From: a virus | IMG/VR virus record: IMGVR_UViG_3300044648_000206 | Span: 1-64,000 of that record | Reading direction: 5' to 3' (one strand) | Length of the DNA stretch: 64,000 nt | Part shown: positions 1 through 64,000 of the stretch, piece after piece | Layout: each line of letters begins with the position of its first letter | Numbering within the stretch: the first letter of the stretch is position 1 | Made by a program: the position numbers and the translations under genes | The notes under the pieces: generated by a model | What the model was told of the DNA's origin: nothing | The model's input: the letters and a program-made list of their open reading frames with translations, nothing else | Databases searched by the model: none

Positions 1-40
1 GGTCGTCCTGGACTGCCTTGAGCAGCTTGGCCAGGCTCAC
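1..40 (-). CDS. Partial unknown protein, N-terminus only
   Basis: Only the first 13 codons are inside the window, reading VSLAKLLKAVQDD on the minus strand before it runs off the left edge. The GTG start overlaps the TGA of the preceding gene in a GTGA arrangement, which is the standard gene junction in this leftward block. Function cannot be inferred from this fragment. Confidence 0.5.
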   Translation of the reverse strand, partial: MSLAKLLKAVQDD

Positions 41-150
41 CAGATCTCCCCGATGAGCCAGACGCTCAGCTCGTAGACGCCGATGCCGACCGCGCCCCAG
101 AACGCCCCGAAGGCGAACTCACTCCACCACTTCTTGCTGGGCAGCCTCAT
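37..150 (-). CDS. Small single-pass membrane protein (37 aa)
   Basis: Thirty-seven codons encode a basic N-terminus (MRLPSKKWWSE) followed by a hydrophobic stretch of about 20 residues (FAFGAFWGAVGIGVYELSVW), which fits a single membrane-spanning helix with the basic end inside. The ATG overlaps the upstream TGA as ATGA, and the TGA overlaps the next start as GTGA, so translation is probably coupled. It is not recognised as a family. The coupling on both sides and coding-like composition support it. Confidence 0.6.
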   Translation of the reverse strand: MRLPSKKWWSEFAFGAFWGAVGIGVYELSVWLIGEIW

Positions 151-410
151 CAGCACTCCACCTCGTAGCGCAGGACCAGCCGGGAGGGCTCCAGGCTGCG
201 ATCCGCCTTGACCGGGATGCCGACGACCTTGACCAAGATCAGGCCGTCGTACATGGCGTGGGCTCCGTTGACCTCGCGGGCCAGCGCCTGCAACGTCATC
301 GGGTGCGCGTGCAGCACCAGCTGGCTGGTCGACACCGCGTAGAGCTGGTCGGCCTCCCGCAGCCCGTTCTCCACCCGCTCGAGCAGGACCTTGTGCTGGA
401 AGCCGTTCAT
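150..410 (-). CDS. Hypothetical protein (86 aa)
   Basis: This 86-residue protein begins MNGFQHKVLLERVENGL and contains alternating hydrophobic residues (LILVKVVGIPVKAD, LVLRYEVEC) suggesting beta strands after an initial helix. A longer in-frame extension exists, but the ATG at 410 overlaps the TGA of the HNH gene as ATGA, matching the other junctions in this operon, so this start was chosen. I do not recognise a family. It lies between an HNH-like protein and a small membrane protein near the distal end of the leftward replication operon. Confidence 0.7.
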   Translation of the reverse strand: MNGFQHKVLLERVENGLREADQLYAVSTSQLVLHAHPMTLQALAREVNGAHAMYDGLILVKVVGIPVKADRSLEPSRLVLRYEVEC

Positions 411-781
411 GCGACCCTCCCGTAGGTCTGGAGCAGGTAGTCGTCCGGCCCGGTGTAGATCACCAGGCCAGTTCCATGGTCGACCGTGACGTAGCCGTCG
501 ATCAGGAGTCCTTGGTCCCGGCCCCCGGGGCCGTGTGCCGCTTGGTGGTGGCGCGGGCAGAGCCCGGCCAAGTGGTAGTCCTCGCCGGCCATGTCCAGCA
601 GGTCGCCGCCCCGCGCCCGGGTGAGCATGTGATGGACCTCGATCCCGCGCCGGAAGCAGCGGGCCCAGACCTCTTCGCCGGTCACGTCGGTCGAGACGTA
701 GACCTCGGCCTCGCACCGCTGGTCGGCCCGCGCGATCACCAGCAGCCGCTGCTTCTCACTGGTGGACTCCTGGCAGATCAT
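407..781 (-). CDS. HNH-endonuclease-like protein (124 aa)
   Basis: HNH nucleases are metal-dependent DNA-cutting enzymes; in phages they may be free-standing homing nucleases or packaging-associated. The central block EVHHMLTRARGGDLLD followed by HLAGLCPRHHQAAH has the His-His pair, downstream Leu/Asp and final His spacing of an HNH fold. The C..C zinc knuckle found in many members is only partial here (RC near residue 20, ARC near 49 and LC near 88). The ATG at 781 overlaps the upstream TGA. It lies far from the terminase gene, so a packaging role is less likely than a replication or homing role. Catalytic activity is inferred from the motif only. Confidence 0.75.
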   Translation of the reverse strand: MICQESTSEKQRLLVIARADQRCEAEVYVSTDVTGEEVWARCFRRGIEVHHMLTRARGGDLLDMAGEDYHLAGLCPRHHQAAHGPGGRDQGLLIDGYVTVDHGTGLVIYTGPDDYLLQTYGRVA

Positions 782-1029
782 GAGGCCTCGTCCATACGCG
801 GACGGCGGTCTCGGGAGCGGACCTGGGAGCGCGGCTTCTTGCCCAGCTGGACGACCTTGGGCAGGTGCCCGTAGTGCCACAGGTCGCCGCACTGGTAGAC
901 CGACATCTTCTCGCCGGGGTAGAGCCGGGCCGCGCCCTTCTTCGCCATCTTGCGGCTGACGTAGCCCTGCTTGCCGCAGGCCGGGCAGGTGCCGGTGCGC
1001 CCGTCCGCGTAGTAGGTGCCCGGGTTCAT
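778..1029 (-). CDS. Zinc-ribbon-like small protein (83 aa)
   Basis: The 83-residue product has CPAC at residues 15-18 and, about 30 residues on, a Cys followed by His residues (QCGDLWHYGH), consistent with a zinc-binding ribbon. The C-terminus is very basic (KKPRSQVRSRDRRPR), which suggests nucleic-acid contact. The start at 1029 overlaps the stop of the upstream gene, and the stop overlaps the HNH start. The family is not recognised. A structural zinc site and nucleic-acid binding are inferences from composition. Confidence 0.7.
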   Translation of the reverse strand: MNPGTYYADGRTGTCPACGKQGYVSRKMAKKGAARLYPGEKMSVYQCGDLWHYGHLPKVVQLGKKPRSQVRSRDRRPRMDEAS

Positions 1030-1292
1030 CGACGCGCCTCGATCTTGGCGAACTGCCGCTTGAGGTCGCGGATGTGCTTGATCTGGCCGTGCCGGCGGCG
1101 GCCGTACCTGGGGTTGCGAGCGTTCAGGTGCAGCCCGAACAGCTTGAGCTGGGCAGCGGCCAGCGCGGACGCCCGGCTGAACTCCCGCATGTTGACCTCG
1201 ACCACGTGGATGATCTCGCCGAAGGCGTTGGGGCCCGGACCGATCACGACCTCGTGGAACTCCAGGTCTTCGTACTTGCCGAGTTCTCTCAC
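1026..1292 (-). CDS. Hypothetical basic protein (88 aa)
   Basis: The protein starts with GTG at 1292, overlapping the TGA of the polymerase gene as GTGA; a second GTG lies one codon earlier. The N-terminal half (VVIGPGPNAFGEIIHVVEVN) looks like a small beta sheet and the C-terminal half is strongly basic (NPRYGRRRHGQIKHIRDLKRQ). No family is recognised. Tight coupling downstream of the DNA polymerase suggests a replication accessory role, but this is only context. Confidence 0.7.
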   Translation of the reverse strand: MRELGKYEDLEFHEVVIGPGPNAFGEIIHVVEVNMREFSRASALAAAQLKLFGLHLNARNPRYGRRRHGQIKHIRDLKRQFAKIEARR

Positions 1293-4096
1293 CACGGGGG
1301 TAGCTCCGTGAAGCACTCCAGGGCTCCCTTCTTCCACAGGTTGTGGATCGTTCCGACTGTGTGGTCCTGGGACTCCAGGTACGGCTTGATCCCGGTGACG
1401 GCTCCGCCTTTGACGTAGACGTCCCGGCAGAGCTGCTCGAGGGTCTGCCACCCACCCTCCGGGCGCCGGCTCACCAGCTGCACGGCCTGTTTCTCGCCCA
1501 CACCGTCCAGGGCCAGCAGGCCCATCCGGACGCCGTTGCCCCGGGGGTCGGGCGCGTAGGTCACCCCGGAGAGGTTGATGTCGGCGCGCAGCAGCTTGAC
1601 CCCGCGCCGGCGAGCAGCCGCCTTGTAGGCGGGCTCCTTCTTCTTGTTGCCCGCGGCCACCGCCAGCAGACCGGCGTGGTAGGCCAGCGGCTCGTTGTTG
1701 ATCAGGTACGCGCACCGGTAGGCGGTCAGCCCGTAGGCCGAGGAGTGCGACTGGTTGAAGCCGTAGGTGACGAAGCCGAGGATTGCGGACCAGAGCCAAG
1801 CCACGTCGTCGTTGGACATGCCCCGGTCGTAGGCCATCTCCTGGACCAGCAGCCGGGCGTCGTCCATGACCTCCCGGGCCTTCTCCATCTCGTCCTTCTG
1901 GGAGGCCTTGATCGCCTTGAGGAAGTCGGTGAGCCGGTCCGCGCTCATCCCCAGGTCACGCAGGATGGTGACGACCTGGTCCTGGAAGAGCATGATCCCG
2001 TAGGTGCTCTTGGTGTGCTTCTCGATCAGCTCGTGCCGACGCGGGATCTGCTGTTCCTTGTTCTTGCGCTCGATGTAGGCCTTGGTCGCGCCGGACTCCA
2101 TGGTGGCCGGACGGAACAGGGCCATCGCGGCCACGATGTCGTCGATCTTGGTCGGCTTGAGCTCCTTGCAGCCCCGGCGAGCGGTGCCACCCTCGAGCTG
2201 GAACACCCCGTCCGTGTCGCCCCGGCTGATCGACTGGAAGGTCTTCTTGTCGGTCAGCGGCACCCAGTCCAAGCCGTCGAGCACGTCGCGGCCCATGAAG
2301 GTCATCGCCCGGTTGAGCACCGTCAGGGTGCGCAGCCCCAGCACGTCGAGCTTGACCGCGCCCAGGGCCTCGGTGTCGTGCATGTCGTACTGGCTGACCA
2401 TGGTGTCCGAGGAGGCCACCTTCTGCAGTGGGATCAGCCGGTCGATGTCGCGCTGGGTGGTGGTGACGATCAGCCCGGCCGCGTGCACTCCGTAGCTGGA
2501 CAGGGTGCCGGCCGCGTCCAGGGTGTAGAGGTCGCGCTTGTCCTGCTCGGGCACGTCCTTCCAGTCCGGGATGTTCTCCACGCCCGAGGCGCGCATCCGG
2601 GCGAAGTAGGCCACCCGCAGCGAGCCCTTGGCCTCGTCGTCCCAGTCCTCGACCTCCCACTCGGCGGTCTGGCGCTTGAGCGAGAACTTGGTGTGGGTGC
2701 CGATCTGCTGGACGGCGAACCGGGTGCGCAGCCAGGCGATCAGGTCCTTGCGCCGGTCGTGCTCCACGTCCAGGTCGATGTCCGGGGGCTTGGTCCGGTC
2801 CCGGCTGATGAACCGCTCGAAGGGCAGGTGCCACTTGATCGGGTCCAGCTGGGTGATGCCGCGCAGGTAGCAGATCATCGAGCCCGAGGCCGAGCCGCGG
2901 GCCTGGTAGAACACCCGGTTGGCCCGGCACCAGTCGGTGACCTCGCCGACCAGCTGGAGGTAGCCGGCCATCCCGGTGTCCCGGACGATCTCAAGCTCGT
3001 CGTTCAGCCGCTCGATGCACCGGTCGTAGTGCGCCTTGGCGATCTCCTTGCGGTCCAGCTTCTCCCGCAGCACCCGCTGGCAGTGCTCACTCAGCTCTCG
3101 GTCGGGGTCCGCGACGGTGAAGGGGATGTTGTAGGAGTAGGAGTCGAGCTCGGGGATCTTGAGGTCGTGGGAGGCAAGGAGATCTGCCAGCCCGGCGGCA
3201 CCAGCAGCAAGTCGCCGTCCTGAGTGATGACCCACGAACCAGGCATCATCGGCGAGGTGGAACCCGTCACCAGGGAAGACAGCGTCGTCGGCCTCGGGGC
3301 CGAAGGCGACGATTCGCTTGAGGATCTCGTGGGTCGGCTTGTCAGCCGGTTCGCAGTAGTGAGCGTCCTGTGTGAGGACCGCCGGGAGGCCCAGCTCGTC
3401 GGCCAGCGCCAGCAGCGTGTCAGCCACCCGGTTGTCATTCCAGCCCTCTTCCTCGTGGTCGATGTTGTGGTTCTGCAGCTCGACGTAGAACTTGGGGAAC
3501 CACTGCGCGTAGGCCCACAGCAGCGACCGGGCGCCGTCGATGTCGCCCCGGACGATGGCTTGGCTGGTCAGCCCGAAGTAGCAGCCCGACGTCGCAGCGA
3601 TGCCCTCGAGCAGGCCCTGGTCGCCCAGGGTGGCCAGGTCGTTGTGGTCGACGATCGGCTTGTTGAAGAAGTTGCGGTGGCTCAGCGTCGACAGCCCGAC
3701 CAGGTTCTCGTAGCCCTTGGAGGTGTAGGCGACCACGCACATGTGGTGGCGCTTGAGCTCGCGCGGCGTCTCGCCCTTGGCGCTCATCGCCTTGACGTGC
3801 GCCTCGCGGTCGGTGACCACGTAGAGCTCGGTGCCGGGGAAGGGCAGGATGTCGTTCTTGCGGCTGGCCTGGTACAGCTGGACCGCGCCGGCCATGTTGC
3901 CGTGGTCGGTGAGACCGAGCGCCGGTTGGCCGAGCTTGACGACGGTGTCCACCATCGCCTTGACCGAGGGCAGGGCGTCCTTGTGCGAGAAGCTGCTGTG
4001 GCTGTGCAGGTTCCACAGCTGGCCGGGAGGCACCACCGGCTCGCGCTTGATGCGCAGTACGGGAGCAGGTCGCTCCCGCACAATGGTCAGGTTCAC
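1289..4096 (-). CDS. dnaE: DNA polymerase III alpha subunit (replicative polymerase)
   Basis: This is the phage replicative polymerase of family C. An N-terminal PHP domain spans about residues 28-300, with metal-binding motifs HSHSS (31-35), TDHGN (63-67), E90, HH (117-118), GC (171-172) and QDAHY (243-247). The polymerase active site has PDIDLD (Asp 439, 441, 443) and the third aspartate in VKLDVLGL near residue 584. A helix-hairpin-helix-like segment (DGVGEKQAVQLV) lies near the C-terminus. At 935 residues it is shorter than cellular DnaE (usually about 1100-1200), lacking the C-terminal OB-fold and tau-binding region. The GTG start has AAGGAG upstream. All PHP ligands appear present, so it could carry its own proofreading activity; that is inference. 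It ends with a GTGA overlap. Confidence 0.96.
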   Translation of the reverse strand: MNLTIVRERPAPVLRIKREPVVPPGQLWNLHSHSSFSHKDALPSVKAMVDTVVKLGQPALGLTDHGNMAGAVQLYQASRKNDILPFPGTELYVVTDREAHVKAMSAKGETPRELKRHHMCVVAYTSKGYENLVGLSTLSHRNFFNKPIVDHNDLATLGDQGLLEGIAATSGCYFGLTSQAIVRGDIDGARSLLWAYAQWFPKFYVELQNHNIDHEEEGWNDNRVADTLLALADELGLPAVLTQDAHYCEPADKPTHEILKRIVAFGPEADDAVFPGDGFHLADDAWFVGHHSGRRLAAGAAGLADLLASHDLKIPELDSYSYNIPFTVADPDRELSEHCQRVLREKLDRKEIAKAHYDRCIERLNDELEIVRDTGMAGYLQLVGEVTDWCRANRVFYQARGSASGSMICYLRGITQLDPIKWHLPFERFISRDRTKPPDIDLDVEHDRRKDLIAWLRTRFAVQQIGTHTKFSLKRQTAEWEVEDWDDEAKGSLRVAYFARMRASGVENIPDWKDVPEQDKRDLYTLDAAGTLSSYGVHAAGLIVTTTQRDIDRLIPLQKVASSDTMVSQYDMHDTEALGAVKLDVLGLRTLTVLNRAMTFMGRDVLDGLDWVPLTDKKTFQSISRGDTDGVFQLEGGTARRGCKELKPTKIDDIVAAMALFRPATMESGATKAYIERKNKEQQIPRRHELIEKHTKSTYGIMLFQDQVVTILRDLGMSADRLTDFLKAIKASQKDEMEKAREVMDDARLLVQEMAYDRGMSNDDVAWLWSAILGFVTYGFNQSHSSAYGLTAYRCAYLINNEPLAYHAGLLAVAAGNKKKEPAYKAAARRRGVKLLRADINLSGVTYAPDPRGNGVRMGLLALDGVGEKQAVQLVSRRPEGGWQTLEQLCRDVYVKGGAVTGIKPYLESQDHTVGTIHNLWKKGALECFTELPPW

Positions 4097-4115
4097 TACG
4101 GGCTCCTTTCAGAAG

Positions 4116-4187
4116 CTCCCCGGCGAGGACTCGAACCTCGATCTCTGCGCCCAGAACGCAGCCGCTTGCCAGTTAGCGGACCAGGGA
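4116..4187 (-). tRNA. tRNA-Gln (anticodon CTG)
   Basis: The minus strand folds as a complete cloverleaf of 72 nt. The acceptor TCCCTGG pairs with CCGGGGA (one wobble), the D stem is CGCT/AGCG, the anticodon stem CTGCG/CGCAG closes the loop TTCTGGG with anticodon CTG, and the T arm CGAGG/CCTCG carries TTCGAGT. The discriminator is G and no CCA is encoded. It sits just upstream of the polymerase start and downstream of a strong hairpin, in the leader of the polymerase gene. Confidence 0.93.
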
Positions 4188-4190
4188 AGG

Positions 4191-4269
4191 GGAGAGGGCG
4201 GGTGTTTCATGGGCGGACTGCGGCAACCGCTGTCCTGGGATCTCCCCAGGCACCATGCCCGCCCTCTCC
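4191..4269 (-). terminator. Long stem-loop between small-gene cluster and tRNA
   Basis: Perfect 12-bp arms GGAGAGGGCGGG (4191-4202) and CCCGCCCTCTCC (4258-4269) flank a 55-nt interior with further pairing potential. It lies between the end of the small-gene cluster (4276) and the tRNA (4187), where a leftward terminator or RNA-processing hairpin would be expected. A uridine tract is poor (CCCTTCCC follows on the minus strand), so it may instead define the 5' end for tRNA processing. Confidence 0.6.
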
Positions 4270-4275
4270 TGCTGG

Positions 4276-4428
4276 TTACTGGATGGCGCGCCGGAGGTAC
4301 GAGAGGCGCTCGAGCACCTCGGTGGCGTTCTCATCCAGCCGGTCGACGTCCTCCTGGCTGGAGGCCTGCGGCTCCTGGAGGGTGTTGATCGCGAAGATCG
4401 CGTAGTCCAGGGCTTCCTTCGCGGTCAC
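4276..4428 (-). CDS. Small helical protein (50 aa)
   Basis: Fifty codons start with GTG at 4428, overlapping the lipoprotein TGA as GTGA. The sequence VTAKEALDYAIFAINTL...DENATEVLERLSYLRR is rich in Ala, Leu and Glu with heptad-like spacing and is likely two amphipathic helices. It ends in TAA just before a strong hairpin, so it is the last gene of this transcription segment. The family is unknown. Confidence 0.65.
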   Translation of the reverse strand: MTAKEALDYAIFAINTLQEPQASSQEDVDRLDENATEVLERLSYLRRAIQ

Positions 4429-4814
4429 GAGGTGCTCAGGTCGAAGTTCGGGATGATCGTCTCGGGTCGGAAGATCACCCGTGACCGGAACAGGTCGACG
4501 TGCACGCCGCCGATCTGGGTGACGATGATCGTCACGTTGTCCGACTTCGCCAGCGTGGTGCGCTCGATGGACCCGTCCGGCTGCTTGCAGATCGCCTGGT
4601 ACGAGCCGCCACCGATCTCGTAGGAGCAGAAGCCCTCGACCGAGAAGAGGACGCTGTCGGTGATGCCGTTGATGCCGACGATCCGGCGCGGGACCTCGAA
4701 GTTCTCGGCGGCCTTGGTCAGGTTCTCGTTGGCCCGGTCGGCGGCGCTGGGACCGGTGCAGCCGGCCACGAGCAGGGCGCCGGCGGCGAACACGGCAGCG
4801 GCGGCGCGCTTCAT
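4425..4814 (-). CDS. Putative lipoprotein (129 aa)
   Basis: The N-terminus MKRAAAAVFAAGALLVAGC is a typical lipoprotein signal peptide with a lipobox LVAGC at residues 15-19, so the mature product should be lipid-anchored outside the membrane at Cys19. The rest has two further cysteines (FCSYEIGG and AICKQPD) and strand-rich stretches (NVTIIVTQIGGVHVDLF, RVIFRPETII). Phage lipoproteins are sometimes superinfection-exclusion factors; that role is only a hypothesis here. It overlaps both neighbours by 4 nt. Confidence 0.8.
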   Translation of the reverse strand: MKRAAAAVFAAGALLVAGCTGPSAADRANENLTKAAENFEVPRRIVGINGITDSVLFSVEGFCSYEIGGGSYQAICKQPDGSIERTTLAKSDNVTIIVTQIGGVHVDLFRSRVIFRPETIIPNFDLSTS

Positions 4815-5134
4815 ACCGTCACCTCCGCGCGCTCCTCGAGGTAGCGCGCCTCGGCTGCGTCTGCGACCACGACGTAGTGGGGGTCGTCGCCGGTCCCCTC
4901 GACGTCGGTGTAGTCGCTCAGGTGCAGCAGGTCCGAGAGCAGGTCCTGGACGACCGTCTCGATCGGCTCGCCCACGGCGCCGGTCTTGTAGGCGTACATC
5001 GCCAGCGGGACCAGCGTCCGCGACGCCCGGTACTCGTTGCTGCTGAGGTCGGGCTCGGTCGCATTCGCGTCGAGCACCGGCCGGAAGGCCTCGAGGGCCT
5101 CCCTCACGGTGCCCTGAGCTTGGATCTGGGTCAC
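4811..5134 (-). CDS. Hypothetical acidic protein (107 aa)
   Basis: The protein begins MTQIQAQGTVREALEAFRPVLDANATEPDL and is acidic and mainly helical by composition (PIETVVQDLLSDLLHLSDY, AEARYLEERAEV). ATG at 5134 overlaps the stop of the preceding short basic gene, and its own stop overlaps the lipoprotein start. I do not recognise the family. Confidence 0.7.
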   Translation of the reverse strand: MTQIQAQGTVREALEAFRPVLDANATEPDLSSNEYRASRTLVPLAMYAYKTGAVGEPIETVVQDLLSDLLHLSDYTDVEGTGDDPHYVVVADAAEARYLEERAEVTV

Positions 5135-5244
5135 TTCTTCTTCTCCTTGGGTGGGGTGGTCTTCTTGGCCTTCTCGGCCTCGGCGAACTTGCGCTCGCGC
5201 TCCGCGCGCATGGCCTTCTCGCGCGGGCCGATCTCCTTAGCCAC
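5131..5244 (-). CDS. Very short basic protein (37 aa)
   Basis: The short open frame encodes KEIGPREKAMRAERERKFAE and ends in a lysine-rich tail (KKTTPPKEKKK). Two starts are possible: GTG at 5244, which overlaps the upstream stop by 8 nt, or ATG at 5211, which has the weak ribosome site GAGAAGG close by and would give 26 residues. Its 4-nt overlap with the next gene supports translation. It may be disordered and nucleic-acid binding; there is no family match. Confidence 0.5.
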   Translation of the reverse strand: MAKEIGPREKAMRAERERKFAEAEKAKKTTPPKEKKK

Positions 5245-5515
5245 GGGGCTTGACGTACGGCTCGTTGTCGGTCGGGCGCGACTCGGCGAACGAGTACCGG
5301 ATGCGGGCCGGCTTCGCCAGGGAGATCCGCCGGTACAGGCTCGGGTACTTGGGCCGGTAGATGCCCTGCCGCTTCTCACCGTCCGGGGTCACGACGAGGA
5401 CGTCGCCGCCCTGGCGCCGGGTCTGTCGGTTCGGACCCTTGGTCGAGACCAAGGGGATGACCTCGACCTTGGGCGCGTGCAGCACCGAGCGCGGGGTGCG
5501 GTTGTGGGAGGCCAT
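5237..5515 (-). CDS. Hypothetical basic protein (92 aa)
   Basis: The 92-residue product starts MASHNRTPRSVLHAPKVEVI and has a basic, strand-rich body (KYPSLYRRISLAKPARIRYSF). The ATG at 5515 is one base from the end of the upstream gene. No domain is recognised. High Lys/Arg and few acidic residues hint at nucleic-acid binding, but nothing more specific can be said. Confidence 0.7.
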   Translation of the reverse strand: MASHNRTPRSVLHAPKVEVIPLVSTKGPNRQTRRQGGDVLVVTPDGEKRQGIYRPKYPSLYRRISLAKPARIRYSFAESRPTDNEPYVKPRG

Positions 5516-5516
5516 C

Positions 5517-5681
5517 TCAGTCCTTCGTCAGGAAGTCGAAGAACTTCTGAGCGGCCTTGACGATCTCGTCGGCGTCGCTGAACGAGTTGACGTCGACCGC
5601 CTTCTCCAGCGCGGCCAGCCGCAGCTGGCTGTCACTGAACAACGGCAGATGCACGTCGCGTGGGTTTGGCGCGTCGCTCAT
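5517..5681 (-). CDS. Small helical protein (54 aa)
   Basis: An excellent ribosome site (GAGGAGGT) sits 6 nt before the ATG at 5681, so this start was chosen over an upstream in-frame alternative. The product MSDAPNPRDVHLPLFSDSQL then AALEKAV...ADEIVKAAQKFFDFL looks like a helical bundle of two helices. It follows a strong terminator-like stem-loop and precedes the basic 92-residue gene. The family is unknown. Confidence 0.7.
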   Translation of the reverse strand: MSDAPNPRDVHLPLFSDSQLRLAALEKAVDVNSFSDADEIVKAAQKFFDFLTKD

Positions 5682-5704
5682 GGGTACCTCCTCAGGGGTG
5701 GGGA

Positions 5705-5748
5705 GCCGGGGGCCCGCGGTTCGCGGCAGGGTGTCGCGGGCCCCCGGC
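5705..5748 (-). terminator. Stem-loop after the ssDNA-binding gene
   Basis: Perfect 14-bp G/C-rich arms GCCGGGGGCCCGCG (5705-5718) and CGCGGGCCCCCGGC (5735-5748) start 4 bp after the stop codon at 5752, on the downstream side of that leftward gene. No long U-tract follows, so it may be a strong but imperfect terminator or an RNA-stabilising hairpin that lets the ssDNA-binding gene be expressed more than its downstream neighbours. Confidence 0.75.
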
Positions 5749-5751
5749 GAC

Positions 5752-6516
5752 TTACTCGGTGCCGAACTTGGCGATGAGCTTGTCGGCGAGCTCACCGGCG
5801 GTGTCGGTGGACGACCACTCGACGCCGGCCTTGTCGCAGAGCTCGCGCAGCTCGGGCCGGTCCATCGCCCGCACCTTGGCCTCGGTCAGCTCGACCGACT
5901 CCTCCGAAGCGGGAGCGGCCTGCTCACCCTTCGGCTCAGTAGGGGGGTTCTCGTCCCCCGGCACGTGCTCTGCGGCCGGAGCCTCACGCTGGGCCGGGAT
6001 GGCCGGGGTGTCGCCCCAGGCCTCCTTCCAGGACTCCTGCAGGCACTGCTGCACGGTCAGCTCGGCCTCGGAGAGCCGCTTGGCCGTGTCGACCTCGTAC
6101 TTGTCCTCCTGGTCGACGTCGTACTCGGTCTCCAGGCCCTCGCCGGTCTTCATCACCGAGTAGTCCCGGTTGAGGATGGTGCCGTTGTTCTTCTCCGCAC
6201 GAGCCGCGATCCGGTCGGCCAGCGAGCCGGGGATCTTGAACGGCAGCACCTTGTCCTTCTCCACCAGGAGGAGGTACGTTCCGTAGCGGCGCGAAGCCTT
6301 GCGCTGCTTGTCGATCTCGGAGGTGCAACCCGGGCAGGTCGTCTTGTCACCCGTGCAGGGGTAACCCTTGCCGGTAGCGGTGCGGTGCTCCCAGAACTCG
6401 ATCCAGTCGTCCTGCTCCTGCAGGAACCGGACCTTGGTCTCGCCCTTGGCGAAGCCGCGGAGGTAGACCCCGCTGCCGCGCTCTGGCGCGTCTGCCTTGC
6501 GTACGCCGAACTCCAT
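5752..6516 (-). CDS. Putative single-stranded DNA-binding protein (254 aa)
   Basis: The N-terminal 170 residues resemble phage ssDNA-binding proteins of the T4 gp32 kind: VYLRGFAKGETKVRFLQEQDDWIEFWEHR starts an OB-like core, and CTGDKTTCPGC (about residues 54-64) gives three cysteines for a zinc site. The C-terminal part is acidic and disordered (GDENPPTEPKGEQ...SEESVELTEAKV) before a small SAP/LEM-like helical end (LRELCDKAGVEWSS). An acidic tail is typical of these proteins, which coat ssDNA and recruit partners. ATG at 6516 has AAGGGG upstream. Position among helicase, primase and polymerase supports the call. The family assignment is by pattern only. Confidence 0.6.
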   Translation of the reverse strand: MEFGVRKADAPERGSGVYLRGFAKGETKVRFLQEQDDWIEFWEHRTATGKGYPCTGDKTTCPGCTSEIDKQRKASRRYGTYLLLVEKDKVLPFKIPGSLADRIAARAEKNNGTILNRDYSVMKTGEGLETEYDVDQEDKYEVDTAKRLSEAELTVQQCLQESWKEAWGDTPAIPAQREAPAAEHVPGDENPPTEPKGEQAAPASEESVELTEAKVRAMDRPELRELCDKAGVEWSSTDTAGELADKLIAKFGTE

Positions 6517-6563
6517 CTGAACCCCTTGTTTCTGTGGCTGCGAAGAGCCGTTGGTGGTGGGTG

Positions 6564-6797
6564 TTACCGGTTGCGCTGAGCGGCGTTGGCGTCGGCCATG
6601 ACGCCGCCCTGCCGCTCGATCTCGCGAATGACGTTCTCGGCCACGGCCTTGCCGGTCCGAGTGGACGCCGCCTTGGCGTCCTCGCCGTCCTGGACAGCCG
6701 AGTTGAACTCGACCTTGATCCAGGCGTCCTTGCCGTCGATGCGGACCTGGTGGGTCACGCCGACCGTCACGCGGTCGCCAGGGGCAACGTCCGTCAT
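6564..6797 (-). CDS. Hypothetical protein (77 aa)
   Basis: The product MTDVAPGDRVTVGVTHQVRIDGKDAWIKVEF is a likely small beta barrel followed by a helix (AVAENVIREIERQG). ATG at 6797 overlaps the stop of the HTH gene as ATGA. The N-terminal beta segment recalls proteins with an SH3/OB-like fold, but no family can be named. It is translationally coupled to the HTH protein upstream, suggesting related function. Confidence 0.7.
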   Translation of the reverse strand: MTDVAPGDRVTVGVTHQVRIDGKDAWIKVEFNSAVQDGEDAKAASTRTGKAVAENVIREIERQGGVMADANAAQRNR

Positions 6798-7279
6798 CAG
6801 TGCTCCATCTCTGCCAGCTGCTGCTGGGCAAGGGCGATCTGGGAGAGCGGGACCGAGGTGTCCTCGCCCTTGTCGGCCAGCTCCTGAGCTCGCTGACGGT
6901 GGTACGCGATCCGGCTGTAGAGCCGGTTGCGCTCCTTGCGCTGGTCCTTGGTCCACTTGCGCGGCCGGCCCGTCTTCTTCTCGATGACGTCCTGCAGCGG
7001 CACGACCTGCTTCTGCCGGTCGAGGTGGCCGCGGATCTTGTCGATGTCGGCCTGGGTGTAGAGGTAGACCTCGATCCGGCCGAACAGCGCCTTGAAGCTG
7101 GGCACCAGGCGGTCGGCCGGATCGGGCAGGTCCTTGGTGGCCACGATCAGGCGCCGCAGCGTGCGGTCGCTGGTGCCCAGCAGGGCAGCCGCCTCGCGGA
7201 CCATGAAGTAGTCGCCGTCCAGGGACCGCACGAAGCGGGTCACCGGGTCCAGCGGGCGGGCGAACACGGCGCTGCTCAT
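6797..7279 (-). CDS. Helix-turn-helix DNA-binding protein (160 aa)
   Basis: Residues 22-46 (GDYFMVREAAALLGTSDRTL and onward) match a MerR/excisionase-type winged helix-turn-helix, with the usual YFTVREAAELLGVS-like recognition helix. The middle (LYTQADIDKIRGHLD) completes the wing as in MerR-type proteins. The C-terminal half is basic and coiled (KDQRKERNRLYSRIAYHRQRAQEL). ATG at 7279 overlaps the upstream stop. It is the only clear site-specific DNA-binding protein in the leftward block and a candidate ligand of the 23-bp dyads at 7742 and 11290; that pairing is inference. Confidence 0.75.
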   Translation of the reverse strand: MSSAVFARPLDPVTRFVRSLDGDYFMVREAAALLGTSDRTLRRLIVATKDLPDPADRLVPSFKALFGRIEVYLYTQADIDKIRGHLDRQKQVVPLQDVIEKKTGRPRKWTKDQRKERNRLYSRIAYHRQRAQELADKGEDTSVPLSQIALAQQQLAEMEH

Positions 7280-7737
7280 GGCTGCTCCGCGACGAACCGC
7301 AGCGAGGTGCTGGTCTTGACCTCGGACACGTCGGCAACGTCCTGGGGCGAGAGCCACCCACTTGCCACCGCCTCCGCGACCTTGGCGTTGACCAGCTTCC
7401 GCTCGGTCAGCCTGTTCCATGCCCGGGCGCCGATCTTCGCCTTGAGGGCCTGCGCGTCGATCCTCGCGTCATCCCTGGACACAACCGTGGCGCGCCAGGG
7501 CTGGCCGGTCAGGTCAGTGCCGACCGCCGTCCGCTCCCCGCGCAGAAGCAGGTGCTGGGTGAGGGTGTCGCGGACCTTGGTCCGCTGCTCCTGGGCCTCG
7601 GCCAGGGCCGCCTCAGCGTCCGCCACGGCGTCGATCAGAGCGGTCAGCTCCGGGTCGTCGTCGACGATCTCGGCGATCGTGTCGTCGTAGACGGTGCTGG
7701 GCTCAGGGGAACTTACATCGGTGTCATTCAGGGGCAC
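7276..7737 (-). CDS. Hypothetical protein with coiled coil (153 aa)
   Basis: The GTG at 7737 is the first plausible start after the primase stop at 7763. The N-terminal 60 residues are acidic and helical (DPELTALIDAVADAEAALAE AQEQRTKVRD), then the protein becomes basic with a motif RIDAQALKAKIGARAWNRLT. Similar small phage proteins with a terminal substrate-like region are known but the function is unclear. The start lies immediately behind the 23-bp dyad, so its expression may be controlled there. Confidence 0.65.
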   Translation of the reverse strand: MPLNDTDVSSPEPSTVYDDTIAEIVDDDPELTALIDAVADAEAALAEAQEQRTKVRDTLTQHLLLRGERTAVGTDLTGQPWRATVVSRDDARIDAQALKAKIGARAWNRLTERKLVNAKVAEAVASGWLSPQDVADVSEVKTSTSLRFVAEQP

Positions 7738-7741
7738 GAGC

Positions 7742-7764
7742 AGGAAGTTACACGGGTGTAGTTC
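7742..7764 (-). promoter_or_regulatory. 23-bp dyad element, copy 1
   Basis: Read on the minus strand the element contains CTACACCCGTGTAACTT and sits exactly in the short gap between the primase stop (7763) and the next start (7737). It matches copy 2 at 11290-11312 at 22 of 23 positions, in the opposite orientation. The core TACACC/GGTGTA is a palindrome with one mismatch here. An operator or other protein-binding site is the simplest reading. Confidence 0.65.
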
Positions 7765-8632
7765 ACCTGGCAAGAGACACGAGCAAGGTGGAGCGAAGTT
7801 GTCGAGGAGCCTCCTCGATGTCCTTCGCCTGCACCCCGGACCAATCGACCCGAGACACCGCAAACCCTTCATGCGTAAGGCGTTCGTCGAGCCCGACGAC
7901 TCGCTTGCCCTTGTCGGTGACCCAGCCCTCGACGGCGCGCTGACCGGCCAGGTCGTTGTCCATCACCAGCCCGACGTGGCGCACGCCGGCGCGATGCAGC
8001 AGCTGGACCTGCCGGTCGCTGATCTGGGCCCCGAACAGCGCCCAGGCCTCGTGCCCGACCTCCCAGCAGGCCATCGCGTCGGCCGCGCCCTCGACCAGCA
8101 GCACCGAGTCCCGGCCCTCGGTGGTGTAGCCGAAGAGCCGGTCGGAGACCTTGGAGTTGGGCGGGTAGACGTACTTGGGCTGGTGCTCCAGCTGGCGGTA
8201 GACCACGCCGTGGATGCGCCCGTACGGGTCACGCAGCGGGTAGCAGGGCGAGGGTCGGGGCACCCCGTTGACCGAGCGCAGGCCGTTGTAGCCCAGCCGG
8301 AAGTGGTCGATGGTCTTCTGCTCGAAGCGGTCGCGCCAGTACGGGGTGGCCACGCCTGGGCGGTGGAAGAGGTCCAGCCAGCTCTCGGGGTAGACCTTGA
8401 CTTCCTCCAGCTCGTCGAGCATCTCGAGGATGCCCTGACCGAAGTGGAAGTCGTCGCTCTCGACGATCGTCTTGGTGTCCCCGGTGGAGCCGCAGACGTA
8501 GCAGAACCAGACGCCCTTGATCACGTTGACCGAGGCGCTGGCGTGGCTGTCGCCGTGGACCGGGCAGCGGAAGGCCCGCTCTCGTCCTCTACCCCGGGTG
8601 AGAGCTTCCTCGAGACTTCTGTAGGTGGGCAC
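7763..8632 (-). CDS. dnaG: DnaG-type primase (289 aa)
   Basis: This enzyme makes RNA primers for the replication fork. A CHC2-type zinc site is formed by Cys23, His26, Cys44 and Cys47 (FRCPVHGDSH then FCYVCGSTGD). A TOPRIM catalytic core follows with LLVEGAADAMA (catalytic Glu near residue 182) and VMDNDLAG (Asp-x-Asp near 224). At 289 residues it lacks the C-terminal helicase-interacting domain of bacterial DnaG. It lies in the same operon as the DnaB-type helicase and DnaE. The N-terminus overlaps the preceding 67-codon gene by 44 nt. Confidence 0.93.
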   Translation of the reverse strand: MPTYRSLEEALTRGRGRERAFRCPVHGDSHASASVNVIKGVWFCYVCGSTGDTKTIVESDDFHFGQGILEMLDELEEVKVYPESWLDLFHRPGVATPYWRDRFEQKTIDHFRLGYNGLRSVNGVPRPSPCYPLRDPYGRIHGVVYRQLEHQPKYVYPPNSKVSDRLFGYTTEGRDSVLLVEGAADAMACWEVGHEAWALFGAQISDRQVQLLHRAGVRHVGLVMDNDLAGQRAVEGWVTDKGKRVVGLDERLTHEGFAVSRVDWSGVQAKDIEEAPRQLRSTLLVSLAR

Positions 8633-8792
8633 GGCCGGCTCCAGTCAGTCGCACCTCGTAGGTGCCCGGGACGGGGGTGACGTTGACCTTGATCAGGTCG
8701 GCGCAGAGCAGCGTGGCGAGGGCCAGCTGCTGGCCGCGGATCAGGGTCCAGCCCCGGTCAGGAAGGCTCTGCAGGAGCTCTACTGAGATCAC
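8589..8792 (-). CDS. Hypothetical protein (67 aa)
   Basis: Starts with GTG at 8792 inside the end of the upstream gene (35-nt overlap) and ends 44 nt inside the primase frame. The product (VISVELLQSLPDRGWTLIRG then VPGTYEVRLTGAGRAHLQ) resembles a compact alpha/beta or winged-helix unit. The overlaps on both sides are larger than elsewhere in the block, so this call is less certain, but without it 8633-8757 would be uncovered. Confidence 0.55.
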   Translation of the reverse strand: MISVELLQSLPDRGWTLIRGQQLALATLLCADLIKVNVTPVPGTYEVRLTGAGRAHLQKSRGSSHPG

Positions 8793-8946
8793 GCGGGTCA
8801 GCCTCCCAGACCAGGTCGACGGTCTCCCAGCAGCCCGGCTGCAGGCACTGGAGGCCGGAGTGCTCGCCGCACAGGTCGCAGCCCGAGACGTCGGTCTCCT
8901 CCCAGAGGTGACCGCTCGGGTGGGTGCAGGGCTCAGGTGTGTTCAT
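8758..8946 (-). CDS. Small cysteine-rich protein (62 aa)
   Basis: Six cysteines, two as a CDLC pair, plus His residues (EPCTHPSGHLWEE, GCDLCGEHSGLQCLQPGCWE) suggest one or two zinc sites. The ATG at 8946 overlaps the upstream TGA. The family is unknown. It is one of several very small zinc-finger-like proteins in this phage, and such proteins often act by binding host enzymes or nucleic acids. Confidence 0.65.
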   Translation of the reverse strand: MNTPEPCTHPSGHLWEETDVSGCDLCGEHSGLQCLQPGCWETVDLVWEADPRDLSRAPAEPS

Positions 8947-9149
8947 CAGGTCCTCTCCAGAGGGAGCTTGCTGCGGGGTATGTAACCCATCGGCGCTCGA
9001 CGGGCCTGCATCTCGTAGAAGGCCTCGCCGACCATGCACACCTGGCGTCCGAGCGCCCAGACGTGGTGCAGGTCCTTCTGCCGGTGCTCCTCGAGACCGC
9101 CGGAGCCGCGCGGGCACGACAGGTACTGGTAGAAGTCAGTCCCAGCCAT
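8946..9149 (-). CDS. Hypothetical protein (67 aa)
   Basis: MAGTDFYQYLSCPRGSGGLE begins the product, with a helical mid-part (VWALGRQVCMVGEAFYEMQ) and a basic end. The start codon overlaps the upstream stop as ATGA and its stop overlaps the next start the same way, so it is embedded in the coupled chain between helicase and primase. No family is recognised. Confidence 0.65.
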   Translation of the reverse strand: MAGTDFYQYLSCPRGSGGLEEHRQKDLHHVWALGRQVCMVGEAFYEMQARRAPMGYIPRSKLPLERT

Positions 9150-9421
9150 CAGATCTCCACGTAGACGGTTCGGCAGCCCACCGCCATCACCACGCCGGCC
9201 GAGGGCTCACGGTCGAAGCGCATCTTCTTGCGGGCCCGGTTCCCCGTGGTCGGCCGGGTCGCGGTGGCCATGTAGATGGCCGTCAGATGCGCGTCGACCT
9301 CCCCGCGGTCGGTGGCGATCACGTGGTAGGTGGTCGCGTCCACACGGGGAGGTCGACGAAGAGCTACATCGACCTCGATGTAGAAGGTCGCTTGCTCGTG
9401 CTGCACGGGGCCCACGTCCAT
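9149..9421 (-). CDS. Hypothetical beta-rich protein (90 aa)
   Basis: The C-terminal two thirds contain repeated strand-like segments (TTYHVIATDRGEVDAHL, IYMATATRP, AGVVMAVGCRTVYVEI) of a small beta fold. ATG at 9421 would overlap the upstream 54-codon frame by 58 nt, and GGAG lies 12 nt before it. A start further downstream cannot be excluded. The function is unknown. Confidence 0.6.
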   Translation of the reverse strand: MDVGPVQHEQATFYIEVDVALRRPPRVDATTYHVIATDRGEVDAHLTAIYMATATRPTTGNRARKKMRFDREPSAGVVMAVGCRTVYVEI

Positions 9422-9528
9422 CCGAAGAGCTCGCTCCAGTACACCCGCTGCTTGATCCCGGAGTACCGGCCGACCATCTTCGCGCAGTCCACCGCACTGG
9501 CCCAGGTGATTCCAGTGTCAAACCGCAC
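9364..9528 (-). CDS. Hypothetical small protein (54 aa)
   Basis: A GTG at 9528 lies just inside the end of the preceding gene and opens 54 codons: VRFDTGITWASAVDCAKMVG then RYSGIKQRVYWSELFGWTW. The composition of the first 40 residues looks coding, while the last 15 (SKRPSTSRSM) overlap the next gene and look like its shadow. Probably real because it fills the gap between two well-supported genes, but modest confidence. Confidence 0.5.
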   Translation of the reverse strand: MRFDTGITWASAVDCAKMVGRYSGIKQRVYWSELFGWTWAPCSTSKRPSTSRSM

Positions 9529-9709
9529 GGAGCTCACGCCGCACCTCCACCGCCGGCTCGGTGATGTGGCTGGCGCCCTGGGCCCGGGTGGCCGAGCAGC
9601 GAACGCACTTGCGGTACCAGGGGCTGCCGTCCTCAGGATGGACGGTCTCCATGTAGTGCTGTCCCTCGATGCAAACCTGTGCCAGAGCAGTTGAGTCTGT
9701 GAAACGCAT
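9518..9709 (-). CDS. Small zinc-binding protein (63 aa)
   Basis: The product includes CIEGQHYMETV and a CVRC pair (WYRKCVRCSATRAQG), giving a Cys-His-Cys-Cys set typical of small zinc fingers. Related mini-proteins with CVRC or CTRC knuckles are widespread in actinobacteriophages. ATG at 9709 overlaps the helicase TGA. The function is unknown. Confidence 0.7.
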   Translation of the reverse strand: MRFTDSTALAQVCIEGQHYMETVHPEDGSPWYRKCVRCSATRAQGASHITEPAVEVRRELRAV

Positions 9710-10983
9710 CAGTCCAGGTCCTCTCGGTCACGCAGGTCGTCGGCCACCTCGCGCGAGATCTCGTGCAGCTGGCCGTCGTTCGGCAGGAAACGATTGAAGT
9801 ACCGCGCGCCAGAGTCGCCATGTCGATGCTTCTCGATCGAGTTGACCTGGCTGGTCTTGCTGTACTGGGTCATCGTGGTGAGCAGGTCCCCGTCCCGGCC
9901 CATGGCGTCCGAGCCGGCGAGGTTGCTGGCCTTGGGCGGGTACTTGGCAGTCTCGCCCTCACGGTTGACCTGCACCAGCACCATCATCCGCGTGTCTTTG
10001 GCGATGGTGATCTTCTTGAGCTCGCCAGAGAGCATGGCCAGGATGCGCCAGTCCTCCATCATCGACTTGCCGCTGGTGCTGGTCATCAGGTCGATGTAGT
10101 CGATGACGTTGAGGTCCACGTCACCGGCCCGGGCTGCGACGGTGGCCGGTGTGCAGGCCCCGTCCGAGGGGTCGAACAGGAACAGCTCGCCCGGCACCTC
10201 GTCGCGGATCTTGTTGACCAGCTTGCGGTAGGCGACCATGTCGAAGGTCCGGGTCCGCATCGCCCGGTGGTCCACCGGCAGGCCCAGCTTGGCGCCCAGG
10301 AGGACGTGCAGCCGGGTCAGGACCTGCTCGTGGGGCATCTCCAGGGACCAGTAGTTGACCCGGCGACCCTCCAGCAGGGCCGTGGCGGTCACCTCGAGCG
10401 CGCCCCAGCTCTTGCCCTTGCCGAGGCGGGCGGCGTGGAACCAGAGGTAGCCCTTGCCCATGCCCCCGGTGACGTGCTGGAGGGTCTTCCAGGGCAGCGT
10501 GATCGTGTCCGGGCGCTCGGCGTACCGAGTCAGGAAGCTCAGGTCCCACAGGGCGTTGGAGGGCGGCTTGACGCCCGCCAGCGGGGTGTAGTTGGCCAGC
10601 GCAATGGCGGCCTCGGAGTACTCCCCCTCCTGGATGTAGATCGTCGCCTCGCGCACCGCGGAACGCAGGTTCCGCTGGTCGGCGATCTGACGCACCTCGT
10701 CGGCCGCGAAGGCCGCGTCGGTGGTGTCGGAGAAGGGGAACTCAGGGAACTTGGACAGCAGCGCGTCCTGAGCCGGGCATCGCCCGTAGGTGGCTGCGTA
10801 GGAGAGCACCCAGCGGTACTCCGTCTGGAACCCGACGAACATCTCGGGTTCGATGCCGTGCTGCTGGCCCAGGCCAGCGTCGTGGCTGTTGATCAACGCA
10901 CTGATCAGCAGCGCCTCTGCAGTCTGCCGCACTCGGTTGCAGGCCCCCTCAACTCGGCGTTCCGTGGTTGGTGGGTGAACCAT
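9709..10983 (-). CDS. dnaB: DnaB-type replicative helicase (424 aa)
   Basis: This is the fork helicase that unwinds DNA ahead of the polymerase. The N-terminal 130 residues are helical and take the place of the DnaB N-domain. The RecA-like core carries AARLGKGKS at 184-192, a DnaB-style Walker A (compare ARPxMGKT), and a Walker B NVIDYIDLM near 290. Further DnaB-like features are VNYWSLEMPHEQVLTR after Walker A and VLVQVNREGE in the sensor position. It is the first gene of the leftward operon, starting with ATG at 10983 next to the large divergent control region, with primase and polymerase downstream. Confidence 0.88.
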   Translation of the reverse strand: MVHPPTTERRVEGACNRVRQTAEALLISALINSHDAGLGQQHGIEPEMFVGFQTEYRWVLSYAATYGRCPAQDALLSKFPEFPFSDTTDAAFAADEVRQIADQRNLRSAVREATIYIQEGEYSEAAIALANYTPLAGVKPPSNALWDLSFLTRYAERPDTITLPWKTLQHVTGGMGKGYLWFHAARLGKGKSWGALEVTATALLEGRRVNYWSLEMPHEQVLTRLHVLLGAKLGLPVDHRAMRTRTFDMVAYRKLVNKIRDEVPGELFLFDPSDGACTPATVAARAGDVDLNVIDYIDLMTSTSGKSMMEDWRILAMLSGELKKITIAKDTRMMVLVQVNREGETAKYPPKASNLAGSDAMGRDGDLLTTMTQYSKTSQVNSIEKHRHGDSGARYFNRFLPNDGQLHEISREVADDLRDREDLD

Positions 10984-11098
10984 GTCGGAGCAACGTGACC
11001 GAGAGCAAGCACCGGACGTGACAATGGTCCGAAGTGACTACGGGTGGCGGGACTTTAGCCCTGAGTAGGCTCGGCCTGAACCGGGGCAACATGGGAAA

Positions 11099-11155
11099 GG
11101 CCCGGCCAGATGGGGTGCGCTGGACGCCTGAGGCGTCTCACCATCTGGCCGGGCC
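11099..11155 (-). terminator. Strong hairpin, probable leftward terminator
   Basis: Perfect 15-bp arms GGCCCGGCCAGATGG (11099-11113) and CCATCTGGCCGGGCC (11141-11155) enclose a second perfect hairpin GACGCCTGAGGCGTC (11123-11137). On the minus strand the stem is followed by TTTCCC, and on the plus strand by CAATGC, so leftward termination is more likely. It lies about 115 nt downstream of a promoter-like sequence, and upstream of the helicase gene. Confidence 0.7.
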
Positions 11156-11220
11156 CAATGCCTGGCTCTCCAGGTACCAACCACGGGAGCCGAGCTGACA
11201 TCCCCGGCAGGGATGCGGTG

Positions 11221-11249
11221 AGTATGTACCACCCACAGCCTGTGGACAA
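11221..11249 (-). promoter_or_regulatory. Possible leftward promoter
   Basis: On the minus strand TTGTCC (11249-11244) and CATACT (11226-11221) are separated by exactly 17 bp; each hexamer matches consensus at four of six positions. The -35 hexamer overlaps a DnaA box. It would produce a short transcript ending at the hairpin at 11155-11099 or, if read through, the helicase operon. Confidence 0.4.
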
Positions 11250-11262
11250 CCCTTGTGGACGA
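11241..11262 (-). promoter_or_regulatory. Two tandem DnaA-box-like sites
   Basis: Read on the minus strand, 11249-11241 is TTGTCCACA, identical to the preferred DnaA box of Streptomyces and mycobacteria, and 11262-11254 is TCGTCCACA, a one-base variant still inside the actinobacterial consensus. They have the same orientation and their starts are 13 bp apart. Two adjacent boxes in the only large non-coding region, beside helicase and primase genes, suggest host DnaA loading or transcriptional control by DnaA. Confidence 0.55.
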
Positions 11263-11289
11263 GATTCTTCCGCGTCGGTGCTTGCAGCC

Positions 11290-11312
11290 GAACTACACCG
11301 GTGTAACTTCCT
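11290..11312 (+). promoter_or_regulatory. 23-bp dyad element, copy 2
   Basis: This copy has a perfect palindromic core TACACCGGTGTA inside a longer conserved block (AACTACACCGGTGTAACTTC), and matches copy 1 at 7742-7764 with a single difference at the centre. Flanking asymmetrical bases are conserved too, so the two copies share more than a palindrome. A regulator-binding site shared by the origin region and an internal point of the leftward operon is the likely role. Confidence 0.65.
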
Positions 11313-11656
11313 CCCCCAGAGGTGCCCGGGTGTGTCCCCCGGGTGAGCCCCGACCCAGCTCGTTACCGGACGGCCGGCGAGTGATCAGCCCCTGAGGTCG
11401 GGGAAGTGAGCCCGCCGTTCCCCGGAGGTAGCGCCCGGGGAGTCGATGTAGCTTCGGAGCATCGGCGCAGACGTCGCAGCCCCCTGGATTGGTCGTAGAT
11501 CATCTGGGTAGGGCCGACGTCTGCCCGCTACAACTTCATCTGCTTCGCAGACTCGTTGGACTCGTAGATCAAACCCCTGCGATCTACTCGTAGACACCAG
11601 ACGAGCGTGGGTACTTCTATGCCCGCCGGTCATCTGCTATGTTCCGGCCCGTGCGC

Positions 11657-11685
11657 TTGACCTTGGTCAACTTTTCGCCTACAAT
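11657..11685 (+). promoter_or_regulatory. Rightward sigma70-type promoter P1
   Basis: TTGACC (11657-11662) and TACAAT (11680-11685) are separated by exactly 17 bp, close to consensus for a vegetative sigma factor. The spacer end and -10 region (CAACTTTTCGC then TACAATGGA) and the first transcribed bases (CACGCGGG.AGA.CTATG.CCG) are repeated at a second promoter at 18176. It should drive the rightward block beginning at 11795. Confidence 0.85.
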
Positions 11686-11728
11686 GGACTCACGCGGGCA
11701 GAGCTATGTCCGCACACAGGTTGAGGAG

Positions 11729-11770
11729 CGCCCTCTACACGTCTTTCGGGACGAGTAGGGGGCGTTTCTC
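11729..11770 (+). terminator. Leader hairpin with U-rich tail (attenuator-like)
   Basis: Arms CGCCCTCTAC (11729-11738) and GTAGGGGGCG (11755-11764), one wobble pair, enclose an inner CGTC/GACG helix and a TTTCGG loop, followed by TTTCTC. This is an intrinsic-terminator shape located between promoter P1 and the first gene, so transcription of the whole block may depend on read-through or antitermination. Confidence 0.65.
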
Positions 11771-11794
11771 ATGTCTGCAGGAAGGGACCGATTC

Positions 11795-12655
11795 ATGTCA
11801 GGAAAGCTCCCCAAGCTCCCCCAACTCCCTGTCACCACCTGGGAGTGGATCAGCCCGGCAATCGCTGCCGAGATGCTGACTCACAACACGATGAACCGAC
11901 CGATCATCGACTCGGCCGTCGCAGAGTGGGTCAGAGAGATGGAGAGTGGTAACTGGGTGCCCACGCACCAGGGCATCGCCTTCGACGTCTCCGGTGTGCT
12001 TCTGGACGGTCAGCACCGTCTCGCTGCCATCGTCAGGTCCGGCAGAACCGTGCTGATGCAGGTGACCAGGGGACTGCCGCCGGAGGTCATGCCCACCATC
12101 GACTCGGGGCGCAAGCGCACCTCCGGGCAGATTCTGGCAATGGCCGGCGTCAAGGACAGCAACCTCATCGCCGGCATCGTCAAGGTGGTGCTCTGCTACC
12201 GGGAGACGGTGCTGACCGGTGGCGACGTGCAGAACTTCACGGCGCTACTGGGGCGTAGCCGGACAGCCCGGGAGATTCAAGACGCCGCGGGCAAGATGGA
12301 GGGCATCGAGATCATCTCCACGCCGGCGCGCCGAATGAGTCGGGCCGCTGCTCTGCAGAGCCCGGCCGCTGTCGGCGCTGCGCTGTACCAGTGCTTCCTG
12401 GCAAACGCACTGACCACCGAGCAGTTCGTCGAAGGCATCGTCGAAGGATCTGAGCTCAGGTCCGGCGATGCTCGTCTGACCATGCGCAACCGCGCTCTGA
12501 GCGGCAACCTCGGGCAGAAGCGCGGCGGTAGCGCGACCCAGGCCTACTCGTTCGGCTTGGTGATGGGTGCGTGGCGCGCCTTCCACAGTGGCAAGTCCTG
12601 GCACAAGGCGCAGGTGCCGACGAACCTGTTGCAGATCGGACCGATCAACGTGTAA
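11795..12655 (+). CDS. DGQHR / ParB-like domain protein (286 aa)
   Basis: Residues around 65-90 (HQGIAFDVSGVLLDGQHRLA) carry the DGQHR signature of the ParB/DndB-like nucleotide-binding fold that is common in actinophage early regions. The remainder is helical (LLGRSRTAREIQDAAGKME, TTEQFVEGIVEG). The biochemical role in phages is not established; relatives act in DNA phosphorothioation control (DndB) or partition (ParB). The ATG at 11795 is preceded by GGAAGGGACCG, the extended ribosome site shared by many genes here, so I prefer it over an in-frame ATG at 11771 that falls in the leader hairpin tail. First gene of the rightward block. Confidence 0.75.
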   Translation: MSGKLPKLPQLPVTTWEWISPAIAAEMLTHNTMNRPIIDSAVAEWVREMESGNWVPTHQGIAFDVSGVLLDGQHRLAAIVRSGRTVLMQVTRGLPPEVMPTIDSGRKRTSGQILAMAGVKDSNLIAGIVKVVLCYRETVLTGGDVQNFTALLGRSRTAREIQDAAGKMEGIEIISTPARRMSRAAALQSPAAVGAALYQCFLANALTTEQFVEGIVEGSELRSGDARLTMRNRALSGNLGQKRGGSATQAYSFGLVMGAWRAFHSGKSWHKAQVPTNLLQIGPINV

Positions 12656-12677
12656 CCAACCAGAAAGAGGGACCGCT

Positions 12678-13205
12678 ATGCAGGAGCAACAGGCACTACC
12701 CCGGGACGCCGATGGCACGCTCATCACGAGCGCCATCTTCGGCGAGGACTGGGTCGTCGAAGTCGAGTACAACACCGATCACGACGGGCGCGTGATCAAC
12801 CCCGAGCTGGAGGACTACCCGCGCACCGTGCACGGGGGCTTCTACAGCAAGGAAGAGGCCGACGAGTGGGCTGAGGGGTTCTGCCCGGACGACACCGACA
12901 TCAACGAGGTGCGCGTCATCCCCCTCAACCTCGTCCGTCCGCGACCGAGCAAGGGGACTGACATGATCTACGTCCTGCTGACCGACACGAACGACGGCAG
13001 CGCGCTCATTGCCTGCCCCACTCCGGAAGCAGCCGACAGCGTCGGCGCGGCCGCCATCCTGAACGACGGCGGCGTCAGCGCCTGGCTGGTCCCGGAATCA
13101 GCGGTGATCGACCACGAGAAGGTCACCGAGATCCTCAAGCAGGGAGGCCGCATCGGAGACATCGCGGCTGCCCGCCTACCAGAACAGGGGACAGCCCGTG
13201 ACTGA
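12678..13205 (+). CDS. Hypothetical protein with internal restart (175 aa)
   Basis: ATG at 12678 is preceded by AAAGAGGGACCG. The N-terminal half (ITSAIFGEDWVVEVEYNTDH then HGGFYSKEEADEWAEGFCPD) resembles a small beta-alpha domain. An in-frame ATG at 12963 has AAGGGGACTGAC in front of it, the exact leader found before other genes in this block, and opens MIYVLLTDTNDGSALIACPT, a compact second domain of 80 residues. The gene could make both a full-length and a short product, or be a recent fusion of two genes. The family is unknown. Confidence 0.75.
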   Translation: MQEQQALPRDADGTLITSAIFGEDWVVEVEYNTDHDGRVINPELEDYPRTVHGGFYSKEEADEWAEGFCPDDTDINEVRVIPLNLVRPRPSKGTDMIYVLLTDTNDGSALIACPTPEAADSVGAAAILNDGGVSAWLVPESAVIDHEKVTEILKQGGRIGDIAAARLPEQGTARD

Positions 13206-13644
13206 CGAAGGACCCGTCAACCCCCTGCTGGCGCTGGCGCTGACCAGCAGCCGCGAGCTCGACGCGATGGTTGAGCTGCACGGCAATGCCGGCGCAGCGG
13301 TGTTCGCCCAGCTGCGGATGCACCTCGGTCAGCAGTTCACCGATGACCAGATCTGGGACTTCTTGACCGACACCGCCGAGATCGCTCTCAAGAAGATCGT
13401 CGAGGTACCGGAGAACGCCCCTCTGGAAGCCGTCCAGTCAGCCTGGATGATCGCCCTGCGGGCCACCCTGGCCATGACCGTGGTGACCGGCGCCAAGGCC
13501 GCCAGGGCTGGTCTGGCGGCCTCTGACGAGGTCCTGGCGCACAACATCGCCGAGGCGCTCGAGCGCAACAGCCCGGTCGCCTTGGTGCTGGGGGAGGCCG
13601 AGCGCAAGGTCATCCGCGAAGCCATCGCGGAGGCCCGGCCATGA
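13198..13644 (+). CDS. Hypothetical helical protein (148 aa)
   Basis: GTG start at 13198 overlaps the previous stop by 8 nt. The protein is almost all helical (LLALALTSSRELDAMVELHG, DDQIWDFLTDTAEIALKKIV, AKAARAGLAASDEVLAHNIA). No family recognised. The stop overlaps the lipoprotein start as ATGA, so it is coupled with it. Confidence 0.75.
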   Translation: MTDEGPVNPLLALALTSSRELDAMVELHGNAGAAVFAQLRMHLGQQFTDDQIWDFLTDTAEIALKKIVEVPENAPLEAVQSAWMIALRATLAMTVVTGAKAARAGLAASDEVLAHNIAEALERNSPVALVLGEAERKVIREAIAEARP

Positions 13645-13940
13645 CGATCTTCAACATCTGTCTGCGGGCCACCACGCTGTCCGCAATCAGCCTGTTCGTG
13701 GTGCTGCTGCTCGGCGGCTGCTCCAGCGGTCCCTCCGAGGCTGAGTGCGCGGAGGCCAAGGCGATCGCCGCCGAGTACATCACCAACGTCACCTCGCTGA
13801 TCGGCGAGGAGGGCGTGGACATAGAGAAGGTGGCCGACCAGCAGTACGACCTGGCGGCCTTGACGGTGAAGGGCTGGCCGGACTGCTTCGACGCCAAGGA
13901 CCGGCGCTGGGCCAACCGACAGCTGAGAGGGAGATCATGA
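13641..13940 (+). CDS. Putative lipoprotein (99 aa)
   Basis: A hydrophobic signal (TTLSAISLFVVLLLGGC) ends in a lipobox LLGGC at residues 23-27, so the mature protein is probably anchored by Cys27. The exported domain is acidic with paired cysteines (EAECAEAK and PDCFDAKD) that could form a disulfide. It is the second lipoprotein of the phage; a surface role such as exclusion of other phages is possible but not shown. It overlaps both neighbours by 4 nt. Confidence 0.8.
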   Translation: MTIFNICLRATTLSAISLFVVLLLGGCSSGPSEAECAEAKAIAAEYITNVTSLIGEEGVDIEKVADQQYDLAALTVKGWPDCFDAKDRRWANRQLRGRS

Positions 13941-14233
13941 CCAAGCCCGGGTTCATGCGTCGTTGGGAGCTCGACGCGATGATGATGACTCCCCGCCAAC
14001 TGCACCGGGGGCAGACGAAGACCCTCTTCTGGATGTTCTTCTCTGCTCTCGGTGCTTTCACGTGCGCGCTCTACATCCAGCACTACGCCTGGTGGCCGGT
14101 CTTCGGGGCCTCCAGCATGGCGACCGTCATGCTGAGCAACTTCGTCCGGTTCATCGTGCTCGACAACGAGATGGAGCGCCGCAACAGGGTCTCCCACGTC
14201 CAGGCTGACGCGCGTCGGCCTGACCGCTGGTAG
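13937..14233 (+). CDS. Membrane protein with two helices (98 aa)
   Basis: After a 30-residue basic cytoplasmic start (MTKPGFMRRWELDAMMMTPR) two hydrophobic segments follow (LFWMFFSALGAFTCALYI and WWPVFGASSMATVMLSNFV), then a basic tail (MERRNRVSHVQADARRPDRW). This fits a two-pass membrane protein with both ends inside. ATG at 13937 overlaps the lipoprotein stop. The function is unknown. Confidence 0.75.
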   Translation: MTKPGFMRRWELDAMMMTPRQLHRGQTKTLFWMFFSALGAFTCALYIQHYAWWPVFGASSMATVMLSNFVRFIVLDNEMERRNRVSHVQADARRPDRW

Positions 14234-14267
14234 ACCAACCCAACCCCAACAAGAAGGGACCGCTCAG

Positions 14268-14654
14268 ATGGAGGTCGAGAAGACCGGGGCACCGGCTCCG
14301 GCAGAGAAGAAGTCGTGGTGGGCTCGAGGCGTGGACAAGGTCGACATCACGCCCCAGGTCATCCGCGACGACGTCATGTTCACCACCGTCCGCTTCCGCG
14401 AGGGCTACAACCAGTCCGAGGTGGACGACTTCCTTGACCGCTGCGCCGACAAGATGGAGGCGGTCATGAACGAGAACAACGCGATGAAGGTGATGCTGCA
14501 CCGCCTGGGCATCAACGTGGAGCAGGCGATGCTGGGACTATCCCAGCCCGAGTCGCTCGCCGACCCGGCCGAGCTGCGCACCCTGGGCCGGCACGCCGCA
14601 CCCAGCCCCGCCGCCGAGGTGCCCAAGCTCACCCTGCCTGGGGACCAGTCATGA
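14268..14654 (+). CDS. DivIVA-like domain protein (128 aa)
   Basis: Residues 26-70 (ITPQVIRDDVMFTTVRFREG, then YNQSEVDDFLDRCADKMEAV) match the N-terminal lipid-binding domain of DivIVA/Wag31, including the characteristic RGYN.xEVDxFLD pattern (here REGYNQSEVDDFLD). DivIVA marks curved membrane and directs polar growth in actinobacteria. The phage copy has the head domain and only a short coiled coil, lacking the long oligomerising tail, so it could poison or redirect host polar growth. ATG at 14268 follows AAGAAGGGACCGCTCAG. That effect is inference; the domain match is good. Confidence 0.75.
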   Translation: MEVEKTGAPAPAEKKSWWARGVDKVDITPQVIRDDVMFTTVRFREGYNQSEVDDFLDRCADKMEAVMNENNAMKVMLHRLGINVEQAMLGLSQPESLADPAELRTLGRHAAPSPAAEVPKLTLPGDQS

Positions 14655-14953
14655 AGGCCTCGCAGGCTATGACGGGCGTCGAGGTCCTCGACCGGGCCTC
14701 TCTCCGGGTGCGGAACTGGAAGGTGGCCCGCACCATCGTTGGCTGGGCGGTGCTGCTGGTGCCGGCCGGGAGTTACCTCCTGGTCTGGCTGACCACCGGC
14801 TACAAGATCAGTTGGTACAACGTCGCGCTGGCGTGGGTCATGCTCTACACGACCTACGTCCTCGTCGACCTGGGGCTGCAGCGGGCGATCAAGAAGCACC
14901 CGCTGTACTACCTGGTGGCGCTCCGCCGGGAGTTCGGCGTAACCGACCAATGA
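14651..14953 (+). CDS. Membrane protein with two helices (100 aa)
   Basis: Two hydrophobic stretches (IVGWAVLLVPAGSYLLVWL and YNVALAWVMLYTTYVLVDLG) flank a short TTGYKISW loop. Both termini are hydrophilic. ATG overlaps the stop of the DivIVA-like gene as ATGA, and its own stop overlaps the next start, so this membrane protein is probably made with the DivIVA-like product. The function is unknown. Confidence 0.75.
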   Translation: MKASQAMTGVEVLDRASLRVRNWKVARTIVGWAVLLVPAGSYLLVWLTTGYKISWYNVALAWVMLYTTYVLVDLGLQRAIKKHPLYYLVALRREFGVTDQ

Positions 14954-15216
14954 GGAGCGTCCTGGTCAGCGCGGAGCTGGCGCTGGTCTGCCCGTACTGC
15001 TCGGCGCAGAACACCATCGCCGAGGTGGAGCGGGCGCACCGCTACAACACCGTGCACGAGGCCGATCGGCGCCCGGACGGCTCACTGGCTGTCCAGGTGT
15101 CGATCGGCACCGCGGACTACTTCCGCCACCTCGAGCACATCTGCACCAAGTGCGGAGCCAAGGTCGGCTGGCCGCCCAGGGGCGAGAAGAACATCGAGAT
15201 CAACTACACGGAATGA
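14950..15216 (+). CDS. Zinc-ribbon protein (88 aa)
   Basis: CPYC (residues 15-18) and CTKC (residues 70-73) form a classical four-cysteine zinc ribbon with a 50-residue insert (AEVERAHRYNTVHEADRRPD...). ATG at 14950 overlaps the previous stop. Ribbons like this are seen in proteins that contact nucleic acid or RNA polymerase; no family is recognised. Confidence 0.75.
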   Translation: MRSVLVSAELALVCPYCSAQNTIAEVERAHRYNTVHEADRRPDGSLAVQVSIGTADYFRHLEHICTKCGAKVGWPPRGEKNIEINYTE

Positions 15217-15225
15217 GGGACTGAC

Positions 15226-15867
15226 GTGACCCAAGCACTGACCACCCGCGAGATCCTCGAGCAGACGCTGAGCTACTTCCAGCCGGTCCGCTCGAACGTG
15301 ATACTCGAGGCCGGCGAGCGTCCGATCGTCGACGTGCCGTGGACCAAGAACACCTGGTTCGACGGCCCGGAGAAGGACGACGACGACGACGGCACTTGGT
15401 ACCCGGGCAAGGCCGAGGAGATCACCCAGGCCTGCTCGATGGGCGCCATGATCCTGGCCGCCCACCTGGAGCTGTCCTGGGCGTCGAGCACCCAGGAGGA
15501 GTGGCTGCACCTGTTCAAGAACGACCCCAACTTCGCCCGGGCCGTGGTACTGCTCAGCCTGGCGATCCGCAAGATCAACCCGGAGTGGGCGCCGATGTAC
15601 GACGACCTCGACGTGCCGACGTGGCAGGAGTGGACCTACAGCCTCGCCTACGGCTACAGCACGGCGACGTTCGCCGGCAAGAGCGTCCGGCTCGACCCGG
15701 AGGTCTACACGGCGCTCTACCAGCGGGTGCTGCATGACCTGCCGGCCGCCGCGTTCGCCAAGGACCTGGTGATCCGGTGGAACGACGACGACGACCGGAC
15801 CTTCCCCGAGGTCCACGAGATGTTCACCCACGCCATCAAGATGGCCATCGACGAGGAGGCCGCATGA
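15226..15867 (+). CDS. Hypothetical protein (213 aa)
   Basis: GTG start preceded by GAGGGACTGAC, the leader shared with other genes of this block. The product has tryptophan-rich, acidic N-terminal region (VPWTKNTWFDGPEKDDDDDG), then mainly helices (MGAMILAAHLELSWASSTQE, RAVVLLSLAIRKINPEW, DPEVYTALYQRVLHDL). No domain is recognised. Confidence 0.75.
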   Translation: MTQALTTREILEQTLSYFQPVRSNVILEAGERPIVDVPWTKNTWFDGPEKDDDDDGTWYPGKAEEITQACSMGAMILAAHLELSWASSTQEEWLHLFKNDPNFARAVVLLSLAIRKINPEWAPMYDDLDVPTWQEWTYSLAYGYSTATFAGKSVRLDPEVYTALYQRVLHDLPAAAFAKDLVIRWNDDDDRTFPEVHEMFTHAIKMAIDEEAA

Positions 15868-16199
15868 GGTCCACCAAGGAGATCGAGCAGGAGATCCTCC
15901 GACTGCAGAAGGAGCTGGAGGAGGCGCGCAACGCCCGGCCGGTCGAGCCGGACGCTGACCCGGCGGTGATCTTCTTTCAGAAGACGTTCTCCAAGAACGG
16001 CAGCCGGGTGAAGCAGGTCTACAGCTACACGGCGGTCAAGGGCGGGGACATGTGGTCGATCACCGGCAACAGCCCCGGCCGCAACCCCAACCCGAAGACC
16101 TGGGACGACCTGGTGGACTTCATCTGCCAGGGCGAGAAGGACACCCCGCAGGTGTGGCTCGCCAGCGAGCTCACGCCGCTCGACTTCGAGAAAGGGTAG
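15864..16199 (+). CDS. Hypothetical protein with N-terminal coiled coil (111 aa)
   Basis: The first 30 residues (MRSTKEIEQEILRLQKELEE) form a short coiled coil, followed by a small alpha/beta domain (KQVYSYTAVKGGDMWSITG, TWDDLVDFICQGEKD). ATG at 15864 overlaps the previous stop. No family is recognised. Confidence 0.7.
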   Translation: MRSTKEIEQEILRLQKELEEARNARPVEPDADPAVIFFQKTFSKNGSRVKQVYSYTAVKGGDMWSITGNSPGRNPNPKTWDDLVDFICQGEKDTPQVWLASELTPLDFEKG

Positions 16200-16206
16200 A
16201 TCGCAC

Positions 16207-16617
16207 GTGCCTCCAGCCCGACGCAAGCAGAAGAGCGGTCGCTCCGGCATCCCCAACGGAGCGACCCGAGACCGACAGGTCTCCAAGCAGTACCGCGAGC
16301 GCAAGCACAACGAGAGGCGCGCTGAGCGGCTGGAGGAGGTCCGTGACCAGCAGCGGCGGCTTGACGCGCGCATCCGCGCCGAGCAGGCTGCCGCTGCTGT
16401 CACGGAGAAGACGGAGGCCGCGCCGGTCGCCGTCGAGAAGCCCGACCCGCACCAGGCCGAGCTGGCCGAGCTGCGGCAGAACATGGAGAAGCGCGCCTTG
16501 TGGTCCCTCGGCGAGGCGCGCAACTTGATCAGACAGGGCTACTCACTCGAGGGCACTGTGCGCCGAACAGGCTGGAGCCCCGAGGATCTGGCCGATGTGG
16601 AGGTTGGTGTGTGGTGA
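16207..16617 (+). CDS. Basic coiled-coil protein (136 aa)
   Basis: The N-terminal 70 residues are extremely basic (MPPARRKQKSGRSGIPNGAT, RDRQVSKQYRERKHNERRAE), and are followed by an Arg/Glu coiled coil and a helical C-terminus (LGEARNLIRQGYSLEGTVRR then TGWSPEDLADV) that resembles a small DNA-binding helix-turn-helix. GTG start at 16207 follows GAAAGGGTAGATCGCAC. Nucleic-acid binding is likely by charge; nothing else is recognised. Confidence 0.7.
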   Translation: MPPARRKQKSGRSGIPNGATRDRQVSKQYRERKHNERRAERLEEVRDQQRRLDARIRAEQAAAAVTEKTEAAPVAVEKPDPHQAELAELRQNMEKRALWSLGEARNLIRQGYSLEGTVRRTGWSPEDLADVEVGVW

Positions 16618-17159
16618 CGGCGCAAGCTGCCGATGGACCGGGACAATTTCACTCCATCCCCCCGGAGCAGACCTTCGGGTGGTGGAACGGCGTCGAAGAC
16701 GCCATGGACAACTTCGGACTGACGCATGAGAACGTGCTGAGCATCGTCCATGGGCCTGAGTCGATCCGCTGGGCCGAGCGTCCACCTGGTCACGACGAGT
16801 GGCCGACCGAGAAGCGCCAGCGGGGTGACGTGCAGGTGGTCATCACCTGGCCGCCCGGGGAGCGCCCGATCATCTGGGCGGTCTACGTGCTGTCCAAGCT
16901 GGACCCCGGGCGCAGTCACGCGACCGGATCGGTGGGCGGTGCCACCGGGGCATCGCAGAACCCGACCTCGGTCCGGGAGATCAAGCGCCGACTGGTCGCC
17001 CGAGGCTTCACGATCGAGCCCGGCGGCAAGGGCGACCGGGTGATGTGGCAGGGAGACTTCTTCTGGCTCCTGCACACCACCCCGGGCGAGTACCGTTCGG
17101 TGCCCAACGTCTGGTCGGCGATCAAGCGGAAGGCCATGACCCGAGGAGTGGAGTTGTAA
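16614..17159 (+). CDS. Protein with C-terminal HicA-like domain (181 aa)
   Basis: The C-terminal 60 residues (SVREIKRRLVARGFTIEPGG then KGDRVMWQGDFFWLLHTTPG) resemble HicA, a small RNA-cleaving toxin with a double-stranded RNA-binding fold. The usual catalytic His in a GSH motif is not present; here the position reads GKGDRV. The N-terminal 100 residues (NVLSIVHGPESIRWAERP, GDVQVVITWPPGERPIIWAV) form a separate beta-rich domain. GTG overlaps the upstream stop as GTGA. No HicB-like antitoxin is adjacent. It may be an RNA-binding derivative of HicA. Confidence 0.6.
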   Translation: MTAQAADGPGQFHSIPPEQTFGWWNGVEDAMDNFGLTHENVLSIVHGPESIRWAERPPGHDEWPTEKRQRGDVQVVITWPPGERPIIWAVYVLSKLDPGRSHATGSVGGATGASQNPTSVREIKRRLVARGFTIEPGGKGDRVMWQGDFFWLLHTTPGEYRSVPNVWSAIKRKAMTRGVEL

Positions 17160-17459
17160 GTGATCAGTTTCCAGGCGAAGGTCGAGTCCTCGCCCAGTCC
17201 GTTCTCTCGGCACTGCCGGGTGCACATCTACTCGATGGCGACGACGGGGTCGGCCTACCTGGGGACACTGCTGATGCCGGACGCCGAGGCCGAGGCGTTC
17301 GTCGAGTTCATCAACCAAGCGACTCTGGAAAGGACTGACATTGGCCGGGAGCAGCTACTACGACCTGCCACACGTGACGCCCCAGCTGCCGCCGAAGAAC
17401 CTGAGCGAACAGGAGTTCCGGGCCTGGGAGCGCCGGAGCGCACAGATCACGCTGGCTGA
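17160..17459 (+). CDS. Hypothetical protein overlapping next gene (99 aa)
   Basis: GTG at 17160 immediately follows the previous TAA. The first 60 codons (VISFQAKVESSPSPFSRHCR, TLLMPDAEAEAFVEFINQAT) look coding. The last 40 lie under the next gene and are low in complexity (DAPAAAEEPERTGVPGLGAP). The next gene starts with a good TTG and ribosome site at 17341 inside this frame. Either the two genes overlap by 119 nt, or the sequence here carries a frameshift. Confidence 0.5.
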   Translation: MISFQAKVESSPSPFSRHCRVHIYSMATTGSAYLGTLLMPDAEAEAFVEFINQATLERTDIGREQLLRPATRDAPAAAEEPERTGVPGLGAPERTDHAG

Positions 17460-17625
17460 GCTGGCCGGCAGTCCCGGTGAGGTGGACCGGGAGGCCCTGC
17501 TCGAGACGCTGGAGGCGCTGGGCTTCATCGACACCCCGCCACCGACGCTGCCGGCCCACTGGAAGAAGAAGACCGGCGGCATCGCCCCGGACGCGCCACG
17601 CACCGCTCGGCGCGACCGGCCATAG
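17341..17625 (+). CDS. Hypothetical protein (94 aa)
   Basis: TTG start at 17341 is preceded by CTGGAAAGGACTGACA, one of the clearest examples of the shared leader in this block, which is why it is preferred despite overlapping the preceding frame. The product is mainly helical (LSEQEFRAWERRSAQITLAE, EALLETLEALGF) with a basic proline-rich end. It is followed by a strong terminator. The family is unknown. Confidence 0.75.
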   Translation: MAGSSYYDLPHVTPQLPPKNLSEQEFRAWERRSAQITLAELAGSPGEVDREALLETLEALGFIDTPPPTLPAHWKKKTGGIAPDAPRTARRDRP

Positions 17626-17632
17626 ACGCAGG

Positions 17633-17680
17633 AGCCCCCGGGGTGGTGCTTAGCGGTCCCTCCCCCGGGGGCTTCTGCTT
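17633..17680 (+). terminator. Rho-independent terminator
   Basis: Perfect 11-bp arms AGCCCCCGGGG (17633-17643) and CCCCGGGGGCT (17663-17673) followed by TCTGCTT. It closes the gene run that began at promoter P1, just before gene 17703 and promoter P2. Confidence 0.8.
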
Positions 17681-17702
17681 GTCCGCAGAGAGGAGGTGAG
17701 AG

Positions 17703-18179
17703 ATGTGGGGTGACTACGGACCCCAGTACGACGTCACCGACAACGAGTACCTGGCCGAGATCAGCACGGTCTCCCGGGACATCGCCGAGGACGTCATGCT
17801 CGAGGAGTACGCGAAGCAGAACGTGATGCGGCGGTGGCTCTTCGACGTCATCACCGCCTGCGCTTGGGGCTACGAGCTGCATGAGGAGTGCGGCGGTCCT
17901 GGGCAGCCTGAGTGCCCGTTCTGCGTGCACTGGACCGGGCCGGTGGTCAAGGTCCGGGCCACCGCCCGGGCGGCCAAGCGGATGATCGCCGAGATCGCCG
18001 AGAGCGAGGATCTCGATCCCTTCGACGTCATCAACAACGAGGACCCGGAGGTGTTCGCGCGCCACGTCCTTGTCTCCCAGGCCTTGGTCGAGGAGCTGTC
18101 GGGGGCGGCCGCGGACTACGCCAAGGAGATCCAGCACAAGCGCACACTGTGGGCGAAGGAGCTCGAGGGGCTCGATTGA
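17703..18179 (+). CDS. Hypothetical protein (158 aa)
   Basis: A strong ribosome site (GAGGAGGTGAGAG) precedes the ATG at 17703. The protein has a CPFC knuckle with a second cysteine pair nearby (ELHEECGGPGQPECPFCVHW), suggesting one zinc site, within a mostly helical acidic protein. It lies between a terminator and promoter P2, whose -35 hexamer overlaps its 3' end. No family is recognised. Confidence 0.75.
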   Translation: MWGDYGPQYDVTDNEYLAEISTVSRDIAEDVMLEEYAKQNVMRRWLFDVITACAWGYELHEECGGPGQPECPFCVHWTGPVVKVRATARAAKRMIAEIAESEDLDPFDVINNEDPEVFARHVLVSQALVEELSGAAADYAKEIQHKRTLWAKELEGLD

Positions 18180-18204
18180 CTCTCGACAACTTTTCGCTTA
18201 CAAT
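18176..18204 (+). promoter_or_regulatory. Rightward sigma70-type promoter P2
   Basis: TTGACT (18176-18181) and TACAAT (18199-18204) are 17 bp apart. The spacer end, -10 and initial transcribed region are nearly the same as P1: CAACTTTTCGC, TACAATGGA, then CACGCGGG.AGA.CTATG.CCG. The duplicated block is about 45 bp long and includes bases downstream of the -10, implying a conserved function for the early transcript as well as the promoter. Confidence 0.85.
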
Positions 18205-18300
18205 GGAGGCACGCGGGTAGATCTATGCCCGTTGGTAGCCCGGTTGCAGGGCGTGGAACATGCTTCCACGAGGTGACTGGCCGGACTGCCTCCCCACTCT

Positions 18301-18392
18301 CCCGGTGTCGTCCGTCATCCCCCGTCAGGCGGCACCGGGGCTCTACGGCCCCTCAGCGCGGTCACCCCCGTTACTGCGCTGAGGGGCTCTTT
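18301..18392 (+). terminator. Leader with tandem hairpins; second is terminator-like
   Basis: Between P2 and its first gene there are two stem-loops. CCCGGTG (18301-18307) pairs with CACCGGG near 18333, and perfect 12-bp arms GCCCCTCAGCGC (18348-18359) and GCGCTGAGGGGC (18376-18387) are followed by TCTTTC. The arrangement parallels the P1 leader and looks like transcription attenuation. About 210 nt of leader lie between the -10 and the ATG, and no protein gene is seen in it. Confidence 0.65.
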
Positions 18393-18413
18393 CATGCCCG
18401 GAGGGAGGGCACC

Positions 18414-18611
18414 ATGAAGCAAGGACTGCACCACGTCACTGGCTACCTGGCCTTGTTCGTGGTGCTTCTGCTGTTCCTGGGGCCGATCTGGGCTTTCCTG
18501 ATCGGCTTCTTCGGCGTGCTGCTCGGTCCGATCTGGATCGGGCTCTTGCTCTGGTTCACCGGTCGGGCCATGCTGGTCGACCTATGGGGAGCCATCACAC
18601 GCCGCCTCTAG
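18414..18611 (+). CDS. Small membrane protein (65 aa)
   Basis: The product is almost entirely hydrophobic with two membrane spans (YLALFVVLLLFLGPIWAFLI and FGVLLGPIWIGLLLWFTG), internal GPIW repeats, and a basic C-terminus. ATG at 18414 follows CGGAGGGAGGGCACC. It is the first gene behind promoter P2. Holin-like size and topology are noted, but a holin is already present in the late block; the function is unknown. Confidence 0.75.
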   Translation: MKQGLHHVTGYLALFVVLLLFLGPIWAFLIGFFGVLLGPIWIGLLLWFTGRAMLVDLWGAITRRL

Positions 18612-18669
18612 CTACGGGGGCTCACCGCGTCGGTTTCACCCCTGACGCCGGCACGGTGAGTTCCCGTTG

Positions 18670-18735
18670 GGCCCGTCCCAGCCGTCTCCCGGTCCGCCGG
18701 GTGAGATCCAGCGGCTGGGGCGGGCCTCCTGCTGT
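18670..18735 (+). terminator. Rho-independent terminator
   Basis: Arms GGCCCGTCCCAGCCG (18670-18684) and CGGCTGGGGCGGGCC (18712-18726), 15 bp with one wobble, enclose an inner CCCGG/CCGGG helix and are followed by TCCTGCTGTC. It separates the small membrane gene from the next gene. Confidence 0.75.
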
Positions 18736-18768
18736 CATCAGTCAGGGGACCCACAGAAAGGACTGACA

Positions 18769-18978
18769 ATGGTCGGCTCGCTGACTGTGCTCAGGTCGGG
18801 TGAGGACACCCGCACCTGGGACACCGCTCAGCCGGACTCCGTCGAGGAGGTGCGCGCCAAGTTCGACGAGATCGTCGGCGCTGGTGGCACCGCTCTCGCC
18901 GGTGACGGCACCCGTCTCGACAAGTTCGACGAGACGCAGCCCGAGATCACCGTCCTCCCGCAGTACCAGGGCGGCTGA
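18769..18978 (+). CDS. Hypothetical acidic protein (69 aa)
   Basis: ATG at 18769 is preceded by CAGAAAGGACTGACA, the shared leader. The product (MVGSLTVLRSGEDTRTWD, then VEEVRAKFDEIVGAGGTAL) looks like a small beta-alpha-beta unit of the ubiquitin-like or multiubiquitin type seen in small phage proteins, but this resemblance is weak. It stands alone between two hairpins, like a separately dosed transcript. Confidence 0.7.
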   Translation: MVGSLTVLRSGEDTRTWDTAQPDSVEEVRAKFDEIVGAGGTALAGDGTRLDKFDETQPEITVLPQYQGG

Positions 18979-18987
18979 TCGTTCCGT

Positions 18988-19041
18988 GTGACCAGTGCCG
19001 CCCCGGGGCCATCTGCCCCAGTCCAGGCCTCGGGGCGGCAC
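18988..19041 (+). terminator. Strong stem-loop without U-tract
   Basis: GTGCCGCCCCGGGG (18995-19008) pairs with CCTCGGGGCGGCAC (19028-19041), and the outer GTGAC (18988-18992) can pair with GTCAC just beyond. It is a very stable helix but lacks a T tail, so it may protect or isolate mRNA ends rather than terminate. Confidence 0.55.
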
Positions 19042-19061
19042 GTCACGGAGAGGGGGTTGCA

Positions 19062-19499
19062 ATGTTCCGATCATCTGCGCGGGACAGCTGGACCGCGCTG
19101 GACGACGTGGTCATCCCGCAGCTACGGAAGCTGCTTGGTGACCGGTTCCCGCTCGAGGAAGAGATCATTCAGATCTCGTGGGACAACGACCGGATGGAGC
19201 GCACGCTCTACTCGGTGCCGGTGACGAGCCTGCAGTCCGGCACCGTCTGGCGGGTGCTCTGCCACGGCGGGATCAGCAACAACCTGCGGGTCGAGGCCCG
19301 GGGGAGATTCCGCGTGGCCAAGAAGGGCTCGCTCTGGCAGCTGAACGTGGGCGACCGGATGTGCTCGCAGCCAAGGGTCTGGCACGACGAGACCCCTCGG
19401 ACCGGCTTCCGCATGGAGGACCACCTGGCGCGGTTCTACGCCGCCCAGGTCTTCGGACTGTGGGCAGCCGAGGACAAGCTGCTGGCGGTGGGAGAGTGA
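19062..19499 (+). CDS. Hypothetical protein (145 aa)
   Basis: ATG at 19062 follows GGAGAGGGGGTTGCA. The product mixes helix (WTALDDVVIPQLRKLLGDRF) with a beta-rich middle (TLYSVPVTSLQSGTVWRVLC, VEARGRFRVAKKGSLWQLN). No domain is recognised. The TGA overlaps the next GTG. Confidence 0.75.
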   Translation: MFRSSARDSWTALDDVVIPQLRKLLGDRFPLEEEIIQISWDNDRMERTLYSVPVTSLQSGTVWRVLCHGGISNNLRVEARGRFRVAKKGSLWQLNVGDRMCSQPRVWHDETPRTGFRMEDHLARFYAAQVFGLWAAEDKLLAVGE

Positions 19500-19852
19500 A
19501 GCGCCTACTGGACTACCTCAGCCCAGAGGAGGCCGCGGGTGTCCTGCCGCCCAGACGCCACGCGACGTGGCCGTACGAGGGCCACATCCGGCTCGCGAGC
19601 GTGAGCACCGGCAACGTCTGGGACCTCAAGCTCGGCCCGTACTACGACGGCAACATCCAGGCCGTCGACATCAAGCAGCGAGTGCGGGCCCGGGACGGCT
19701 GGGTCGACGACGGGCACTGGGTCTGCGTCGGGGTGGTGACTGACCCGCAGTACCTGTTCAGTCGGCCGTCTGACTTCGAGCTGTCTTACATCGCCCAGTA
19801 CCTGGCCCTCAAGTTCGACGAGAAGAACTTCATCGGCAGGGGGTACCTGTGA
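19496..19852 (+). CDS. Hypothetical protein (118 aa)
   Basis: GTG at 19496 overlaps the previous TGA as GTGA. The protein is beta-rich (HIRLASVSTGNVWDLKLG, VDDGHWVCVGVVTDPQY) with a helical end (FELSYIAQYLALKFDEK). No family is recognised; it is coupled to both neighbours. Confidence 0.75.
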   Translation: MKRLLDYLSPEEAAGVLPPRRHATWPYEGHIRLASVSTGNVWDLKLGPYYDGNIQAVDIKQRVRARDGWVDDGHWVCVGVVTDPQYLFSRPSDFELSYIAQYLALKFDEKNFIGRGYL

Positions 19853-20169
19853 CCGAGCACATCGACAGTGGGCCGAGCGAGGAGTTTCCCGACCGGCCCG
19901 ACCACCCGCACTTCCGGCTCCTGGCCAACCTGGCACAGGACTTGGACGGCGACACCGGGGCCCGAGCCCCTGGTCCGGAGGCCTTCTTCGAGGCCGAGAA
20001 GCTGGACGAGGCCTCGGTGTCCTACATGGCGGCCCAGCGCACCAACCGGGCCATCATGGCGGCCATCCAGCTGGGGATCTCGAGCCCCGAGGTCATCATC
20101 CAGGCGGCGGTGATCGACGGCTTCGCCCTGGGCTACCTGATGGCCCTGAACCGCCCGGACCTCCCGTGA
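19849..20169 (+). CDS. Hypothetical protein (106 aa)
   Basis: The product is acidic at the N-terminus and helical at the C-terminus (AAQRTNRAIMAAIQLGISSP, IIQAAVIDGFALGYLMALNR). GTG at 19849 overlaps the preceding stop. The C-terminal helix pair might bind a partner, but no family is recognised. Confidence 0.7.
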   Translation: MTEHIDSGPSEEFPDRPDHPHFRLLANLAQDLDGDTGARAPGPEAFFEAEKLDEASVSYMAAQRTNRAIMAAIQLGISSPEVIIQAAVIDGFALGYLMALNRPDLP

Positions 20170-20372
20170 CGTGGGGAGAGTCCTTGGAGGACGCCCGGAA
20201 GCGGCGCACACTCCAGGTACGACGCCTGACCCGCGAGCTACACATGGCCGAAGCCAGGCTCGCGCACGTCGAGTACATGATCCAGCAGCGCGACCGCCAG
20301 GCCCAGGAGGGCAAGCACCGGCGGCCGCAGCCTCAGCTGGTCACAGACACGGCTCCCCCAGGAAGGAGTTAG
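20166..20372 (+). CDS. Basic coiled-coil protein (68 aa)
   Basis: GTG at 20166 overlaps the upstream stop. The sequence VTWGESLEDARKRRTLQVRR then LTRELHMAEARLAHVEYMIQ is a single long charged helix with heptad spacing, followed by a disordered proline-rich end. No family is recognised. An 87-base leader with two short hairpins (CCCAG/CTGGG and GCCGCC/GGCGGC) follows before the next gene. Confidence 0.65.
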   Translation: MTWGESLEDARKRRTLQVRRLTRELHMAEARLAHVEYMIQQRDRQAQEGKHRRPQPQLVTDTAPPGRS

Positions 20373-20459
20373 GGAGGAGTCGAGCCCAGCCAATCTGGGC
20401 AGCCGCCGCAGTAGAGGCGGCCACTTCGATGAGAACGCAACCAACAGGAGAGTGACATC

Positions 20460-21179
20460 ATGAGCGCAACCACTGCGCCCCCAGAGGACAAGGTCGCCGG
20501 CGCTGCAGCTGACGCCACCGAGTCCTTCATCAAGGTGATCGGCCGGAAGATCCGCGCCGGCGCCACCCGCACCAAGCTGTTCGCCATCCGCGTCTGGACC
20601 GGCGGTCGGCGCAACACTGCCCGGGGAGCCAAGGCTTCCTGGCACGGCATCAAGGTCGCAGCGAGGTGGGTCGCCTTCGGCGTCACCTGGGTGCTGATGG
20701 CCATCGGGCTGGCGGTCTACACGATCTTCCGCTGGCTCGGCATCGTGGTGATCAAGCTGCTGGACCTGCTCCTGCTGGTCATCGTCGCGGTGCTCACCGG
20801 CGTCGCGTTCGTGCTCGAGTACGCGGTCTACTTCGTGGTCCGGGTTGCCCTGTTCGTCGGGCTGCTGCTCGGATCGCTCTACTTCCTGCTCCGGGACGGC
20901 AAGACTGCGGTCAAGACCGACTGGGAGCTGTTCTGGGTCGGCCTCAAGCCGCGGAACTGGAAGTACATGACTCTGGGGACCATCGCCGAGATGGTGGTCA
21001 CCAGCAAGGCGGCTCCGCCACGGCGCACGGCGGAGTCCAACGGTCGGGGCTCTCGTCCTGCGGCGGCCACGCGCACGGCGCGGAACCAGGCGGGCAAGGG
21101 GAGGCCCACGCCGAGGCGGTCCACCCGGCGGAGCTCGAAGCTGCCTGGTGCCCGCGTCCGAGGCGCAGCAACTGCGTAG
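20460..21179 (+). CDS. Multi-pass membrane protein with basic tails (239 aa)
   Basis: A basic amphipathic N-terminus (residues 25-70, including RKIRAGATRTKLFAIRVW) leads into a hydrophobic core of about 85 residues (VAFGVTWVLMAIGLAVYTIF, LLLLVIVAVLTGVAFVLEYA, VALFVGLLLGSLYFLL) with three or four spans, and then a very basic Ser/Arg/Pro tail (GRPTPRRSTRRSSKLPG). It may anchor DNA or another phage component to the membrane. ATG at 20460 lies after AACAGGAGAGTGACATC. A strong terminator follows. The family is unknown. Confidence 0.75.
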   Translation: MSATTAPPEDKVAGAAADATESFIKVIGRKIRAGATRTKLFAIRVWTGGRRNTARGAKASWHGIKVAARWVAFGVTWVLMAIGLAVYTIFRWLGIVVIKLLDLLLLVIVAVLTGVAFVLEYAVYFVVRVALFVGLLLGSLYFLLRDGKTAVKTDWELFWVGLKPRNWKYMTLGTIAEMVVTSKAAPPRRTAESNGRGSRPAAATRTARNQAGKGRPTPRRSTRRSSKLPGARVRGAATA

Positions 21180-21198
21180 GCCCGACCGTTGATGACGG

Positions 21199-21243
21199 CC
21201 CAGCCCCCGGTAACCCGTCAGTCCGCCGGGGGCTGGGTCTCAT
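21199..21243 (+). terminator. Rho-independent terminator
   Basis: Perfect 12-bp arms CCCAGCCCCCGG (21199-21210) and CCGGGGGCTGGG (21226-21237), then TCTCAT. It closes the gene for the multi-pass membrane protein. Confidence 0.75.
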
Positions 21244-21283
21244 CGCGATTGGTGCGCCCACCATGACAGGAAGGAAGGACTCC

Positions 21284-21565
21284 TTGCCTGACAGTGCAGC
21301 GACCACTTCATCGAGACAGTTCGTTCGACTGTGGTCCAACAGCGTCCTGCTCCAGGCTCACGCCTCGCGGGACTCCAAGTTTCTGATAGTCCCGGTGCTC
21401 CGCAACAAGTCGATTGCGGGGTGGCGGGTCTACGAAACCTCGACCGGCCAACTCCTGGTTCCTGAGACTTCCGTGACCGGCGTACCCGAGGGGTACGCCG
21501 ATGGAGTCTGGGAACAGCTCTACCAGGCCAGGGATTGGATCACCACTCTCTACGGGAGGACGTGA
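21284..21565 (+). CDS. Hypothetical protein (93 aa)
   Basis: TTG at 21284 is directly behind GGAAGGAAGGACTCC and is preferred to an in-frame ATG at 21263 that has no ribosome site. The product is a small alpha/beta domain (SRQFVRLWSNSVLLQAHASR, FLIVPVLRNKSIAGWRVYET). It overlaps the next start by one base. The family is unknown. Confidence 0.65.
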   Translation: MPDSAATTSSRQFVRLWSNSVLLQAHASRDSKFLIVPVLRNKSIAGWRVYETSTGQLLVPETSVTGVPEGYADGVWEQLYQARDWITTLYGRT

Positions 21566-21903
21566 TGGCGCGCGTAGCGTTCGACGTCTCCCTGACCGAT
21601 CCCTCGGTGGAGTTTGAGGGGTGCACGGTCCGCAAGATCGAGTACGAGCACACCGCGACGACCAAGCGGGTGTGCATCGAGCTCGACACCCGAGAGGTGC
21701 CTGAGGGGCCGGACATCATCCTCCCCGAGGGCACCTGGACGGTGGTCGATCGGCAGGACGACGCACGAGCCGGTGCCGTCCTGCCGATCGTCGGCGAGTT
21801 CGCCACCAAGAGCGAGGCCGAGGCCGCGATCGTCGGCCTGGAGTACCTGGTGCCGACCGCGGTCAAGGAGGGCCGCTTCGGCATCGACAGCCCGGAGGAG
21901 TAG
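21565..21903 (+). CDS. Hypothetical protein (112 aa)
   Basis: ATG at 21565 follows GGGAGGACGTG. The product is beta-rich at first (MARVAFDVSLTDPSVEFEGC, KIEYEHTATTKRVCIELD) and ends in a helix (ATKSEAEAAIVGLEYLVPTA). No family is recognised. It is followed by a strong terminator. Confidence 0.7.
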   Translation: MARVAFDVSLTDPSVEFEGCTVRKIEYEHTATTKRVCIELDTREVPEGPDIILPEGTWTVVDRQDDARAGAVLPIVGEFATKSEAEAAIVGLEYLVPTAVKEGRFGIDSPEE

Positions 21904-21908
21904 ACATT

Positions 21909-21962
21909 GGCCCGGGTGGATCTCTTCGCGGAGGTTCACCCGGGCCGCTCTGCTTTCTGCTT
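21909..21962 (+). terminator. Rho-independent terminator
   Basis: Perfect 10-bp arms GGCCCGGGTG (21909-21918) and CACCCGGGCC (21937-21946) followed by GCTCTGCTTTCTGCTT. It has a clear T-rich tail and lies between two independent genes. Confidence 0.8.
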
Positions 21963-21998
21963 AGATTCTGCTGTCACCTCTGGAAAGGACCATGGACC

Positions 21999-22406
21999 GT
22001 GCCGATTGACGTACAAGCCGTCTTCGCTGATGCCTCCGACATGATCGACGGAGGCAGCCTCGGTGAAGACGTGGACTTCGACCATCGAGACCTGCTGCGC
22101 GAGGTCGCCGAGCTGATCTCGGAGGCGCTGGGCAACCTGCACGGCATCGGCGACGACCCGATGCAGAACGACGAGCTGCTCCGCACGGCCGTGACCGGGG
22201 TGGCGCTCAAGAGCTTCCTGGCCGGGAACCTGGCCGGGCTCGCCAGCTCCGGTGCCCCCGGCGGTGGCGAGAGCGGTGTGGTGGTCCGCTGCAGCCCCGG
22301 CGAGCTCGAGCAGATCGGGCTCGCTGCGATCCGGGACGGCGTGCTCACCTTCCACCTGGTCTCTGACATCGAGCCGCCCTCCGAGGACGACTCGGCAACT
22401 GACTGA
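21999..22406 (+). CDS. Hypothetical acidic protein (135 aa)
   Basis: GTG at 21999 is preceded by CTCTGGAAAGGACCATGGACC, sharing CTCTGGAAAGGAC with the leader of the gene at 17341. The product is acidic with helices (LLREVAELISEALGNLHGIG, GVALKSFLAGNLAGLAS) and a strand pair (SGVVVRCSPGELEQIGLAAI). No family is recognised. An 8-bp hairpin (CGGTCGGG 22432-22439 / CCCGACCG 22453-22460) follows. Confidence 0.75.
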   Translation: MPIDVQAVFADASDMIDGGSLGEDVDFDHRDLLREVAELISEALGNLHGIGDDPMQNDELLRTAVTGVALKSFLAGNLAGLASSGAPGGGESGVVVRCSPGELEQIGLAAIRDGVLTFHLVSDIEPPSEDDSATD

Positions 22407-22494
22407 CCCCTGCCCCTCCAGACGGGGGTGGCGGTCGGGCGGGTGCGAGGACCCCGACCGTCACTCCCAACCACCCCTGAACGGAGGAAGATCC

Positions 22495-22782
22495 TTGCGT
22501 GCGCTGATCCAACGGTTCGCTGCGGTCGTCATCGCCAAGCTGCGCCGCTTCGTCCAGTACTACACGGACGCCCATCGAGAGAGGGCTATGGAGCCGTGGG
22601 AGGAGAGCATCGCTCGAGCGTCATTGCTCTGGCTACTCGAACAGGTGACCAGCAGGTTCCATCGGTTCCCCTGGCTCAACCCGATGACAAGGGCGCACGT
22701 CCAGGAGGAGTTCGAGAAGATAGTCGTGATCCTGCGCTCGGACTGGGTGGCCGACATCCACCAGGACGGGGCCAGCGCGTGA
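22495..22782 (+). CDS. Hypothetical basic helical protein (95 aa)
   Basis: TTG at 22495 has GGAGGAAGATCC in front. The product is helical (RALIQRFAAVVIAKLRRFVQ, ARASLLWLLEQVTSRFHRF) and amphipathic at its N-terminus, which could associate with membrane. Its stop overlaps the next start. The family is unknown. Confidence 0.7.
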   Translation: MRALIQRFAAVVIAKLRRFVQYYTDAHRERAMEPWEESIARASLLWLLEQVTSRFHRFPWLNPMTRAHVQEEFEKIVVILRSDWVADIHQDGASA

Positions 22783-23012
22783 GCAGTAAGGAACCCCGGC
22801 CGGTGAGGTTTCACGACCTGCCGGCCGACTACTACCCCTTCGTGATCGAGTTCGTCGACGAGACCGAGGGCAAGGTGGTCCACACCGTCGAGGTGCCCGA
22901 CGCCAGCGCAGTCGCGATCCCGCGCCTGAGCAAGGAGCTGGGCGTGCCGATCGGCGTCCGGGTCACCTACGCCAACGGCAAGGTCATCTACGAGGGGGCT
23001 GCGTCGCCGTGA
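22779..23012 (+). CDS. Hypothetical protein (77 aa)
   Basis: GTG at 22779 overlaps the upstream stop. The product is a likely small beta fold (FVIEFVDETEGKVVHTVEVP, GVRVTYANGKVIYEGAA). It overlaps the next gene by 4 nt. The family is unknown. Confidence 0.7.
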   Translation: MSSKEPRPVRFHDLPADYYPFVIEFVDETEGKVVHTVEVPDASAVAIPRLSKELGVPIGVRVTYANGKVIYEGAASP

Positions 23013-23494
23013 TCAAGATGTGCCAGACATGCTTCCGAGCTCTGTTCGAGCTTCGGGACGCTGCGACCGGCCAGATCATCGGCTACGCGCACCACTCGGC
23101 TGACGAGACCATCTTCGCGAGAGAGGGGATGGCTCACCAGCCGATCGCCGTCGATCCTGACCGGCGCTTTCTGTTCCGGCGTTGCGACCTCTGCAACGTC
23201 CCGCTCAACCCGCAGATCCCAGTGATCAAGCTGCCGTGCCAGAGCTACCTGCGCCCAGACGGCCTGCTCTCGGACGGCGACTACGAGCTGTGCCAGACCG
23301 ACGCCGAGCTGGTGGCGGTCGGTCGCTGGGGCTTGCTGGGGGAGCGGGTGCACGCCAGCTGGCGCATGTTCCGTGACCCGCTGGACCACCCACCCACGTT
23401 CGACGAGGTGCTGACCTGGATGGGTGCGCTGCGCAACGCCGTGCTGGGTCCGCCTTACGAGGAGGAGCCATGGACCGCTACATCCCCAAGATGA
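23009..23494 (+). CDS. Hypothetical cysteine-containing protein (161 aa)
   Basis: Two cysteine pairs (CQTC at 5-8 and CDLC near 60) suggest a zinc site linking the N-terminal half; the rest is alpha/beta (YELCQTDAELVAVGRWGLLG, TFDEVLTWMGALRNAV). GTG at 23009 overlaps the previous stop. No family is recognised. Confidence 0.7.
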   Translation: MIKMCQTCFRALFELRDAATGQIIGYAHHSADETIFAREGMAHQPIAVDPDRRFLFRRCDLCNVPLNPQIPVIKLPCQSYLRPDGLLSDGDYELCQTDAELVAVGRWGLLGERVHASWRMFRDPLDHPPTFDEVLTWMGALRNAVLGPPYEEEPWTATSPR

Positions 23495-23652
23495 TGACCG
23501 GAGGACTCAAGCGTTGGGGCCTCTGGGACACGCAGGAAGGAGCCTGGTGGGAAGGCGAGTTTCCCACTGCCCAGTACGCCGCGGGCGTGCCCTACTGGAA
23601 GACCTCCAGGGCCGTCGTCGAGGCAGCTGTGGCGATCAACCGAGAGGACTGA
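23470..23652 (+). CDS. Small tryptophan-rich protein (60 aa)
   Basis: ATG at 23470 has GAGGAGGAGCC in front, and overlaps the previous gene by 25 nt. The 60 residues include five tryptophans (LKRWGLWDTQEGAWWEGEF, VPYWKTSR) and end in a helix (AVVEAAVAINRED). No family is recognised. Confidence 0.65.
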   Translation: MDRYIPKMMTGGLKRWGLWDTQEGAWWEGEFPTAQYAAGVPYWKTSRAVVEAAVAINRED

Positions 23653-23656
23653 CACC

Positions 23657-24829
23657 ATGGAGAAGATCAACGACAAGCTGCTGAACTGGGCCTCGATCCT
23701 CGAGGACAACACCCGCCGGCAGGCCGAGGCCACCTCGCGCCTGCCGTTCGTGTTCCCGCACGTAGCCCTGATGCCCGACGCCCACCTTGGCAAGGGCGCC
23801 ACGGTCGGCTCGGTCATCCCCACCGAGCGGGCCATCATCCCGGCGGCGGTCGGGGTGGACATCGGCTGCGGCATGATCGCGGTCCGCAGCCAGTGGACCT
23901 GGACCGAGTGGCAGATCGTGACAGGGCCGAACCAGGCGCCGCTGCGGGAGGCCATCGAGCGGGCCATCCCGCTCTCGGCCGGTCGCTACAACGAGCGCCT
24001 GATCAACTCGGCCGATGCCAAGGCCCGCGAGCTGGACCGCACCGAGGGCATCGAGACGGCCGAGAAGATCGCCCCGTCCTGGCCCCGCCAGCTGGGCACC
24101 CTGGGCTCGGGCAACCACTTCATCGAGATCACCGTCGATGAGGCGGACCGGGTGTGGCTGTTCCTGCACTCCGGCTCCCGGGGCGTGGGCAACAAGATGG
24201 CCCAGAAGCACATCAAGACCGCCCAGGAGCTGTGCAAGCGGTGGCACATCCGGCTCGAGGACCCCGACCTGGCCTACCTGGTCGAGGGCACCGACGAGTT
24301 CTGGGCCTACATCCGCGACCTGCGGTGGGCCCAGAAGTTCGCCCTGCTCAACCGCGAGGAGATGATGGACCGCCTCGTGAAGTGCGTGGAGGAGTTCACC
24401 CAGGTCCCGGTCATCCGGGAGCAGACGATCAACTGCCACCACAACTACACCGAGCAGGAGAAGCACTTCGGTCGGCCGGTGTGGCTCTCGCGCAAGGGAG
24501 CCATCGACGCCTCCGAGGGCACCTGGGGGCTGATCCCGGGCTCCATGGGCGCGGCCTCCTACGTGGTGCAGGGCAAGGGCAACCGGGTGGCCCTGAACAG
24601 CTCCCCGCACGGAGCTGGCCGGGTGTTCTCCCGGGGCGTGGCCAAGCGGACCTTCACCCTGGAGGACCTGGCCGACCGGATGAAGGGCATCGAGTGGCGC
24701 GAGTCCAAGGCCTTCCTGGACGAGCACCCGGACGCCTACAAGAACATCGACGTCGTGATGGCTGACGCCGCCGATCTGGTCGAGGTGAAGCACGAGCTGC
24801 ACCAGGTGCTCAACGTGAAGGGGGACTGA
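23657..24829 (+). CDS. rtcB: RtcB-type RNA ligase (390 aa)
   Basis: RtcB joins RNA 3'-phosphate (or 2',3'-cyclic phosphate) ends to 5'-OH ends through a GMP-histidine intermediate. Family motifs are all visible: MPDAHLGKG (39-47), GVDIGCGM (about 67-74), GSGNHFIEI (about 150), HSGSRGVGN (about 171), CHHNY (about 256), PGSMGAASY (about 295) and SPHGAGR (about 313), the last containing the guanylylated His. Metal ligands Asp, Cys and several His are in place, and the length (390) is close to the usual 400-480. ATG at 23657 follows AGAGGACTGACACC. A phage copy could repair tRNAs broken by host defence nucleases. Confidence 0.95.
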   Translation: MEKINDKLLNWASILEDNTRRQAEATSRLPFVFPHVALMPDAHLGKGATVGSVIPTERAIIPAAVGVDIGCGMIAVRSQWTWTEWQIVTGPNQAPLREAIERAIPLSAGRYNERLINSADAKARELDRTEGIETAEKIAPSWPRQLGTLGSGNHFIEITVDEADRVWLFLHSGSRGVGNKMAQKHIKTAQELCKRWHIRLEDPDLAYLVEGTDEFWAYIRDLRWAQKFALLNREEMMDRLVKCVEEFTQVPVIREQTINCHHNYTEQEKHFGRPVWLSRKGAIDASEGTWGLIPGSMGAASYVVQGKGNRVALNSSPHGAGRVFSRGVAKRTFTLEDLADRMKGIEWRESKAFLDEHPDAYKNIDVVMADAADLVEVKHELHQVLNVKGD

Positions 24830-25089
24830 TGAAGGGCCCCGAGGGCTACGGCCGGTACAACGACGACCCGGACTTCGTGGGGTGCCCGCGTGCGAAGTCC
24901 GACATGACGCCCTGTGTGGCCCGTGACGGCTCGATGGCCGTCGTGGACACCGGGGAGTGCGTCGGCTGCGGTCGACGCCCTGGCGGCCTGCTGGACGAGC
25001 TCCTGCAGGCAACTGGGGAGCAGCACCCCGGCGGGCAGGACGCGGACGCCCTCCGTGACCTGGTGCTGGTCGTTACGGAGCCGTCATGA
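24829..25089 (+). CDS. Small cysteine-containing protein (86 aa)
   Basis: ATG at 24829 overlaps the RtcB stop. The product has four Cys (VGCPRAKSDMTPCVARDGSM and GECVGCGRR) consistent with a zinc site similar to short phage Zn-finger proteins. The C-terminal part is helical (GGLLDELLQATGEQH). Tight coupling to RtcB suggests it may be a partner, but there is no direct evidence. Confidence 0.7.
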   Translation: MKGPEGYGRYNDDPDFVGCPRAKSDMTPCVARDGSMAVVDTGECVGCGRRPGGLLDELLQATGEQHPGGQDADALRDLVLVVTEPS

Positions 25090-25217
25090 CCGTCTGCTAC
25101 CACTCACCGGACCGTCAGCACAGGTGGGAGCCGTTGAGGCGTGGCGACGATCCGCCCCGCAAGGTCTGCTCCGCTTGCGGTGAGGTCGCTGCCCAGCCCA
25201 CGAAGGGAGGGAGCTAA
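25086..25217 (+). CDS. Mini zinc-finger protein (43 aa)
   Basis: Forty-three codons begin MTVCYHSPDRQHRWEPLRRG and end with VCSACGEVAAQPTKGGS. The C..H..H and C..C pairs form a plausible zinc finger. ATG overlaps the previous stop as ATGA, and its TAA overlaps the next ATG (TAATG), so it is tightly packed between two genes. Confidence 0.65.
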   Translation: MTVCYHSPDRQHRWEPLRRGDDPPRKVCSACGEVAAQPTKGGS

Positions 25218-25405
25218 TGCCGGTCTCGATCATGGACGTCGAGTTCGTCAAGGTAGGGGAGACCAAGCACAACTACGTCTTCCGGCAGCCGAAGCACATC
25301 AAGACCAACCTGCACACGACCATCCTCTACATCAACAAGGCCCAGTTCCCAGACGGGCCTCCCGACCGGATCACCGCGGTGATCGAAGCTCGAACGAAGG
25401 GCTGA
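25217..25405 (+). CDS. Hypothetical protein (62 aa)
   Basis: ATG at 25217 overlaps the preceding TAA, with GAAGGGAGGGAGCT as ribosome site. The product (VEFVKVGETKHNYVFRQPKH, TTILYINKAQFPDGPPDR) looks like a small beta sheet. It is the last gene before a strong terminator. The family is unknown. Confidence 0.7.
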   Translation: MPVSIMDVEFVKVGETKHNYVFRQPKHIKTNLHTTILYINKAQFPDGPPDRITAVIEARTKG

Positions 25406-25431
25406 TACCAGCAACAGAAACCTGGCTCCAC

Positions 25432-25475
25432 CGGCCGCCTGACCCTCCGTGGGTTGGGCGGCCGTTGTCGTTTCG
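25432..25475 (+). terminator. Rho-independent terminator
   Basis: Fourteen-bp arms CGGCCGCCTGACCC (25432-25445) and GGGTTGGGCGGCCG (25451-25464), two wobbles, loop TCCGT, followed by TTGTCGTTTCG. It ends the RtcB gene cluster. Confidence 0.85.
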
Positions 25476-25531
25476 CGTCCGATCAGGGCGCCACTTAGAC
25501 CGAACCACACATCTCTCATGGAGGACCGAAC

Positions 25532-26965
25532 ATGAAGCTGGAGTTCGTCGAACGACGAGCCGAGTACAGCGTCTACCGGGACCGGCGCGGGAAGCTGGTC
25601 TACCTCAAGGACGCCCCCGAGCTCAACGTCACCAACCCGCCGCTCTACCAGATCGAGACGCGCACCCTGTTCCCGCCGCGCAGCAGCGACAACTCGAACC
25701 TCTACAACCACTGGATCAAGGCCCAGCGCAAGGGCATGACCCGCAAGACGTGGGTCGCGTTCCTGCAGGCGGTGCTCACCGACCCGGAGCCGGCCGAGGG
25801 GCTCACCTGGTGCAACCGCTGCGACGTCCCCACCGCGGAGGCGCTCGGCTCCAGGAGGTACGGCAGGGAGGACAGCGAGGTGGCCTGCGCCTCCTGCGCG
25901 ACCTTCCTGCGGGAGTGCGACATGTGCCACACCCGCGTGGCGAATCGCGAGACGATCGGAAACCAGCGGGTCTGCCTCGAGTGCCGGAACGAGAACTTTC
26001 GGGCCTGCCGAGCCTGCGGTATCTACATCTCGAACGACGAGTACGAGCTTCACCACAAGCACGGGGTGGGTTGTTGCGAGTCCCCTGCCCTGGACTTCCA
26101 ACTCCGGTGGCTCGACAACCCTCCGCTGGTGAGCGACACCAAGACGGTGATCACCATGGGTGCCGGCCAGGTCGACCCGGCCGGCTACGACCGGCTCGAG
26201 GCGTGGCTGAACCAGAACGGCTTCTTCCACGAGTCGGCGGTGCTTCGCAGGATCGAACCGACCTGGCAGAAGAAGGAGGGCAACTTCCCCAAGCGGCTGA
26301 GCAAGGAGGTCTGGAAGACCTACGGCCGCAAGGTGCCCGAGCCGGCGATGGCCATGATCGGCACCATCGGTGCCGAGCACTCGGCCAAGCACGCCGAGCT
26401 GACGGTGATGGTCAGCCGGCGGCTCAACGAGTCGGCGTCCTTCTGGTACCACGAGGGCTCCTGCTGGTGGAGCAGCGCCTACGCCAGCCGCTGCGCGCTC
26501 AAGACCAACGGCGGGTTCGGGATCGTGACCTACTCGAGCCCGCGGCACTCCAAGCCCAACGGCCGGTGCTGGGTGCTGCCGGTGAAGAGGGGTGAGCGCG
26601 GCTACCTCAAGCCGACCTTCGACACCATGGACCCGGACGGCTTCATCGTGTTCAACGGCTACGGCGCGCTGGTGGACTACTCCGGCGCCCGGGTCATGGC
26701 GGCGTTGGCTGGGATGAGCTACACCAAGATCCAGTTCGCGCCGAAGAACCCGCTCTACGTCAACTCCGGCGGCTACCTGGTCGGCAGTGAGGAGTTCGTC
26801 TCCCAGTTCACGGACGGGGTGGTCTACATGCACACCATGGAGGCGCACGCCAAGCTGTTCGAGCAGGAGCAGAAGGAGGCCGAGCAGGTGGCCCTCGGCG
26901 AGGAGCTCCCCAAGCTCCCTGCGAAGAAGCGTGCGGTCAAGAGGCAGTTCGATGTCGTCGCCTGA
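25532..26965 (+). CDS. Cysteine-rich multi-zinc-knuckle protein (477 aa)
   Basis: The N-terminal 180 residues contain at least five CxxC knuckles (WCNRCDVP, CASCATFL, CDMCHTRV, CLECRNEN, CRACGIYI) followed by HHKHG and GCC, arranged like tandem LIM or zinc-ribbon units. The C-terminal 280 residues (including ESASFWYHEGSCWWSSAYAS) form a separate globular domain of unknown kind. ATG at 25532 follows GGAGGACCGAAC. The function is unknown; similar proteins are recurrent in actinophages without assigned activity. It is translated together with the metallopeptidase. Confidence 0.75.
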   Translation: MKLEFVERRAEYSVYRDRRGKLVYLKDAPELNVTNPPLYQIETRTLFPPRSSDNSNLYNHWIKAQRKGMTRKTWVAFLQAVLTDPEPAEGLTWCNRCDVPTAEALGSRRYGREDSEVACASCATFLRECDMCHTRVANRETIGNQRVCLECRNENFRACRACGIYISNDEYELHHKHGVGCCESPALDFQLRWLDNPPLVSDTKTVITMGAGQVDPAGYDRLEAWLNQNGFFHESAVLRRIEPTWQKKEGNFPKRLSKEVWKTYGRKVPEPAMAMIGTIGAEHSAKHAELTVMVSRRLNESASFWYHEGSCWWSSAYASRCALKTNGGFGIVTYSSPRHSKPNGRCWVLPVKRGERGYLKPTFDTMDPDGFIVFNGYGALVDYSGARVMAALAGMSYTKIQFAPKNPLYVNSGGYLVGSEEFVSQFTDGVVYMHTMEAHAKLFEQEQKEAEQVALGEELPKLPAKKRAVKRQFDVVA

Positions 26966-28178
26966 GGTGCGAGAAGAGGTCCGGGAGCCGGAGACCATCC
27001 GGGGCCGGATCATGGCGGCCTTCGACCGCGACGAGCTGAGCCGGATCTGCACGCTGCCGGAACGGCGGTTCGCCAAGGCTTACGGGCTGCGGCGGTACAA
27101 GGTCGAGCAGCCCCAGCCGTACCGGTCGGGGACCGGGGTGCTGGTCGCCCCTGCCGCGCCCCCGTCGTACCGGTACACCTGCCCGGACGACTTCTTCGCC
27201 TACCGGGACAACGGGTCGAACATCCTGGCGGTGGCCCACCTGGACACCGTCGTGATGCCGATCGACCGGATGTGCGACTTCGCCGAGACCGCCGATGGCA
27301 CGGTGGTGCACTCTGGTGCCCTGGACGACAGGCTCGGCGCTTACGTGATCCTCGACATGCTCCCGAAGCTGGGGATCAACGTGGACGTGCTGCTCACCAC
27401 CGGTGAGGAGTCCGGCAAGTCCACGGCCAAGTTCTTCCAGCCGCCCAAGGGGAAGGACTACCACTGGATGATCGAGTTCGACCGCGGTGGCACTGACGTC
27501 GTGATGTACCAGTACGACTCCAGGGACATGGATGAGATCGTCCGCTACTCGGGTGCCAAGACCGGCAACGGCGCGTTCTCGGACATCTGCTACCTCGAGC
27601 ATCTGCTGATCAAGGGCTTCAACTGGGGCGTCGGGTACCAGGACTACCACGGGGTGCGCGGCTACGCCTACCTCGAGGACCTGTTCCAGATGCTCACCTA
27701 CTTCGTGCGGTTCCACGACATGTGGGCCGACACGAAGCTCGACCACGACCCCAAGGACAAGAAGTCCGGTCGGGGCTGGTGGCGTGGTGGCGGCGGTGGT
27801 CACCACCACGGTAGGCATGACCACAGGAGAGGAGGACCTGGAGGGCTCTGGGGCGCCCAGAGCGGCAGTGGGGGTTGGTGGGACGACCCGCCACCCACGG
27901 TCAAGGACAAGAAGGACAAGGACGACGGAGAGGACAAGAAGCGAATGAGCAGTGCTGCAAGCGTGCTCGACGACATCGAAGGGCCGGGGCCGATGGTCTT
28001 GGCCGGAGACACCCAGGGCGAGATCGAGGTGATCTCGCTGGACGAGGTCCTGGAGGCGGTGGGCAGCGACGGGCTGGACAAGCTCGTCGACGACCCGCGC
28101 CTGGCGGGCTCGCCGAAGTGGGGCGACAGCCTCGCGACGTCGGACCCGACCGACCCTGAGTTTGTGAGCCCGGCATGA
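26952..28178 (+). CDS. Zinc metallopeptidase, M20/M28-like (408 aa)
   Basis: Co-catalytic zinc peptidases of these clans use His, Asp, Glu and a second His. Here they appear as AHLDT (H96, D98), HSGALDDRLGAY (D126), TTGEESG (E152-E153), EFDRGG (about 173) and a late His (YQDYHGVRG, about 228), in the right order and spacing. After the catalytic domain comes a Gly/His/Trp-rich stretch (about residues 275-310, GWWRGGGGGHHHGRHDHRRG) and an acidic tail. ATG at 26952 overlaps the upstream gene by 14 nt. Peptide substrates are unknown. Such enzymes in phage might process host or phage peptides. Confidence 0.8.
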   Translation: MSSPEVREEVREPETIRGRIMAAFDRDELSRICTLPERRFAKAYGLRRYKVEQPQPYRSGTGVLVAPAAPPSYRYTCPDDFFAYRDNGSNILAVAHLDTVVMPIDRMCDFAETADGTVVHSGALDDRLGAYVILDMLPKLGINVDVLLTTGEESGKSTAKFFQPPKGKDYHWMIEFDRGGTDVVMYQYDSRDMDEIVRYSGAKTGNGAFSDICYLEHLLIKGFNWGVGYQDYHGVRGYAYLEDLFQMLTYFVRFHDMWADTKLDHDPKDKKSGRGWWRGGGGGHHHGRHDHRRGGPGGLWGAQSGSGGWWDDPPPTVKDKKDKDDGEDKKRMSSAASVLDDIEGPGPMVLAGDTQGEIEVISLDEVLEAVGSDGLDKLVDDPRLAGSPKWGDSLATSDPTDPEFVSPA

Positions 28179-28933
28179 GTGCCCCGGGGACGAAGCTGAC
28201 GTTCGACGTCAGCGGGACGCTGCGCGGCGACGGCCGGGTCACCATCGGCTGCCAGCCGTTCACCATGGCCGAGCTGACCAACTCGGCCGAGGAGGTGACG
28301 GCGGCCCGCAACACGGTCACCGTCCGGCGTGCCGTGGGCACCGTGGGCGAGGGCGACAGGGTCTCGTTCGCCGGGACCGGCGGCCGGACCTTCGCGGAGC
28401 GACAGGTCCGTGGGGTCGCCCGCAACCTGCAGGTCGAGGAGCCCCAGGCGGCTCGGATCGCGGCCACCTCGGTCGACGACCCGGCCCCTGGCAGCGTCCT
28501 GCAGGCCACGAAGGGCAACAAGCGCCACCTGTTCGTTCTCGTCGAGGAGGACGGCGAGCTGGTGGCCTACCGGAACCGCCGGAACCCGGACTACATCGAG
28601 GAGTGGCAGGACAAGTACTCCTCGGAGAAGGGCTGGGTCTGGTCGGTGCTCGGCAGCGAGTCGGCCGAGGCGGGTGCCCAGGCGGTCAACGCCCAGGCGA
28701 ACCCCAACCCGGCCACCCTGCGCTGGCAGGAGGGTGACCAGGTCGAGTGGATCGACGGCCGGGTCCCGAGCACCGGTCCGCGGACTCGGGACTCCCAGGG
28801 CCGGTGGTGGCGGCAGAACGGCCACCGCCGCACGGCCGGTCGGCGCTGGAACTGGACCGACGACCGCTACGACCGCATGATCGCGGCGGGCAAGGTCCGC
28901 ATCATCACGAAGGGCGGTGTGCACTTCACCTGA
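28175..28933 (+). CDS. Hypothetical protein (252 aa)
   Basis: ATG at 28175 overlaps the peptidase stop. The N-terminal 100 residues are beta-rich (KLTFDVSGTLRGDGRVTIGC), the middle acidic to neutral, and the C-terminus basic with tryptophans (RWWRQNGHRRTAGRRWNWTD). No family is recognised. It is the last gene of the rightward block, followed by a structured leader and a bidirectional terminator. Confidence 0.7.
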   Translation: MSAPGTKLTFDVSGTLRGDGRVTIGCQPFTMAELTNSAEEVTAARNTVTVRRAVGTVGEGDRVSFAGTGGRTFAERQVRGVARNLQVEEPQAARIAATSVDDPAPGSVLQATKGNKRHLFVLVEEDGELVAYRNRRNPDYIEEWQDKYSSEKGWVWSVLGSESAEAGAQAVNAQANPNPATLRWQEGDQVEWIDGRVPSTGPRTRDSQGRWWRQNGHRRTAGRRWNWTDDRYDRMIAAGKVRIITKGGVHFT

Positions 28934-28985
28934 GCCCCGGTCAGGGCACGGAACCCTCCCCCAGGGGTCCTGGCCGGCGTCCGTA

Positions 28986-29053
28986 GGCGGGCATGGTGTC
29001 GGAGGAGATCTCCGAACGGGTCCGTTCGCCAGAAGCCCTGTGAAACACCCGCC
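28986..29053 (+). ncRNA. Possible structured RNA element
   Basis: In the intergenic stretch after the last rightward gene, an outer helix (GGCGG 28986-28990 and GTGT 28996-28999 against ACACCCGCC 29045-29053) encloses two further hairpins: CGGAG with TCCG about GAGATC, and perfect CGAACGG/CCGTTCG. This is a branched fold not explained by termination alone. No known RNA family is recognised; it may be a UTR element. Confidence 0.35.
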
Positions 29054-29094
29054 TGCGGGCACTACCCTTGAGTACGTCCTTCCAGAGGACAGAG

Positions 29095-29130
29095 GCCCCG
29101 GTCCCCTTCGGGGGGCCGGGGCTTCTTCAT
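29095..29130. terminator. Bidirectional terminator between converging blocks
   Basis: GCCCCGGTCCCC (29095-29106) and GGGGGGCCGGGGC (29110-29122) form a 12-bp helix with a TTCG loop, followed on the plus strand by TTCTTC. It lies between the ends of the rightward (28933) and leftward (29139) blocks and probably stops both. Confidence 0.8.
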
Positions 29131-29138
29131 GCCCAGAT

Positions 29139-32100
29139 TCAGCTTCCGGTGCCCCGACCCCGGGTCAGCTTGCGGAACCGGGCCTCCTCGTTCATCTTCT
29201 TGGTGAAGGCCTGCGGGTCGTCGGCCACCACGTGCAGGTTGCCGATCGAGAACTGGGTCCGAGCGTCGACGTGCATCCCGCCGGCACCCCCGCCGTTGCG
29301 CACGGTGGACGGGATGGTCCGCATGTTGGCCACCGCGTTGCGGGTGACCTGCTCGAGCAGGCCGGACATGAAGGCCACGCCCCGGCTGTTGAGCGGGATG
29401 ATGGCCTCGGGGCCCTCCTCGGCCACCAGACCCAGGCGTGGGGTCACCGCGATGCCGCCCAGGGCGTTGCGCTTGACCCGACCCTCCGTGGCCCGCGCGG
29501 ACGGCGGGCTGTAGGTGCCCACGTTCGGGTCGGTGGAGCTGTAGAGGTCCTTGAACAGCTCGGGGAACTTGGACTTGAGCTTCTCCAGCTCGCTGACGAC
29601 CTTGTCGCCCATCTTGCCCAGGTTGGCCGTGATCAGGTCGCTGGCCGCCACCAGGACGTCGGCGAACTCTCCGCTGACCTCCTCGCTCATGCGGACCAGG
29701 TCCTCCTTGGCCCGGCGGGTCTGCTTCTCGTAGGCCTCGGCCTGGCGAGCCAGCACGCGCTCGTGCGCCGAGACCGCCCGCTTCGTCATGATCTCGTAGT
29801 TCTCGGCCATGTCGGCCAGGGTGCGGGCGTTGGCCTCCCGAGCCCGCTGCTGGGCGCGCTCGAAGTCCTCTGAGGCCCGCTCCATGCCCCGGCGGTAGTC
29901 CGCCATCATCCGGCGGTAGTCCCGGCTCAGGTCGGACTGGGTGAGGTCCTCGGTGACCTCCTGGCGCCGGGCAGCCCGCTTGTTGAGCTTGTTGACCAGG
30001 TTCGGGTTCGCCTTGGCGTCCTCGGCGATCCGAGCGGCCTGCTGGGCGTTGGCCGGGTCGGCCAGCTTGAGCATGTCGATGGTCTTCTGGCTCAGCCCGA
30101 GACCCTCGAGCTTGCGCAGGTTCTCCACCTGGTCGTCGATCATCCGGTTCTGGTTCTTCATGTTCTCGATGACCGAGGCGGCGCTCATGGTGAACTCGCT
30201 GCGCCGGCGCGCGAACGGGTCCGCGATCGAGGAGGCGGTGTCCTCAGCCTGCCGCTTGAGCGACCGGTTGAAGTCCTCCTGGTTGCGGGCCATCGAGAGG
30301 TTGAAGTCCGCGGTCTGCTGCGACATCGAGATGTTGAAGTCGCGCTGGCTGCGGGCCCGGGACCGGTAGTAGTCGTCCTCGCTGTGCTCCATCGAGCGCC
30401 AGAAGTCCTGGTTGGCGTACTCGATCGAGAGCCGCATGTCCTCGTCGGACCGGCGCATCTGCACGGCGAAGTTCTTCTGCGCCTGCACGATCTGGACCAT
30501 GTAGTCGTAGTAGGACTTCTTCTGGCCCTCGAGCTCCTGGCGGGCCGCGTTGAGCCGCTCCTGGTGGTCGGGCGCGTCGGCGCTCTCGGCCGACACCGAC
30601 CGGAAGTTGGCCACCGAGGAGTCCAGCCGGCCGACCCGGCCCTGGTAGCCCATGGCCGCCTGGCGCTGCTGAGCGTTGAGCTGCTGGGCGGACTGGGCCA
30701 GCTGGTACAGCGGGTCGCTGGTGTCCTTGATCGTCGCCTTGAGCTTCTGCAGCTCGGCGTCGGTGGCCGCGAACGTGTCGCCCATGGTCTTGGACTTGAC
30801 GCTGGCCTCGCTGAGCTCCGAGAGCCCGGTGGGCGGGCCCTGGACAGCGGTCTTGCCGGTCTCCTTGGCCTTGTCCAGCAGGGTGAGGATGCCCTGGTAC
30901 TGCTTGTTGACGTCGCCCGGGTTCTTGATGGCCTCCTGCACCGTGGGGTTGAGCAGCCCGACTCGGCCGATCGCGCCCTGGGACATCAGGCCGGACCGGT
31001 AGGCCGAGGGGTCGGTGTTGCGCAGCTGCAGCAGCTCAGGTGTGCTGGCGCCGCCGAAGTCGACGCCCTCCTTGCGCAGCTCCTTGACGGCCTTGGCGAC
31101 CTTCTTGTTGTCGTTCTTGGCCAGGAACTCGTTGAAGAAGTAGTCCGCGACCTCGGACTCGGTCATGCCCTTGGTCTTGTTGGCGAAGCTGGCCGACTGG
31201 AAGCCAGTCTTCTCACCGTCGAGGAAGGACTTCTCGAAGCCCTGCACCGTCTGGTAGGCGGTGCGGCCGCCGCGGGTCTTCGGGCCCAGCGGCGAGGACT
31301 CCACGTCGAGGTTCTTACCCAGGGCCTTGCCCACCAGCTCGCGGGTCTCGTTGACCTGCAGCTGGGTGGCGTACTTGTCGTTGTACTGCTTGGCGTTCGC
31401 GCCGTACTGGCCCTCGAGCGCGCCGTAGACCGCCTCCAGCATCTTGGCCGCAGTCGGGTTCGAGGCCCCGAAGAAGCCCTTGATGCCCTGGCCCTGCTCG
31501 GAGTCGATGTCCTTGACCAGCGCCCCGTAGTTGACACCCTTCTCGGCGTCCAGGCGCTTGAAGTAGGTGTCGGTGGCGTCCTGGGCCTTGCCCCGGCCCT
31601 GAGCCTGGGTGATGTCGGCCTGCACCAGCTGCATCTGGCGGGGGTCCTCCATCCCCATCAGCTGCATCAGGGCGGCGCGCGACCCAGTGGTCTTGAGGTT
31701 CTCGAAGATGTCGTTGGTGAGCTTGCGCTCAGGCATCCGGGCCAGCGACGCGACGTCGTCCGAGACCTCCCGGGTGGCGTCCATGCTCTTGGGCACCGGA
31801 AGCGCCTTGGTGGCGCTGATCACCGCGTCGGTGAACCGGCCAAGCTCGGAGGTGGACAGCCCCAGGGCGGCGTTGTAGGCGTCGATCGGCGAGGACTCCG
31901 GTGCCTCGACCTGGCCCTGCTTCTGGATGTCCCGGACAGCGAACGCACCGGCAGCGGCCAGACCCACGCCCGCCACCCACGGGTTGGCGCCCATGAGGCC
32001 GTACAGCGCGCCTCCAGCGCCCTTGGCCACCCCGCCGGCGGCCTGCATGGTCAGCGAGGCAGCGGCCCGCACACCGGCCGCCTGGAGCTTCATGAAGGTG

Positions 32101-33950
32101 ACGGCGGTGGCACCGGCCTGGGTGGCCAGCACCCGGCCCGCGCTGGCGTTGGCCAGCTGCGCCGTGGTGGCCATCGCGGTCGCCCGGTTCATCTCCTTGA
32201 CCCGACGACCGAAGTCCTCCGGGTCGCGCATCGCCCCGGCCAGGTCCTTGGTCGAGGCCGGAGCGCCGGAGCGGATGCCCTGGATGAAGGCGCCCCAGTT
32301 CTGCGGCATGGCAGCTCGAGCGATGTTGCCGACGTTGCCCATCACCGGGGCCGGTCGCGAGAAGCCGTCTGTGCGGGACTGCCGGTAGAAGTCCCGCTGC
32401 ATGTTCATCACGAAGCGCGAGGCCTGGAACGGGGCTGCGATGGCGCGGTTCATCAGCCGGCCGGGCTGGTTGCCGCCCATCGCCTGGCCGAAGCCCTGAG
32501 CTGCCAGGTAGCCCGGGCGCTCCCACCAGCGCATCTCCCGGGCGGTGGAGCGAGCCAGGGCAGCCGCACCCATGGTGCCGGCGGCCGGAGTGGTGCCCAT
32601 CGCCTGGGCCTGGCCGACCTGGTAACCGCCCCGGATGCCCTGCATGGTCTGGGACTTGGCCACCATGCCGACACCGGCGATGGTCGCCTTGAGCCCACCA
32701 GCCGCCATCGCGCCACCCATGAGCAGCGCGCCGGCCGAGCCGAAGGCGCCGATGGCGGTGGCTGCCGCGCCCATGTACCCCGCGATCGGGGCCACCGACG
32801 CGGCCATGTCGTTGAAGCCCGAGGTGGCCATCGTGAGGAACTTGAGCATCGGCTGGCCGGCCTCGGTGGTCACCTCCTGCATCATGTTCTTGGTGCGCTG
32901 GAGCTCGTCGTAGAGCCCGTCCATGGCCGCCGCCGAGCCGGAGTCCAGGGCCGAGGTGGTGCTGTAGGCGCCGGTCGCCTCGGCGATGGCCTTGCGCAGA
33001 CCGCCGGACTGGGAGACGGCCTGGATCGAGCGCAGCGCCCGGACGCCGTCGTAGCCCAGTCGGTCGAGGGTCTTGATCGAGTTCGGACCCTCCTTGTTGA
33101 TCTGCTCGAAGACGGCGGCCAGGGCCTCGCCCTTGTCCATCCGCTTGAACTGCTCGGAGGTGACCCCGATGAGGTTCGCGTACTTGGCGATCTCCGGGGA
33201 GCCGGTGGCGATCTGACGGGTGATGTCCGTCAGCATCGTGTTGAAGGTGTTGGCCGCGGCGAAGCCGTCAGCCCCGGCCTTGGTGAACGCGGTGGAGACG
33301 CCCAGCACGGACGCCTGGCTCATCTCGGCGGTGCGCGCGGCCGGTGCGATGGCCGCAGCGAAGGAGAGCACCCCGGAGGCGCTGACGCCGGCGTTCTTGG
33401 AGACCTGCAGCAGGCTGTTGGCGAAGACGTCCATCGTCCCCGCGTTGATGGTGCCCATCTGCTTCTGCAGCTCGACCATCTGCTGGGTAAGGCCGGGCAG
33501 GCTCTCTCCGGTGGCCGCACTGAGCTTGACCATCGACTCGGAGACCAGGCGCAGGTTCTTGCCGCCGGTCTGGCCGAGCTTGTCCATGACGTTGACCAGC
33601 TGGACGGCCTCGTCGCGGGCGATCGGGAAGTCACGGGTGATGGACTTCACCTGGTCGCGCATCTTGCCGAACGACTTGTCGGTGATGACCGCCGTGGCGT
33701 TGAGCGTCGACAGCTGCCGCTCGAAGCGGCCGGCCTCGACTCCGAGCGCGGTGACTCCAGCGGCGCCACCGGCGCCGAAGAGCATGAGCTTCTTACCGGC
33801 TCGCTTGCTGAGCCCGTCCAGCTTCTGCACGAGGCGGTCGACGGAGGCCGCCAGCTTGTCCGTCTCCTGGACCGCTGCGCCCATCTCCCGCTTGTACGGG
33901 TCGACTTCCGCGCCGAGCCGCACTGTCGCGTCGCGCGTTGCGTCGCTCAC
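29139..33950 (-). CDS. Tape measure protein (1603 aa)
   Basis: The tape measure sets tail length and occupies the tail lumen. It is by far the longest gene, GTG start at 33950, and the N-terminal region (residues 70-290, for example LNATAVITDKSFGKMRDQVK) matches the TP901-type minor-tail/tape-measure core. The middle has several hydrophobic segments around residues 390-440 and 640-680. The C-terminal 400 residues are a long charged coiled coil (DRASEDFERAQQRAREANAR-like repeats). Using the usual rule of about 0.15 nm per residue, the tail would be roughly 240 nm. It is the last gene of the leftward late block, ending beside the terminator. Confidence 0.95.
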   Translation of the reverse strand: MSDATRDATVRLGAEVDPYKREMGAAVQETDKLAASVDRLVQKLDGLSKRAGKKLMLFGAGGAAGVTALGVEAGRFERQLSTLNATAVITDKSFGKMRDQVKSITRDFPIARDEAVQLVNVMDKLGQTGGKNLRLVSESMVKLSAATGESLPGLTQQMVELQKQMGTINAGTMDVFANSLLQVSKNAGVSASGVLSFAAAIAPAARTAEMSQASVLGVSTAFTKAGADGFAAANTFNTMLTDITRQIATGSPEIAKYANLIGVTSEQFKRMDKGEALAAVFEQINKEGPNSIKTLDRLGYDGVRALRSIQAVSQSGGLRKAIAEATGAYSTTSALDSGSAAAMDGLYDELQRTKNMMQEVTTEAGQPMLKFLTMATSGFNDMAASVAPIAGYMGAAATAIGAFGSAGALLMGGAMAAGGLKATIAGVGMVAKSQTMQGIRGGYQVGQAQAMGTTPAAGTMGAAALARSTAREMRWWERPGYLAAQGFGQAMGGNQPGRLMNRAIAAPFQASRFVMNMQRDFYRQSRTDGFSRPAPVMGNVGNIARAAMPQNWGAFIQGIRSGAPASTKDLAGAMRDPEDFGRRVKEMNRATAMATTAQLANASAGRVLATQAGATAVTFMKLQAAGVRAAASLTMQAAGGVAKGAGGALYGLMGANPWVAGVGLAAAGAFAVRDIQKQGQVEAPESSPIDAYNAALGLSTSELGRFTDAVISATKALPVPKSMDATREVSDDVASLARMPERKLTNDIFENLKTTGSRAALMQLMGMEDPRQMQLVQADITQAQGRGKAQDATDTYFKRLDAEKGVNYGALVKDIDSEQGQGIKGFFGASNPTAAKMLEAVYGALEGQYGANAKQYNDKYATQLQVNETRELVGKALGKNLDVESSPLGPKTRGGRTAYQTVQGFEKSFLDGEKTGFQSASFANKTKGMTESEVADYFFNEFLAKNDNKKVAKAVKELRKEGVDFGGASTPELLQLRNTDPSAYRSGLMSQGAIGRVGLLNPTVQEAIKNPGDVNKQYQGILTLLDKAKETGKTAVQGPPTGLSELSEASVKSKTMGDTFAATDAELQKLKATIKDTSDPLYQLAQSAQQLNAQQRQAAMGYQGRVGRLDSSVANFRSVSAESADAPDHQERLNAARQELEGQKKSYYDYMVQIVQAQKNFAVQMRRSDEDMRLSIEYANQDFWRSMEHSEDDYYRSRARSQRDFNISMSQQTADFNLSMARNQEDFNRSLKRQAEDTASSIADPFARRRSEFTMSAASVIENMKNQNRMIDDQVENLRKLEGLGLSQKTIDMLKLADPANAQQAARIAEDAKANPNLVNKLNKRAARRQEVTEDLTQSDLSRDYRRMMADYRRGMERASEDFERAQQRAREANARTLADMAENYEIMTKRAVSAHERVLARQAEAYEKQTRRAKEDLVRMSEEVSGEFADVLVAASDLITANLGKMGDKVVSELEKLKSKFPELFKDLYSSTDPNVGTYSPPSARATEGRVKRNALGGIAVTPRLGLVAEEGPEAIIPLNSRGVAFMSGLLEQVTRNAVANMRTIPSTVRNGGGAGGMHVDARTQFSIGNLHVVADDPQAFTKKMNEEARFRKLTRGRGTGS

Positions 33951-34721
33951 GGGCCGCCTCTCGTCGCTGTCGGACGATCCGTCGAGCGTCTTCGACGGAC
34001 CCGGAGGAGATCAGGCGGACCGTGGTGCCCGGCGAGCTTCCTGCCTCCTCCTGGACGGCTTCCTTGAGGTAGCAGCCCATGCAGAAGTGCTCGACCGGGG
34101 AGTAGGCACGCTTGTTCTCCTCCCACTCCCAGCCTGCGGTTCCGCACAAGCCACACCGCTCGCTCTCCTCGAGCAGCAGGGCGAGGATCTGGGCCTGGCT
34201 GTCCGCCGACCGGTCGAGGAAGTCCTCGGGGTCGATGCCCTGGTCGGCGCAGTACTTCGTCCGAAGGTAGAACGCGGAGTCGTACCTCAGACGGTCGCGG
34301 TAGGGCCCAGGCGCAGCCCCGTGGAGCAGATCTCCATGCACTCGGCGAACAGCGACATGAGCTCACCGCGGTTCCAGTCCGGCGAGGTCCACAGGTCGCC
34401 CCACTCCTCGGTGGACATCGCGGGCTCGACGATGACCCGGGAGAGCAGGGCCGGCGCGAAGGTGTTGATGTTGAACGTCGACCCAGCGGCCCGCTGCTCG
34501 ATGTTGGGCGGGCAGTCGGTGACCAGCCGGTCGTAGTCCTTGGCCGAGATCGACCGGAAGAGGAAGCTCATCTCCTCGTCGTTGATGACGAAGGGAAGCT
34601 CGCGCTCCTGGCGCGGCTTCTTGCGGAGCTTGTCCAGCGTGGCGCGAGGCACCGGCGCCTGACGAGTCGTCTTGGGCGCCGGCGCCTCAGCGTCGGTCGT
34701 CTTCTCAGCAACAGCGGCCAT
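33793..34721 (-). CDS. Tail assembly chaperone, -1 frameshift fusion (about 309 aa)
   Basis: The fused product uses the first 140 codons of the upstream chaperone frame (start 34721), slips back one base at GGGCCCT (34308-34302) and continues as YRDRLRYDSAFYLRTKYCAD and onward. The downstream part has two CxxC knuckles (CGLCGTAG, FCMGCYLKE). This gpG/gpGT arrangement is conserved in siphophages and immediately precedes the tape measure, on which the proteins load. The frame has no stop until 33793, so it overlaps the tape measure by 158 nt. The overlapping tail is Arg/Gly-rich and may not be important. Confidence 0.85.
34287..34721 (-). CDS. Tail assembly chaperone, short form (144 aa)
   Basis: ATG at 34721 opens the unshifted chaperone. 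It begins with a disordered Ala/Pro/Lys region (MAAVAEKTTDAEAPAPKTTR) and then a globular helical domain (PFVINDEEMSFLFRSISAKD, NTFAPALLSRVIVEPAM). Termination at 34287 gives the abundant short product; a minority of ribosomes shift frame near the end to make the longer protein. Its place between major tail protein and tape measure is typical. Confidence 0.88.
   Translation of the reverse strand: MAAVAEKTTDAEAPAPKTTRQAPVPRATLDKLRKKPRQERELPFVINDEEMSFLFRSISAKDYDRLVTDCPPNIEQRAAGSTFNINTFAPALLSRVIVEPAMSTEEWGDLWTSPDWNRGELMSLFAECMEICSTGLRLGPTATV
34302..34308 (-). promoter_or_regulatory. Programmed -1 frameshift slippery heptamer
   Basis: On the minus strand the bases read G GGC CCT in the chaperone frame, which is a perfect X XXY YYZ heptamer (GGGCCCT). 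It lies 15 nt before the short-form stop codon. The -1 frame opened here stays free of stops for 169 codons. Position, heptamer and gene context all agree. Confidence 0.9.
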
Positions 34722-34759
34722 CGTGGTACTCCAGGGGTGTCAGGGGTGGGTAGAGCGGA

Positions 34760-35236
34760 TCAGGCGACGATCGCGGCCTCGTTCGGCTCGATGTTGATCG
34801 AGCAGGTGACCGTGAAGGTCTGGACCGTGTTGTTGGCCATGTTCGCGGCGGTACGCGACACGACCGTGACCGGCCAGACCTCGACCGTGTCGCCGGCGAT
34901 CGGCAGCTGGTCGGTGCCCGAGCCGCCGAACCGGGACACGATGAAGAAGCCCTGGGTGCCACGCTCGAGCGTCTCCCAGGCGTCGTCCGACACGTCGTCG
35001 CGGTAGAAGTCGGCCGAGAAGGTCGCCTGCGACGTGCCGACGATGCTCGTCTCGAAGAGCGAGTCGAAGGACGGCGTGGGGACCGTGTTGCCCTGGCTGG
35101 AGGCGTTGAGCCCCATCAGGAGGCCAGTCAGGTCGACCGCCGCAGCGACCTCGGCGGCGGTGGGCTCGAGGTCGGCAGCCGCAACAACAGTCGCGAAGCC
35201 GACCCAGGTCTGCTCGTTGGGGATTACGCGGCTCAT
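34760..35236 (-). CDS. Major tail protein (158 aa)
   Basis: Located directly upstream of the tail chaperones and downstream of the tail terminator, as the major tube protein usually is. The product is beta-rich (GTSQATFSADFYRDDVSDDA, TVEVWPVTVVSRTAANMANN, TFTVTCSINIEPNEAAIV) and of the length expected for a siphovirus tube subunit. Assignment rests on position, size and fold-like pattern rather than a motif. ATG at 35236 overlaps the upstream stop. Confidence 0.75.
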   Translation of the reverse strand: MSRVIPNEQTWVGFATVVAAADLEPTAAEVAAAVDLTGLLMGLNASSQGNTVPTPSFDSLFETSIVGTSQATFSADFYRDDVSDDAWETLERGTQGFFIVSRFGGSGTDQLPIAGDTVEVWPVTVVSRTAANMANNTVQTFTVTCSINIEPNEAAIVA

Positions 35237-35547
35237 GCCAGCTCCTCGTCAGCGTCGGCCACGGTGGCCTCGTCTACTTCCGATGCTCCGGAGTCCGTCC
35301 ACTCAGGAACCGGCACTTCTGCTGAGGCCTCACCGTCAGCCGGCACCAGCTCGCCGAAGGACAGAACGAACTGCGGCTCGGGCGGCTCCGGCTCGGCCAG
35401 GTAGGCCTCGCTGGTCTCGGCGACCGTGAGCGACTCGTCGACCGGGAGCCAGCCGAACTTCGCCCAGGCCCGCAGCGAACTGCGGTGGACCTCCGAGACG
35501 GCACCCAGCCCGGGGTGGTGGACGTGCACGAACGTGCTGCGGGACAT
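35233..35547 (-). CDS. Small protein between tail terminator and tube genes (104 aa)
   Basis: ATG at 35547 has AAGGAGAGGTC in front, so this start was chosen over a long upstream frame. The first 60 residues (STFVHVHHPGLGAVSEVHRS then SLRAWAKFGWLPVDESL) form a compact unit, and the rest is acidic and disordered (VPEWTDSGASEVDEATVADA). Similar short proteins exist at this position in other siphophages without known function. Confidence 0.75.
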   Translation of the reverse strand: MSRSTFVHVHHPGLGAVSEVHRSSLRAWAKFGWLPVDESLTVAETSEAYLAEPEPPEPQFVLSFGELVPADGEASAEVPVPEWTDSGASEVDEATVADADEELA

Positions 35548-35561
35548 GACCTCTCCTTGAG

Positions 35562-36038
35562 TTACTGGCTGAGCCAGACCGTGATGGTGTCGACCTCGCC
35601 GAAGGTGGAGGCGACCTGAGTGCCATCGACACGGCCGACGCCGCCGATGGCCGGGTACCAGATCTGCTGCACCCGGAAGAGCGCCCCGTCGAGGGTCACG
35701 TCGGTCCGGGTCAGGGAGCGCAGGCTCTTGCGGGCCTCGTGCGCCAGGGCCTCGGTCATCTTGCGGCTGATGCCGAAGGTGGACAGGCCGTAGGGCAGCT
35801 GCCAGCCGTCCTGCGGGTCCGAGAAGCTGCCGCTGGACAGGGTGGCCGTCTGTGGGGTCAGGACGTTGTAGGGCGTGAAGGTGGAGCCCTCCTCGCCCGG
35901 GTTGCCGGTCCAGCCGGCGTCCTTGAGCCCCTCGACCCGCTTGGGAGCCTCGGCGTCCCCGCACCGGAAGCCGGTCGCGGTCTCGATGGTGGCGATGAGC
36001 AGGTCGGTCAGTGCTCCGCGGTGGATCAGGGTCTTCAC
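35562..36038 (-). CDS. Tail terminator protein (158 aa)
   Basis: Tail terminators cap the growing tube and join it to the head. The gene lies between the gp10-like connector and the tail tube gene, in the classical place. The sequence pattern (LTDLLIATIETATGFRC, ALAHEARKSLRSLTRTDVTL, STFGEVDTITVWLSQ) fits an alpha/beta ring protein. GTG start at 36038. The call is from synteny with moderate sequence support. Confidence 0.65.
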   Translation of the reverse strand: MKTLIHRGALTDLLIATIETATGFRCGDAEAPKRVEGLKDAGWTGNPGEEGSTFTPYNVLTPQTATLSSGSFSDPQDGWQLPYGLSTFGISRKMTEALAHEARKSLRSLTRTDVTLDGALFRVQQIWYPAIGGVGRVDGTQVASTFGEVDTITVWLSQ

Positions 36039-36517
36039 AGCGCGCTCCTGGGGCCTTTGGTGATGAGCAGCTGGCCGCGCTCGGCGAGCTCACCGGCGTA
36101 GGGGTCCAGGGCCTGGATGGCGGCCGGCCGCATGAAGGGCTGGGCGTGCACACCGGGGTGGCGCACGACCTTGGCGTAGACGGTCTTGCCGCCCACCTGG
36201 AAGACCAGGTAGGGCTTGTCCTTGGGCCGGATCTCGATCATCTTCCCGGGGAACTCGCCTCGGGTTCCGGTGCCGAACTCCTGGTAGGCGCCGTAGGGCA
36301 CGGTGGGGCTGATCTCGGCCACCAGCCGGTCCACCCAGGTGATCTGGATCGAGGCGGCCAGCTTCCCGGTGTCCACCGGAGCCGCGGCGGCCGCGAGGGT
36401 CTGCACCTTGACGGCCGTCTCCTGGATGAGCTGCAGGGCGACCTTGTCGATCCCCTCCCCGCTGGCGTAGGCCAGGTCTGCTGAGAGCTGGCGCAGGTCG
36501 GCCGAGGCCGCCGTCAC
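36035..36517 (-). CDS. HK97 gp10-like head-tail protein (160 aa)
   Basis: The pattern DKVALQLIQETAVKVQTLAA, then PVDTGKLAASIQ, then VPYGAYQEFGTGTRGEFPGK, and the ending HPGVHAQPFMRPAAIQA is the hallmark of the HK97 gp10/Mu gpG-like family, which joins head and tail. GTG at 36517 overlaps the previous stop as GTGA. It lies between the second connector and the tail terminator. Confidence 0.88.
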   Translation of the reverse strand: MTAASADLRQLSADLAYASGEGIDKVALQLIQETAVKVQTLAAAAAPVDTGKLAASIQITWVDRLVAEISPTVPYGAYQEFGTGTRGEFPGKMIEIRPKDKPYLVFQVGGKTVYAKVVRHPGVHAQPFMRPAAIQALDPYAGELAERGQLLITKGPRSAL

Positions 36518-36945
36518 GCTTCCCACCAGCGGTTGGCCCGGTAGGCCTTGACCGAGAGCTGGCGGGTGGCCCGCATCAGGCCGCCGCCGCCGACATCGGT
36601 GATCGAGAACACGTCGTCCTCGAGGTCGGTGTCGGCCCCGAACGAGTCCACGATCACGATGTCGTCGACCTTGGGCACCGCCGCGTTGTAGGGCAGCGAG
36701 ATGATGGTGGCGCCGGTCTGGATGACCGCCTCGCCGGTGAAGATGGCCGCGCTGGCCTGCTCGGTGTAGATCCGGGCCCGGCCGCTGTAGAGCACCGTGG
36801 CCACCCCGCCAGTAGCCACCAGGGTGTTCTCGTCGTAGACCGGCGGGACGACGTGCAGCACCCGCACCTGGCCGAGCATGTTGGCCAGGGCGCGCTGCCG
36901 GACGTACCGGAGCGTTCGGGTGCTGTACGGCGGCCGCGCGGGCAT
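36514..36945 (-). CDS. Head-tail connector, stopper-like (143 aa)
   Basis: Beta-rich protein (TVLYSGRARIYTEQASAAIF, TIISLPYNAAVPKVDDIVIV, FSITDVGGGGLMRATRQLSV) of the size and place of a siphovirus stopper/gp16-like connector: after the adaptor and before the gp10-like gene. ATG overlaps the preceding stop as ATGA. No definitive motif, so the role is from synteny. Confidence 0.7.
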   Translation of the reverse strand: MPARPPYSTRTLRYVRQRALANMLGQVRVLHVVPPVYDENTLVATGGVATVLYSGRARIYTEQASAAIFTGEAVIQTGATIISLPYNAAVPKVDDIVIVDSFGADTDLEDDVFSITDVGGGGLMRATRQLSVKAYRANRWWEA

Positions 36946-37430
36946 CAGAGCGCGTCCTCCGGGTAGCCGTTGTCCCAGCCGGACTGCTTACCCTTGCCGG
37001 CGTAGTCCTGGCTGCCCGCCCGCAGGTTGTCGTGCATCCCCTTGCCGAAGGACAGCGGCTTGATCGTGGGGTCGAACTCCTCGCCGAAGATGGTGCCGCC
37101 GGCGGTCGGAGCACCCCCGGTGCCGACGAAGTCCTTGTACTCCTGGCGCAGCCGCATGGCCAGCTGCTCGTACTTGGTCTGCAGGCTCTCCACCCCGACC
37201 GAGACGCCGTCGCCGGAGACCGAGACCTCGCGGGCGAACTTGGCCGCCAGCCGGTCGGCACAGACCGCAGCCGCGTAGACCAGCGAGCCGGTGACCGGCT
37301 CCCACTGGTCGATGACGAACTGGATCTCCTCGTCCGGCAGGAGCTGGTCCGACTCGTCGGTGTCCTGCAGGTGGAAGCGGACCGTGTCCAGGTCGGACGC
37401 GGACGGGTCACCGGAGTAGGACCAGGTCAC
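36945..37430 (-). CDS. Head-tail adaptor (161 aa)
   Basis: The first gene of the connector series after the capsid genes. The N-terminal helical pattern (DLDTVRFHLQDTDESDQLLP, DEEIQFVIDQWEPVTGSLVY, AAAVCADRLAAKFAREVSVS) closely fits the helical adaptor family that binds the portal. The C-terminal 50 residues are extended and Gly-rich. GTG start at 37430. Confidence 0.8.
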   Translation of the reverse strand: MTWSYSGDPSASDLDTVRFHLQDTDESDQLLPDEEIQFVIDQWEPVTGSLVYAAAVCADRLAAKFAREVSVSGDGVSVGVESLQTKYEQLAMRLRQEYKDFVGTGGAPTAGGTIFGEEFDPTIKPLSFGKGMHDNLRAGSQDYAGKGKQSGWDNGYPEDAL

Positions 37431-37434
37431 GGGG

Positions 37435-37977
37435 TCACCCCTCGGTCAGGTGCGCGATGATGTCGGCCTTCTTGGCGGTCTGGTCCAGGCCGGCGTTCAT
37501 GCCCAGGGCACGCAGCTCCGGCCAGGGCATCTCGGCGAGCTCGGCCGCCGTGCGCTTCACCGGAGGGACCACCTCGGTGGTCTCGGAGATCAGCGGCTCC
37601 GGCTCCTCGAGGTACTCCGGCTCCTCGACGACCTCGGGCTCCTCCGGCTCCGGCACGGGCTCCGAGGCGCCCGGACCTACCGCGACCCGCACCTTGGGCT
37701 TGGTGGTCTTCCGCTTGGCCTCGGCCTCCCGGGCAGCCTGGGCGGCGTCGTGGTCGGCCTCGGTGAAGCCGTGCAGCTCCCAGATCTCGGGCTCGCAGTA
37801 GGACAGCGCGGCCTCCAGCTCCCCCTCGAGCACGGCGGTGCGCTCGATGAAGAAGGTGTGCTCCAGGCGGGCCAGCACGTGGCCCTTCCACTGGAGGGCC
37901 TCGGGGACCAGATCCCCGGGCTCACGCTTGTCGACGCCGACCTTGATCGGCTTCCGGACTCGGTGGCAAGTAGGCAT
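37435..37977 (-). CDS. Head-region protein with C-terminal SAP-like helix pair (180 aa)
   Basis: ATG at 37977 has GGAGGGTGAAGAC in front. The first 85 residues are globular, residues 95-140 are acidic and proline-rich (PEPEEPEVVEEPEYLEEPEP), and the end (MPWPELRALGMNAGLDQTAK then KADIIAHL) resembles a SAP or Rho-N-type DNA-binding helix pair. It lies between the major capsid protein and the adaptor, where HeH/LEM-like head proteins are often found. Separated from the capsid gene by a terminator hairpin. Confidence 0.75.
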   Translation of the reverse strand: MPTCHRVRKPIKVGVDKREPGDLVPEALQWKGHVLARLEHTFFIERTAVLEGELEAALSYCEPEIWELHGFTEADHDAAQAAREAEAKRKTTKPKVRVAVGPGASEPVPEPEEPEVVEEPEYLEEPEPLISETTEVVPPVKRTAAELAEMPWPELRALGMNAGLDQTAKKADIIAHLTEG

Positions 37978-38007
37978 GTCTTCACCCTCCTGGGCCTTTC
38001 AAGCCAG

Positions 38008-38046
38008 AAGGGGGAGCAGCACACCCCTGAGGCGCTGCTCCCCCTT
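38008..38046 (-). terminator. Stem-loop after the major capsid gene
   Basis: Perfect 13-bp arms AAGGGGGAGCAGC (38008-38020) and GCTGCTCCCCCTT (38034-38046), followed on the minus strand by CTGGCTTGAAAGG. It probably limits read-through so that capsid is made in excess of the connector proteins. Confidence 0.8.
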
Positions 38047-38067
38047 CCGGGGCGTTACGAAGGTGGA

Positions 38068-39093
38068 TCAGACGACGACGGTGTTGAGGAACACACCGCA
38101 GTCACCGCTGACCAGCTTCATGTCGTAGGTCATGGAGGCCTCGATGCGGTCGACCTCCGTACGCTCCAGGCGGAACTGCTTGACCCGGATGCCGGCCTTG
38201 TTGCCGACCGAGTAGCCGTTCCACGTGAAGGTGTAGCCGGCGCTCGGGGTGTTGATCCCGGGCGAGTCCGGCGCGTAGAAGAGCGCCGCCGACTTCTTGC
38301 CGTAGACCCGCGTGTAGGTCGCCGCAGCGTCCTGGGCAGCAGCGTCGTTCATCTCGCCGACCCCGGTCTTGCGGGCGCGAGCGACGACCAGCTTGCCGAT
38401 GCCGAAGAACTCCGCGACCAGGTCCTCGGTCACGACACCCTTCTGGGTGTACTTGATCCGGTCGAGGATCTGCGGGTGGTTCTTGAGCGCCTTCCAGACG
38501 TCCACGCCGATGACCATCTTGTTCGGCATGAACCCGGTCAGCTCGTCGAAGGCCTCGAACCAGTCCGTGGTGTCACCCAGCGGGTCGGACGCGGCCTGGT
38601 CCCACTGCATGAAGTTCGCGGTGGCAGGCGAGAGACCGGCGGCCGTGGTGCCCGTGCCGGCAGCGGTGCCGGTGTACTCGTAGGCCCACTTGCCCGAGGC
38701 GAAGAAGTCCGCGGCCCAGTCGATGTCCCGCTTGAGCAGGAGCTGGCCCGTGATCAGCTTCGTGGCGTCCGAGTCCAGCTTGAAGTTGCTGTCCGCGTTG
38801 GCCCGGGTCTGGTCGTCGATGTCCTTGTGCACGGCGTACACGTCGCAGTAGTACTGGTCGGACGTGACGCGGTACCCGGTGCCGGCCGACTCCGTGGCCG
38901 GGGCGCGCTTCGCGGCCTCGGTGCGGAGCCAGTCCGACTTCGAGTACTTCCAGAAGATGTCCGACCGGTGCTCGACCGGGACGCTCGGGAAGATCTTCGT
39001 GGCGAGGTAGCGGTCCGCCTGCTGGGCGTACCGCACCGAGACGCTGGAGAGCGGCCCGTTGATGTGGAGGTCGCTGGCGTACGGGTTAGGCAT
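38068..39093 (-). CDS. Major capsid protein (341 aa)
   Basis: The shell subunit. It begins MPNPYASDLHINGPLSSVSV and contains the long segment AQQADRYLATKIFPSVPVEH typical of the gpE-like major capsid family of actinophages, followed by WAADFFASGKWAYEYTGTAA and VIGVDVWKALKNHPQILDRI, the latter a conserved spine element of that family. Length (341) and position after scaffold and decoration genes agree. ATG at 39093. Its own terminator follows. Confidence 0.9.
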   Translation of the reverse strand: MPNPYASDLHINGPLSSVSVRYAQQADRYLATKIFPSVPVEHRSDIFWKYSKSDWLRTEAAKRAPATESAGTGYRVTSDQYYCDVYAVHKDIDDQTRANADSNFKLDSDATKLITGQLLLKRDIDWAADFFASGKWAYEYTGTAAGTGTTAAGLSPATANFMQWDQAASDPLGDTTDWFEAFDELTGFMPNKMVIGVDVWKALKNHPQILDRIKYTQKGVVTEDLVAEFFGIGKLVVARARKTGVGEMNDAAAQDAAATYTRVYGKKSAALFYAPDSPGINTPSAGYTFTWNGYSVGNKAGIRVKQFRLERTEVDRIEASMTYDMKLVSGDCGVFLNTVVV

Positions 39094-39110
39094 GGCTTCT
39101 CAGTCCCTTC

Positions 39111-39533
39111 TCAGTTCCGTCGCAGGAGCACGGACATGAGCTCCCCCGAGACGCCGGCGGTGAGGGCGATGCCCGTGCAGAGGCCCTCGTCGTCCGTACC
39201 GGCGACCCAGGCGACAGCCAGGCCGCTCGCGTTGACCTTGACTCCGGAGCCCGCGGTGATCGCACCGCCGGCCAGGACCTTGCTGACACCGTCGACCGCG
39301 ACCGTGGCCGCCTCGCCGGTGTTCTGGGGCTTGTTCTGCAGCACGCCGATGACGCGCTCGTTCGCGGCGGCGACCGCGAGGCCCGCAGTGCGGGCGCCCG
39401 TCACCTTGACGAACTTGTACTGGTGGCCACCGTTCGGGTTGGCCGAGCCGGTGACTCCGGGCGGGCCGGTGTAGACGGCGATGCTCGAGTCAGCCTCGAG
39501 CGTGATCTCGCGAAGAAGCTCTTCGTAGGCCAT
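39111..39533 (-). CDS. Head decoration protein (140 aa)
   Basis: A small Gly/Ala/Val-rich beta protein (TGARTAGLAVAAANERVIGV, TAGSGVKVNASGLAVAWVAG) that matches the capsid-decoration DUF2190-like pattern. It lies between scaffold and major capsid protein, the usual place for such cement proteins. ATG at 39533 follows GAGGAGGGAACACAGCC. The function is by family pattern and synteny. Confidence 0.78.
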   Translation of the reverse strand: MAYEELLREITLEADSSIAVYTGPPGVTGSANPNGGHQYKFVKVTGARTAGLAVAAANERVIGVLQNKPQNTGEAATVAVDGVSKVLAGGAITAGSGVKVNASGLAVAWVAGTDDEGLCTGIALTAGVSGELMSVLLRRN

Positions 39534-39557
39534 GGCTGTGTTCCCTCCTCAGCTCTC

Positions 39558-40346
39558 TCAGCGGCTCTGGCGCTCGGCCAGGTAGCGGTCGTACGCCGCC
39601 GGGTCGGCCTCGAAGGCCTTCTCGATCAGCTCGTGCGAGTCGGAACCGCGGGTCGACAGCGCCTTGGACAGCTCGCTGTCGGGCTCCGGCGAGAGCAGCT
39701 CCTCGACGACCGAGAAGGCGTCGTGGTTGCTGCCGGTGCCCGAGGTGCCCAGCTCGGCGAACGCGGCGCCGGCCGACTCCAGGGCCTTGTTGAGGACCAC
39801 GCAGTCGTCGTGCGACAGCGTCTCGGCGGCCCGCATCAGGACCGGGCCCAACGCCTGCGGGGTGACCCCGGGGACGCCGTAGGACTCGGCCTTGCTGACG
39901 TACTCGCGGGTCAGGCGCAGGTCGCGCTCGGCCTTGGCGATGGCCTGAGCCTCGCGGGCCTCGGCCTGGGCCTTGCTGACCTCGCCCAGGGCCTTGGTGA
40001 TCACGTCGTCGCGCTCGACGTCGCCCAGCGCCTTGGAGAGGTCCTCGCGGACCTGCTCGGCGAAGGACTTGCCGACCGGCTCGAGCTCCTGCTCGACCTC
40101 GGCCTCGGCGCCCTCGGTCTCGTCGGCCGCCTCGATGGCGAACGCCCGGCCGTCCTCGGAGAAGACGACGGTGCCGACCTCGAGCTCGTCGATGTCCTCG
40201 ATGAGCTCGTTGTTCTCGTTGAAGTACTGCACGGTCTCCTCCGGAGCTCGCTTTGCCAGGGCGACTCGTGCGTGCTGGTTCGCCGGCCGGTCGACGAGGG
40301 AGACCTCGTCCACCTCGATGTCGTGTAGCCAGTTCGCAGTCGTCAC
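39558..40346 (-). CDS. Scaffolding protein (262 aa)
   Basis: GTG at 40346 has AAGGAGGCGATCTGC in front; a longer in-frame start lacks such a site. The N-terminus (residues 1-30, DIEVDEVSLVDRPANQHARV) is the segment that occurs in phage scaffold/protease modules. Then comes a long acidic helical coiled region (AEAEVEQELEPVGKSFAEQV and more) typical of scaffolds. It carries at least six copies of a [VIL]xK[A] motif such as LSKALG and VSKAES. It lies directly upstream of the decoration and capsid genes. Confidence 0.75.
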   Translation of the reverse strand: MTTANWLHDIEVDEVSLVDRPANQHARVALAKRAPEETVQYFNENNELIEDIDELEVGTVVFSEDGRAFAIEAADETEGAEAEVEQELEPVGKSFAEQVREDLSKALGDVERDDVITKALGEVSKAQAEAREAQAIAKAERDLRLTREYVSKAESYGVPGVTPQALGPVLMRAAETLSHDDCVVLNKALESAGAAFAELGTSGTGSNHDAFSVVEELLSPEPDSELSKALSTRGSDSHELIEKAFEADPAAYDRYLAERQSR

Positions 40347-40539
40347 GCAGATCGCCTCCTTGACTCCACGGTCTGAGGCGCGTCCCACCGGTCCTGATGG
40401 CAGAGTTGTGCTGAGGCACTTGCGTTTCGCTCAGAGGAGTGCGTAGGGTCGTCTCGAGGCGGCGAGAAGAGTCAGCTCGACACTGGTTCTCAGCCGCCGT
40501 GCTGCCGCTACTACCTCCGAGAGAGGGAACGGGCAGCAG

Positions 40540-40574
40540 AGAGCCCCAGCCATCTCATGCGTGGCTGGGGCTCT
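40540..40574 (-). terminator. Stem-loop between basic head protein and scaffold genes
   Basis: Perfect 13-bp arms AGAGCCCCAGCCA (40540-40552) and TGGCTGGGGCTCT (40562-40574), 6 bp after the stop at 40581. It separates the portal-side genes from the scaffold-capsid genes. About 190 bases then precede the scaffold start; I see no clear promoter there, although capsid genes often have one. Confidence 0.7.
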
Positions 40575-40580
40575 CCCTTG

Positions 40581-41951
40581 TCAGTCGCCCTTGACGGGGG
40601 ACCACTTCTGGCCGGCGTTGGCCCGCTCGATGACTCGAGCGACCTTCTTCTGCTTGCGTGCCGCGACCGGGACGACCTTCTTCTCGCCGCGGGTCTTGGC
40701 CCGCATGTAGAGGTTGGTGGCTCGGATGCGAGTGTCCTGCTGCTTGCCGTTGAAGGCCAGGTTCAGCGTGCGGGCCAGGTTCCGGTCGCTCAGCGCCTTG
40801 GCCACCTTGGTCTTGGGCTCGACCTTCTTGGCCTCGGCCCGCTGGATCGCCGCGAAGTTGTAGCCGCCGACGCCACCGACACCACCGGCGCCGATCGACA
40901 GCTGCTGAGCAGCCCGGTCCAGGTGCCGGGCGTAGGCCTGCCCGCGCGGGGTCTTGCCCAGCTTGGTCGCCTTGGGCAGCAGCTTGGCCCCGCCCAGCGT
41001 GCCCAGGGCTGCGAGGCCCAGGGTGGACCCAGCGATGGTGGTGGCCGACTGGACCTTCTTGCGGTGGGCCAGCTCGCGGTTGCCCATCGTGGCCGACTTG
41101 GCCAGCTCGAGGTCCGCCTGGTGCGCCAGCCGGCCGGGCTCCTGTGCCTTGGACATCTCCTCGAGCCTCCGGGCGCGCTTGTTGGCGATCTTCTTGCTCC
41201 GGGTGCCCGTCGCCGCAACCACAGAGCCGGCCGCCACGGTACCCATGGTCTTGAGGCCAGGCTTGCCGTGCATGACCGCCTCGGCAGCCTTGCGGCCGAC
41301 CTTGGTCGGGACGTCCATGGAGCGCAGCTGCATCTTCTGCTTGAAGCCCGGGTAGTCGTTGAAGGCCGCGTCCCGCAGGGCGGCACCACCCAGGGCACCA
41401 CCAGCTGCACCGGCCACGCCCTGCCCGGTGTTCTCCACCCGGTTGGCCCGGGCCTCCCGGCGCTCCCACTTCTGCTGAGCCACCGTGTAGTCCCGCTTGG
41501 CCAGGGTCGCCTTCTTGCGCTTGGGCTTCTGGGTCGCAGCTGCGCCCAGGGAGGCGCCGGCGGCCGCCGTAGCACCGAAGCCGGTCACCAGGGCTGCCTT
41601 GGGCTTGGCCAGGTGAGCCACGACCTTGGTCGTCCGGTAGCCCTTGATCGACCGGCGGGCCGCCTTCTGCTCGCCCTCGGCCTTGGCCTTGAGCTTGTCG
41701 GCCATGCCCCGAGCGGCAGCGCCCTCACCCTCGGTGCCAGCGCGGTCAGCCAGGTTCTTGACCTTCTCGTACTTGCGCCAGGTCGGGGCAGCGTCGCGCA
41801 GCTTGGTCTCGTTGGCGGCCGCCCGTCGCGTGGCCCTGATCCCGGCCTGCTGCGCTCCGACCGCGGCCGGGGCACCCAGGAAGTAGGCGCCGGCCAGCCC
41901 ACCAGCGGCCGCGTTGGCGCGCTTGCGTCGCTTGTAGTCGGAGGTCGGCAT
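40581..41951 (-). CDS. Basic Ala/Gly-rich head-region protein (456 aa)
   Basis: Highly basic with repeated hydrophobic Gly/Ala segments (GGLAGAYFLGAPAAVGAQQA, GFGATAAAGASLGAAATQKP, TGQGVAGAAGGALGGAALRD, GSVVAATGTRSKKIANKRAR). This looks like a protein that can insert in or cross a membrane and bind DNA, similar to internal virion (ejected) proteins. No family match. It lies between the XkdF protease and scaffold genes. A sister style of protein is found at 49219. Confidence 0.65.
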   Translation of the reverse strand: MPTSDYKRRKRANAAAGGLAGAYFLGAPAAVGAQQAGIRATRRAAANETKLRDAAPTWRKYEKVKNLADRAGTEGEGAAARGMADKLKAKAEGEQKAARRSIKGYRTTKVVAHLAKPKAALVTGFGATAAAGASLGAAATQKPKRKKATLAKRDYTVAQQKWERREARANRVENTGQGVAGAAGGALGGAALRDAAFNDYPGFKQKMQLRSMDVPTKVGRKAAEAVMHGKPGLKTMGTVAAGSVVAATGTRSKKIANKRARRLEEMSKAQEPGRLAHQADLELAKSATMGNRELAHRKKVQSATTIAGSTLGLAALGTLGGAKLLPKATKLGKTPRGQAYARHLDRAAQQLSIGAGGVGGVGGYNFAAIQRAEAKKVEPKTKVAKALSDRNLARTLNLAFNGKQQDTRIRATNLYMRAKTRGEKKVVPVAARKQKKVARVIERANAGQKWSPVKGD

Positions 41952-41953
41952 GA

Positions 41954-42484
41954 TCAGCCGCGACCCTTGAGGTAGCCCTTACGCTGGTTGCGGTTGTTGC
42001 CCGCGATGGCCCCGCCGACCGAGCCGACCGCGCTACCAAGGGCGGCACCGCCCGCGCGGCCACCGGAGAGCACCCCGCCGGCCACCGAGCCGCCGAGCGA
42101 ACCCAGCACCGCGCCGCCGTACTCGTTGCCGGCGGCCCGAGCGCGCTTGCCCTTCTTGGCAGCGGCGATGCCGTGGATGCCAGGCGCGAGCGCAGCGGTG
42201 GCCTTGCGGCCGGTGGTGGACTCCTGCGGCTTGGCCTTGGACAGCTCGAACGGGTCAGCGTCGGCCGACTTCTTGAAGGGGAGCAGGTCGCTCATCCGGT
42301 TGTGCGACCGCGCGCCGGGGCCGGGGCCCTTGCCCGCCTTGCCGCTGTCCCAGGCGCGGAGCACCTTCTTGGCCGTCTTCGGTGCCTTGGGCACGCCCGA
42401 CACCGGCGACTTGCCCGAGGCCAGGATCAGGCCGCGAGTGACGCTCTGCTTGGAGACGTTGAACGGGTCGGACTCGATGCTCAT
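41954..42484 (-). CDS. Glycine-zipper head-region protein (176 aa)
   Basis: The N-terminal 130 residues are basic and disordered, with DPFNVSKQS and DPFELSKAK segments. The C-terminal part (EYGGAVLGSLGGSVAGGVLS, GGRAGGAALGSAVGSVGGAI) is a textbook glycine zipper, which normally packs into membranes or oligomeric channels. ATG overlaps the protease stop as ATGA. Probably a virion protein; the function is unknown. Confidence 0.7.
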   Translation of the reverse strand: MSIESDPFNVSKQSVTRGLILASGKSPVSGVPKAPKTAKKVLRAWDSGKAGKGPGPGARSHNRMSDLLPFKKSADADPFELSKAKPQESTTGRKATAALAPGIHGIAAAKKGKRARAAGNEYGGAVLGSLGGSVAGGVLSGGRAGGAALGSAVGSVGGAIAGNNRNQRKGYLKGRG

Positions 42485-43782
42485 GACGCTGCCCCCTCCA
42501 GGGCCTTCTGCACACGGGAGCCCTTCCCGTGGATGCTGAAACCTGCACGCTCGCCGGTCTTGACCTGGTTCCAGGTGGCGTCGTCGTTGACGTGGTAGCC
42601 GACCCACCAGCCGGTGGGCATTCCCTTGGCGATGTCAGCCGGCACGCCCAGCTGCTCGAGCTTCTCCGGAGTGGCCACGAAGGACTCGACCATGTCCGAG
42701 ACGTGCAGCGCCCGCTCGCCCTGGCGCTCGTGCTGGTTGCCGCCGACCCGGGACTTCACCACGTAGGCGTAGGCGCTCTTCTCGATCTCGTCGATCGGCG
42801 CGTAGTCACCCTGCAGGTCGACCACCGGCTTGCCGTCGACCGTGGAGAGGTTGCACCAGCCGAAGACGAGGCGCTTGTCCTCGTCCATCTTGGAGATCTC
42901 ACCGGTGTAGACGTAGTCCACCTGCTCGGCCTTCTCGACTCCTCCGACCCGGTGCTTGCCCTTCGGGGCAGGCCCGGTCTCCGGGAGCCGGATGGGAGCC
43001 AGCTTGCGCTGGGCGGCCTTCTTGCCGGCCCGGCGCCCGACCGCGTAGCCGGTACCGGCACCGACCGCAGCCGTGGTGACCAGCGCGGCCTTGGCCGCCT
43101 TGGGCGCGGTCTTGAGGGCGTCCTCGGCCATCTCCGCACGGGCGGTCAGCTTGGCCCGGCTCATCCGGTGCTTGGGCTCGGACTTCTCGATCAGGTTCTC
43201 AGCCAGCTCGATCGCAGTGGCTGTGCTGATCTGGCCCTGGCGGCGCGCCTCGACGATGTCGTCCAGGGCCTTCTTGACGTCCTTCTTGGACTCCCGGGCC
43301 AGCACGCGATTGGCCACCAGGTCGCCGCCGGTGTTGGCCGTCTGCAGGCCGAGAGCGCCCAGCGCCACCGCAGCACCGGCGCGGCCGGTACGCGGGCTGA
43401 TCTTGGGCAGCTTGTCCGCCGCGGCGTGCATCTTCCGGGCCACCTTGCCGCCGCCGAGCAGTCGCTCGTCGCGAGCAGCTGCGCCGAGCGCGGTAGCGCC
43501 GGCGGCCAGGCCGACCACGTTGGAGGCCAGGCCTACCTTGGCCTGCAGCTTCTCCCGCTCGGCCTTGGTGCGCTCGCGCTTGTCGACGCACTTGCACTTG
43601 TCCTTGGAGCACTTGCAGGTCTTGCAACGGGCAACCTTGAGACCGCCGTTGACGTGCACCTCGGAGGCGTCCATCTTGGACACGTCGTAGGCCTCACGGG
43701 GGTCCACCGCGTCACCGAACAGGAGGTCTACGACCTCGCGGAACACGGGGTCGACCTCGTGGAGCTTCGAGATCATGTCCAT
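42481..43782 (-). CDS. Capsid maturation protease, XkdF-like C-terminal domain (433 aa)
   Basis: The C-terminal 160 residues (DEDKRLVFGWCNLSTVDGKP, VVDLQGDYAPIDEIEKSAYA, WWVGYHVNDDATWNQVKTGE, RAGFSIHGKGSRVQ) match the XkdF-like putative phage protease family that processes prohead proteins. The N-terminal part has a dense cysteine cluster (ARCKTCKCSKDKCKCVDKRE, residues 51-70) that could bind a metal, then hydrophobic Gly/Ala and basic segments like its neighbours. This fusion of protease to a membrane/DNA-like segment is unusual. ATG at 43782 follows GGAAGGTAGAGCC. Confidence 0.7.
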   Translation of the reverse strand: MDMISKLHEVDPVFREVVDLLFGDAVDPREAYDVSKMDASEVHVNGGLKVARCKTCKCSKDKCKCVDKRERTKAEREKLQAKVGLASNVVGLAAGATALGAAARDERLLGGGKVARKMHAAADKLPKISPRTGRAGAAVALGALGLQTANTGGDLVANRVLARESKKDVKKALDDIVEARRQGQISTATAIELAENLIEKSEPKHRMSRAKLTARAEMAEDALKTAPKAAKAALVTTAAVGAGTGYAVGRRAGKKAAQRKLAPIRLPETGPAPKGKHRVGGVEKAEQVDYVYTGEISKMDEDKRLVFGWCNLSTVDGKPVVDLQGDYAPIDEIEKSAYAYVVKSRVGGNQHERQGERALHVSDMVESFVATPEKLEQLGVPADIAKGMPTGWWVGYHVNDDATWNQVKTGERAGFSIHGKGSRVQKALEGAAS

Positions 43783-43808
43783 GGCTCTACCTTCCGGTTC
43801 CTGTCACG

Positions 43809-45998
43809 TCACGGGTGGTTGTGACCGTCGATGCGCGGGATGTCTTTCCAGCTGGGGTCGTCGTCCGTGACGCGCTCGAGGATGACTTCCTTCCACGCCC
43901 GGATGCGCGGGTTCTCCCGCCGCACGTCGTCGTCGAGGCGGTGCATCCGCACCTCGGCCACCCGGTAGCGCCCCATGATCATCGGGTTGACCGCTCCGTC
44001 CACGTCCGGGATGAAGCCGTCGAACCGGTTCTCCTTGAAGGTGAAGACCTGCGGCACTCGCATGAAGTCGGGCCGAGACTCGTGGACCGCCTCCAGGGCG
44101 GCCTGCACGTCCTCGTTCTCACTGATCAGGTGGAAGAGCAGCGACTCCTCGAGCGAGGCCTTGTCCTGGAAGGTGTACCCGTCGACCAGCTCGTCCTCGT
44201 CCTCGATCATGTTGAAGAGGTCCTGCCGGAGCTGGGTGTAGTCGCCTCGGTGGTAGGCGGTGCGGGTCTTGGCCCGCAGCCCGGCCTCCCGGAAGACCTT
44301 GACGATCTCGCCGTCCTCCATGTTGTTGACGATGTCGGCGAGGTTGTCCTTCATGTCCTCGTAGACGACGTTCTCCTGGTCCCAGACGTCCTGCATCAGG
44401 GTCTGGTCCTCGGCCACCAGGTCGTCGGTGTAGTGGTAGAAGTCGTCCAGTCGCCGGATCATGTCGACCGGGGAGCGCCCCTGGTGGGCCTGGATCGGCA
44501 TCGGCACCGACCGGTCCACCTTGTGCTTCTCGTAGGCAGCCTCGGCGGCCATCTCGTCGAAGTCCAGCACCACGCCGGTCCGCAGCTCGGGCACCCCGAC
44601 CGCAGGCTCCCCCGCCCGCTCCGGCTTGTACTCGTTCTTCTGGGCGAAGTAGGCGTCGGCCGGCAGGAAGACCCAGTGGTCGTCGTCGGGCGCGACCTCC
44701 TCGGCGTCGACCTCCTGCAGCTGGCCGTTGACGATGATGTAGATCCGGCGCCGGCGGCCGGTGGTCTTCATCTTGGAGCCCTGCGGGGCGAAGATGTCGC
44801 CGGGCGCGAACAGGTCAGGCGCGCCGAACAGGGTGGGCGGCGGGGCGAACAGGGTGGGGGCCTGGGCCCCGAACAGGTCCGGCGGCGACGACTGGGTGCC
44901 GAACAGGTCCGGGACCTTGGTGCCGAACAGGTCAGGCACCTCCTCGACCTGCTCCTGGCGGGCCCGCTCGAACATGGCGGCCGCCTCGTTGGTGTCGCGC
45001 TCCTTGACCGGCATCGGCCGGGCCACCCGCTTGACCCGCGACTCCTTGCGCGCGAACTGGCCCTGGCTGTCCCGGTCGTACGGGTCGTCGCCCAGGGCCT
45101 TCTCGACGTTGATCTCCGGGTAGACCAGGGCGAGCTCGCACCGGCAGTTCGGGTGGACCCCGGGCGCCCACAGCCGCTGGCCGTTGGGCAGGGTGAATTG
45201 CTCGGAGAGCCGGACCTCGCGCTTGTGCAGCGGGCCGCAGACCTTGCAGACCAGCTCGTCGTCGGCGGTGATCCACCGCTTCCGGGTGCCGTAGGGCATC
45301 TGCCCGGCCTGCTCCTCGTAGAGCCAGACGATGCTCTTGGCCACCTCGCGGGCGTGCCAGGCCTCGGTCTGGCCCAGGACGTCGGCCCGGGCCAGCATGG
45401 CCCGCTCGAGCGCCCGGCGTGCCCCCGGCCGGATCAGGTCGCTGATCGGACCCTCCTGGACGGCCTGCTGAGCCACCCAGGACCGCAGCCGGCGCTCGTC
45501 CAGCCCGTAGCCCTCCATGGCCCGCAGCCAGCTCAGGGTGGGGCTCACGCCCCGCCGCAGCTGCTCCCGGTACCCGGCGACCACTGCGTTGGCGCTGGTG
45601 GCGTGGACCTGCTGGCCGAGCCGGGCCGCGTAGTCGGCTGCCACCGCAGTCAGCTCGGGGCCGGTCAGCCCCTGGGAGGCCATCACCTGGGCGATGGCCG
45701 GCTGGGTCACCCGCATCCACATCGGGGCGTGCCGGGTGAAGAACAGGTGCAGCGCGCCCTCGGGGTCCGGCGGCGGGCCGGGCATCTCCCGGCGGGCCTT
45801 GGCGATGGCGTACAGCCGCCAGGCCATGTAGGAGCCCGCGATGATCACCACGGCCTTGAGGAAGTCGCTCTCCTCGGCCGTGTCGTCCTCGGACGGCGGC
45901 GGAGTGAAGGGCAGGTTGTCCCGCAGGAAGGCCTCAGGGTCGCCGGAGGCGAGGAAGGCCGCCCCCGGGTCCTGCAGCTCCAGCGGGGCTTGGGTCAC
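43809..45998 (-). CDS. MuF-like head morphogenesis protein with C-terminal extension (729 aa)
   Basis: Residues 240-290 (TRKRWITADDELVCKVCGPL, then WAPGVHPNCRCELAL) are the classical MuF/SPP1 gp7 signature, so the protein is a minor capsid component that travels with the DNA. A PDLFG-type repeat follows (354-405), and residues 480-729 form a separate domain that may resemble an ADP-ribosyltransferase. N-terminal residues 46-66 are hydrophobic. It lies just after the large 1075-residue protein, at the MuF position downstream of the portal. GTG start at 45998, overlapping the previous stop. Confidence 0.85.
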   Translation of the reverse strand: MTQAPLELQDPGAAFLASGDPEAFLRDNLPFTPPPSEDDTAEESDFLKAVVIIAGSYMAWRLYAIAKARREMPGPPPDPEGALHLFFTRHAPMWMRVTQPAIAQVMASQGLTGPELTAVAADYAARLGQQVHATSANAVVAGYREQLRRGVSPTLSWLRAMEGYGLDERRLRSWVAQQAVQEGPISDLIRPGARRALERAMLARADVLGQTEAWHAREVAKSIVWLYEEQAGQMPYGTRKRWITADDELVCKVCGPLHKREVRLSEQFTLPNGQRLWAPGVHPNCRCELALVYPEINVEKALGDDPYDRDSQGQFARKESRVKRVARPMPVKERDTNEAAAMFERARQEQVEEVPDLFGTKVPDLFGTQSSPPDLFGAQAPTLFAPPPTLFGAPDLFAPGDIFAPQGSKMKTTGRRRRIYIIVNGQLQEVDAEEVAPDDDHWVFLPADAYFAQKNEYKPERAGEPAVGVPELRTGVVLDFDEMAAEAAYEKHKVDRSVPMPIQAHQGRSPVDMIRRLDDFYHYTDDLVAEDQTLMQDVWDQENVVYEDMKDNLADIVNNMEDGEIVKVFREAGLRAKTRTAYHRGDYTQLRQDLFNMIEDEDELVDGYTFQDKASLEESLLFHLISENEDVQAALEAVHESRPDFMRVPQVFTFKENRFDGFIPDVDGAVNPMIMGRYRVAEVRMHRLDDDVRRENPRIRAWKEVILERVTDDDPSWKDIPRIDGHNHP
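44784..44939 (-). repeat. Tandem PDLFG-type repeat inside the MuF gene
   Basis: Residues 354-405 of the MuF protein contain seven copies of a [PT][DT]LF[GA] unit in 52 residues: VPDLFG, VPDLFG, PPDLFG, APTLFA, PPTLFG, APDLFA, PGDIFA, spaced 7-10 residues apart. At DNA level the unit GACCTGTTCGGC recurs. Short linear LF repeats usually bind a partner protein repeatedly. Confidence 0.85.
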
Positions 45999-48900
45999 CG
46001 CTGGTCGTCCTCACGGCGCTCCGCTGACCCGTCGATGACCCGGGGGTCCTGGCCGCTGGCGATGTGCCGGGCGGTCGACGGGTCGTTGGTCTGGATCACG
46101 ATGTCCCGGTCCCGCATGGCCGCCTCGCGCTCCCGCCGCTCGAGGTCGGCCTGGTCGGCCAGGTGCTTCTCGGCCTCGTCCTTGCGACGCAGCGCCTGCT
46201 TGTAGATCATCGCGTTGCGGATGTTCTGCTCGTAGCGCGGGGCGTGCGAGGGCCGCAGCCGGCCCTCACTGCCCAGGGCCGCCTGGTAGAACCGGTACTG
46301 CTCGCGGATGTAGTCGTCGATGTCCTGCTTCTCGCCGACGTGGATCTTGGCCTTCTTGCTCTCGGCCACCCGCTGGTACTGCGCCGGCGTCCGGCCCGGG
46401 CCAACCTCGTCGCCGAAGTCGTAGGTCACGTCCATCGCGTTGCCGAGCATCATCTCGACCAGGTCCCACTCCCGGCCCTTCTTGGCCTGCTCAGGACGCT
46501 CCAGCCGGTCGACCGAGTCCTGCGGGACGCTGCCGAAGCCCTTGTCCATGAAGGTCCGCACGTCCTCGAGTAGGCCCTTCTTGGCGGCCGCCGGGTTGCG
46601 GCGGGCCTCCTCCAGGAAGGTCCGGTCGTCCATGGCGTACAGCCAGCGCATGTTGTCGTCGAGCTGGTTGCGCACCGGGCCGATCGCCGTCGCCCGGCCG
46701 GTGTTCGGGTCGGTGATGGAGGTACGGCCACGCAGCTCCCGACGCAGGGCGACCATCGCCTCGAGGTCCTGGTCCGGCCGGCCACCCGCAGCAGGAGCCT
46801 CGGTAGCCTGAGCCTTCTCCTCGACCTTCGCGGGAGTCTTGTCCCGGGACGGCAGAGCGGTGACCAGGCGGTTCTGGTGGCGCACCGTGTCGGCGGTGAG
46901 CTTGCCGGTCGCGCCGTGCGGTCCCGGCAGCCCAGGGATGCCCTCGATCGAGGTGTCGTAGTAGCCGACCAGTGCGCCTTCGGGCCGGTTGAACCGGGGC
47001 TTCACGTAGCCGTAGTCGAAGCCCTTGGGGTCCCGGTTCCGCCAGTCGACGTTGGTGATGTAGTAGGGGAACTGCTGCTGCAGCGCCTCCATGGACTTGT
47101 GGTAGCCCATGCCGTTGAGCTCGAGCGGGGACCGCTTGGCGCGCTCCTCGGACTCGGCCCGGGACAGGACCTCCTCGAACTCGTCGTTCCAGCCCTTGGA
47201 GCCGATGACCGCCTCCGGGGTGGCAAAGCCGGCCGCCACGTACTGGCGGGCCTCCTCCTCGACGAACTGCGGGGCGGTCAGCGGCGCGCTGAGGTGACCG
47301 TAGAGCGCGTTGTGCTGGGCCCGGCGGGAGGCGACCTCACGGCCGATCTCCTCCTGGGCCAGCGCCGTCCAGTCCGCGGCGTAGCCGTCCTGGGTCTTCA
47401 TGTGGGACGCCTTGGCGTTGACGAAGTCCTCGGCCAGCTTCCGCTTCTGAGCCTCGGAGAGCTGCGGGTCGCGCTTCTCCTCCTCGATCAGCTCGGAGAG
47501 GCGCTCGTCGTACTCCTTGCGGTCGGTGCGGTCCCGGGGGTTGAGCCCCTCGGCCGCCACCATCGCGTGCAGGTCGCGCATCCGCTCGGCCGGGATCTCG
47601 GCCAGCCGGACGTCCTGGGACTTCACCGCGTCAAGCAGGTGGCCGTACCGCTTGACCATCCGGCCGGCCTTGTCCGAGTAGCGCCGGGTGCCCCGGAAGG
47701 ACTCGTCGAACTCGATGGTGAAGACACCGTTGTGGCTGACCACGGTGACCGAGCGGGCGCCGCTCATCAGGCCGGTGTAGATGTCCTCGGTGGTCGGGCC
47801 GCCGAAGGTACGAGTCCGGATGTAGTCCCCACCCCGCAGCTTGCTCAGGGTCTTGAGGTTGAAGGGCAGGTACCAGTCGTCGCCGTAGCCGACAGCCTGG
47901 GTGACGACCTTGCCCTTCTTGTCGATGATGACGCCCTCGGAGGGCGGGATCGTGCCGGACTTGCGCTGCAGGTGCATCAGCTCGGCGTCGGGCAGCCGGT
48001 TCTGGAAGTAGGAGACCAGCTTGGACTCCTGGTGCACCGCAGGGCCGTGCCCGTGGCGCTCCCACTTGCCGTAGATCACCTGGTCGCGGCTGCTCGAGGA
48101 GACCACCGACTGCAGGCCGGGGTCGGGGCGCTTCTCCACGCCCCGGTAGCGGTAAGCCGCCCGGTCGGCGTGTGGGCCGATGACCTTCTGGGCCTCCGGA
48201 CCGTACTGGCCGGCGATCTCGGCCGTCCGCAGCGCCATCTGGGCCTGGTAGGGCAGGGTGGGGCCGGCCAGGTCGCTGAGCAGCTTGGAGCCGGCCCGCA
48301 TCCGGCGGAAGACCCGGCTGGACGGGTTGCGGACGTCCTCGGCGTCGAGGGTGTCCCAGTCCTCGGCGAAGGTCTTGAAGTTCTCCAGGCCGGGAGCCTT
48401 GCCCGTCTCCGGGTCGAGCGTCATGGCACGAGCCGCCCGACCGCCCGCAGCCGGGGAGCCGGTGAGCCCACCGACCAGGTTGAAGGCCGCGCCCTCCACG
48501 TTGAGCCCGCCGTCGACGATGACCGAGGCCTCGACCAGCTTCTTCTCCGCCGGGCCCTTGAACTTGGAGGCGTCCAGGTAGTCGTCTGGCTTCTGGCCCG
48601 GCACGTAGGGAACCGAGACCCGCTCGAGACCACCGAGCGGGCCCTTGCGGTAGAGCAGGCTGACGGTGGCCGTCCCGGCCGGCACCTCGGTGAACTCGTC
48701 AAGCATCCCGGCCAGCTGCAGGTAGGCCTGGTGGTACTGGGCCCGGTCCCGGCGGCTGAGGTGCTTGGCCTTGTCCTCCTGCATCCCGATCGAGCCGGCG
48801 AACCGGCCGCTCATCGGCTTGGCCCGGTCGTTGTACCGGATGATCTTCGTCTTGGACTTGAACTGGCCGGTGCGCGGGTCGTGGCCCTGCAGCTGGGCGA

Positions 48901-49222
48901 AGCGCCGGCGCTCCTCGGTGGTCAGCGAGCCGAAGCCGGCCTTGGAGACCACCTCGGCCACCCGGTGCAGGTGGTCCACGTCGTCACCGCTGGCGCGCTT
49001 GGAGACGTAGGTGCGGACCACACCCTCCTTGAGGTAGGCAGCCCGCTTGGAGACGATGGTGTCGATCCGGTGCTGGAGGACGTCCTGGTGGACCTCCATG
49101 TCGTGCTGGAGGGCGCCCCAGACGACCATCCGGGCGTACTCGGCCGCAGCCTCGGGCTCGAGCGACATGATGTCGTCGTAGACCCGCTTCGCGATGCCGG
49201 TCAGCGGCCGCAGCGTCGTCAC
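45995..49222 (-). CDS. Very large head-associated protein (1075 aa)
   Basis: GTG at 49222 overlaps the preceding stop as GTGA, so an upstream in-frame extension was rejected. The protein is hydrophilic and mostly helical, with segments such as HQDVLQHRIDTIVSKRAAYL, EERRRFAQLQGHDPRTGQFK and ELIEEEKRDPQLSEAQKRKL. No family is recognised. Position between a basic membrane-like protein and MuF, and its size, suggest an internal virion protein, perhaps ejected with the DNA. It carries three VSK[RA] motifs in its first 90 residues. Confidence 0.75.
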   Translation of the reverse strand: MTTLRPLTGIAKRVYDDIMSLEPEAAAEYARMVVWGALQHDMEVHQDVLQHRIDTIVSKRAAYLKEGVVRTYVSKRASGDDVDHLHRVAEVVSKAGFGSLTTEERRRFAQLQGHDPRTGQFKSKTKIIRYNDRAKPMSGRFAGSIGMQEDKAKHLSRRDRAQYHQAYLQLAGMLDEFTEVPAGTATVSLLYRKGPLGGLERVSVPYVPGQKPDDYLDASKFKGPAEKKLVEASVIVDGGLNVEGAAFNLVGGLTGSPAAGGRAARAMTLDPETGKAPGLENFKTFAEDWDTLDAEDVRNPSSRVFRRMRAGSKLLSDLAGPTLPYQAQMALRTAEIAGQYGPEAQKVIGPHADRAAYRYRGVEKRPDPGLQSVVSSSSRDQVIYGKWERHGHGPAVHQESKLVSYFQNRLPDAELMHLQRKSGTIPPSEGVIIDKKGKVVTQAVGYGDDWYLPFNLKTLSKLRGGDYIRTRTFGGPTTEDIYTGLMSGARSVTVVSHNGVFTIEFDESFRGTRRYSDKAGRMVKRYGHLLDAVKSQDVRLAEIPAERMRDLHAMVAAEGLNPRDRTDRKEYDERLSELIEEEKRDPQLSEAQKRKLAEDFVNAKASHMKTQDGYAADWTALAQEEIGREVASRRAQHNALYGHLSAPLTAPQFVEEEARQYVAAGFATPEAVIGSKGWNDEFEEVLSRAESEERAKRSPLELNGMGYHKSMEALQQQFPYYITNVDWRNRDPKGFDYGYVKPRFNRPEGALVGYYDTSIEGIPGLPGPHGATGKLTADTVRHQNRLVTALPSRDKTPAKVEEKAQATEAPAAGGRPDQDLEAMVALRRELRGRTSITDPNTGRATAIGPVRNQLDDNMRWLYAMDDRTFLEEARRNPAAAKKGLLEDVRTFMDKGFGSVPQDSVDRLERPEQAKKGREWDLVEMMLGNAMDVTYDFGDEVGPGRTPAQYQRVAESKKAKIHVGEKQDIDDYIREQYRFYQAALGSEGRLRPSHAPRYEQNIRNAMIYKQALRRKDEAEKHLADQADLERREREAAMRDRDIVIQTNDPSTARHIASGQDPRVIDGSAERREDDQR

Positions 49223-50316
49223 TTCTTCTCCTTCGTTCGGCGAGCGGCCGCGACGGCTGCTGCACTTGCCCCGAGGGTGACTGCGGTCCCCAGGGCGGTT
49301 CCCGACTTGCCCCGGTGCGTCCACCCGAGGGCCCTGTGGGTCTTGGCCCCCGGCATGTCCTTGGGGTAGTTCCGGTACATGCCTGCGGTGAAGGCACCGT
49401 GCATCGCCTTCACGTTCTTGAGCTTCTTGTCGGTCTTCGACCGGGACATCCCGGACGCCTCGTGCTTGCGTGCTGCTGAGTGCTTGGCCTGGTAACCGGC
49501 CAGCTGGTACCCAGCCTGTCCTGCCCCGCCACCCAGGACGGCGGCGACCGCGGTCTTCTTGGCCTTCTTCTCGTCCTTGGAGGCGACCCGCTCGGCACCG
49601 TAGGAGGCTCCGCCACCTGCCGCAGAAGCCGCAGAAACACCGGCGCCCCAGCGTGCGGCGTCCATGGCCGGGCCGCGACCGTAGGCCTTGGTGATGTCCT
49701 GGCCGGCCGCGATGGCGTCGAAAGCCTTGTTGATCCGGGCCTGCTGCTCGCTCTTGGTGGGCAGCAGTCGCTCCCGCTCACCGCTGGAGAACTCCCGACC
49801 CTCCTCGTAGCGGGTAGGTCCGGTCGTCGGGGGAGTCGGGGTCTTCTTGGTGGCCACCTGGCGCAGCTTGCGCCGGTTGCGGGCACCCGCGCGGAACCGC
49901 ACCACGGTGTCCTTCGGGGTCAGCTCGTCGTCGTCGAAGCGGAACCGCTTCTTGGGCAGGCCAGACTCGAGCTTGGCCCGGTGGGTGCGGTTCTTGTCCC
50001 GGATGGCGACGTAGGCGTCCTTGGTGTCGTTGATGAGCCGCCGGTCGCCCTGGTCCGAGGCGAAGGTGCGCATCCCGGACCGGTTGAGCGCGACCACGGT
50101 CCGCTTCATCTTCCGGTCGACGTTGTAGGTGTTGCCGTTCGGGGCGTCGAAGGTGGTCTGCTTGTGCCGGGGCTCGACCGAGTCGACCTCCGAGCGCCGC
50201 TTGTACGGCTCCTTCGGCGCCTTGGGCGGCTTGCCGAACCGGTTGGCGTGGATGTACCCACCAGCGCCGGCGACCGCGGCGCCAGCCCCGATCGCCACCG
50301 CCTTGCGCCGGCTCAC
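49219..50316 (-). CDS. Basic head-region protein with Gly/Ala segments (365 aa)
   Basis: Starts SRRKAVAIGAGAAVAGAGGY, a hydrophobic Gly/Ala segment, then is strongly basic (RKMKRTVVALNRSGM, RAGARNRRKLRQVATKK), then has Ala/Gly hydrophobic segments (AARWGAGVSAASAAGGGASY, AAVLGGGAGQAGYQLAGYQA) and ends in a further one. Similar in style to the 456-residue protein. GTG at 50316 overlaps the portal stop. Probably a virion DNA- or membrane-interacting protein. Confidence 0.65.
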   Translation of the reverse strand: MSRRKAVAIGAGAAVAGAGGYIHANRFGKPPKAPKEPYKRRSEVDSVEPRHKQTTFDAPNGNTYNVDRKMKRTVVALNRSGMRTFASDQGDRRLINDTKDAYVAIRDKNRTHRAKLESGLPKKRFRFDDDELTPKDTVVRFRAGARNRRKLRQVATKKTPTPPTTGPTRYEEGREFSSGERERLLPTKSEQQARINKAFDAIAAGQDITKAYGRGPAMDAARWGAGVSAASAAGGGASYGAERVASKDEKKAKKTAVAAVLGGGAGQAGYQLAGYQAKHSAARKHEASGMSRSKTDKKLKNVKAMHGAFTAGMYRNYPKDMPGAKTHRALGWTHRGKSGTALGTAVTLGASAAAVAAARRTKEKK

Positions 50317-52121
50317 TTCTTGCCCTTGGGCGGGGCCTTCTTCGGCGTGGCCTTCTTGGCAGGCTTCTTGGCAGCCGACTGCTGCTGGGCCTTCTGGCGC
50401 TCGAGCAGCAGCCGCTGGCGCTGCGACATCCGGGAGTAGGTCAGCTCCTGCTTGCCCTTGTCACGCTCGAACCGCAGGGACTGCTTGTTCCGCTCGGACT
50501 CGGTCTTGAGCCCGGTCTTGTGCCGCTCCTGCTCGATCTGCAGCTTGGTCTTGTGCGCCTCGTCCTTGTGGCGCATGTCCTGCTCGGCCATCTGCCGCTT
50601 GATCTCGATGTCGGTGTCCTGGACCGCTGAGGGGTCCGGCTGGGGCTGCTCCATCTGCATCTGCTGCTGCTGCAGACCGAGAGCGCCCTGCTGGGCCTCC
50701 ATCTGCATCCCGAGCATCTCCATGCGCTGCTGGGCGACCCGCATGACGTCGGCCTGCCGGCTCTCCAGCTCGAGGGCAGCCTCGGCCTCCTCGGACAGCT
50801 GGGGCAGCCGGGCGGCGTCCCGGACGAACTTCTCGAGCTCGGCGTCCGGGAACCAGACCACGCCAGCCTGAGCCATCTGGCCCATGAACTGGCCGAGCTG
50901 GGTGAGGTCGGGCGGGTCGACGTCGTTGGGCACGATCTTCGGCAGCTTCTCCGGGGTCCATGCGTTGATCTTGAACAGACGCGGGATGGCGTTCCGGTTG
51001 AAGACGTCGGCGATGGCCCGGGCGATGGAGTTGATCGCCGTGCGGAACAGGCCGGACTTGTCGGTGTGCATGGCGTAGGAGCCGACCGACTCGTGACCGA
51101 CCAGGATGAAGTCGGCCAGAACGGTCATCAGCATCCGCTGCTCGTACCGCTGGATGATGGCCGAGGTGTCGAAGGCCCGGGTGCCGCCGGAGCTGAGCAG
51201 CTCGAAGTCGAACAGCGGCTGCTTGGTTTCCTGGTCGTACAGGGTGGGCAGGACGATGCCCTCCTGCTCGTCCCGGCGCACCGAGCGGACCATGCGCTTG
51301 TAGGCCTCGACCATCTTGGCCTTGTCGGTGCCCGGCTGGGCGTTGAGGTAGTCGGCCGGCACCCGCCCGACCGGCATACCGGCCAGGTCGCGCTCGGCGC
51401 CGATGGCCTCGATCTCCTCGAGGCGCTTCTTCATGTACCAGGGCCGGTAGGCGTTGCGCAGGATCGAGCGGCCCTCGGGGTTGTTCTTCACCGAGTTCGG
51501 CCGGAAGAGCAGGCACTTCTCGATCGGCAGCGGCACCGGGCGGTAGCTCGGCGGCGCCATCTGGATCATGCCCTTGAGCGAGCCGTTGTCGTCGAAGACC
51601 CACCGCAGCAGGGTCTCCTGCGCACGCAGCGGCATCTTGCGCCAGCCGATCTTGCCGTCCGTGTACTGGCTCTTCTTGAGCGGGTCCTCCTCCCAGGGGC
51701 CGACCCGGCGCTTGTAGCAGATCTCGTTCATGGCCCAGCCGTAGGGCAGCATGGTGAGGATCTCGGAGATCAGGTCGTCCCAGGTGTGGGACATGTCCTC
51801 CATGCACTGCTCGACGAACTCGGCAGCTTCCTTGTCCTCCGGGGCGTCCCCGGCGGCCTCCACCCGCCACTCGACCTGGCGCAGCAGCCGGTCGATGGCG
51901 AAGAGCAGCGCACCCACGATGGGGTCGTTGGTCTCCATCTCCCGGAAGATCTGGACGGCCTTGCGGCCGCGCAGCTGCGGGAGGAACTCCTCGTCGATGT
52001 ACCCGCCCGTACGGCGCAGGCCGGTCTGCCCCAGCTCGACGTGCGTCGGCACGTTCGTGGGCATCTCGTCGAGGGCCTCGAGGCTCTCGTCCTCGTACCC
52101 GAGGTGGGGGCTGACGGTCAT
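50313..52121 (-). CDS. Portal protein (602 aa)
   Basis: The portal is the dodecameric gate at one capsid vertex. The sequence (FREMETNDPIVGALLFAIDR, LPYGWAMNEICYKRRVGPWE, GIVLPTLYDQETKQPLFDFE, LADFILVGHESVGSYAMHTD) fits the portal family with DUF935-like features. The C-terminal 150 residues are a long coiled coil rich in Met, Gln and Glu, ending in a Lys/Pro tail (KKPAKKATPKKAPPKGKK). It lies directly after the terminase gene, in order. ATG at 52121. Confidence 0.9.
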   Translation of the reverse strand: MTVSPHLGYEDESLEALDEMPTNVPTHVELGQTGLRRTGGYIDEEFLPQLRGRKAVQIFREMETNDPIVGALLFAIDRLLRQVEWRVEAAGDAPEDKEAAEFVEQCMEDMSHTWDDLISEILTMLPYGWAMNEICYKRRVGPWEEDPLKKSQYTDGKIGWRKMPLRAQETLLRWVFDDNGSLKGMIQMAPPSYRPVPLPIEKCLLFRPNSVKNNPEGRSILRNAYRPWYMKKRLEEIEAIGAERDLAGMPVGRVPADYLNAQPGTDKAKMVEAYKRMVRSVRRDEQEGIVLPTLYDQETKQPLFDFELLSSGGTRAFDTSAIIQRYEQRMLMTVLADFILVGHESVGSYAMHTDKSGLFRTAINSIARAIADVFNRNAIPRLFKINAWTPEKLPKIVPNDVDPPDLTQLGQFMGQMAQAGVVWFPDAELEKFVRDAARLPQLSEEAEAALELESRQADVMRVAQQRMEMLGMQMEAQQGALGLQQQQMQMEQPQPDPSAVQDTDIEIKRQMAEQDMRHKDEAHKTKLQIEQERHKTGLKTESERNKQSLRFERDKGKQELTYSRMSQRQRLLLERQKAQQQSAAKKPAKKATPKKAPPKGKK

Positions 52122-52155
52122 GAAGTCATCGTCTCCGTGCTGTCTTGTCGCTCGG

Positions 52156-53727
52156 TCAAGCCATCAGGGACAGCTCATTGCCCCGCTTACGCTTCTCCGG
52201 CATGTGCACCTGGCCCTCGATGGGCTCGGCGGTCGGGTCGTGCTCGTTGCGGTTGTCGACCTCGAAGTGCCTGGCGTACCTGTTGGTGTCCTTGCCCTTG
52301 CCCATGACCAGGGGGATGGCCGGCGCCCCGCCCTTGGAGAAGCGGTAGTAGGCCAGGGCCAGCGCACAGACCTCGTCGGGCAGGTGGAAGCCTTGTGCCT
52401 TGGCATTGGAGTAGAGGTCGCCCACCTGGGCGTACTTGTGCGAAACGTAAGCGGTAGGGATGCGCGGGACCTTGAACATGTCCCGCTCCACCGCGTTGAC
52501 GTACTCAGAGAGCATCGAGGCGCGCTTGTCGCCGGTCATCATGAAGCCGTGCGCCCGGTCGTCGATGTAGTCGGCCACCACGTTGCCCAGACCGGTCCGG
52601 TCGTACTCGCCCTGGGCGCCGTACCGCTGCATGGCGTCGTTGAACATCTTGACCATGAAGGGGTAGGGCCGGCGGTTGAGCCGGGCCCAGTAGACGAGCT
52701 CGAGGCCCTGGGTGTCCACCCGGTCGGTGCGGATCACCGTGATGACGGTGTAGTCCTGCTCCTTGGCCCAGTCCGCCCCGATGATGTAGGTGCCCGGGTG
52801 CTCGGGGTCGGCGAAGACGTACTCCTCGTAGTCCTTGGCCTCCTTCTTGCGCAGGGGCTCCATGGGCAGGGAGAACATCCGCTCGACGGCCTCGGAGTCG
52901 AAGGCACGGTTGCCGATCGAGGGCTCACCCAGTTCGTACTCCACGCGCCACATCTCGGCCGGGATCGAGGCCTTCTTCTCCTCGATGGCCTTCTCGGTCA
53001 GCCAGCCGTCCTCGGGGTTGGCCGTGTCCTTGTAGCACCAGGTGTACTTGGGGATGTTCTTCTCGTCGGCCCGCTTGTAGATCTCGGTGAAGGTGCCCTC
53101 GGCGTTCTGCCAGGTCGAGCACATCACGGTGTAGGGCTCGACCCATTCGCCCAGGTAGTTCTTCTGCCGCATGGGCTGGCCCAGGGCCGCGTCCAGGATG
53201 GCCAGCTCCATCTCGTCGATCTCGTCGAGGAGCAGGAACGGCGGGTGAGGACCACGGACGGTCCGCTGGGAGGCGGTCAGCGGTCGGATGCGGGCCCGGT
53301 TGGTCAGCTTCATGACCTGGGCGCCCTCGTCCTTGAGCATGTACCGCGGGGCGTTCTTGAACTCGAGCGCGGCCCGCATGTGCTCGTGGATGTTGGCCGA
53401 CTGGGCGAAGGAGCCACCCAGCAGGTTGACGTCGCAGCCCATCATGAAGGCCTTGGTCAGGCCCAGGATCGAGAGCATGAAGCTCTTGCCCGACAGACCA
53501 CGAGAGCCGTGCCACAGCGCGATGCTGGTGACCGAGCTCTCGGGGTCGATCGAGTTGCGCCCGAAGTAGGCGTCGGCGAAGGCCTGGAACGGCGAGCAGT
53601 GCTCCGGGCAGACCTTGCCCCGGGGGATGGTGACGCCCCAGAGCGCCTTGACCATCCAGTACAGCTCGTCGTCCGTCGTCGGAGGGCGGCCGAGGACGAA
53701 CCCCGGTCCTTGCGACTCGATGGCCAT
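52156..53727 (-). CDS. terL: Terminase large subunit (523 aa)
   Basis: The packaging motor. The ATPase domain has Walker A GSRGLSGKS at 74-82 and Walker B FLLLDE at 164-169 with a following coupling region (TVMCSTWQNAEGTF, about 200-213). The nuclease domain has GADWAKEQDYTVITV (Asp319), DRTGLGNVVADYI (about 375) and a late Asp in PDEVCALALAYY. Length is typical. ATG at 53727 overlaps the upstream stop. The small terminase is not adjacent in recognisable form; 57668-57904 is one candidate. Confidence 0.95.
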   Translation of the reverse strand: MAIESQGPGFVLGRPPTTDDELYWMVKALWGVTIPRGKVCPEHCSPFQAFADAYFGRNSIDPESSVTSIALWHGSRGLSGKSFMLSILGLTKAFMMGCDVNLLGGSFAQSANIHEHMRAALEFKNAPRYMLKDEGAQVMKLTNRARIRPLTASQRTVRGPHPPFLLLDEIDEMELAILDAALGQPMRQKNYLGEWVEPYTVMCSTWQNAEGTFTEIYKRADEKNIPKYTWCYKDTANPEDGWLTEKAIEEKKASIPAEMWRVEYELGEPSIGNRAFDSEAVERMFSLPMEPLRKKEAKDYEEYVFADPEHPGTYIIGADWAKEQDYTVITVIRTDRVDTQGLELVYWARLNRRPYPFMVKMFNDAMQRYGAQGEYDRTGLGNVVADYIDDRAHGFMMTGDKRASMLSEYVNAVERDMFKVPRIPTAYVSHKYAQVGDLYSNAKAQGFHLPDEVCALALAYYRFSKGGAPAIPLVMGKGKDTNRYARHFEVDNRNEHDPTAEPIEGQVHMPEKRKRGNELSLMA

Positions 53728-54140
53728 CAGCTTGGTTCGGAGGGGTGCGGGACGTCGCCGTCCGAGAGCCCCCGGATCTCCTCCACCCGAGTGATGTGCC
53801 GCTCGAGCGCCACACGGAGCTGCAGCAGGTCGGCATGGGTGGCCTTCTCAGCCACCTGGTCGGCCAGCTGGCGGAACTCCAGACGGTCGATCTTCTCGAT
53901 CTCCAGGTCGGTCAGTCGCGCCATGACGCCCTTCCGGCCAGGAACACCGTCTCGGTCCGGCACGCCGAACCAGTCGTCGAGAAACTCGTTGGTCCGACCC
54001 ATCAACGTGAAGATCGGTGAGCCGAACGCCCTCCACAGCACTGTTACGCCGCCGCTGACGACGATCACCGCTCCGAAGAACCAGAGCATCCCCGGGACGG
54101 TGATCGTCCAGCCTGCGGGCTCCGCTGCCCCCGCGAACAC
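53727..54140 (-). CDS. Membrane protein upstream of terminase (137 aa)
   Basis: GTG at 54140. One hydrophobic span near the N-terminus (VPGMLWFFGAVIVVSGGVTV) followed by a long helical soluble part (LTDLEIEKIDRLEFRQLADQ, LLQLRVALERHITRVEEIRG). The location directly after the holin suggests a second lysis-related membrane protein (a holin-like or a spanin-like factor), but the family is unknown. Confidence 0.7.
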   Translation of the reverse strand: MFAGAAEPAGWTITVPGMLWFFGAVIVVSGGVTVLWRAFGSPIFTLMGRTNEFLDDWFGVPDRDGVPGRKGVMARLTDLEIEKIDRLEFRQLADQVAEKATHADLLQLRVALERHITRVEEIRGLSDGDVPHPSEPS

Positions 54141-54142
54141 GC

Positions 54143-54379
54143 TCAGGCCTCGGCGGGCTTGTTCTTCGCCTTGAAGACCATGTAGGCAGCTACCGCAGCC
54201 GTGACGATGCGGTAGACGTCACCCGAGGTGAGTGAGCCGTCCTCCGCCCCGTTCTGCACTGCCTGGACCACCTCGGCCCCGACGAAGAGGACGGCGGGGG
54301 CCGTAGCTGCTACAGCCTTCCAGTACTTGGGGAGCTCGTCGCGGAGCCAGCCCGCGACGTTGCCCGTAAGCTCGAACAT
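54143..54379 (-). CDS. Holin (78 aa)
   Basis: Size, place after the endolysin and pattern (WLRDELPKYWKAVAATAPAV, LTSGDVYRIVTAAVAAYMVF) fit the small phage holin family common in actinophages (KYWKA motif then an ending KAKNKP). It opens the membrane for endolysin release. ATG at 54379 follows GGAAGGCTGAG. One or two spans are possible, depending on how the first helix is scored. Confidence 0.75.
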   Translation of the reverse strand: MFELTGNVAGWLRDELPKYWKAVAATAPAVLFVGAEVVQAVQNGAEDGSLTSGDVYRIVTAAVAAYMVFKAKNKPAEA

Positions 54380-54395
54380 CTCAGCCTTCCCTTGC

Positions 54396-55067
54396 TCAGC
54401 GGACCCGGAGCTTCTCGCCGGGCTTCAAGAGCTCTCGGTTGAGCTGCCAGAGCCGCAGCGGCGTGATGCCGTACTTCCGGCTGACCGAGAGAATGGAGTC
54501 GCCCGAGACCACCGTGTGGTACTCGTGGCGCTGCTCGTCCATCCAGGGGACGAGCTTGTTGTTGAACCAGCGCACCCGGTTCAGGCCCGGGCAGGGCTTG
54601 CCCTGGGCGTTCCAGAGGTCGAACAGCTTGTGGTAGCCCACCCCACCCTGGGAGACGTCACCAGGGCGGCTCATCTTGACCTTGCGCAGCGGGTAGCCGA
54701 ACTCCTTCGAGCTCCAGCTCAGGAAGTCCTTGATCGCTGCCTTCTGCTCCTTGGTCCACCAGCCCGGGCCCAGGCCCTGGGTCTCGACCGAGATGAAGCC
54801 GTAGCGCCGGCCGTCCCGGCCGATCCAGCTGTTGCCCCCGCCGTTGGCGTCGGCCTCCCGGCCGAAGACGCGGTACTGCTCGACCGAGCCGTCCTTGCGG
54901 ATGTGCAGGTGGCTCTCGATGCCACCGCTGGGACCGTTGAACCAGTTGAACAGCGACCAGGCGCTGCCCGCGTCGACGTGCAGGATGGCCCCGACCGGGA
55001 TGATCTCCGGGTCGTTGCTGCCAGCCGGGATCAGGCGGGCGTCCGCCTTCGGGTACAGCTGCTGCAT
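54396..55067 (-). CDS. Endolysin: amidase_2 plus LysM (223 aa)
   Basis: The N-terminal 150 residues match N-acetylmuramoyl-L-alanine amidase (Amidase_2): PVGAILHVDAGSAWSLFNWF with the zinc-binding His, HLHIRKDGSVEQYRVFG, GFISVETQGLGPG and the late GVGYHKLFDLWNAQGKPCPG. The C-terminal 45 residues (YHTVVSGDSILSVSRKYGIT then PLRLWQLNRELLKPGEKL) are a LysM wall-binding unit. ATG at 55067 has GAGGAGTTCGTC in front and gives a better start than an upstream in-frame one. It degrades peptidoglycan at lysis. Confidence 0.93.
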   Translation of the reverse strand: MQQLYPKADARLIPAGSNDPEIIPVGAILHVDAGSAWSLFNWFNGPSGGIESHLHIRKDGSVEQYRVFGREADANGGGNSWIGRDGRRYGFISVETQGLGPGWWTKEQKAAIKDFLSWSSKEFGYPLRKVKMSRPGDVSQGGVGYHKLFDLWNAQGKPCPGLNRVRWFNNKLVPWMDEQRHEYHTVVSGDSILSVSRKYGITPLRLWQLNRELLKPGEKLRVR

Positions 55068-55152
55068 GACGAACTCCTCACCGAGGAGCTCTGGGCTGCT
55101 CCCCTCCTTCTCAGGCTGGGAGCGTTGTCCAGTCAACCCGTAGCATCAGCCC

Positions 55153-55359
55153 ATGAGCGAACTGCCCGAGGGCTGGGACAGGTGCCGGGTCGTCACCACG
55201 CTGCGCAACCAGCGCACGGCCAAGGGCGTGCGGTCGCTCACCCGCTGCACCAGCTGCGGGTTCACCACCGAGGACGAGCAGGAGCGTCGCGAGCACTACC
55301 CGCGCTACCTGCTGGGGCTGATCACTCACCCACCTGCTCGAGGCACTCCGAGCACTTGA
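55153..55359 (+). CDS. Small zinc-knuckle protein, plus strand (68 aa)
   Basis: An isolated plus-strand frame within the leftward late block. It contains RCTSCGFTTEDEQERREHYP, a CxxC then His pattern of a treble-clef zinc finger, and an extended end. Coding-like composition and the knuckle support it, but no ribosome site is seen and its last 38 nt overlap a minus-strand gene tail to tail. Medium-low confidence. Confidence 0.45.
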   Translation: MSELPEGWDRCRVVTTLRNQRTAKGVRSLTRCTSCGFTTEDEQERREHYPRYLLGLITHPPARGTPST

Positions 55360-55513
55360 GGTAGCCCTCGCAGACGTTGTCGTTGCCGCACTCGTTGCAG
55401 ATCAGGTCTTGCAGCTCGTCGTAGATCACGAACTGCACCCGGGCGCCACGGACGGCGCGGGCCTCCTTGCGGCTGTCCCGGTGGAAGCCAGCCCCGGTCT
55501 GGTTGATCGGCAT
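55322..55513 (-). CDS. Small zinc-ribbon protein (63 aa)
   Basis: Contains CNECGNDNVCEGYLKCSEC, a four-cysteine zinc ribbon, after a basic start (MPINQTGAGFHRDSRKEARA). ATG at 55513 is the first good start; an upstream TTG is possible. It lies between the Trp tRNA and the endolysin. Zinc binding is likely; the role is unknown. Confidence 0.65.
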   Translation of the reverse strand: MPINQTGAGFHRDSRKEARAVRGARVQFVIYDELQDLICNECGNDNVCEGYLKCSECLEQVGE

Positions 55514-55578
55514 GGACCAAAAGTCTGGACCAAGTTGCCCCGTGTGCGTGGGAAGACGGGGCCAGCCTCCCTCCAACC

Positions 55579-55611
55579 AACCTTTGTTATGGCGAGGCCA
55601 TAGCTAAGGTT
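55579..55611. repeat. 15-bp inverted repeat in tRNA/lysis gap
   Basis: AACCTTTGTTATGGC (55579-55593) and GCCATAGCTAAGGTT (55597-55611) are inverted repeats matching at 13 of 15 positions about a GAG centre. It lies between the tRNA-Trp and the zinc-ribbon gene. It may be a regulator-binding site or an RNA-processing stem. Confidence 0.5.
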
Positions 55612-55619
55612 GTGACGCG

Positions 55620-55690
55620 CGAGGGTGCCCGGAATCGAACCGAGTCCAGCGGGTTTGGAAGCCGCGATGCTGCCGGTACACCACACCCCC
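55620..55690 (-). tRNA. tRNA-Trp (anticodon CCA)
   Basis: A 71-nt cloverleaf: acceptor GGGGGTG/CACCCTC (one wobble), D arm GTGT/GCAT with ACCGGCA loop, anticodon stem GCGGC/CCCGC with loop TTCCAAA, T arm CTCGG/CCGGG with TTCGATT. With standard numbering the anticodon is CCA (Trp) and the top pair of the anticodon stem is C-C. Reading the loop one base earlier would give TCC (Gly) but breaks the stem. Discriminator G; no CCA encoded. Confidence 0.8.
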
Positions 55691-55739
55691 TCTGAGGAGG
55701 GGTGATCACCATCGGCGCATGGGAGGCACCGTAGCAGGG

Positions 55740-55811
55740 TGCCCTCGGCCGGAGTCGAACCGACGCGCCCGGAGTTTCAGGCCGGAGCTCTACCACCTGA
55801 GCTACGAGGAC
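55740..55811 (-). tRNA. tRNA-Phe (anticodon GAA)
   Basis: A 72-nt cloverleaf: acceptor GTCCTCG/CGAGGGC (one wobble), D stem GCTC/GAGC with AGGTGGTA loop, anticodon stem CCGGC/TCCGG with loop CTGAAAC, anticodon GAA, T arm GTCGG/CCGGC with TTCGACT. Discriminator A; no CCA encoded. It lies 49 bp from the Trp tRNA. Confidence 0.92.
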
Positions 55812-55816
55812 CAAGG

Positions 55817-55915
55817 GCGAGGCCCCGGGCCGTGTCTCCGACACTCAGGGGTCACAGGGCGAATCGAGTGCCCAGCCCGAGCACCGTTAGGCCGGTCGGC
55901 CACCCGGGGCCTCGC
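55817..55915 (-). ncRNA. Large closed stem-loop next to tRNA-Phe
   Basis: Perfect 13-bp arms GCGAGGCCCCGGG (55817-55829) and CCCGGGGCCTCGC (55903-55915) enclose 73 nt with more pairing (for example GGGC/GCCC). It is tRNA-sized, but no T arm is seen in the right place, so it is not a canonical tRNA. It may be a terminator or a processing stem that defines the 5' end of the tRNA transcript. Confidence 0.4.
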
Positions 55916-55924
55916 GGGGTCAGC

Positions 55925-56080
55925 CTACTGTCCCGCCAGCAGGATGGTTAGTGCGGCCTTCACACGCTCCGGGTCAGGGTCCGGGACGTGGTCACAATCG
56001 TGGCCATCGGGCAGAGTGCAGAGGCCGTAGACGCCAACCTCGTTGGTCTCGACGATGCCACCGCAGGGGATCTCGGTCAT
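55925..56080 (-). CDS. Small protein with His/Cys pairs (51 aa)
   Basis: Fifty-one codons from ATG at 56080: MTEIPCGGIVETNEVGVYGL, then CTLPDGHDCDHVPDPDPERV, ending in a helix. The C...C...H.C.H pattern could hold a zinc. It fills the gap between the tRNAs and the next gene, and its composition is coding-like. Unknown family. Confidence 0.6.
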   Translation of the reverse strand: MTEIPCGGIVETNEVGVYGLCTLPDGHDCDHVPDPDPERVKAALTILLAGQ

Positions 56081-56090
56081 GCCCCTGAGG

Positions 56091-56456
56091 TTACAACCAG
56101 AGCTTCTTGTCCCCGTTGCGAGCGTCGGTCTGGCTGCCTCGAGCGGTGACCCGGCCGGGGCTGGTGTCCGAGTCCTGCGGGGCGTAGTGCGCCTGGGGGT
56201 GCCGCGGCCGCATGAACTCGATCATGGCGAAGTTGGCCACGTCCATCAGCCACTCGGTGTTGCCGTCCTCCTCGTAGCGGGCCAGGCGGACCTTGAGGCT
56301 GGCGATGGCGTCCAGGTCGTGCGGGTAGGCCGCCTTGAGCGGGCCGTACTTGTAGAACGAGACCCCCATCCGGTCGAGCATCCCCTTGAGGAAGGCGAGG
56401 TCGAACTCGCTGCGCGGAGCACCGGTCTGCAGCTCGACGTGCTGAGGCATGGTCAT
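56091..56456 (-). CDS. Hypothetical protein (121 aa)
   Basis: The N-terminal 90 residues (EFDLAFLKGMLDRMGVSFYK, LDAIASLKVRLARYEEDGNT, TEWLMDVANFAMIEFMRPRH) are helical and globular, and the C-terminal part is disordered. Similar helical proteins are common in actinophages near the terminase region, sometimes annotated as unknown conserved. ATG at 56456, with another ATG two codons on. Confidence 0.75.
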   Translation of the reverse strand: MTMPQHVELQTGAPRSEFDLAFLKGMLDRMGVSFYKYGPLKAAYPHDLDAIASLKVRLARYEEDGNTEWLMDVANFAMIEFMRPRHPQAHYAPQDSDTSPGRVTARGSQTDARNGDKKLWL

Positions 56457-56459
56457 CTC

Positions 56460-57671
56460 CTACAGGAGTTCGAGGTTCTCGAAAGGGTAGCCATCCTGGC
56501 CCCGGGTGAGGGTGAAGACCACCAGGCCCGGGTCGGAGTCGTCCCCGCTGATCTGGCGGTACCAGTCCGAGCCGTTGTCCATGGTCGGGCACTGCAGCCA
56601 CCACTTGGACCGGTCGGTCCAGGGGTTGCGCCCCGAGGGCTGGACCCGCAGGTGGTGGTAGTGCCCGGTGATCAGGATGTCCGCGTGCGCGATGGGCTGG
56701 CCGCCGTGGACCTGCTTGGCCCACCACAGCGGGATGCCCTCGGGCCGAGGCGCCTGGTGACCATGGGCCAGCCCGATGATCCGGCCGGCCACCTCGAGCG
56801 AGAGCGTCTCCTCGAACGTCTCGGGCCACTGGACGTCCACGTGCCCGAAGCTGGCCCCGTCCATGGCCAGGGCGCGCCGCAGCTGCTTGAGCATGAAGAT
56901 GCCCCAGTCGTCCCCGGGCGTGCCCAGCTGGTCCTTGCCCTTGCGCCACCGGCAGTGGTTGGAGCCGATCCCCCGCACGCCTACCCGCAGGGTCCGCTTG
57001 GCCAGCAGGTTGACCATCTGGAACAGCACGGTGGAGGCCACGTCCACCTGGTCCATGATCGACAGGTCGTTGGTCGACATCTGGTTGCCGGTGTTCTCGA
57101 AGCCCTCGATGGCATCCCCGACGTCGAAGAGCATGGCCGCCTCGGGCTTGACCCGGCCCAGGTAGTCGTCCAGCCGCTCGAGGGACTGGCCCATCCGGGC
57201 GATGAGCTCAGGGGTGCCGCCTCGGCGGGCCACCTTGCCGGTCTGCGGGTCGGCGTAGCCCACGATGGTCACGCGCTCGGGCTGGGCTGAGTCGGGCTTG
57301 GGCAACCTCTTGACCCTCCGGGCCTCGGCGAAGAGCAGGGGCAGCTCGCGGATGTAGGCCGAGCGCCGGCGGACCTTGATCTTGTAGCGGTGCATCCGGA
57401 CGGTGACGTTGTCGCCCTCCTTGGTCCGGTGTGTGGCGTCCCAGCCGGTCGACTCCACCGGCTCGATGACCTCGACCTCCTCGGGGTCCAGGCCCGAGTC
57501 GCGCACGAAGACGTCCCAGGTGGTGGGTCGCTCGGTCAGCGCCGGGGTCTCGATCAGCCCCTGGTTGCCGTCCCAGGACCACTGGAGCCCGTCTGGGGCG
57601 GGCTTACGCGCGGGTTGGGCCTCACCACCACTCCGGTCCAGCGCGGCCCGGAGATCGTCTTCCAGGCTCAC
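56460..57671 (-). CDS. Metallophosphoesterase (403 aa)
   Basis: Calcineurin-like fold, binding two metals. Motifs in order: VGYADPQTGK (about 136-145), FDVGDAIEGF (about 181-190), GSNHCRWRKG (about 238-247), LAHGHQ (about 302-307) and ITGHYHHLRV (about 335-344), matching the D-x-Q/H, GD, GNH, H and GHxH signatures. Substrate is unknown (DNA ends, nucleotides or phosphodiesters are all possible). GTG at 57671 overlaps the upstream TGA. It lies between minor tail genes and the tRNA cluster. Confidence 0.9.
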   Translation of the reverse strand: MSLEDDLRAALDRSGGEAQPARKPAPDGLQWSWDGNQGLIETPALTERPTTWDVFVRDSGLDPEEVEVIEPVESTGWDATHRTKEGDNVTVRMHRYKIKVRRRSAYIRELPLLFAEARRVKRLPKPDSAQPERVTIVGYADPQTGKVARRGGTPELIARMGQSLERLDDYLGRVKPEAAMLFDVGDAIEGFENTGNQMSTNDLSIMDQVDVASTVLFQMVNLLAKRTLRVGVRGIGSNHCRWRKGKDQLGTPGDDWGIFMLKQLRRALAMDGASFGHVDVQWPETFEETLSLEVAGRIIGLAHGHQAPRPEGIPLWWAKQVHGGQPIAHADILITGHYHHLRVQPSGRNPWTDRSKWWLQCPTMDNGSDWYRQISGDDSDPGLVVFTLTRGQDGYPFENLELL

Positions 57672-57904
57672 TCGTCGTCCATGCCTGGGGCCTGATGGGT
57701 GCGGTGGTCGTAGTACTGCTTCTCCCCGATGAAGTGGCCGTTCCTCTCCATCGCGGCCCGCACCTTCTTGATCGCCACCAGGCGGACTGCCTCGTCGAGG
57801 AGTGCTGCTTCCTCAGCCGGCAGGGTCTTGAGCAGGGCGCAGATCTTGCAGACCCGCACCTCAAAGGCCCCGTAGAGGCCACGTAGATCGTCGGCAAGAG
57901 CCAT
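57668..57904 (-). CDS. Small HTH-like protein (78 aa)
   Basis: ATG at 57904 follows AAGGGGAGCGC. The pattern VCKICALLKTLPAEEAALLD then KKVRAAMERNGHFIGEKQYY DHR resembles small phage proteins in which a CxxC helix precedes a helix-turn-helix; these are sometimes small terminase-like or DNA-binding proteins. Its position before the metallophosphoesterase and with an unusual dyad leader supports a regulatory or DNA-binding role. No firm family assignment. Confidence 0.6.
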   Translation of the reverse strand: MALADDLRGLYGAFEVRVCKICALLKTLPAEEAALLDEAVRLVAIKKVRAAMERNGHFIGEKQYYDHRTHQAPGMDDE

Positions 57905-57922
57905 GCGCTCCCCTTGACTTAG

Positions 57923-57954
57923 CAAGGTCCAGCGATAGACCTTGCCTCTATCGC
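57923..57954 (-). promoter_or_regulatory. Two mutually exclusive hairpins in a leader
   Basis: In the 90-base gap between the tail gene (57994) and the next start (57904), CAAGGTC/GACCTTG (57923-57929 and 57938-57944) and GCGATAGA/TCTATCGC (57932-57939 and 57947-57954) share bases, so only one stem can form at a time. This looks like a switch or overlapping binding sites. Confidence 0.55.
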
Positions 57955-57993
57955 CAGTGGAGCCTGGGAGTCAAGTCGCCCCTGGTCAGAGGC

Positions 57994-60900
57994 TCAGCGG
58001 TAGCCCTTGCCGTTGCGGGTCTGCAGCCGCGGGTACTGCGACCGCTGCTCCGAGCTGGCCCGCTGCGGGTTGCCCGGGTTGAGCAGCCGAGGGGTCTGGC
58101 TACCGTCCGTGCGCAGCCCGTTGTCGTCGTCGCGCTGGATCATGCGCAGCGGGGGCTCCACCCCGGTGACCGGCGGGGGCTCGAGCGGCGGGCAGTCGTC
58201 GTTGACCAGGGTCGCGGTGCCGATCTCGACGTTGTCCAGGTAGGTGGTGTTGCCGTGCGCGCCCCAGAGCACCCGGTCGATCAGGCCGTCCGTACCACCG
58301 TTGCGGGTGTCGCCGACGTTGAGCTGGGAGTGCAGCACGTCGTCCCGGTAGACCCGGATGAAGCCACTGGTCCCGTCCCCGATCTTGACCTGGACCTTGT
58401 AGCGGTGGCTGCCGGCCTGCACCAGCCCGGTCGAGGTGAGGACGGTGGCGGCGCCGACCTGCCAGGTCACCGTGCCGGTCAGGTTGGCCAGGTTGCCGTA
58501 GATGTGGCGGGTGGTCGACCCGCCCTCGTAGAAGCTGACGAACTCCCCGCCACCGATGCCCGAGAGGTCGGCCGGCGGCTCGAAGTCGAACTCGACCTGG
58601 ATGGTGTCGCCCTCGGCCGCGCCCAGGTCCTGGTAGGCGTCCTGGGGCGAGGTGACGAACTGGAACCGGCCGCTGACGATGGCGAACGGGTCAGCGTGGG
58701 TCCAGGCCGCCGTGCTCGAGCAGTCGTCGGTGAAGATGATCGTGCCCAGGTCGTACTGCTGGCCGGTGTACATGAAGGCGTAGCAGGGCTTGCGCAGCAC
58801 GATCTCGAACTCGAGGTCCTGGCCCTCGATGTGCCGGGTGAACGACCAGGTCGGGGTGCCGCCCTGGTAGCCCATCGTCGCGTCGTCGAGCACGAAGTCG
58901 ACCCCGAAGCCCGCGTAGTACTCGTCGGCGTTGGTCCAGGTGTCGGTGTCGGCGGTGATCACGTACTGCCACTCCGGTGGCTCGCGCCAGGCCGTGGTGA
59001 TGGCCGTCCGGACCCCGCTGGTGAAGGTGACCTCACCGATCTTGAGCGTGCCGGCCATCGTCCGCATGTCGCCCGGGAGCCCGATCGGCCAGCCCCCCGG
59101 CGGGGTGTTGGTCCGGCAGACCAGCAGACCGCTGGCGTTGCGGTAGAGCCCCCACTCGGGCGCGGCCGGGCTGTTGTTGGGCAGCTCCCACCACTCACCG
59201 GTGATGACCGTGCCGAAGGTCCCCGAGGCCGGGTGCGCCGAGGAGCCCTGGGCGGCCGGACGGACCTTGAAGCTGACGATGTCGGCGCAGTTCTTGGAGT
59301 ACACCGCCTCGGACGCGCCAGAGGGCAGCGAGCCGGTGTAGGACCAGATCTCCGAGGCGTAGGCCAGCGCCAGCGGGTTGAAGACCGAGAAGCCCCAGTA
59401 GGTCGACCAGTTGCACAGCGCCCCGGCACCGAGCCCGGGCGGCAGGATGCTGGCGAAGCCGCCCGAGGACAGGTCAGCGCCGTTGGCTCCTGAACCGTCA
59501 CCCACCCCGCTGTACTGGTTCGAGCCGCCCATGTCCCAGATCTGGGAGCCGTTGAGCCGGTAGGCGCCGGGCAGCCAGGTGTTGGGCGGGTCCCAGCCGA
59601 TCTCGGTGTTGTTGCCGGTCTCGTCGATGCTCTGGTCGCCACAGTGGCAGCGCAGGCTGGCCAGCCAGTAGGCGTCCGGGTCGTCGTGCGGGGACGGGTA
59701 GCCGGCGAAGCCCCAGATCGAGGTGTAGCCGTGGTACTGCTTGGTCTGGTGGAACGGGTTGGACCCGGTCTGGCCCGGCACGTCCCCGTTGCCGTAGTTG
59801 GCGAGGCCCGGCAGGTCGGTGTTGTCGAAGACCACGTCGGCCGGCTGAACCCAGGGCCCGCGGTAGAGCATCGACCAGTTCAGCCGCATCAGCCCGTGCC
59901 GCAGGTTGTTGAACGAGCCGCCCGGCGGGGTGGCTGTGGGTGACTCGTCGCTCTCGGCACCACGAGTCTGGCAGCACAGCTGGATGAAGTAGGTCTCCCC
60001 CGGCGTGAGTGTGTCGAGGATGATCTTCGCGTTCGAGCCCTCGCTGCTGAACGGGTAGTAGCTGCCCGAGTCGTCGTTCTCGGCCACCTCGACCAGGGTC
60101 GCGTGCACCGGGGCCAGCGGGGTCGGGCTGGTGTAGATCCGCAGCCGGGTGTCCAGGCGCACGAACTGGCCGGTCTCGCCATCGGTGACGCTGGTGGTCA
60201 GGGTGCCGAAGCAGTCGAACTGGACCTTCTCCGGCCCACCCACCGTGGGGCAGGTCCACTTCCACCACAGCGAGCCGTTGGCATCCAGCCCCAGGCCGCC
60301 GTAGACCTTGTTGTAGACCACGCCGTCGCCAGCTGGCCCGTTCTTGACCTCGCCCACCTCGTAAGAGGAGAAGAAGTTCGAGGCACTGACCTGACCCGAG
60401 GGCGCCGAGCCGATGTCGGTGGCATTGGCCAGGTTGTCGTTGGCCGGCGCCACCTCGCTGTTCGGCCTGATCCGCAGGCTGAGCACGCTGATGCCGTTGC
60501 CGGTGCGCAGGTTGACCGTGCGCGCGGTCGAGGTGCCGTCCGGGAAGTGCCAGACCGCGTCGACGTAGAGGATGTTGTCCGCGTCGAAGGGCCCGCTGAT
60601 CCCCATCGTGCCGGTCATCACCGCGTTGCGGCTCTGCTGGAAGGACGTCGTCCCGTCGAAGATCGAGCCGATCTTGATGTAGGTGCCGGTGGAGATCGTG
60701 TACTTGTAGACCCGCAGGTAGACGTCGGCGTCGATCGCCCCGGAGAAGGTCTCGAAGTCGATGGTGCCGGTGGTGGCCGCGTCGTTGTAGGCCCGGAAGC
60801 CATCCAGCACGCTGGTGTCGTGCAGGAACCAACCCTTGCCGTCCGGCGGGGGCTCGGTAGCGCCGTGGAAGGTGCTGGCGCCGCCTCGGGTGTTCCAGGG

Positions 60901-61047
60901 CGTCGAGTAGCCGACCACGCCGCCGGGGTCCGGGATGGACAGCGAGACGGTGCCGCTGGTCTCTGAGCCGGGGACCTCGATCCGGGAGCCAGCCCCGTAG
61001 GTCGAGTCCTCCCGGGTGAAGCGCAGGTCGATGTTGGAGGCGGGCAA
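57994..61047 (-). CDS. Large tail protein, putative receptor-binding/fibre (1017 aa)
   Basis: The product is large, beta-rich and poor in charged residues, with many Gly/Ser/Thr/Asn stretches (LRFTREDSTYGAGSRIEVPG, GTGTYIKIGSIFDGTTSFQQ-like segments), typical of tail fibres or receptor-binding proteins. Near the C-terminus (about residues 815-945) there is a jelly-roll-like region (FDFEPPADLSGIGGGEFVSF, RYKVQVKIGDGTSGFIRVYR) resembling carbohydrate-binding LamG/concanavalin-like modules. TTG start at 61047. It follows the other minor tail protein, so it likely sits at the tail tip. The assignment is by size, position and pattern. Confidence 0.75.
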   Translation of the reverse strand: MPASNIDLRFTREDSTYGAGSRIEVPGSETSGTVSLSIPDPGGVVGYSTPWNTRGGASTFHGATEPPPDGKGWFLHDTSVLDGFRAYNDAATTGTIDFETFSGAIDADVYLRVYKYTISTGTYIKIGSIFDGTTSFQQSRNAVMTGTMGISGPFDADNILYVDAVWHFPDGTSTARTVNLRTGNGISVLSLRIRPNSEVAPANDNLANATDIGSAPSGQVSASNFFSSYEVGEVKNGPAGDGVVYNKVYGGLGLDANGSLWWKWTCPTVGGPEKVQFDCFGTLTTSVTDGETGQFVRLDTRLRIYTSPTPLAPVHATLVEVAENDDSGSYYPFSSEGSNAKIILDTLTPGETYFIQLCCQTRGAESDESPTATPPGGSFNNLRHGLMRLNWSMLYRGPWVQPADVVFDNTDLPGLANYGNGDVPGQTGSNPFHQTKQYHGYTSIWGFAGYPSPHDDPDAYWLASLRCHCGDQSIDETGNNTEIGWDPPNTWLPGAYRLNGSQIWDMGGSNQYSGVGDGSGANGADLSSGGFASILPPGLGAGALCNWSTYWGFSVFNPLALAYASEIWSYTGSLPSGASEAVYSKNCADIVSFKVRPAAQGSSAHPASGTFGTVITGEWWELPNNSPAAPEWGLYRNASGLLVCRTNTPPGGWPIGLPGDMRTMAGTLKIGEVTFTSGVRTAITTAWREPPEWQYVITADTDTWTNADEYYAGFGVDFVLDDATMGYQGGTPTWSFTRHIEGQDLEFEIVLRKPCYAFMYTGQQYDLGTIIFTDDCSSTAAWTHADPFAIVSGRFQFVTSPQDAYQDLGAAEGDTIQVEFDFEPPADLSGIGGGEFVSFYEGGSTTRHIYGNLANLTGTVTWQVGAATVLTSTGLVQAGSHRYKVQVKIGDGTSGFIRVYRDDVLHSQLNVGDTRNGGTDGLIDRVLWGAHGNTTYLDNVEIGTATLVNDDCPPLEPPPVTGVEPPLRMIQRDDDNGLRTDGSQTPRLLNPGNPQRASSEQRSQYPRLQTRNGKGYR

Positions 61048-61050
61048 GGG

Positions 61051-63378
61051 TTAGCTCCCGGTCTGCGGCTGGTTGTAGACCCGGCCGAGGAAGTACACGT
61101 CGGAGGTGTGCTCGGCGTAGAAGGCGCACCACAGGGTGATCGCCTCGGCGGGCTGGGGCTCGCCTGCGTCAGCTGCGGGCTCGTCCCAGAGCGGGTTCTC
61201 CGGGGTCGAGTTGTCGTGACCCCAGCTGGTCTCGTCGATGAGCAGGCCAGTGGCGGGGAAGCCCGCTGAGCTCAGCCCAGGGCTGTGCCCGGCCTTCTGG
61301 TCGAAGTTGCCCCAGCCGATCACCAGGGAGGCGTCCGGAGCGTCGTTCGGGGTGGCCACGCCGGTCTCGTCGTAGGACTGGAAGGCGCCCTCGCGGAAGG
61401 GGCTGTAGTCCGTGCCCTCGTGCGGCATGAAGTCGGCCACCGGACTGGGCCGGGTGTAGTAGATCGACACGTGGAAGGGGATCTCCAGCACGTTGCCGTT
61501 GACGTCGTAGGCCGCCACCTCGATCCGCCGGCTGGTGAACTTCTGGGCCGTGAGCATGGGCACCAGGGACCAGCGGTTGCGCGAGGCCGAGGCGTTGGCG
61601 TCCACCCGCACGAACGGGCCACGGGAGAACCCGTCCTCCCGGATCGAGTAGCCCGAGGGCGGGTGGTTGCGGGTCCAGCTCTCCCAGGGAAAGCGGTTGG
61701 TGTAGGCCATCCCCGCGAAGTAGTTGTACCGGCTGTTGAAGCCCTCGCGGCGGTTCTTGCCGTGCCGGGCGTACCGAGGGATGTAGCCCGAGCCCGCGTA
61801 GTAGTCCCAGGGCGCCAGGATGTCCTCGATGGTGGCGCTCTTCTTGTTGACCTGGAGGAGCTTGCTCGGGGTCAGCGGGTCGATGTTGCGGGCCCGGGCC
61901 TCCTCCAGGGTGAGCAGGTCGCGGTACTTGGTGTCGATCTTGCACTCGACCGAGTTGGACTGCGGGCGGGACACCACCTCGGCGATGTGGAAGCGCACGC
62001 CCGTGGTGCCCGAGCCCTTGATCCCCTTGATCAGGACGGTCATCCCCGCCTTGATCTGCCACTTGGTCATGTTGGAGGGGTCGCAGCGCAGGCTCAGGGT
62101 GCCCATCAGGCCCGCGTCCTGCACCCGCTCCAGCCGCTTGGAGGCGCTGGTCTCGGCCTGCTCGAGGTCCACACCAGGCGGGTACTGCGTCTTGGACTCG
62201 TGGACCATGACGTTGGCGTCGTAGGAGGCATTGGGCACGCCATCGACCGGCGGCGGGAAGACCTCGGCCTTGGCGGCCAGGGGCTCGTACTCGGTGCGGT
62301 TCCACGCGCCCGTGACGTAGGCGTTGCGCCAGGTCACTCCGTCGACGCCGGTGCCCTCGCCGTAGAGCTCGTTCTCGATCTGGGTGTAGTCCTCGCTGAC
62401 CTGGATGCGCACCCCAGGCGTGCCGGCCCACAGCTCGAAGTCAGGAGTCCGGTTGCGGTCACGCACCTCGAGCACCGGCTGACGGTTGGGCTCCATGCGC
62501 AGCGCCCACTGGTTGCCCGGGGTCACGCCGCAGTCGTCCGTGGTGAACATGATCGCCAGGATGTCCTGGAAGTAGCCGGTGAGCGTGGCGTCCCAGTTGC
62601 CGGTGTTGCGGGTCGAGTAGCCCGTCTCCAGGCGGTTGGGGAAGCCCACCGGCGTGTAGAGGTTGGGCTCGCCCTCGCCTCGGGGAGGAGTGATCTTCGT
62701 CCAGCCCGTAGGGAACCGCTTGAGCAGGGGCAGCGTGCGCAGGGAGGGCTTGCCCATCCAGTGGCCCTGGTTGCCCGGGCCGTAGTCCGGGTGGGAGATC
62801 TCGAAGAGCAGGTTCTCCAGGCGGAAGGGGCGGCGCGGGTAGAACGGCTTCTGCTTGAAGTAGTCCAGCTGGAACAGCGCCCCCTGGCACTGGATCTGCA
62901 GGCCGCCGGCACTCTCGTCCCCGTTGAGGTCCCGGGAGGCCACGAAGCCCTCCCAGATCCTGGTGCCCGCCCCGTAGGTCAGGCTGACCGCGTCGGTGAC
63001 CGGGTTGCGGAAGTCGGTGCCCGCAGCTGCCTCGTACCACCAGATGTCGACGTTGGCCGGGTTGTCCTCGGTGCCCAGCCACCCGAAGGCGTCCAGGTCG
63101 TCGAAGATCGTGATCTGCGGGAAGTTGATGGTGGCCGCACCTGGGCCGAAGGGGTCCAGGAAGGAGTAGTTCTCCAGCATGGTCGGCACGCCGCGGAAGT
63201 AGGTGACGTCGGTCATCGAGCCACCCTGCGGGCCCATGGCGATGACGAAGAAGCCGGCTGCCGTGGTGTCCACACTGGTGGGCTGCCAGTTCTGGGGCTG
63301 CCCGTCGACCAGGGTCGGCGTGGGCATGTTCACCACGGTCTTGGTGATGGCCCGGATCTGGCTCGCGAGGACGCCCAT
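61051..63378 (-). CDS. Minor tail protein (775 aa)
   Basis: A large mixed beta protein (RFHIAEVVSRPQSNSVECKI, TFGWLGTEDNPANVDIWWYE) with conserved-looking tail-tip segments (MTDVTYFRGVPTMLENYSFL, FVASRDLNGDESAGGLQIQC). The pattern fits the actinophage minor tail proteins that follow the tape measure in other phages. It precedes the larger fibre-like gene. ATG at 63378. A baseplate or Dit/Tal-like role is inferred from place and size. Confidence 0.75.
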   Translation of the reverse strand: MGVLASQIRAITKTVVNMPTPTLVDGQPQNWQPTSVDTTAAGFFVIAMGPQGGSMTDVTYFRGVPTMLENYSFLDPFGPGAATINFPQITIFDDLDAFGWLGTEDNPANVDIWWYEAAAGTDFRNPVTDAVSLTYGAGTRIWEGFVASRDLNGDESAGGLQIQCQGALFQLDYFKQKPFYPRRPFRLENLLFEISHPDYGPGNQGHWMGKPSLRTLPLLKRFPTGWTKITPPRGEGEPNLYTPVGFPNRLETGYSTRNTGNWDATLTGYFQDILAIMFTTDDCGVTPGNQWALRMEPNRQPVLEVRDRNRTPDFELWAGTPGVRIQVSEDYTQIENELYGEGTGVDGVTWRNAYVTGAWNRTEYEPLAAKAEVFPPPVDGVPNASYDANVMVHESKTQYPPGVDLEQAETSASKRLERVQDAGLMGTLSLRCDPSNMTKWQIKAGMTVLIKGIKGSGTTGVRFHIAEVVSRPQSNSVECKIDTKYRDLLTLEEARARNIDPLTPSKLLQVNKKSATIEDILAPWDYYAGSGYIPRYARHGKNRREGFNSRYNYFAGMAYTNRFPWESWTRNHPPSGYSIREDGFSRGPFVRVDANASASRNRWSLVPMLTAQKFTSRRIEVAAYDVNGNVLEIPFHVSIYYTRPSPVADFMPHEGTDYSPFREGAFQSYDETGVATPNDAPDASLVIGWGNFDQKAGHSPGLSSAGFPATGLLIDETSWGHDNSTPENPLWDEPAADAGEPQPAEAITLWCAFYAEHTSDVYFLGRVYNQPQTGS

Positions 63379-63644
63379 CAGACCCAGACCTCCTCAGCGC
63401 GGGCCTTCTTGCAGACCCAGCAGATGCGGATGGGGAAGGCGTCCCCGTTGCGGAAGGGGCCGTCCGTGAGGAGCAGCCCACCGCAGCTGGCACAGCCCGG
63501 CCCCTTGCCGTTGATGATCACCAGGGGAGTGCAGCAGGAGGCGCCACACACGGCGGCCGCACTGGGCACGCGCGCCGGAGGGGCCTTGAGGCTGGCGAGG
63601 TACTCGTCTCGCTTCTCTTTGGACGTGAACTTGAGCCCAGCCAT
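63378..63644 (-). CDS. Cysteine-rich small protein (88 aa)
   Basis: Contains VCGASCCTPL, GPGCASCGGL and CWVCKKAR: seven cysteines in CxxC-like pairs, so probably two zinc sites. N-terminus basic (MAGLKFTSKEKRDEYLASLK). ATG at 63644 overlaps the upstream stop. It is the gene before the minor tail protein. Unknown family. Confidence 0.7.
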   Translation of the reverse strand: MAGLKFTSKEKRDEYLASLKAPPARVPSAAAVCGASCCTPLVIINGKGPGCASCGGLLLTDGPFRNGDAFPIRICWVCKKARAEEVWV

Positions 63645-63805
63645 CAGGTCACCTCTCCAGTCCAGCTACCGCAACCACGCTCGATCGCGCACGCGCAGGT
63701 GTAGGTCCGCTCCACGGTCTCGGTGGGCGTGATCCAGTTGCGCACTACCGTCCGGACGCACTGGTGGCCGTAGAAGCCCTGGACGATGCAGCCCTCGCAG
63801 ATCAT
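63644..63805 (-). CDS. Cysteine-rich mini-protein (53 aa)
   Basis: Fifty-three codons (MICEGCIVQGFYGHQCVRTV, then TYTCACAIERGCGSWTGEVT) carry six cysteines, CEGC and CAC, consistent with a zinc-binding fold. ATG at 63805 overlaps the stop of the partial upstream gene. It is coupled to its neighbours on both sides. Confidence 0.65.
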   Translation of the reverse strand: MICEGCIVQGFYGHQCVRTVVRNWITPTETVERTYTCACAIERGCGSWTGEVT

Positions 63806-64000
63806 GCGGCCCGCACCTCCACGTCCTGGTAGCTGGCCCAGCCGGTCAGCTCGTCCTGCATCATGATCAGGGCCTCGTCGTAGGGCTCCATGCCGACACT
63901 CAGGGCGCCATCGAACGTATGTGCGGCCAGGCAGGTGTTCTTCTTCCCGCAGCGGCACTCGTTGGGGCAGGAGAGCGCCTGGTGCCGGCCCTTCTGGTCG
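63802..64000 (-). CDS. Partial unknown protein, C-terminus (at least 65 aa)
   Basis: An open frame enters from beyond the right edge and ends with TGA at 63802. The visible part (LSCPNECRCGKKNTCLAAHT, DEALIMMQDELTGWASYQDV) has a CxxxCxC cluster and a helical end, and overlaps the next start as ATGA. The rest lies outside the window. Confidence 0.6.
   Translation of the reverse strand, partial: DQKGRHQALSCPNECRCGKKNTCLAAHTFDGALSVGMEPYDEALIMMQDELTGWASYQDVEVRAA

Follow-up and report, generated by a model that had tools for sequence, protein, structure and literature searches.

The window, the whole stretch of 64,000 nucleotides that was analysed, comprises positions 1 to 64,000 of the 72,264-bp IMG/VR virus record IMGVR_UViG_3300044648_000206. 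Genes for replication proteins lie in a leftward segment that ends in a polymerase gene, and this segment is separated by a gap of 0.8 kb from a rightward operon (Table 1). The segment also encodes, at 4425-4814 on the minus strand, a protein of the PHROG recombination directionality factor family (Pfam Phage_VG64), which suggests that the phage is temperate, although none of the genes scanned was recognised as an integrase. Elsewhere the window carries three tRNA genes and, at 23657-24829 on the plus strand, a gene for an RtcB-like RNA ligase similar to those of mycobacteriophages. The GC content of 67.8% suggests a host among the Actinobacteria, as do the proteins nearest to those for replication and to RtcB.

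Table 1. Genes, boxes and signals around the repeated dyad (window positions unless stated otherwise)
Feature	Position	Strand	Remarks
DnaE-type DNA polymerase III alpha gene	1289..4096	-	end of leftward segment
HTH (excisionase-like) protein gene	6797..7279	-	
Gene of unknown function	7276..7737	-	directly after box A1
McdR-type box A2	7711..7728	+	ACTTACATCGGTGTCATT; 25.9 bits; within start of gene 7276-7737
McdR-type box A1	7746..7763	+	AGTTACACGGGTGTAGTT; 21.7 bits; between primase stop and next leftward gene
Weak promoter-like pair TTGCCA-N17-TAACTT	7745..7773	-	overlaps A1; by eye; not called by promoter scan
DnaG-like primase gene	7763..8632	-	
DnaB-like replicative helicase gene	9709..10983	-	
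15-bp perfect inverted repeat	11099-11155		in B's gap; -45 kcal/mol as RNA (z -4.9); no T run
DnaA box, exact	11241..11249	-	TTGTCCACA; near B
DnaA box, near-exact	11254..11262	-	1 mismatch
Weak promoter-like pair TTGCAG-N16-TAACTT	11282..11309	+	overlaps B; by eye; not called by promoter scan
McdR-type box B	11291..11308	-	reads AGTTACACCGGTGTAGTT on - strand; exact copy; 22.2 bits with independent matrix; divergent gap upstream of helicase gene
Sigma70-like promoter TTGACC-N17-TACAAT	11657..11685	+	of rightward operon; promoter scan, rated good
McdR-type box C	67589-67606 of full record, outside window		18.4 bits; just upstream of ruvC-like gene

The original prediction described two 23-mers, at 7742-7764 (AGGAAGTTACACGGGTGTAGTTC) and 11290-11312 (GAACTACACCGGTGTAACTTCCT), as matching at 22 of 23 positions and as lying between genes. 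Both points were borne out, with the refinement that the copies are inverted: identity is 22/23 after reverse-complementing one of them and 2/23 in direct orientation. The first occupies the 25 bp that separate the primase stop (7763) from the GTG (7737) predicted to start the next gene, and the second lies in the 0.8-kb divergent gap with the leftward helicase gene on one side and the rightward operon on the other. At up to 3 mismatches the 18-mer AGTTACACCGGTGTAGTT has two matches in the window and none in 100 shuffles. The proposed scan of the rest of the genome for the 23-mer yielded a third copy (GTAGTTACACTCGTGTAGTTT) at 67588-67608 of the record, and a fourth, more diverged copy that had been missed lies at 7711-7728. 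The 18-bp core common to the phage copies is AGTTACACNNGTGTAGTT. Given that the centres of the boxes at 7711-7728 (A2) and 7746-7763 (A1) are exactly 35 bp apart, site A is a pair. The exact 23-mer has no copy in other IMG/VR contigs.

The core matches the binding site of a known regulator. In mycobacteria the MerR-type protein McdR/ResR (Rv1830) binds AATnACAnnnnTGTnATT at whiB2, at MSMEG_0833 (given as the Rv0430 homologue) and at MSMEG_5468; the length of the spacer in this box is essential whereas its sequence is free, and whiB2 is repressed by McdR (PMC9040748). Some mismatches to the box are tolerated by ResR of Mycobacterium tuberculosis (PMC10336103). The phage core keeps the frame of AATnACAnnnnTGTnATT except that A is replaced by G at positions 2 and 16; A2 differs from the published consensus at one position and A1, B and C at two each, while 0.03 matches with at most 2 mismatches are expected per 64 kb. 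In all four phage boxes the half-site spacing is constant and the spacer varies (CGGG, CCGG, CGAG and TCGG). The phage boxes resemble the mycobacterial box, e.g. that of the whiB2 promoter (PMC9040748, PMC10336103), in being 18-bp inverted repeats with the same half-site spacing, the end A and T and a free spacer; they differ from it in adjoining replication and recombination genes and in having one arm that reads AGT where the mycobacterial one reads AAT.

This match was quantified with a scoring matrix built only from 55 boxes at whiB2 and DUF3263 loci and from no phage sequence, the loci having been picked by protein and not by motif to avoid circularity. Over the phage, the four highest places are taken by A2 (25.9 bits), B (22.2), A1 (21.7) and C (18.4), and the next score is 10.1. 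Resampling the window 100 times with a third-order Markov model gives a mean maximum of 8.4 bits and a 95% point of 12.4; the largest value is 19.2 bits and, therefore, C on its own is not safe. Three of the four phage boxes fall within the score range of the host boxes (21.7-31.7 bits) and C falls below it. This low score of C speaks against an assignment to McdR, as does the departure of both AGT-type arms from the best consensus: of the 110 arms at whiB2 and DUF3263 loci just 1 has G at position 2, although such a G is commoner at crgA. In total, the assignment of the phage dyads to the McdR/ResR-type class of binding sites is well supported by sequence. The original suggestion that the palindromic core is a control site for a dimeric regulator is likewise well supported.

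Several other identities were considered. A private phage operator was the first reading and was dropped as the core recurs in actinobacterial genomes; an oriC-proximal element of unknown function was the second, and McdR was recognised once whiB2 and DUF3263 turned up beside host copies. The parS site of actinobacteria (TGTTTCACGTGAAACA) differs from the core of the dyad (TTACACNNGTGTA) and in mycobacteria adjoins the box as a separate element. The 25-bp inverted repeat of FtsR (Rv1828), AACCCTAAAGTAAAGGTTGAGGGTA, bears no likeness to the phage dyad, and the operator sites of phiC31 were set aside as phiC31 does not contain the motif. In view of the crgA result there is no need to assume a distinct AGTT-flanked class that has a protein of its own, although such a class may exist.

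In bacteria the box is largely confined to one phylum. A scan with AGTTACACNNGTGTAGTTC of about 85,000 prokaryotic species genomes gave 59 loci, 58 of which are labelled Actinomycetota. The remaining locus is in an 'Acidobacteria' MAG (JACZST010000033.1) that carries both the box and a 56% identical McdR homologue, an identity like that in Acidimicrobiia, and this MAG may be actinobacterial and mislabelled. Among 297 Actinomycetes genomes the core with at most 1 mismatch has 73 matches, compared to 1 for the reversed control, and an McdR homologue, searched for with a query protein recognised by its garA-ftsR-BFN neighbourhood, is present in 283. With at most 2 mismatches the published consensus lies upstream of whiB2 in 29/30 cases and upstream of DUF3263 in 26/26, the reversed control giving no match in either set, and a consensus box lies downstream of crgA in 22/30. 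Bacterial copies are located (i) between crgA and a rhomboid-like gene convergent with it, in many cases next to the DnaA-box-like TTCTCCACAG, (ii) in mycobacteria between jag and gidB-parA-parB, adjoining the parS-like TGTTTCACGTGAAACA, (iii) in three Aeromicrobium loci upstream of nrdR, exactly flanked by a pair of ATCTAGT (NrdR-like) boxes that are 31 bp apart, and (iv) upstream of nrdH, whiB2-type genes and DUF3263 and between dnaA and dnaN. Pfam matches provided the names of crgA, nrdR, WhiB, glutaredoxin and DUF3263, and the other neighbours were named from reading translations. By sequence, these loci outline a broad candidate McdR regulon in actinobacteria that would include whiB2, DUF3263, crgA (on its 3' side), jag-gidB-parAB, nrdR, nrdHIE and dnaA-dnaN.

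The phage boxes lie 5' of leftward replication and recombination genes, and C precedes a ruvC-whiB-like pair. C is about 20 bp upstream of the RuvC-like gene (PHROG E 3e-6; the Pfam RuvC match is below the cut-off), and the next gene (L012:3544-4116) encodes a WhiB-like protein (PF02467, 58.2 bits against a cut-off of 23.6) that shares 37% identity with an actinobacterial WhiB2 across 70 residues. By analogy, this arrangement would echo whiB2, the main known host target of McdR. The GTG at 7737 lies 7 nt past the promoter-like pair that overlaps A1 and is a possible leaderless start. The weakness of the promoters at the boxes, none of which the promoter scan calls, counts against control by McdR, and so does the lack of boxes in related phages.

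As to the protein that binds, the original prediction named a lytic regulator of the phage or the HTH protein encoded at 6797. Neither proposal was sustained, as the motif fits the box of host McdR/ResR instead. The protein encoded at 6797 shows no more than weak similarity to excisionase/HTH_17, and a relation between it and McdR could not be detected. As the phage also lacks an McdR homologue, host McdR is the best candidate for the binding protein. Combining these data, we suggest that host McdR probably binds the four phage boxes and controls the replication and recombination operons. In this model, a host McdR dimer would occupy B, A1/A2 and C; at A1 it would lie across the weak promoter and cause repression, as at host whiB2. 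McdR would modulate, and probably repress, the replication and recombination operons of the phage; a drop in free McdR, or its titration by replicating phage DNA, would increase their expression.

An alternative is that the boxes are operators of a phage-encoded regulator, i.e. the HTH protein from 6797 or one that has escaped recognition, and that the likeness to the McdR box arose by convergence or capture. An HTH gene does lie between box A and the polymerase gene, and a precedent for a look-alike may exist in virus record G325 (L384), which shares the TTACACNNGTGTAA core in its early region and has ten copies of TTACACYSGTGTAA, none of them beyond the first 14 kb; their outer bases are free and their spacer is nearly constant. 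The G325 repeat is probably a phage-owned regulon with a look-alike operator for another protein, and its ten copies make a phage-owned look-alike possible. In the phage studied here, however, the boxes retain their outer A and T and vary in the spacer, as McdR boxes do and unlike the repeat of G325, and a matrix from host promoters alone recovers all four sites. Given also the lack of a relation between the 6797 protein and McdR and the lack of an encoded homologue, we consider a phage regulator unlikely.

The boxes could also serve chiefly in replication or chromosome organisation, B forming part of a phage origin together with the DnaA boxes and the hairpin and thereby copying an origin-proximal arrangement of the host. 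The exact and near-exact DnaA boxes are within 50 bp of B, the strong hairpin in the same gap could be either a terminator or an origin hairpin, and host copies are found near crgA, dnaA-dnaN and gidB-parAB, often beside DnaA-box-like sequence. As A and C lack DnaA boxes and are at gene starts, and as host boxes of known effect are mostly in promoters, we regard a primary role of this kind as improbable. It is less probable still that the boxes are decoys by which phage DNA titrates host McdR and derepresses whiB2 and other targets in the phage's favour: McdR represses whiB2, and phage replication would amplify the several boxes that each genome carries, but three to four sites are few for a sponge, which would also have no need of placement at gene starts. 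Chance palindromes with no regulator at all would fit the absence of boxes from the relatives checked; set against the 0.03 matches expected, three near-identical 18-mers and a fourth box make this explanation hardly credible. Of the readings considered, we favor binding by host McdR.

The original prediction took a lack of conservation in related phages as a sign against the block, and in this respect the result goes against it in part: the relatives checked have no box, and yet the motif is kept in host chromosomes and occurs in unrelated high-GC viruses. A helicase-based search gave no close relatives. The polymerase-based relatives (53-58% identical), DalanDe, GMA6 and Cantare have no box in the regions scanned, and none was found in TM4 (first 50 kb) or phiC31; a single weak site (16.8 bits) is located in Lederberg, between the HTH gene gp30 and gp31. 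In IMG/VR contigs of more than 55% GC, ARTTACACNNGTGTARTT has 20 loci as opposed to 2 for the reversed control, whereas in contigs of less than 55% GC the numbers are 60 and 58; the contrast is significant (Fisher p 0.0003), with an effective number made smaller by near-duplicates among the matches. Exact-pattern matches in low-GC viruses are chance. Four high-GC virus contigs (L182, L184, L200 and L216) have an McdR-type box at the 3' end of similar CPxCG-motif genes, and in another high-GC virus (L203:10458-10475) such a box lies between divergent HTH genes, a region that is likely a lysis-lysogeny switch.

Short repeated sites in gaps between phage genes are also known from the stoperators of cluster A mycobacteriophages. 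Stoperators lack symmetry, number in the tens and are targets of the phage repressor, whereas the sites described here are four palindromic copies that fit a box of the host. A parallel in function may be WhiBTM4, the WhiB-like protein encoded by mycobacteriophage TM4, by which host whiB2 is lowered (PMC6282962). In both cases a phage would act on the host division regulator WhiB2 and a WhiB-like protein is encoded; the link in the present phage is a DNA site for McdR. More tentatively, it is conceivable that the origin region, the primase-distal operon and the ruvC-whiB operon are all under host McdR and that the phage, through a WhiB-like protein of its own, intervenes in both arms of the host McdR-WhiB2 loop, with replication timed by the division state of the host. 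In the openly accessible literature we found no description of phages with McdR boxes.

McdR/ResR is conserved in actinobacteria, where it regulates genes for division and growth; in mycobacteria it ties together division, DNA repair and antibiotic resilience. Our computations suggest that McdR acts across Actinobacteria on division (whiB2, crgA), segregation (gidB-parAB), nucleotide reduction (nrdR, nrdHIE) and the dnaA-dnaN origin region. This candidate regulon extends past the individual targets named in PMC9040748 and PMC10336103, although one of these papers predicts many more target genes. If phages carry McdR sites, they would be natural probes of this circuit, and the timing of phage replication could be tested against the cell-cycle state of the host. 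The virus described here may read that state to time the expression of its own replication genes.

Follow-up and report, generated by a model that had tools for sequence, protein, structure and literature searches.

Antitermination elements and terminator-rich early regions

To our knowledge, very few systems of cis-acting RNA antitermination have been described (put and EAR). The put element of phage HK022 antiterminates in cis without protein factors, and alterations of the beta' zinc-binding domain prevent its action. Copies of put, like those of the nut site of phage lambda, are similar within a genome and divergent between genomes. HK022 carries two put copies per genome that share sequence and lie beside early promoters, with two stem-loops at the transcript start (pairing in putL begins at +3) and read-through of intrinsic terminators as the outcome (PMC9378689). 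The conAn system of pLS20-type conjugative plasmids combines a large operon containing many internal intrinsic terminators with an RNA element at its start, and requires the protein ConAn1 (PMC8955417). For actinophages, PMC8355165 cites Ingham et al. 1995 on early-region terminators of phiC31. In the literature searched, we came across no report of an actinobacteriophage leader that acts in processive antitermination. We also know of no shared transcribed 5' hairpin at the early promoters of phiC31.

The locus analyzed here lies in a window of 64,000 nucleotides (the whole stretch of DNA studied) from a viral record in IMG/VR, and its leaders follow two promoters, P1 and P2. It resembles put in having two similar copies near early promoters and two predicted stem-loops at the transcript start, read-through here being only proposed. 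It differs in that the second stem-loop resembles a terminator, in that the P2 leader is long whereas put is compact (~70 nt), and in that the phages are probably actinobacterial, with no relationship seen between the sequences. The ~70-nt form with two stem-loops occurs at P1 and in the related contigs L014, L013, G003 and G009 (copy b), whereas P2, G007 (copy b) and G008 have long leaders; Rfam returned no family for the leaders at the gathering score, a relaxed threshold adding sub-threshold hairpin matches only.

As in lambda N/nut, divergent early operons each have a promoter, a hairpin and an early terminator, and the copies are similar within a genome and different between relatives; unlike nut, the hairpin stands at the very 5' end. 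The hairpin is present, and no boxA was seen by eye in the leaders. Family searches of 15 operon genes found no antiterminator, N proteins being small and divergent. The terminator-rich large operon with an RNA element at its start recalls conAn, but the searches turned up neither a ConAn1-like protein nor a first-gene product common to the relatives, and we do not assign the locus to that system. Hairpin terminators in an actinophage early region are reportedly also a feature of phiC31. In our best reading, the element would work like HK022 put or lambda nut, a likeness in layout and not family membership.

An uncultivated phage with a single plus-strand operon

The record (IMGVR_UViG_3300044648_000206) is 72,264 bases long and holds the whole window. 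It encodes a DnaE-type polymerase, DnaB, primase, portal and tape measure, and these replication and virion genes place it among the tailed phages. Its nearest named relatives at the protein level are mostly Gordonia, Arthrobacter and Brevibacterium phages, and we regard it as an uncultivated phage whose hosts are probably actinobacteria. According to a codon-usage gene map, all genes are on the - strand except for one + strand operon, which P1 opens and to which P2 is internal:

11795..28933 (+), operon under the control of P1 and P2, ~33 predicted genes
11795-12655 (+), first gene of the operon, phrog_5931, ParB-like

The early operon also encodes a full-length RtcB RNA ligase (23657-24829, +; PF01139, E 1.9e-112) and a small protein, part of which resembles DivIVA (14268-14654, +; PF05103, E 3e-7) and which may influence how an actinobacterial host grows at its poles or divides. 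Long near-perfect hairpins lie within its predicted coding sequence at 15061-15108 and 21747-21790. On the other strand, 4425-4814 (-) matches phrog_478, a recombination directionality factor.

Duplicated promoter-hairpin-terminator modules

An earlier note on this DNA proposed promoters at 11657 and 18176 that share about 45 bp of spacer, -10 and first transcribed bases, each followed by a stem-loop with a U-rich tail. Both promoters are present there, and both stem-loops were recovered, with modest U-rich tails:

11657..11685 (+), P1 promoter, TTGACC-N17-TACAAT, sigma70-type, opening the + strand operon
11694..11713 (+), P1 5'-terminal hairpin, GCGGGCA-GAGCUA-UGUCCGC, from folding, pairing kept versus P2
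11722..11771 (+), P1 leader terminator-like hairpin, core 11729-11764, tail GTTTCTC
18176..18204 (+), P2 promoter, TTGACT-N17-TACAAT, sigma70-type
18213..18232 (+), P2 5'-terminal hairpin, GCGGGUA-GAUCUA-UGCCCGU, from folding, pairing kept versus P1
18347..18388 (+), P2 leader terminator hairpin, tail CTCTTTC

The order is the same at both sites: promoter, 5' hairpin, strong hairpin with a U-containing tail, ribosome-binding site, gene. P1 and P2 are the only sites in the whole 72-kb record with a sigma70-like score of at least 10/12. The -35 of P2 overlaps the TGA stop of the preceding gene (17703-18179), and its terminator hairpin lies directly 5' of the ribosome-binding site and the ATG at 18414. 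The terminator tail of P1 is able to pair with an upstream GAGGAG. The P1 -35 lies within an inverted repeat, TTGACC-TT-GGTCAA (11657-11670), which is absent from P2 and is a possible P1-only operator.

From the -35 to the end of the hairpin, 46 of 57 bases are identical (11657-11713 versus 18176-18232; 39/46 in the core), and in the 100-base flanks identity falls to the chance level of 28-29%. The note also suggested looking for the leader elsewhere in the genome. The next-best match to the 46-base core across the record is 26/46, and the 21-base spacer/-10 pattern, allowing up to three mismatches, occurs just twice against zero expected from shuffles; a weaker third set, P3, is found on the - strand. 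The note had overlooked this probable set and the conservation across the family.

The transcribed part common to P1 and P2 is an imperfect inverted repeat that folds into a 7-bp hairpin, and three of the seven stem pairs differ between the copies with pairing retained in all three. A DNA operator is, with leaky leader terminators, one of the two main rivals to antitermination: promoter and inverted repeat would form a binding site for a phage repressor or activator, with separate terminators, and actinophage phiC31 offers an analogue in its repeated operators. The hairpin is indeed an imperfect dyad, the P1 -35 lies inside the palindrome TTGACCTTGGTCAA, and the -10 region belongs to a conserved CATACTTAAGNCAT in L013, G003, G008 and G009. 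The conserved spacer between P1 and P2 likewise points to some DNA-level constraint or a recent duplication, which counts against antitermination. However, stem changes to G-U pairs keep RNA pairing and reduce DNA symmetry, no copies occur away from promoters, and the dyad sequence varies among relatives while the hairpin persists. We consider an operator to be quite unlikely.

A candidate third module on the minus strand

Divergent from P1, a similar set precedes dnaB:

11221..11249 (-), P3 candidate promoter for the divergent dnaB operon, TTGTCC-17-CATACT, the only site in the region scoring 8/12
11198..11216 (-), P3 5'-terminal hairpin, GCAUCCCU-GCC-GGGGAUGU, 8 bp, beginning four bases past the promoter
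11098..11156 (-), P3 leader terminator-like hairpin, GGCCCGGCCAGATGG..CCATCTGGCCGGGCC-TTTCCC, large, ahead of dnaB

The P3 module probably starts the dnaB operon, and is less certain than P1 and P2 because its promoter match is just 8/12. If the set is real, both divergent operons would open with promoter, hairpin and terminator. A scan for stems with U-runs found no internal terminators on the P3-driven strand of the record, which counts against antitermination.

The layout recurs in relatives

Searches of IMG/VR with DnaE and DnaB retrieved relatives, uncultivated contigs throughout, with 37-45% identical DnaB and 40-69% GC. The succession of sigma70-type promoter, 5' hairpin, intrinsic terminator, ribosome-binding site and gene is kept at the dnaB-divergent operon in G007 (two copies), L014, L013, G003, G009 (two copies) and G008; G010 has one copy 5.7 kb from dnaB. 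The top-scoring sigma70 sites of the G000, G003, G007 and G010 records are, or include, these modules. In G007 (40% GC), TTGACA-17-TATAAT diverges from dnaB, and downstream of it lie GGGAAAGUUAUGUC and a hairpin with GCGCUUUUUGCG at its end; the second copy, 6.7 kb further, has a 5' hairpin AAGGUA..UAUGCCUU and, ahead of the following gene, a terminator AAAUACCCG..CGGGUAUUUUU. In both G007 and the window, the gene that precedes the inner copy ends in a TGA stop overlapping the -35 of that copy. A comparison of the small hydrophobic proteins encoded after P2 in the window and in G007 did not show homology. In L014, an AGACAU..AUGUCU hairpin is directly followed by GGUCACC-AAAUC-GGUGGCC-UUUUUU, and in L013 and G003 a hairpin GCAUCGGG..UGAUGC or CGAUGC has a terminator directly after it.

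Module copies are alike within a genome and diverge between genomes. Two observations count against antitermination: the form of the hairpin varies (G007 copy a keeps UUAUGUC with a shifted stem, and the G008 hairpin is weak), and no shared protein factor was found among the relatives. The searches made also found no first-gene protein common to them.

Outside this group, no clear module was found beside dnaB in Gordonia phages Chidiebere, GMA6 and DalanDe or Brevibacterium phage Cantare, whose DnaB is 25-27% identical to that of the window, and no cultured carrier was found among the distant named relatives examined. A scan of genome contigs gave two remote MAG contigs only, and no DNA similarity to the P1 or P2 region was found in phage records. 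The five IMG/VR matches to the exact P1/P2 pattern are all unrelated sequences, and L062, the lone match among loci with DnaB at or below 35% identity, was judged spurious. The pattern CATACTTAAGNCATYG gave one additional GC-rich contig in IMG/VR, L112; two other matches (L110 and L111) look like chance.

Several of these contigs have features of their own. The 5.7-kb L112 carries two promoter-like copies of CATACTTAAGTCATCGGGC before genes (1391-1330 and 465-400, -), with no terminator between copies and genes and no DnaB relative on the contig. One L013 leader (module A, 2366-2456, -), behind one of three tandem promoters, holds a predicted tRNA-Ser; the matching stretch of G003 is similar, but no tRNA was called. 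Upstream of dnaB, G008 and G009 share AAGAGCGGGCAGATACTG in an otherwise unlike non-coding leader, followed by a terminator-like CACCCC..GGGGTG hairpin.

Structure of the leaders

Compared with dinucleotide shuffles, the initial 40 nt of the eleven leaders give better folds (Fisher combined p 1.4e-5, a value that is too optimistic because some leaders are interrelated and some were found via a sequence motif in that stretch). L013 and G003 share three leader modules each (A, B, C), and comparison of their alifold pairs showed none broken; the consistent changes were one-sided in 10 cases and two-sided in 2, against 80 changed columns among the 201 unpaired ones (~40%). Adding P1 versus P2 brings the totals to 0 broken, 13 one-sided and 2 two-sided, in structures that were predicted from the same sequences, which favors them. 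The retention of pairing through stem changes, both between P1 and P2 and between relatives, supports an RNA signal.

In nine of the eleven leaders scored, the terminator-stem probability is 0.93-1.00 when the 5' part is included and 0.91-1.00 when it is left out. The 5' hairpin and the terminator fold thus coexist, whereas a classical attenuator or riboswitch expression platform requires mutually exclusive folds; we rejected that assignment. More broadly, attenuation would have the leader terminator governed by an alternative fold or by translation of a leader peptide that starts at the ATG within UAUGUC. This ATG is present in P1, P2, G007 and L014, and in L014 the frame that it opens continues across the terminator as far as the start codon that follows, on which it ends, but L013, G003, G008 and G010 have no ATG at that place, the peptides are not conserved, and no alternative fold competes with the terminator. 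With neither ATG nor frame conserved, a leader peptide is disfavored, and we regard attenuation as the least likely of the explanations weighed.

The compact two-hairpin leaders of L013, G003 and L014 could also suggest that these promoters chiefly make a trans-acting RNA of 70-190 nt that ends at the leader terminator, with gene expression by read-through being secondary. Weak, sub-threshold likeness to actinobacterial sRNA terminators is consistent with such a product, but leader length and sequence vary widely among relatives, a ribosome-binding site and gene lie directly downstream, and the Rfam result names no family. A short RNA as the main product is very unlikely in our judgment.

Terminators inside the operons

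Across four records, the sense strand of the module-driven operons has 17 stem-plus-U-run sites in 40.9 kb, compared with 4 in 162.8 kb of other coding strands, a ~17-fold higher density (binomial p 3.6e-9, with operon boundaries fixed after the terminator list was seen). Most of the U-run terminators lie just 5' of a ribosome-binding site and start codon. The operon of the window contains the following, the last of them at its end:

17628..17678 (+), intergenic hairpin, tail CTTCTGCTTG
18614..18667 (+), intergenic hairpin
18995..19041 (+), intergenic hairpin
21197..21239 (+), intergenic hairpin
21908..21947 (+), intergenic terminator-like hairpin, tail CTCTGCTTTC
22424..22468 (+), intergenic hairpin
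25432..25464 (+), intergenic terminator-like hairpin, tail TTGTCGTTTC
29091..29126 (+), operon-end hairpin between convergent operons, tail CTTCTTCATG

Most terminators in this record have short or broken U-tracts, which counts against antitermination. Weak U-tracts have a precedent, since some of the phiC31 early-region hairpin terminators reportedly lack a poly-U tail (Ingham et al. 1995, cited in PMC8355165).

Because the operons are punctuated by strong terminators, ordinary transcription needs either leak or antitermination. Leak alone would mean that the terminators set an expression gradient or insulate the genes from stray transcription, and that the 5' hairpin merely guards the mRNA 5' end. 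The location just before ribosome-binding sites, the weakness of some U-tracts and a 5' hairpin that leaves the terminator fold untouched are all compatible with leak. It does not account for promoter, initial transcribed sequence and hairpin being kept together in several copies, or for a terminator placed immediately after the strongest promoters, and we consider it unlikely, if with a real chance of being right.

A putative promoter-proximal antitermination RNA

The reading that we favor, held tentatively and with nearly as much confidence as doubt, is that an RNA hairpin close to the promoter serves to load a processive antitermination complex. A signal that the elongating polymerase reads would fit a hairpin that is found at every entry promoter, leaves the terminator fold undisturbed and differs in sequence from one phage to another while being common to the copies of any one phage. 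The layout kept in distant relatives, as read from sequence, suggests an RNA signal for read-through of the many terminators of the operon. The earlier note proposed an RNA signal, for example for antitermination or processive-complex loading. The RNA part of this proposal is supported by the pairing-preserving changes, the recurrence in relatives and the internal terminators, and the conserved spacer leaves room for a function at the DNA level.

Under the proposed mechanism, P1, P2 and probably P3 would be early promoters whose first ~30 transcribed bases act in cis as an RNA hairpin. RNA polymerase would capture this hairpin near the promoter, either by itself or together with a factor from host or phage, and the hairpin-bearing polymerase would become resistant to intrinsic terminators. 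We infer where transcription begins, that it can terminate at these hairpins and that the 5' hairpin brings about read-through: polymerases from these promoters would pass the leader terminator and those between the early genes, and stray transcription would stop at them.

A further step, possible though doubtful, is that this is a new RNA-based processive antitermination element, set within the ~30 bases transcribed first from every early promoter in one clade of actinobacteriophages and needing no phage protein of its own, put-like and arisen outside the lambdoids. If true, the element would explain how early operons full of intrinsic terminators are expressed, and it would be compact, with a predicted readout, namely passage of polymerase through a terminator that lies tens of bases further on.
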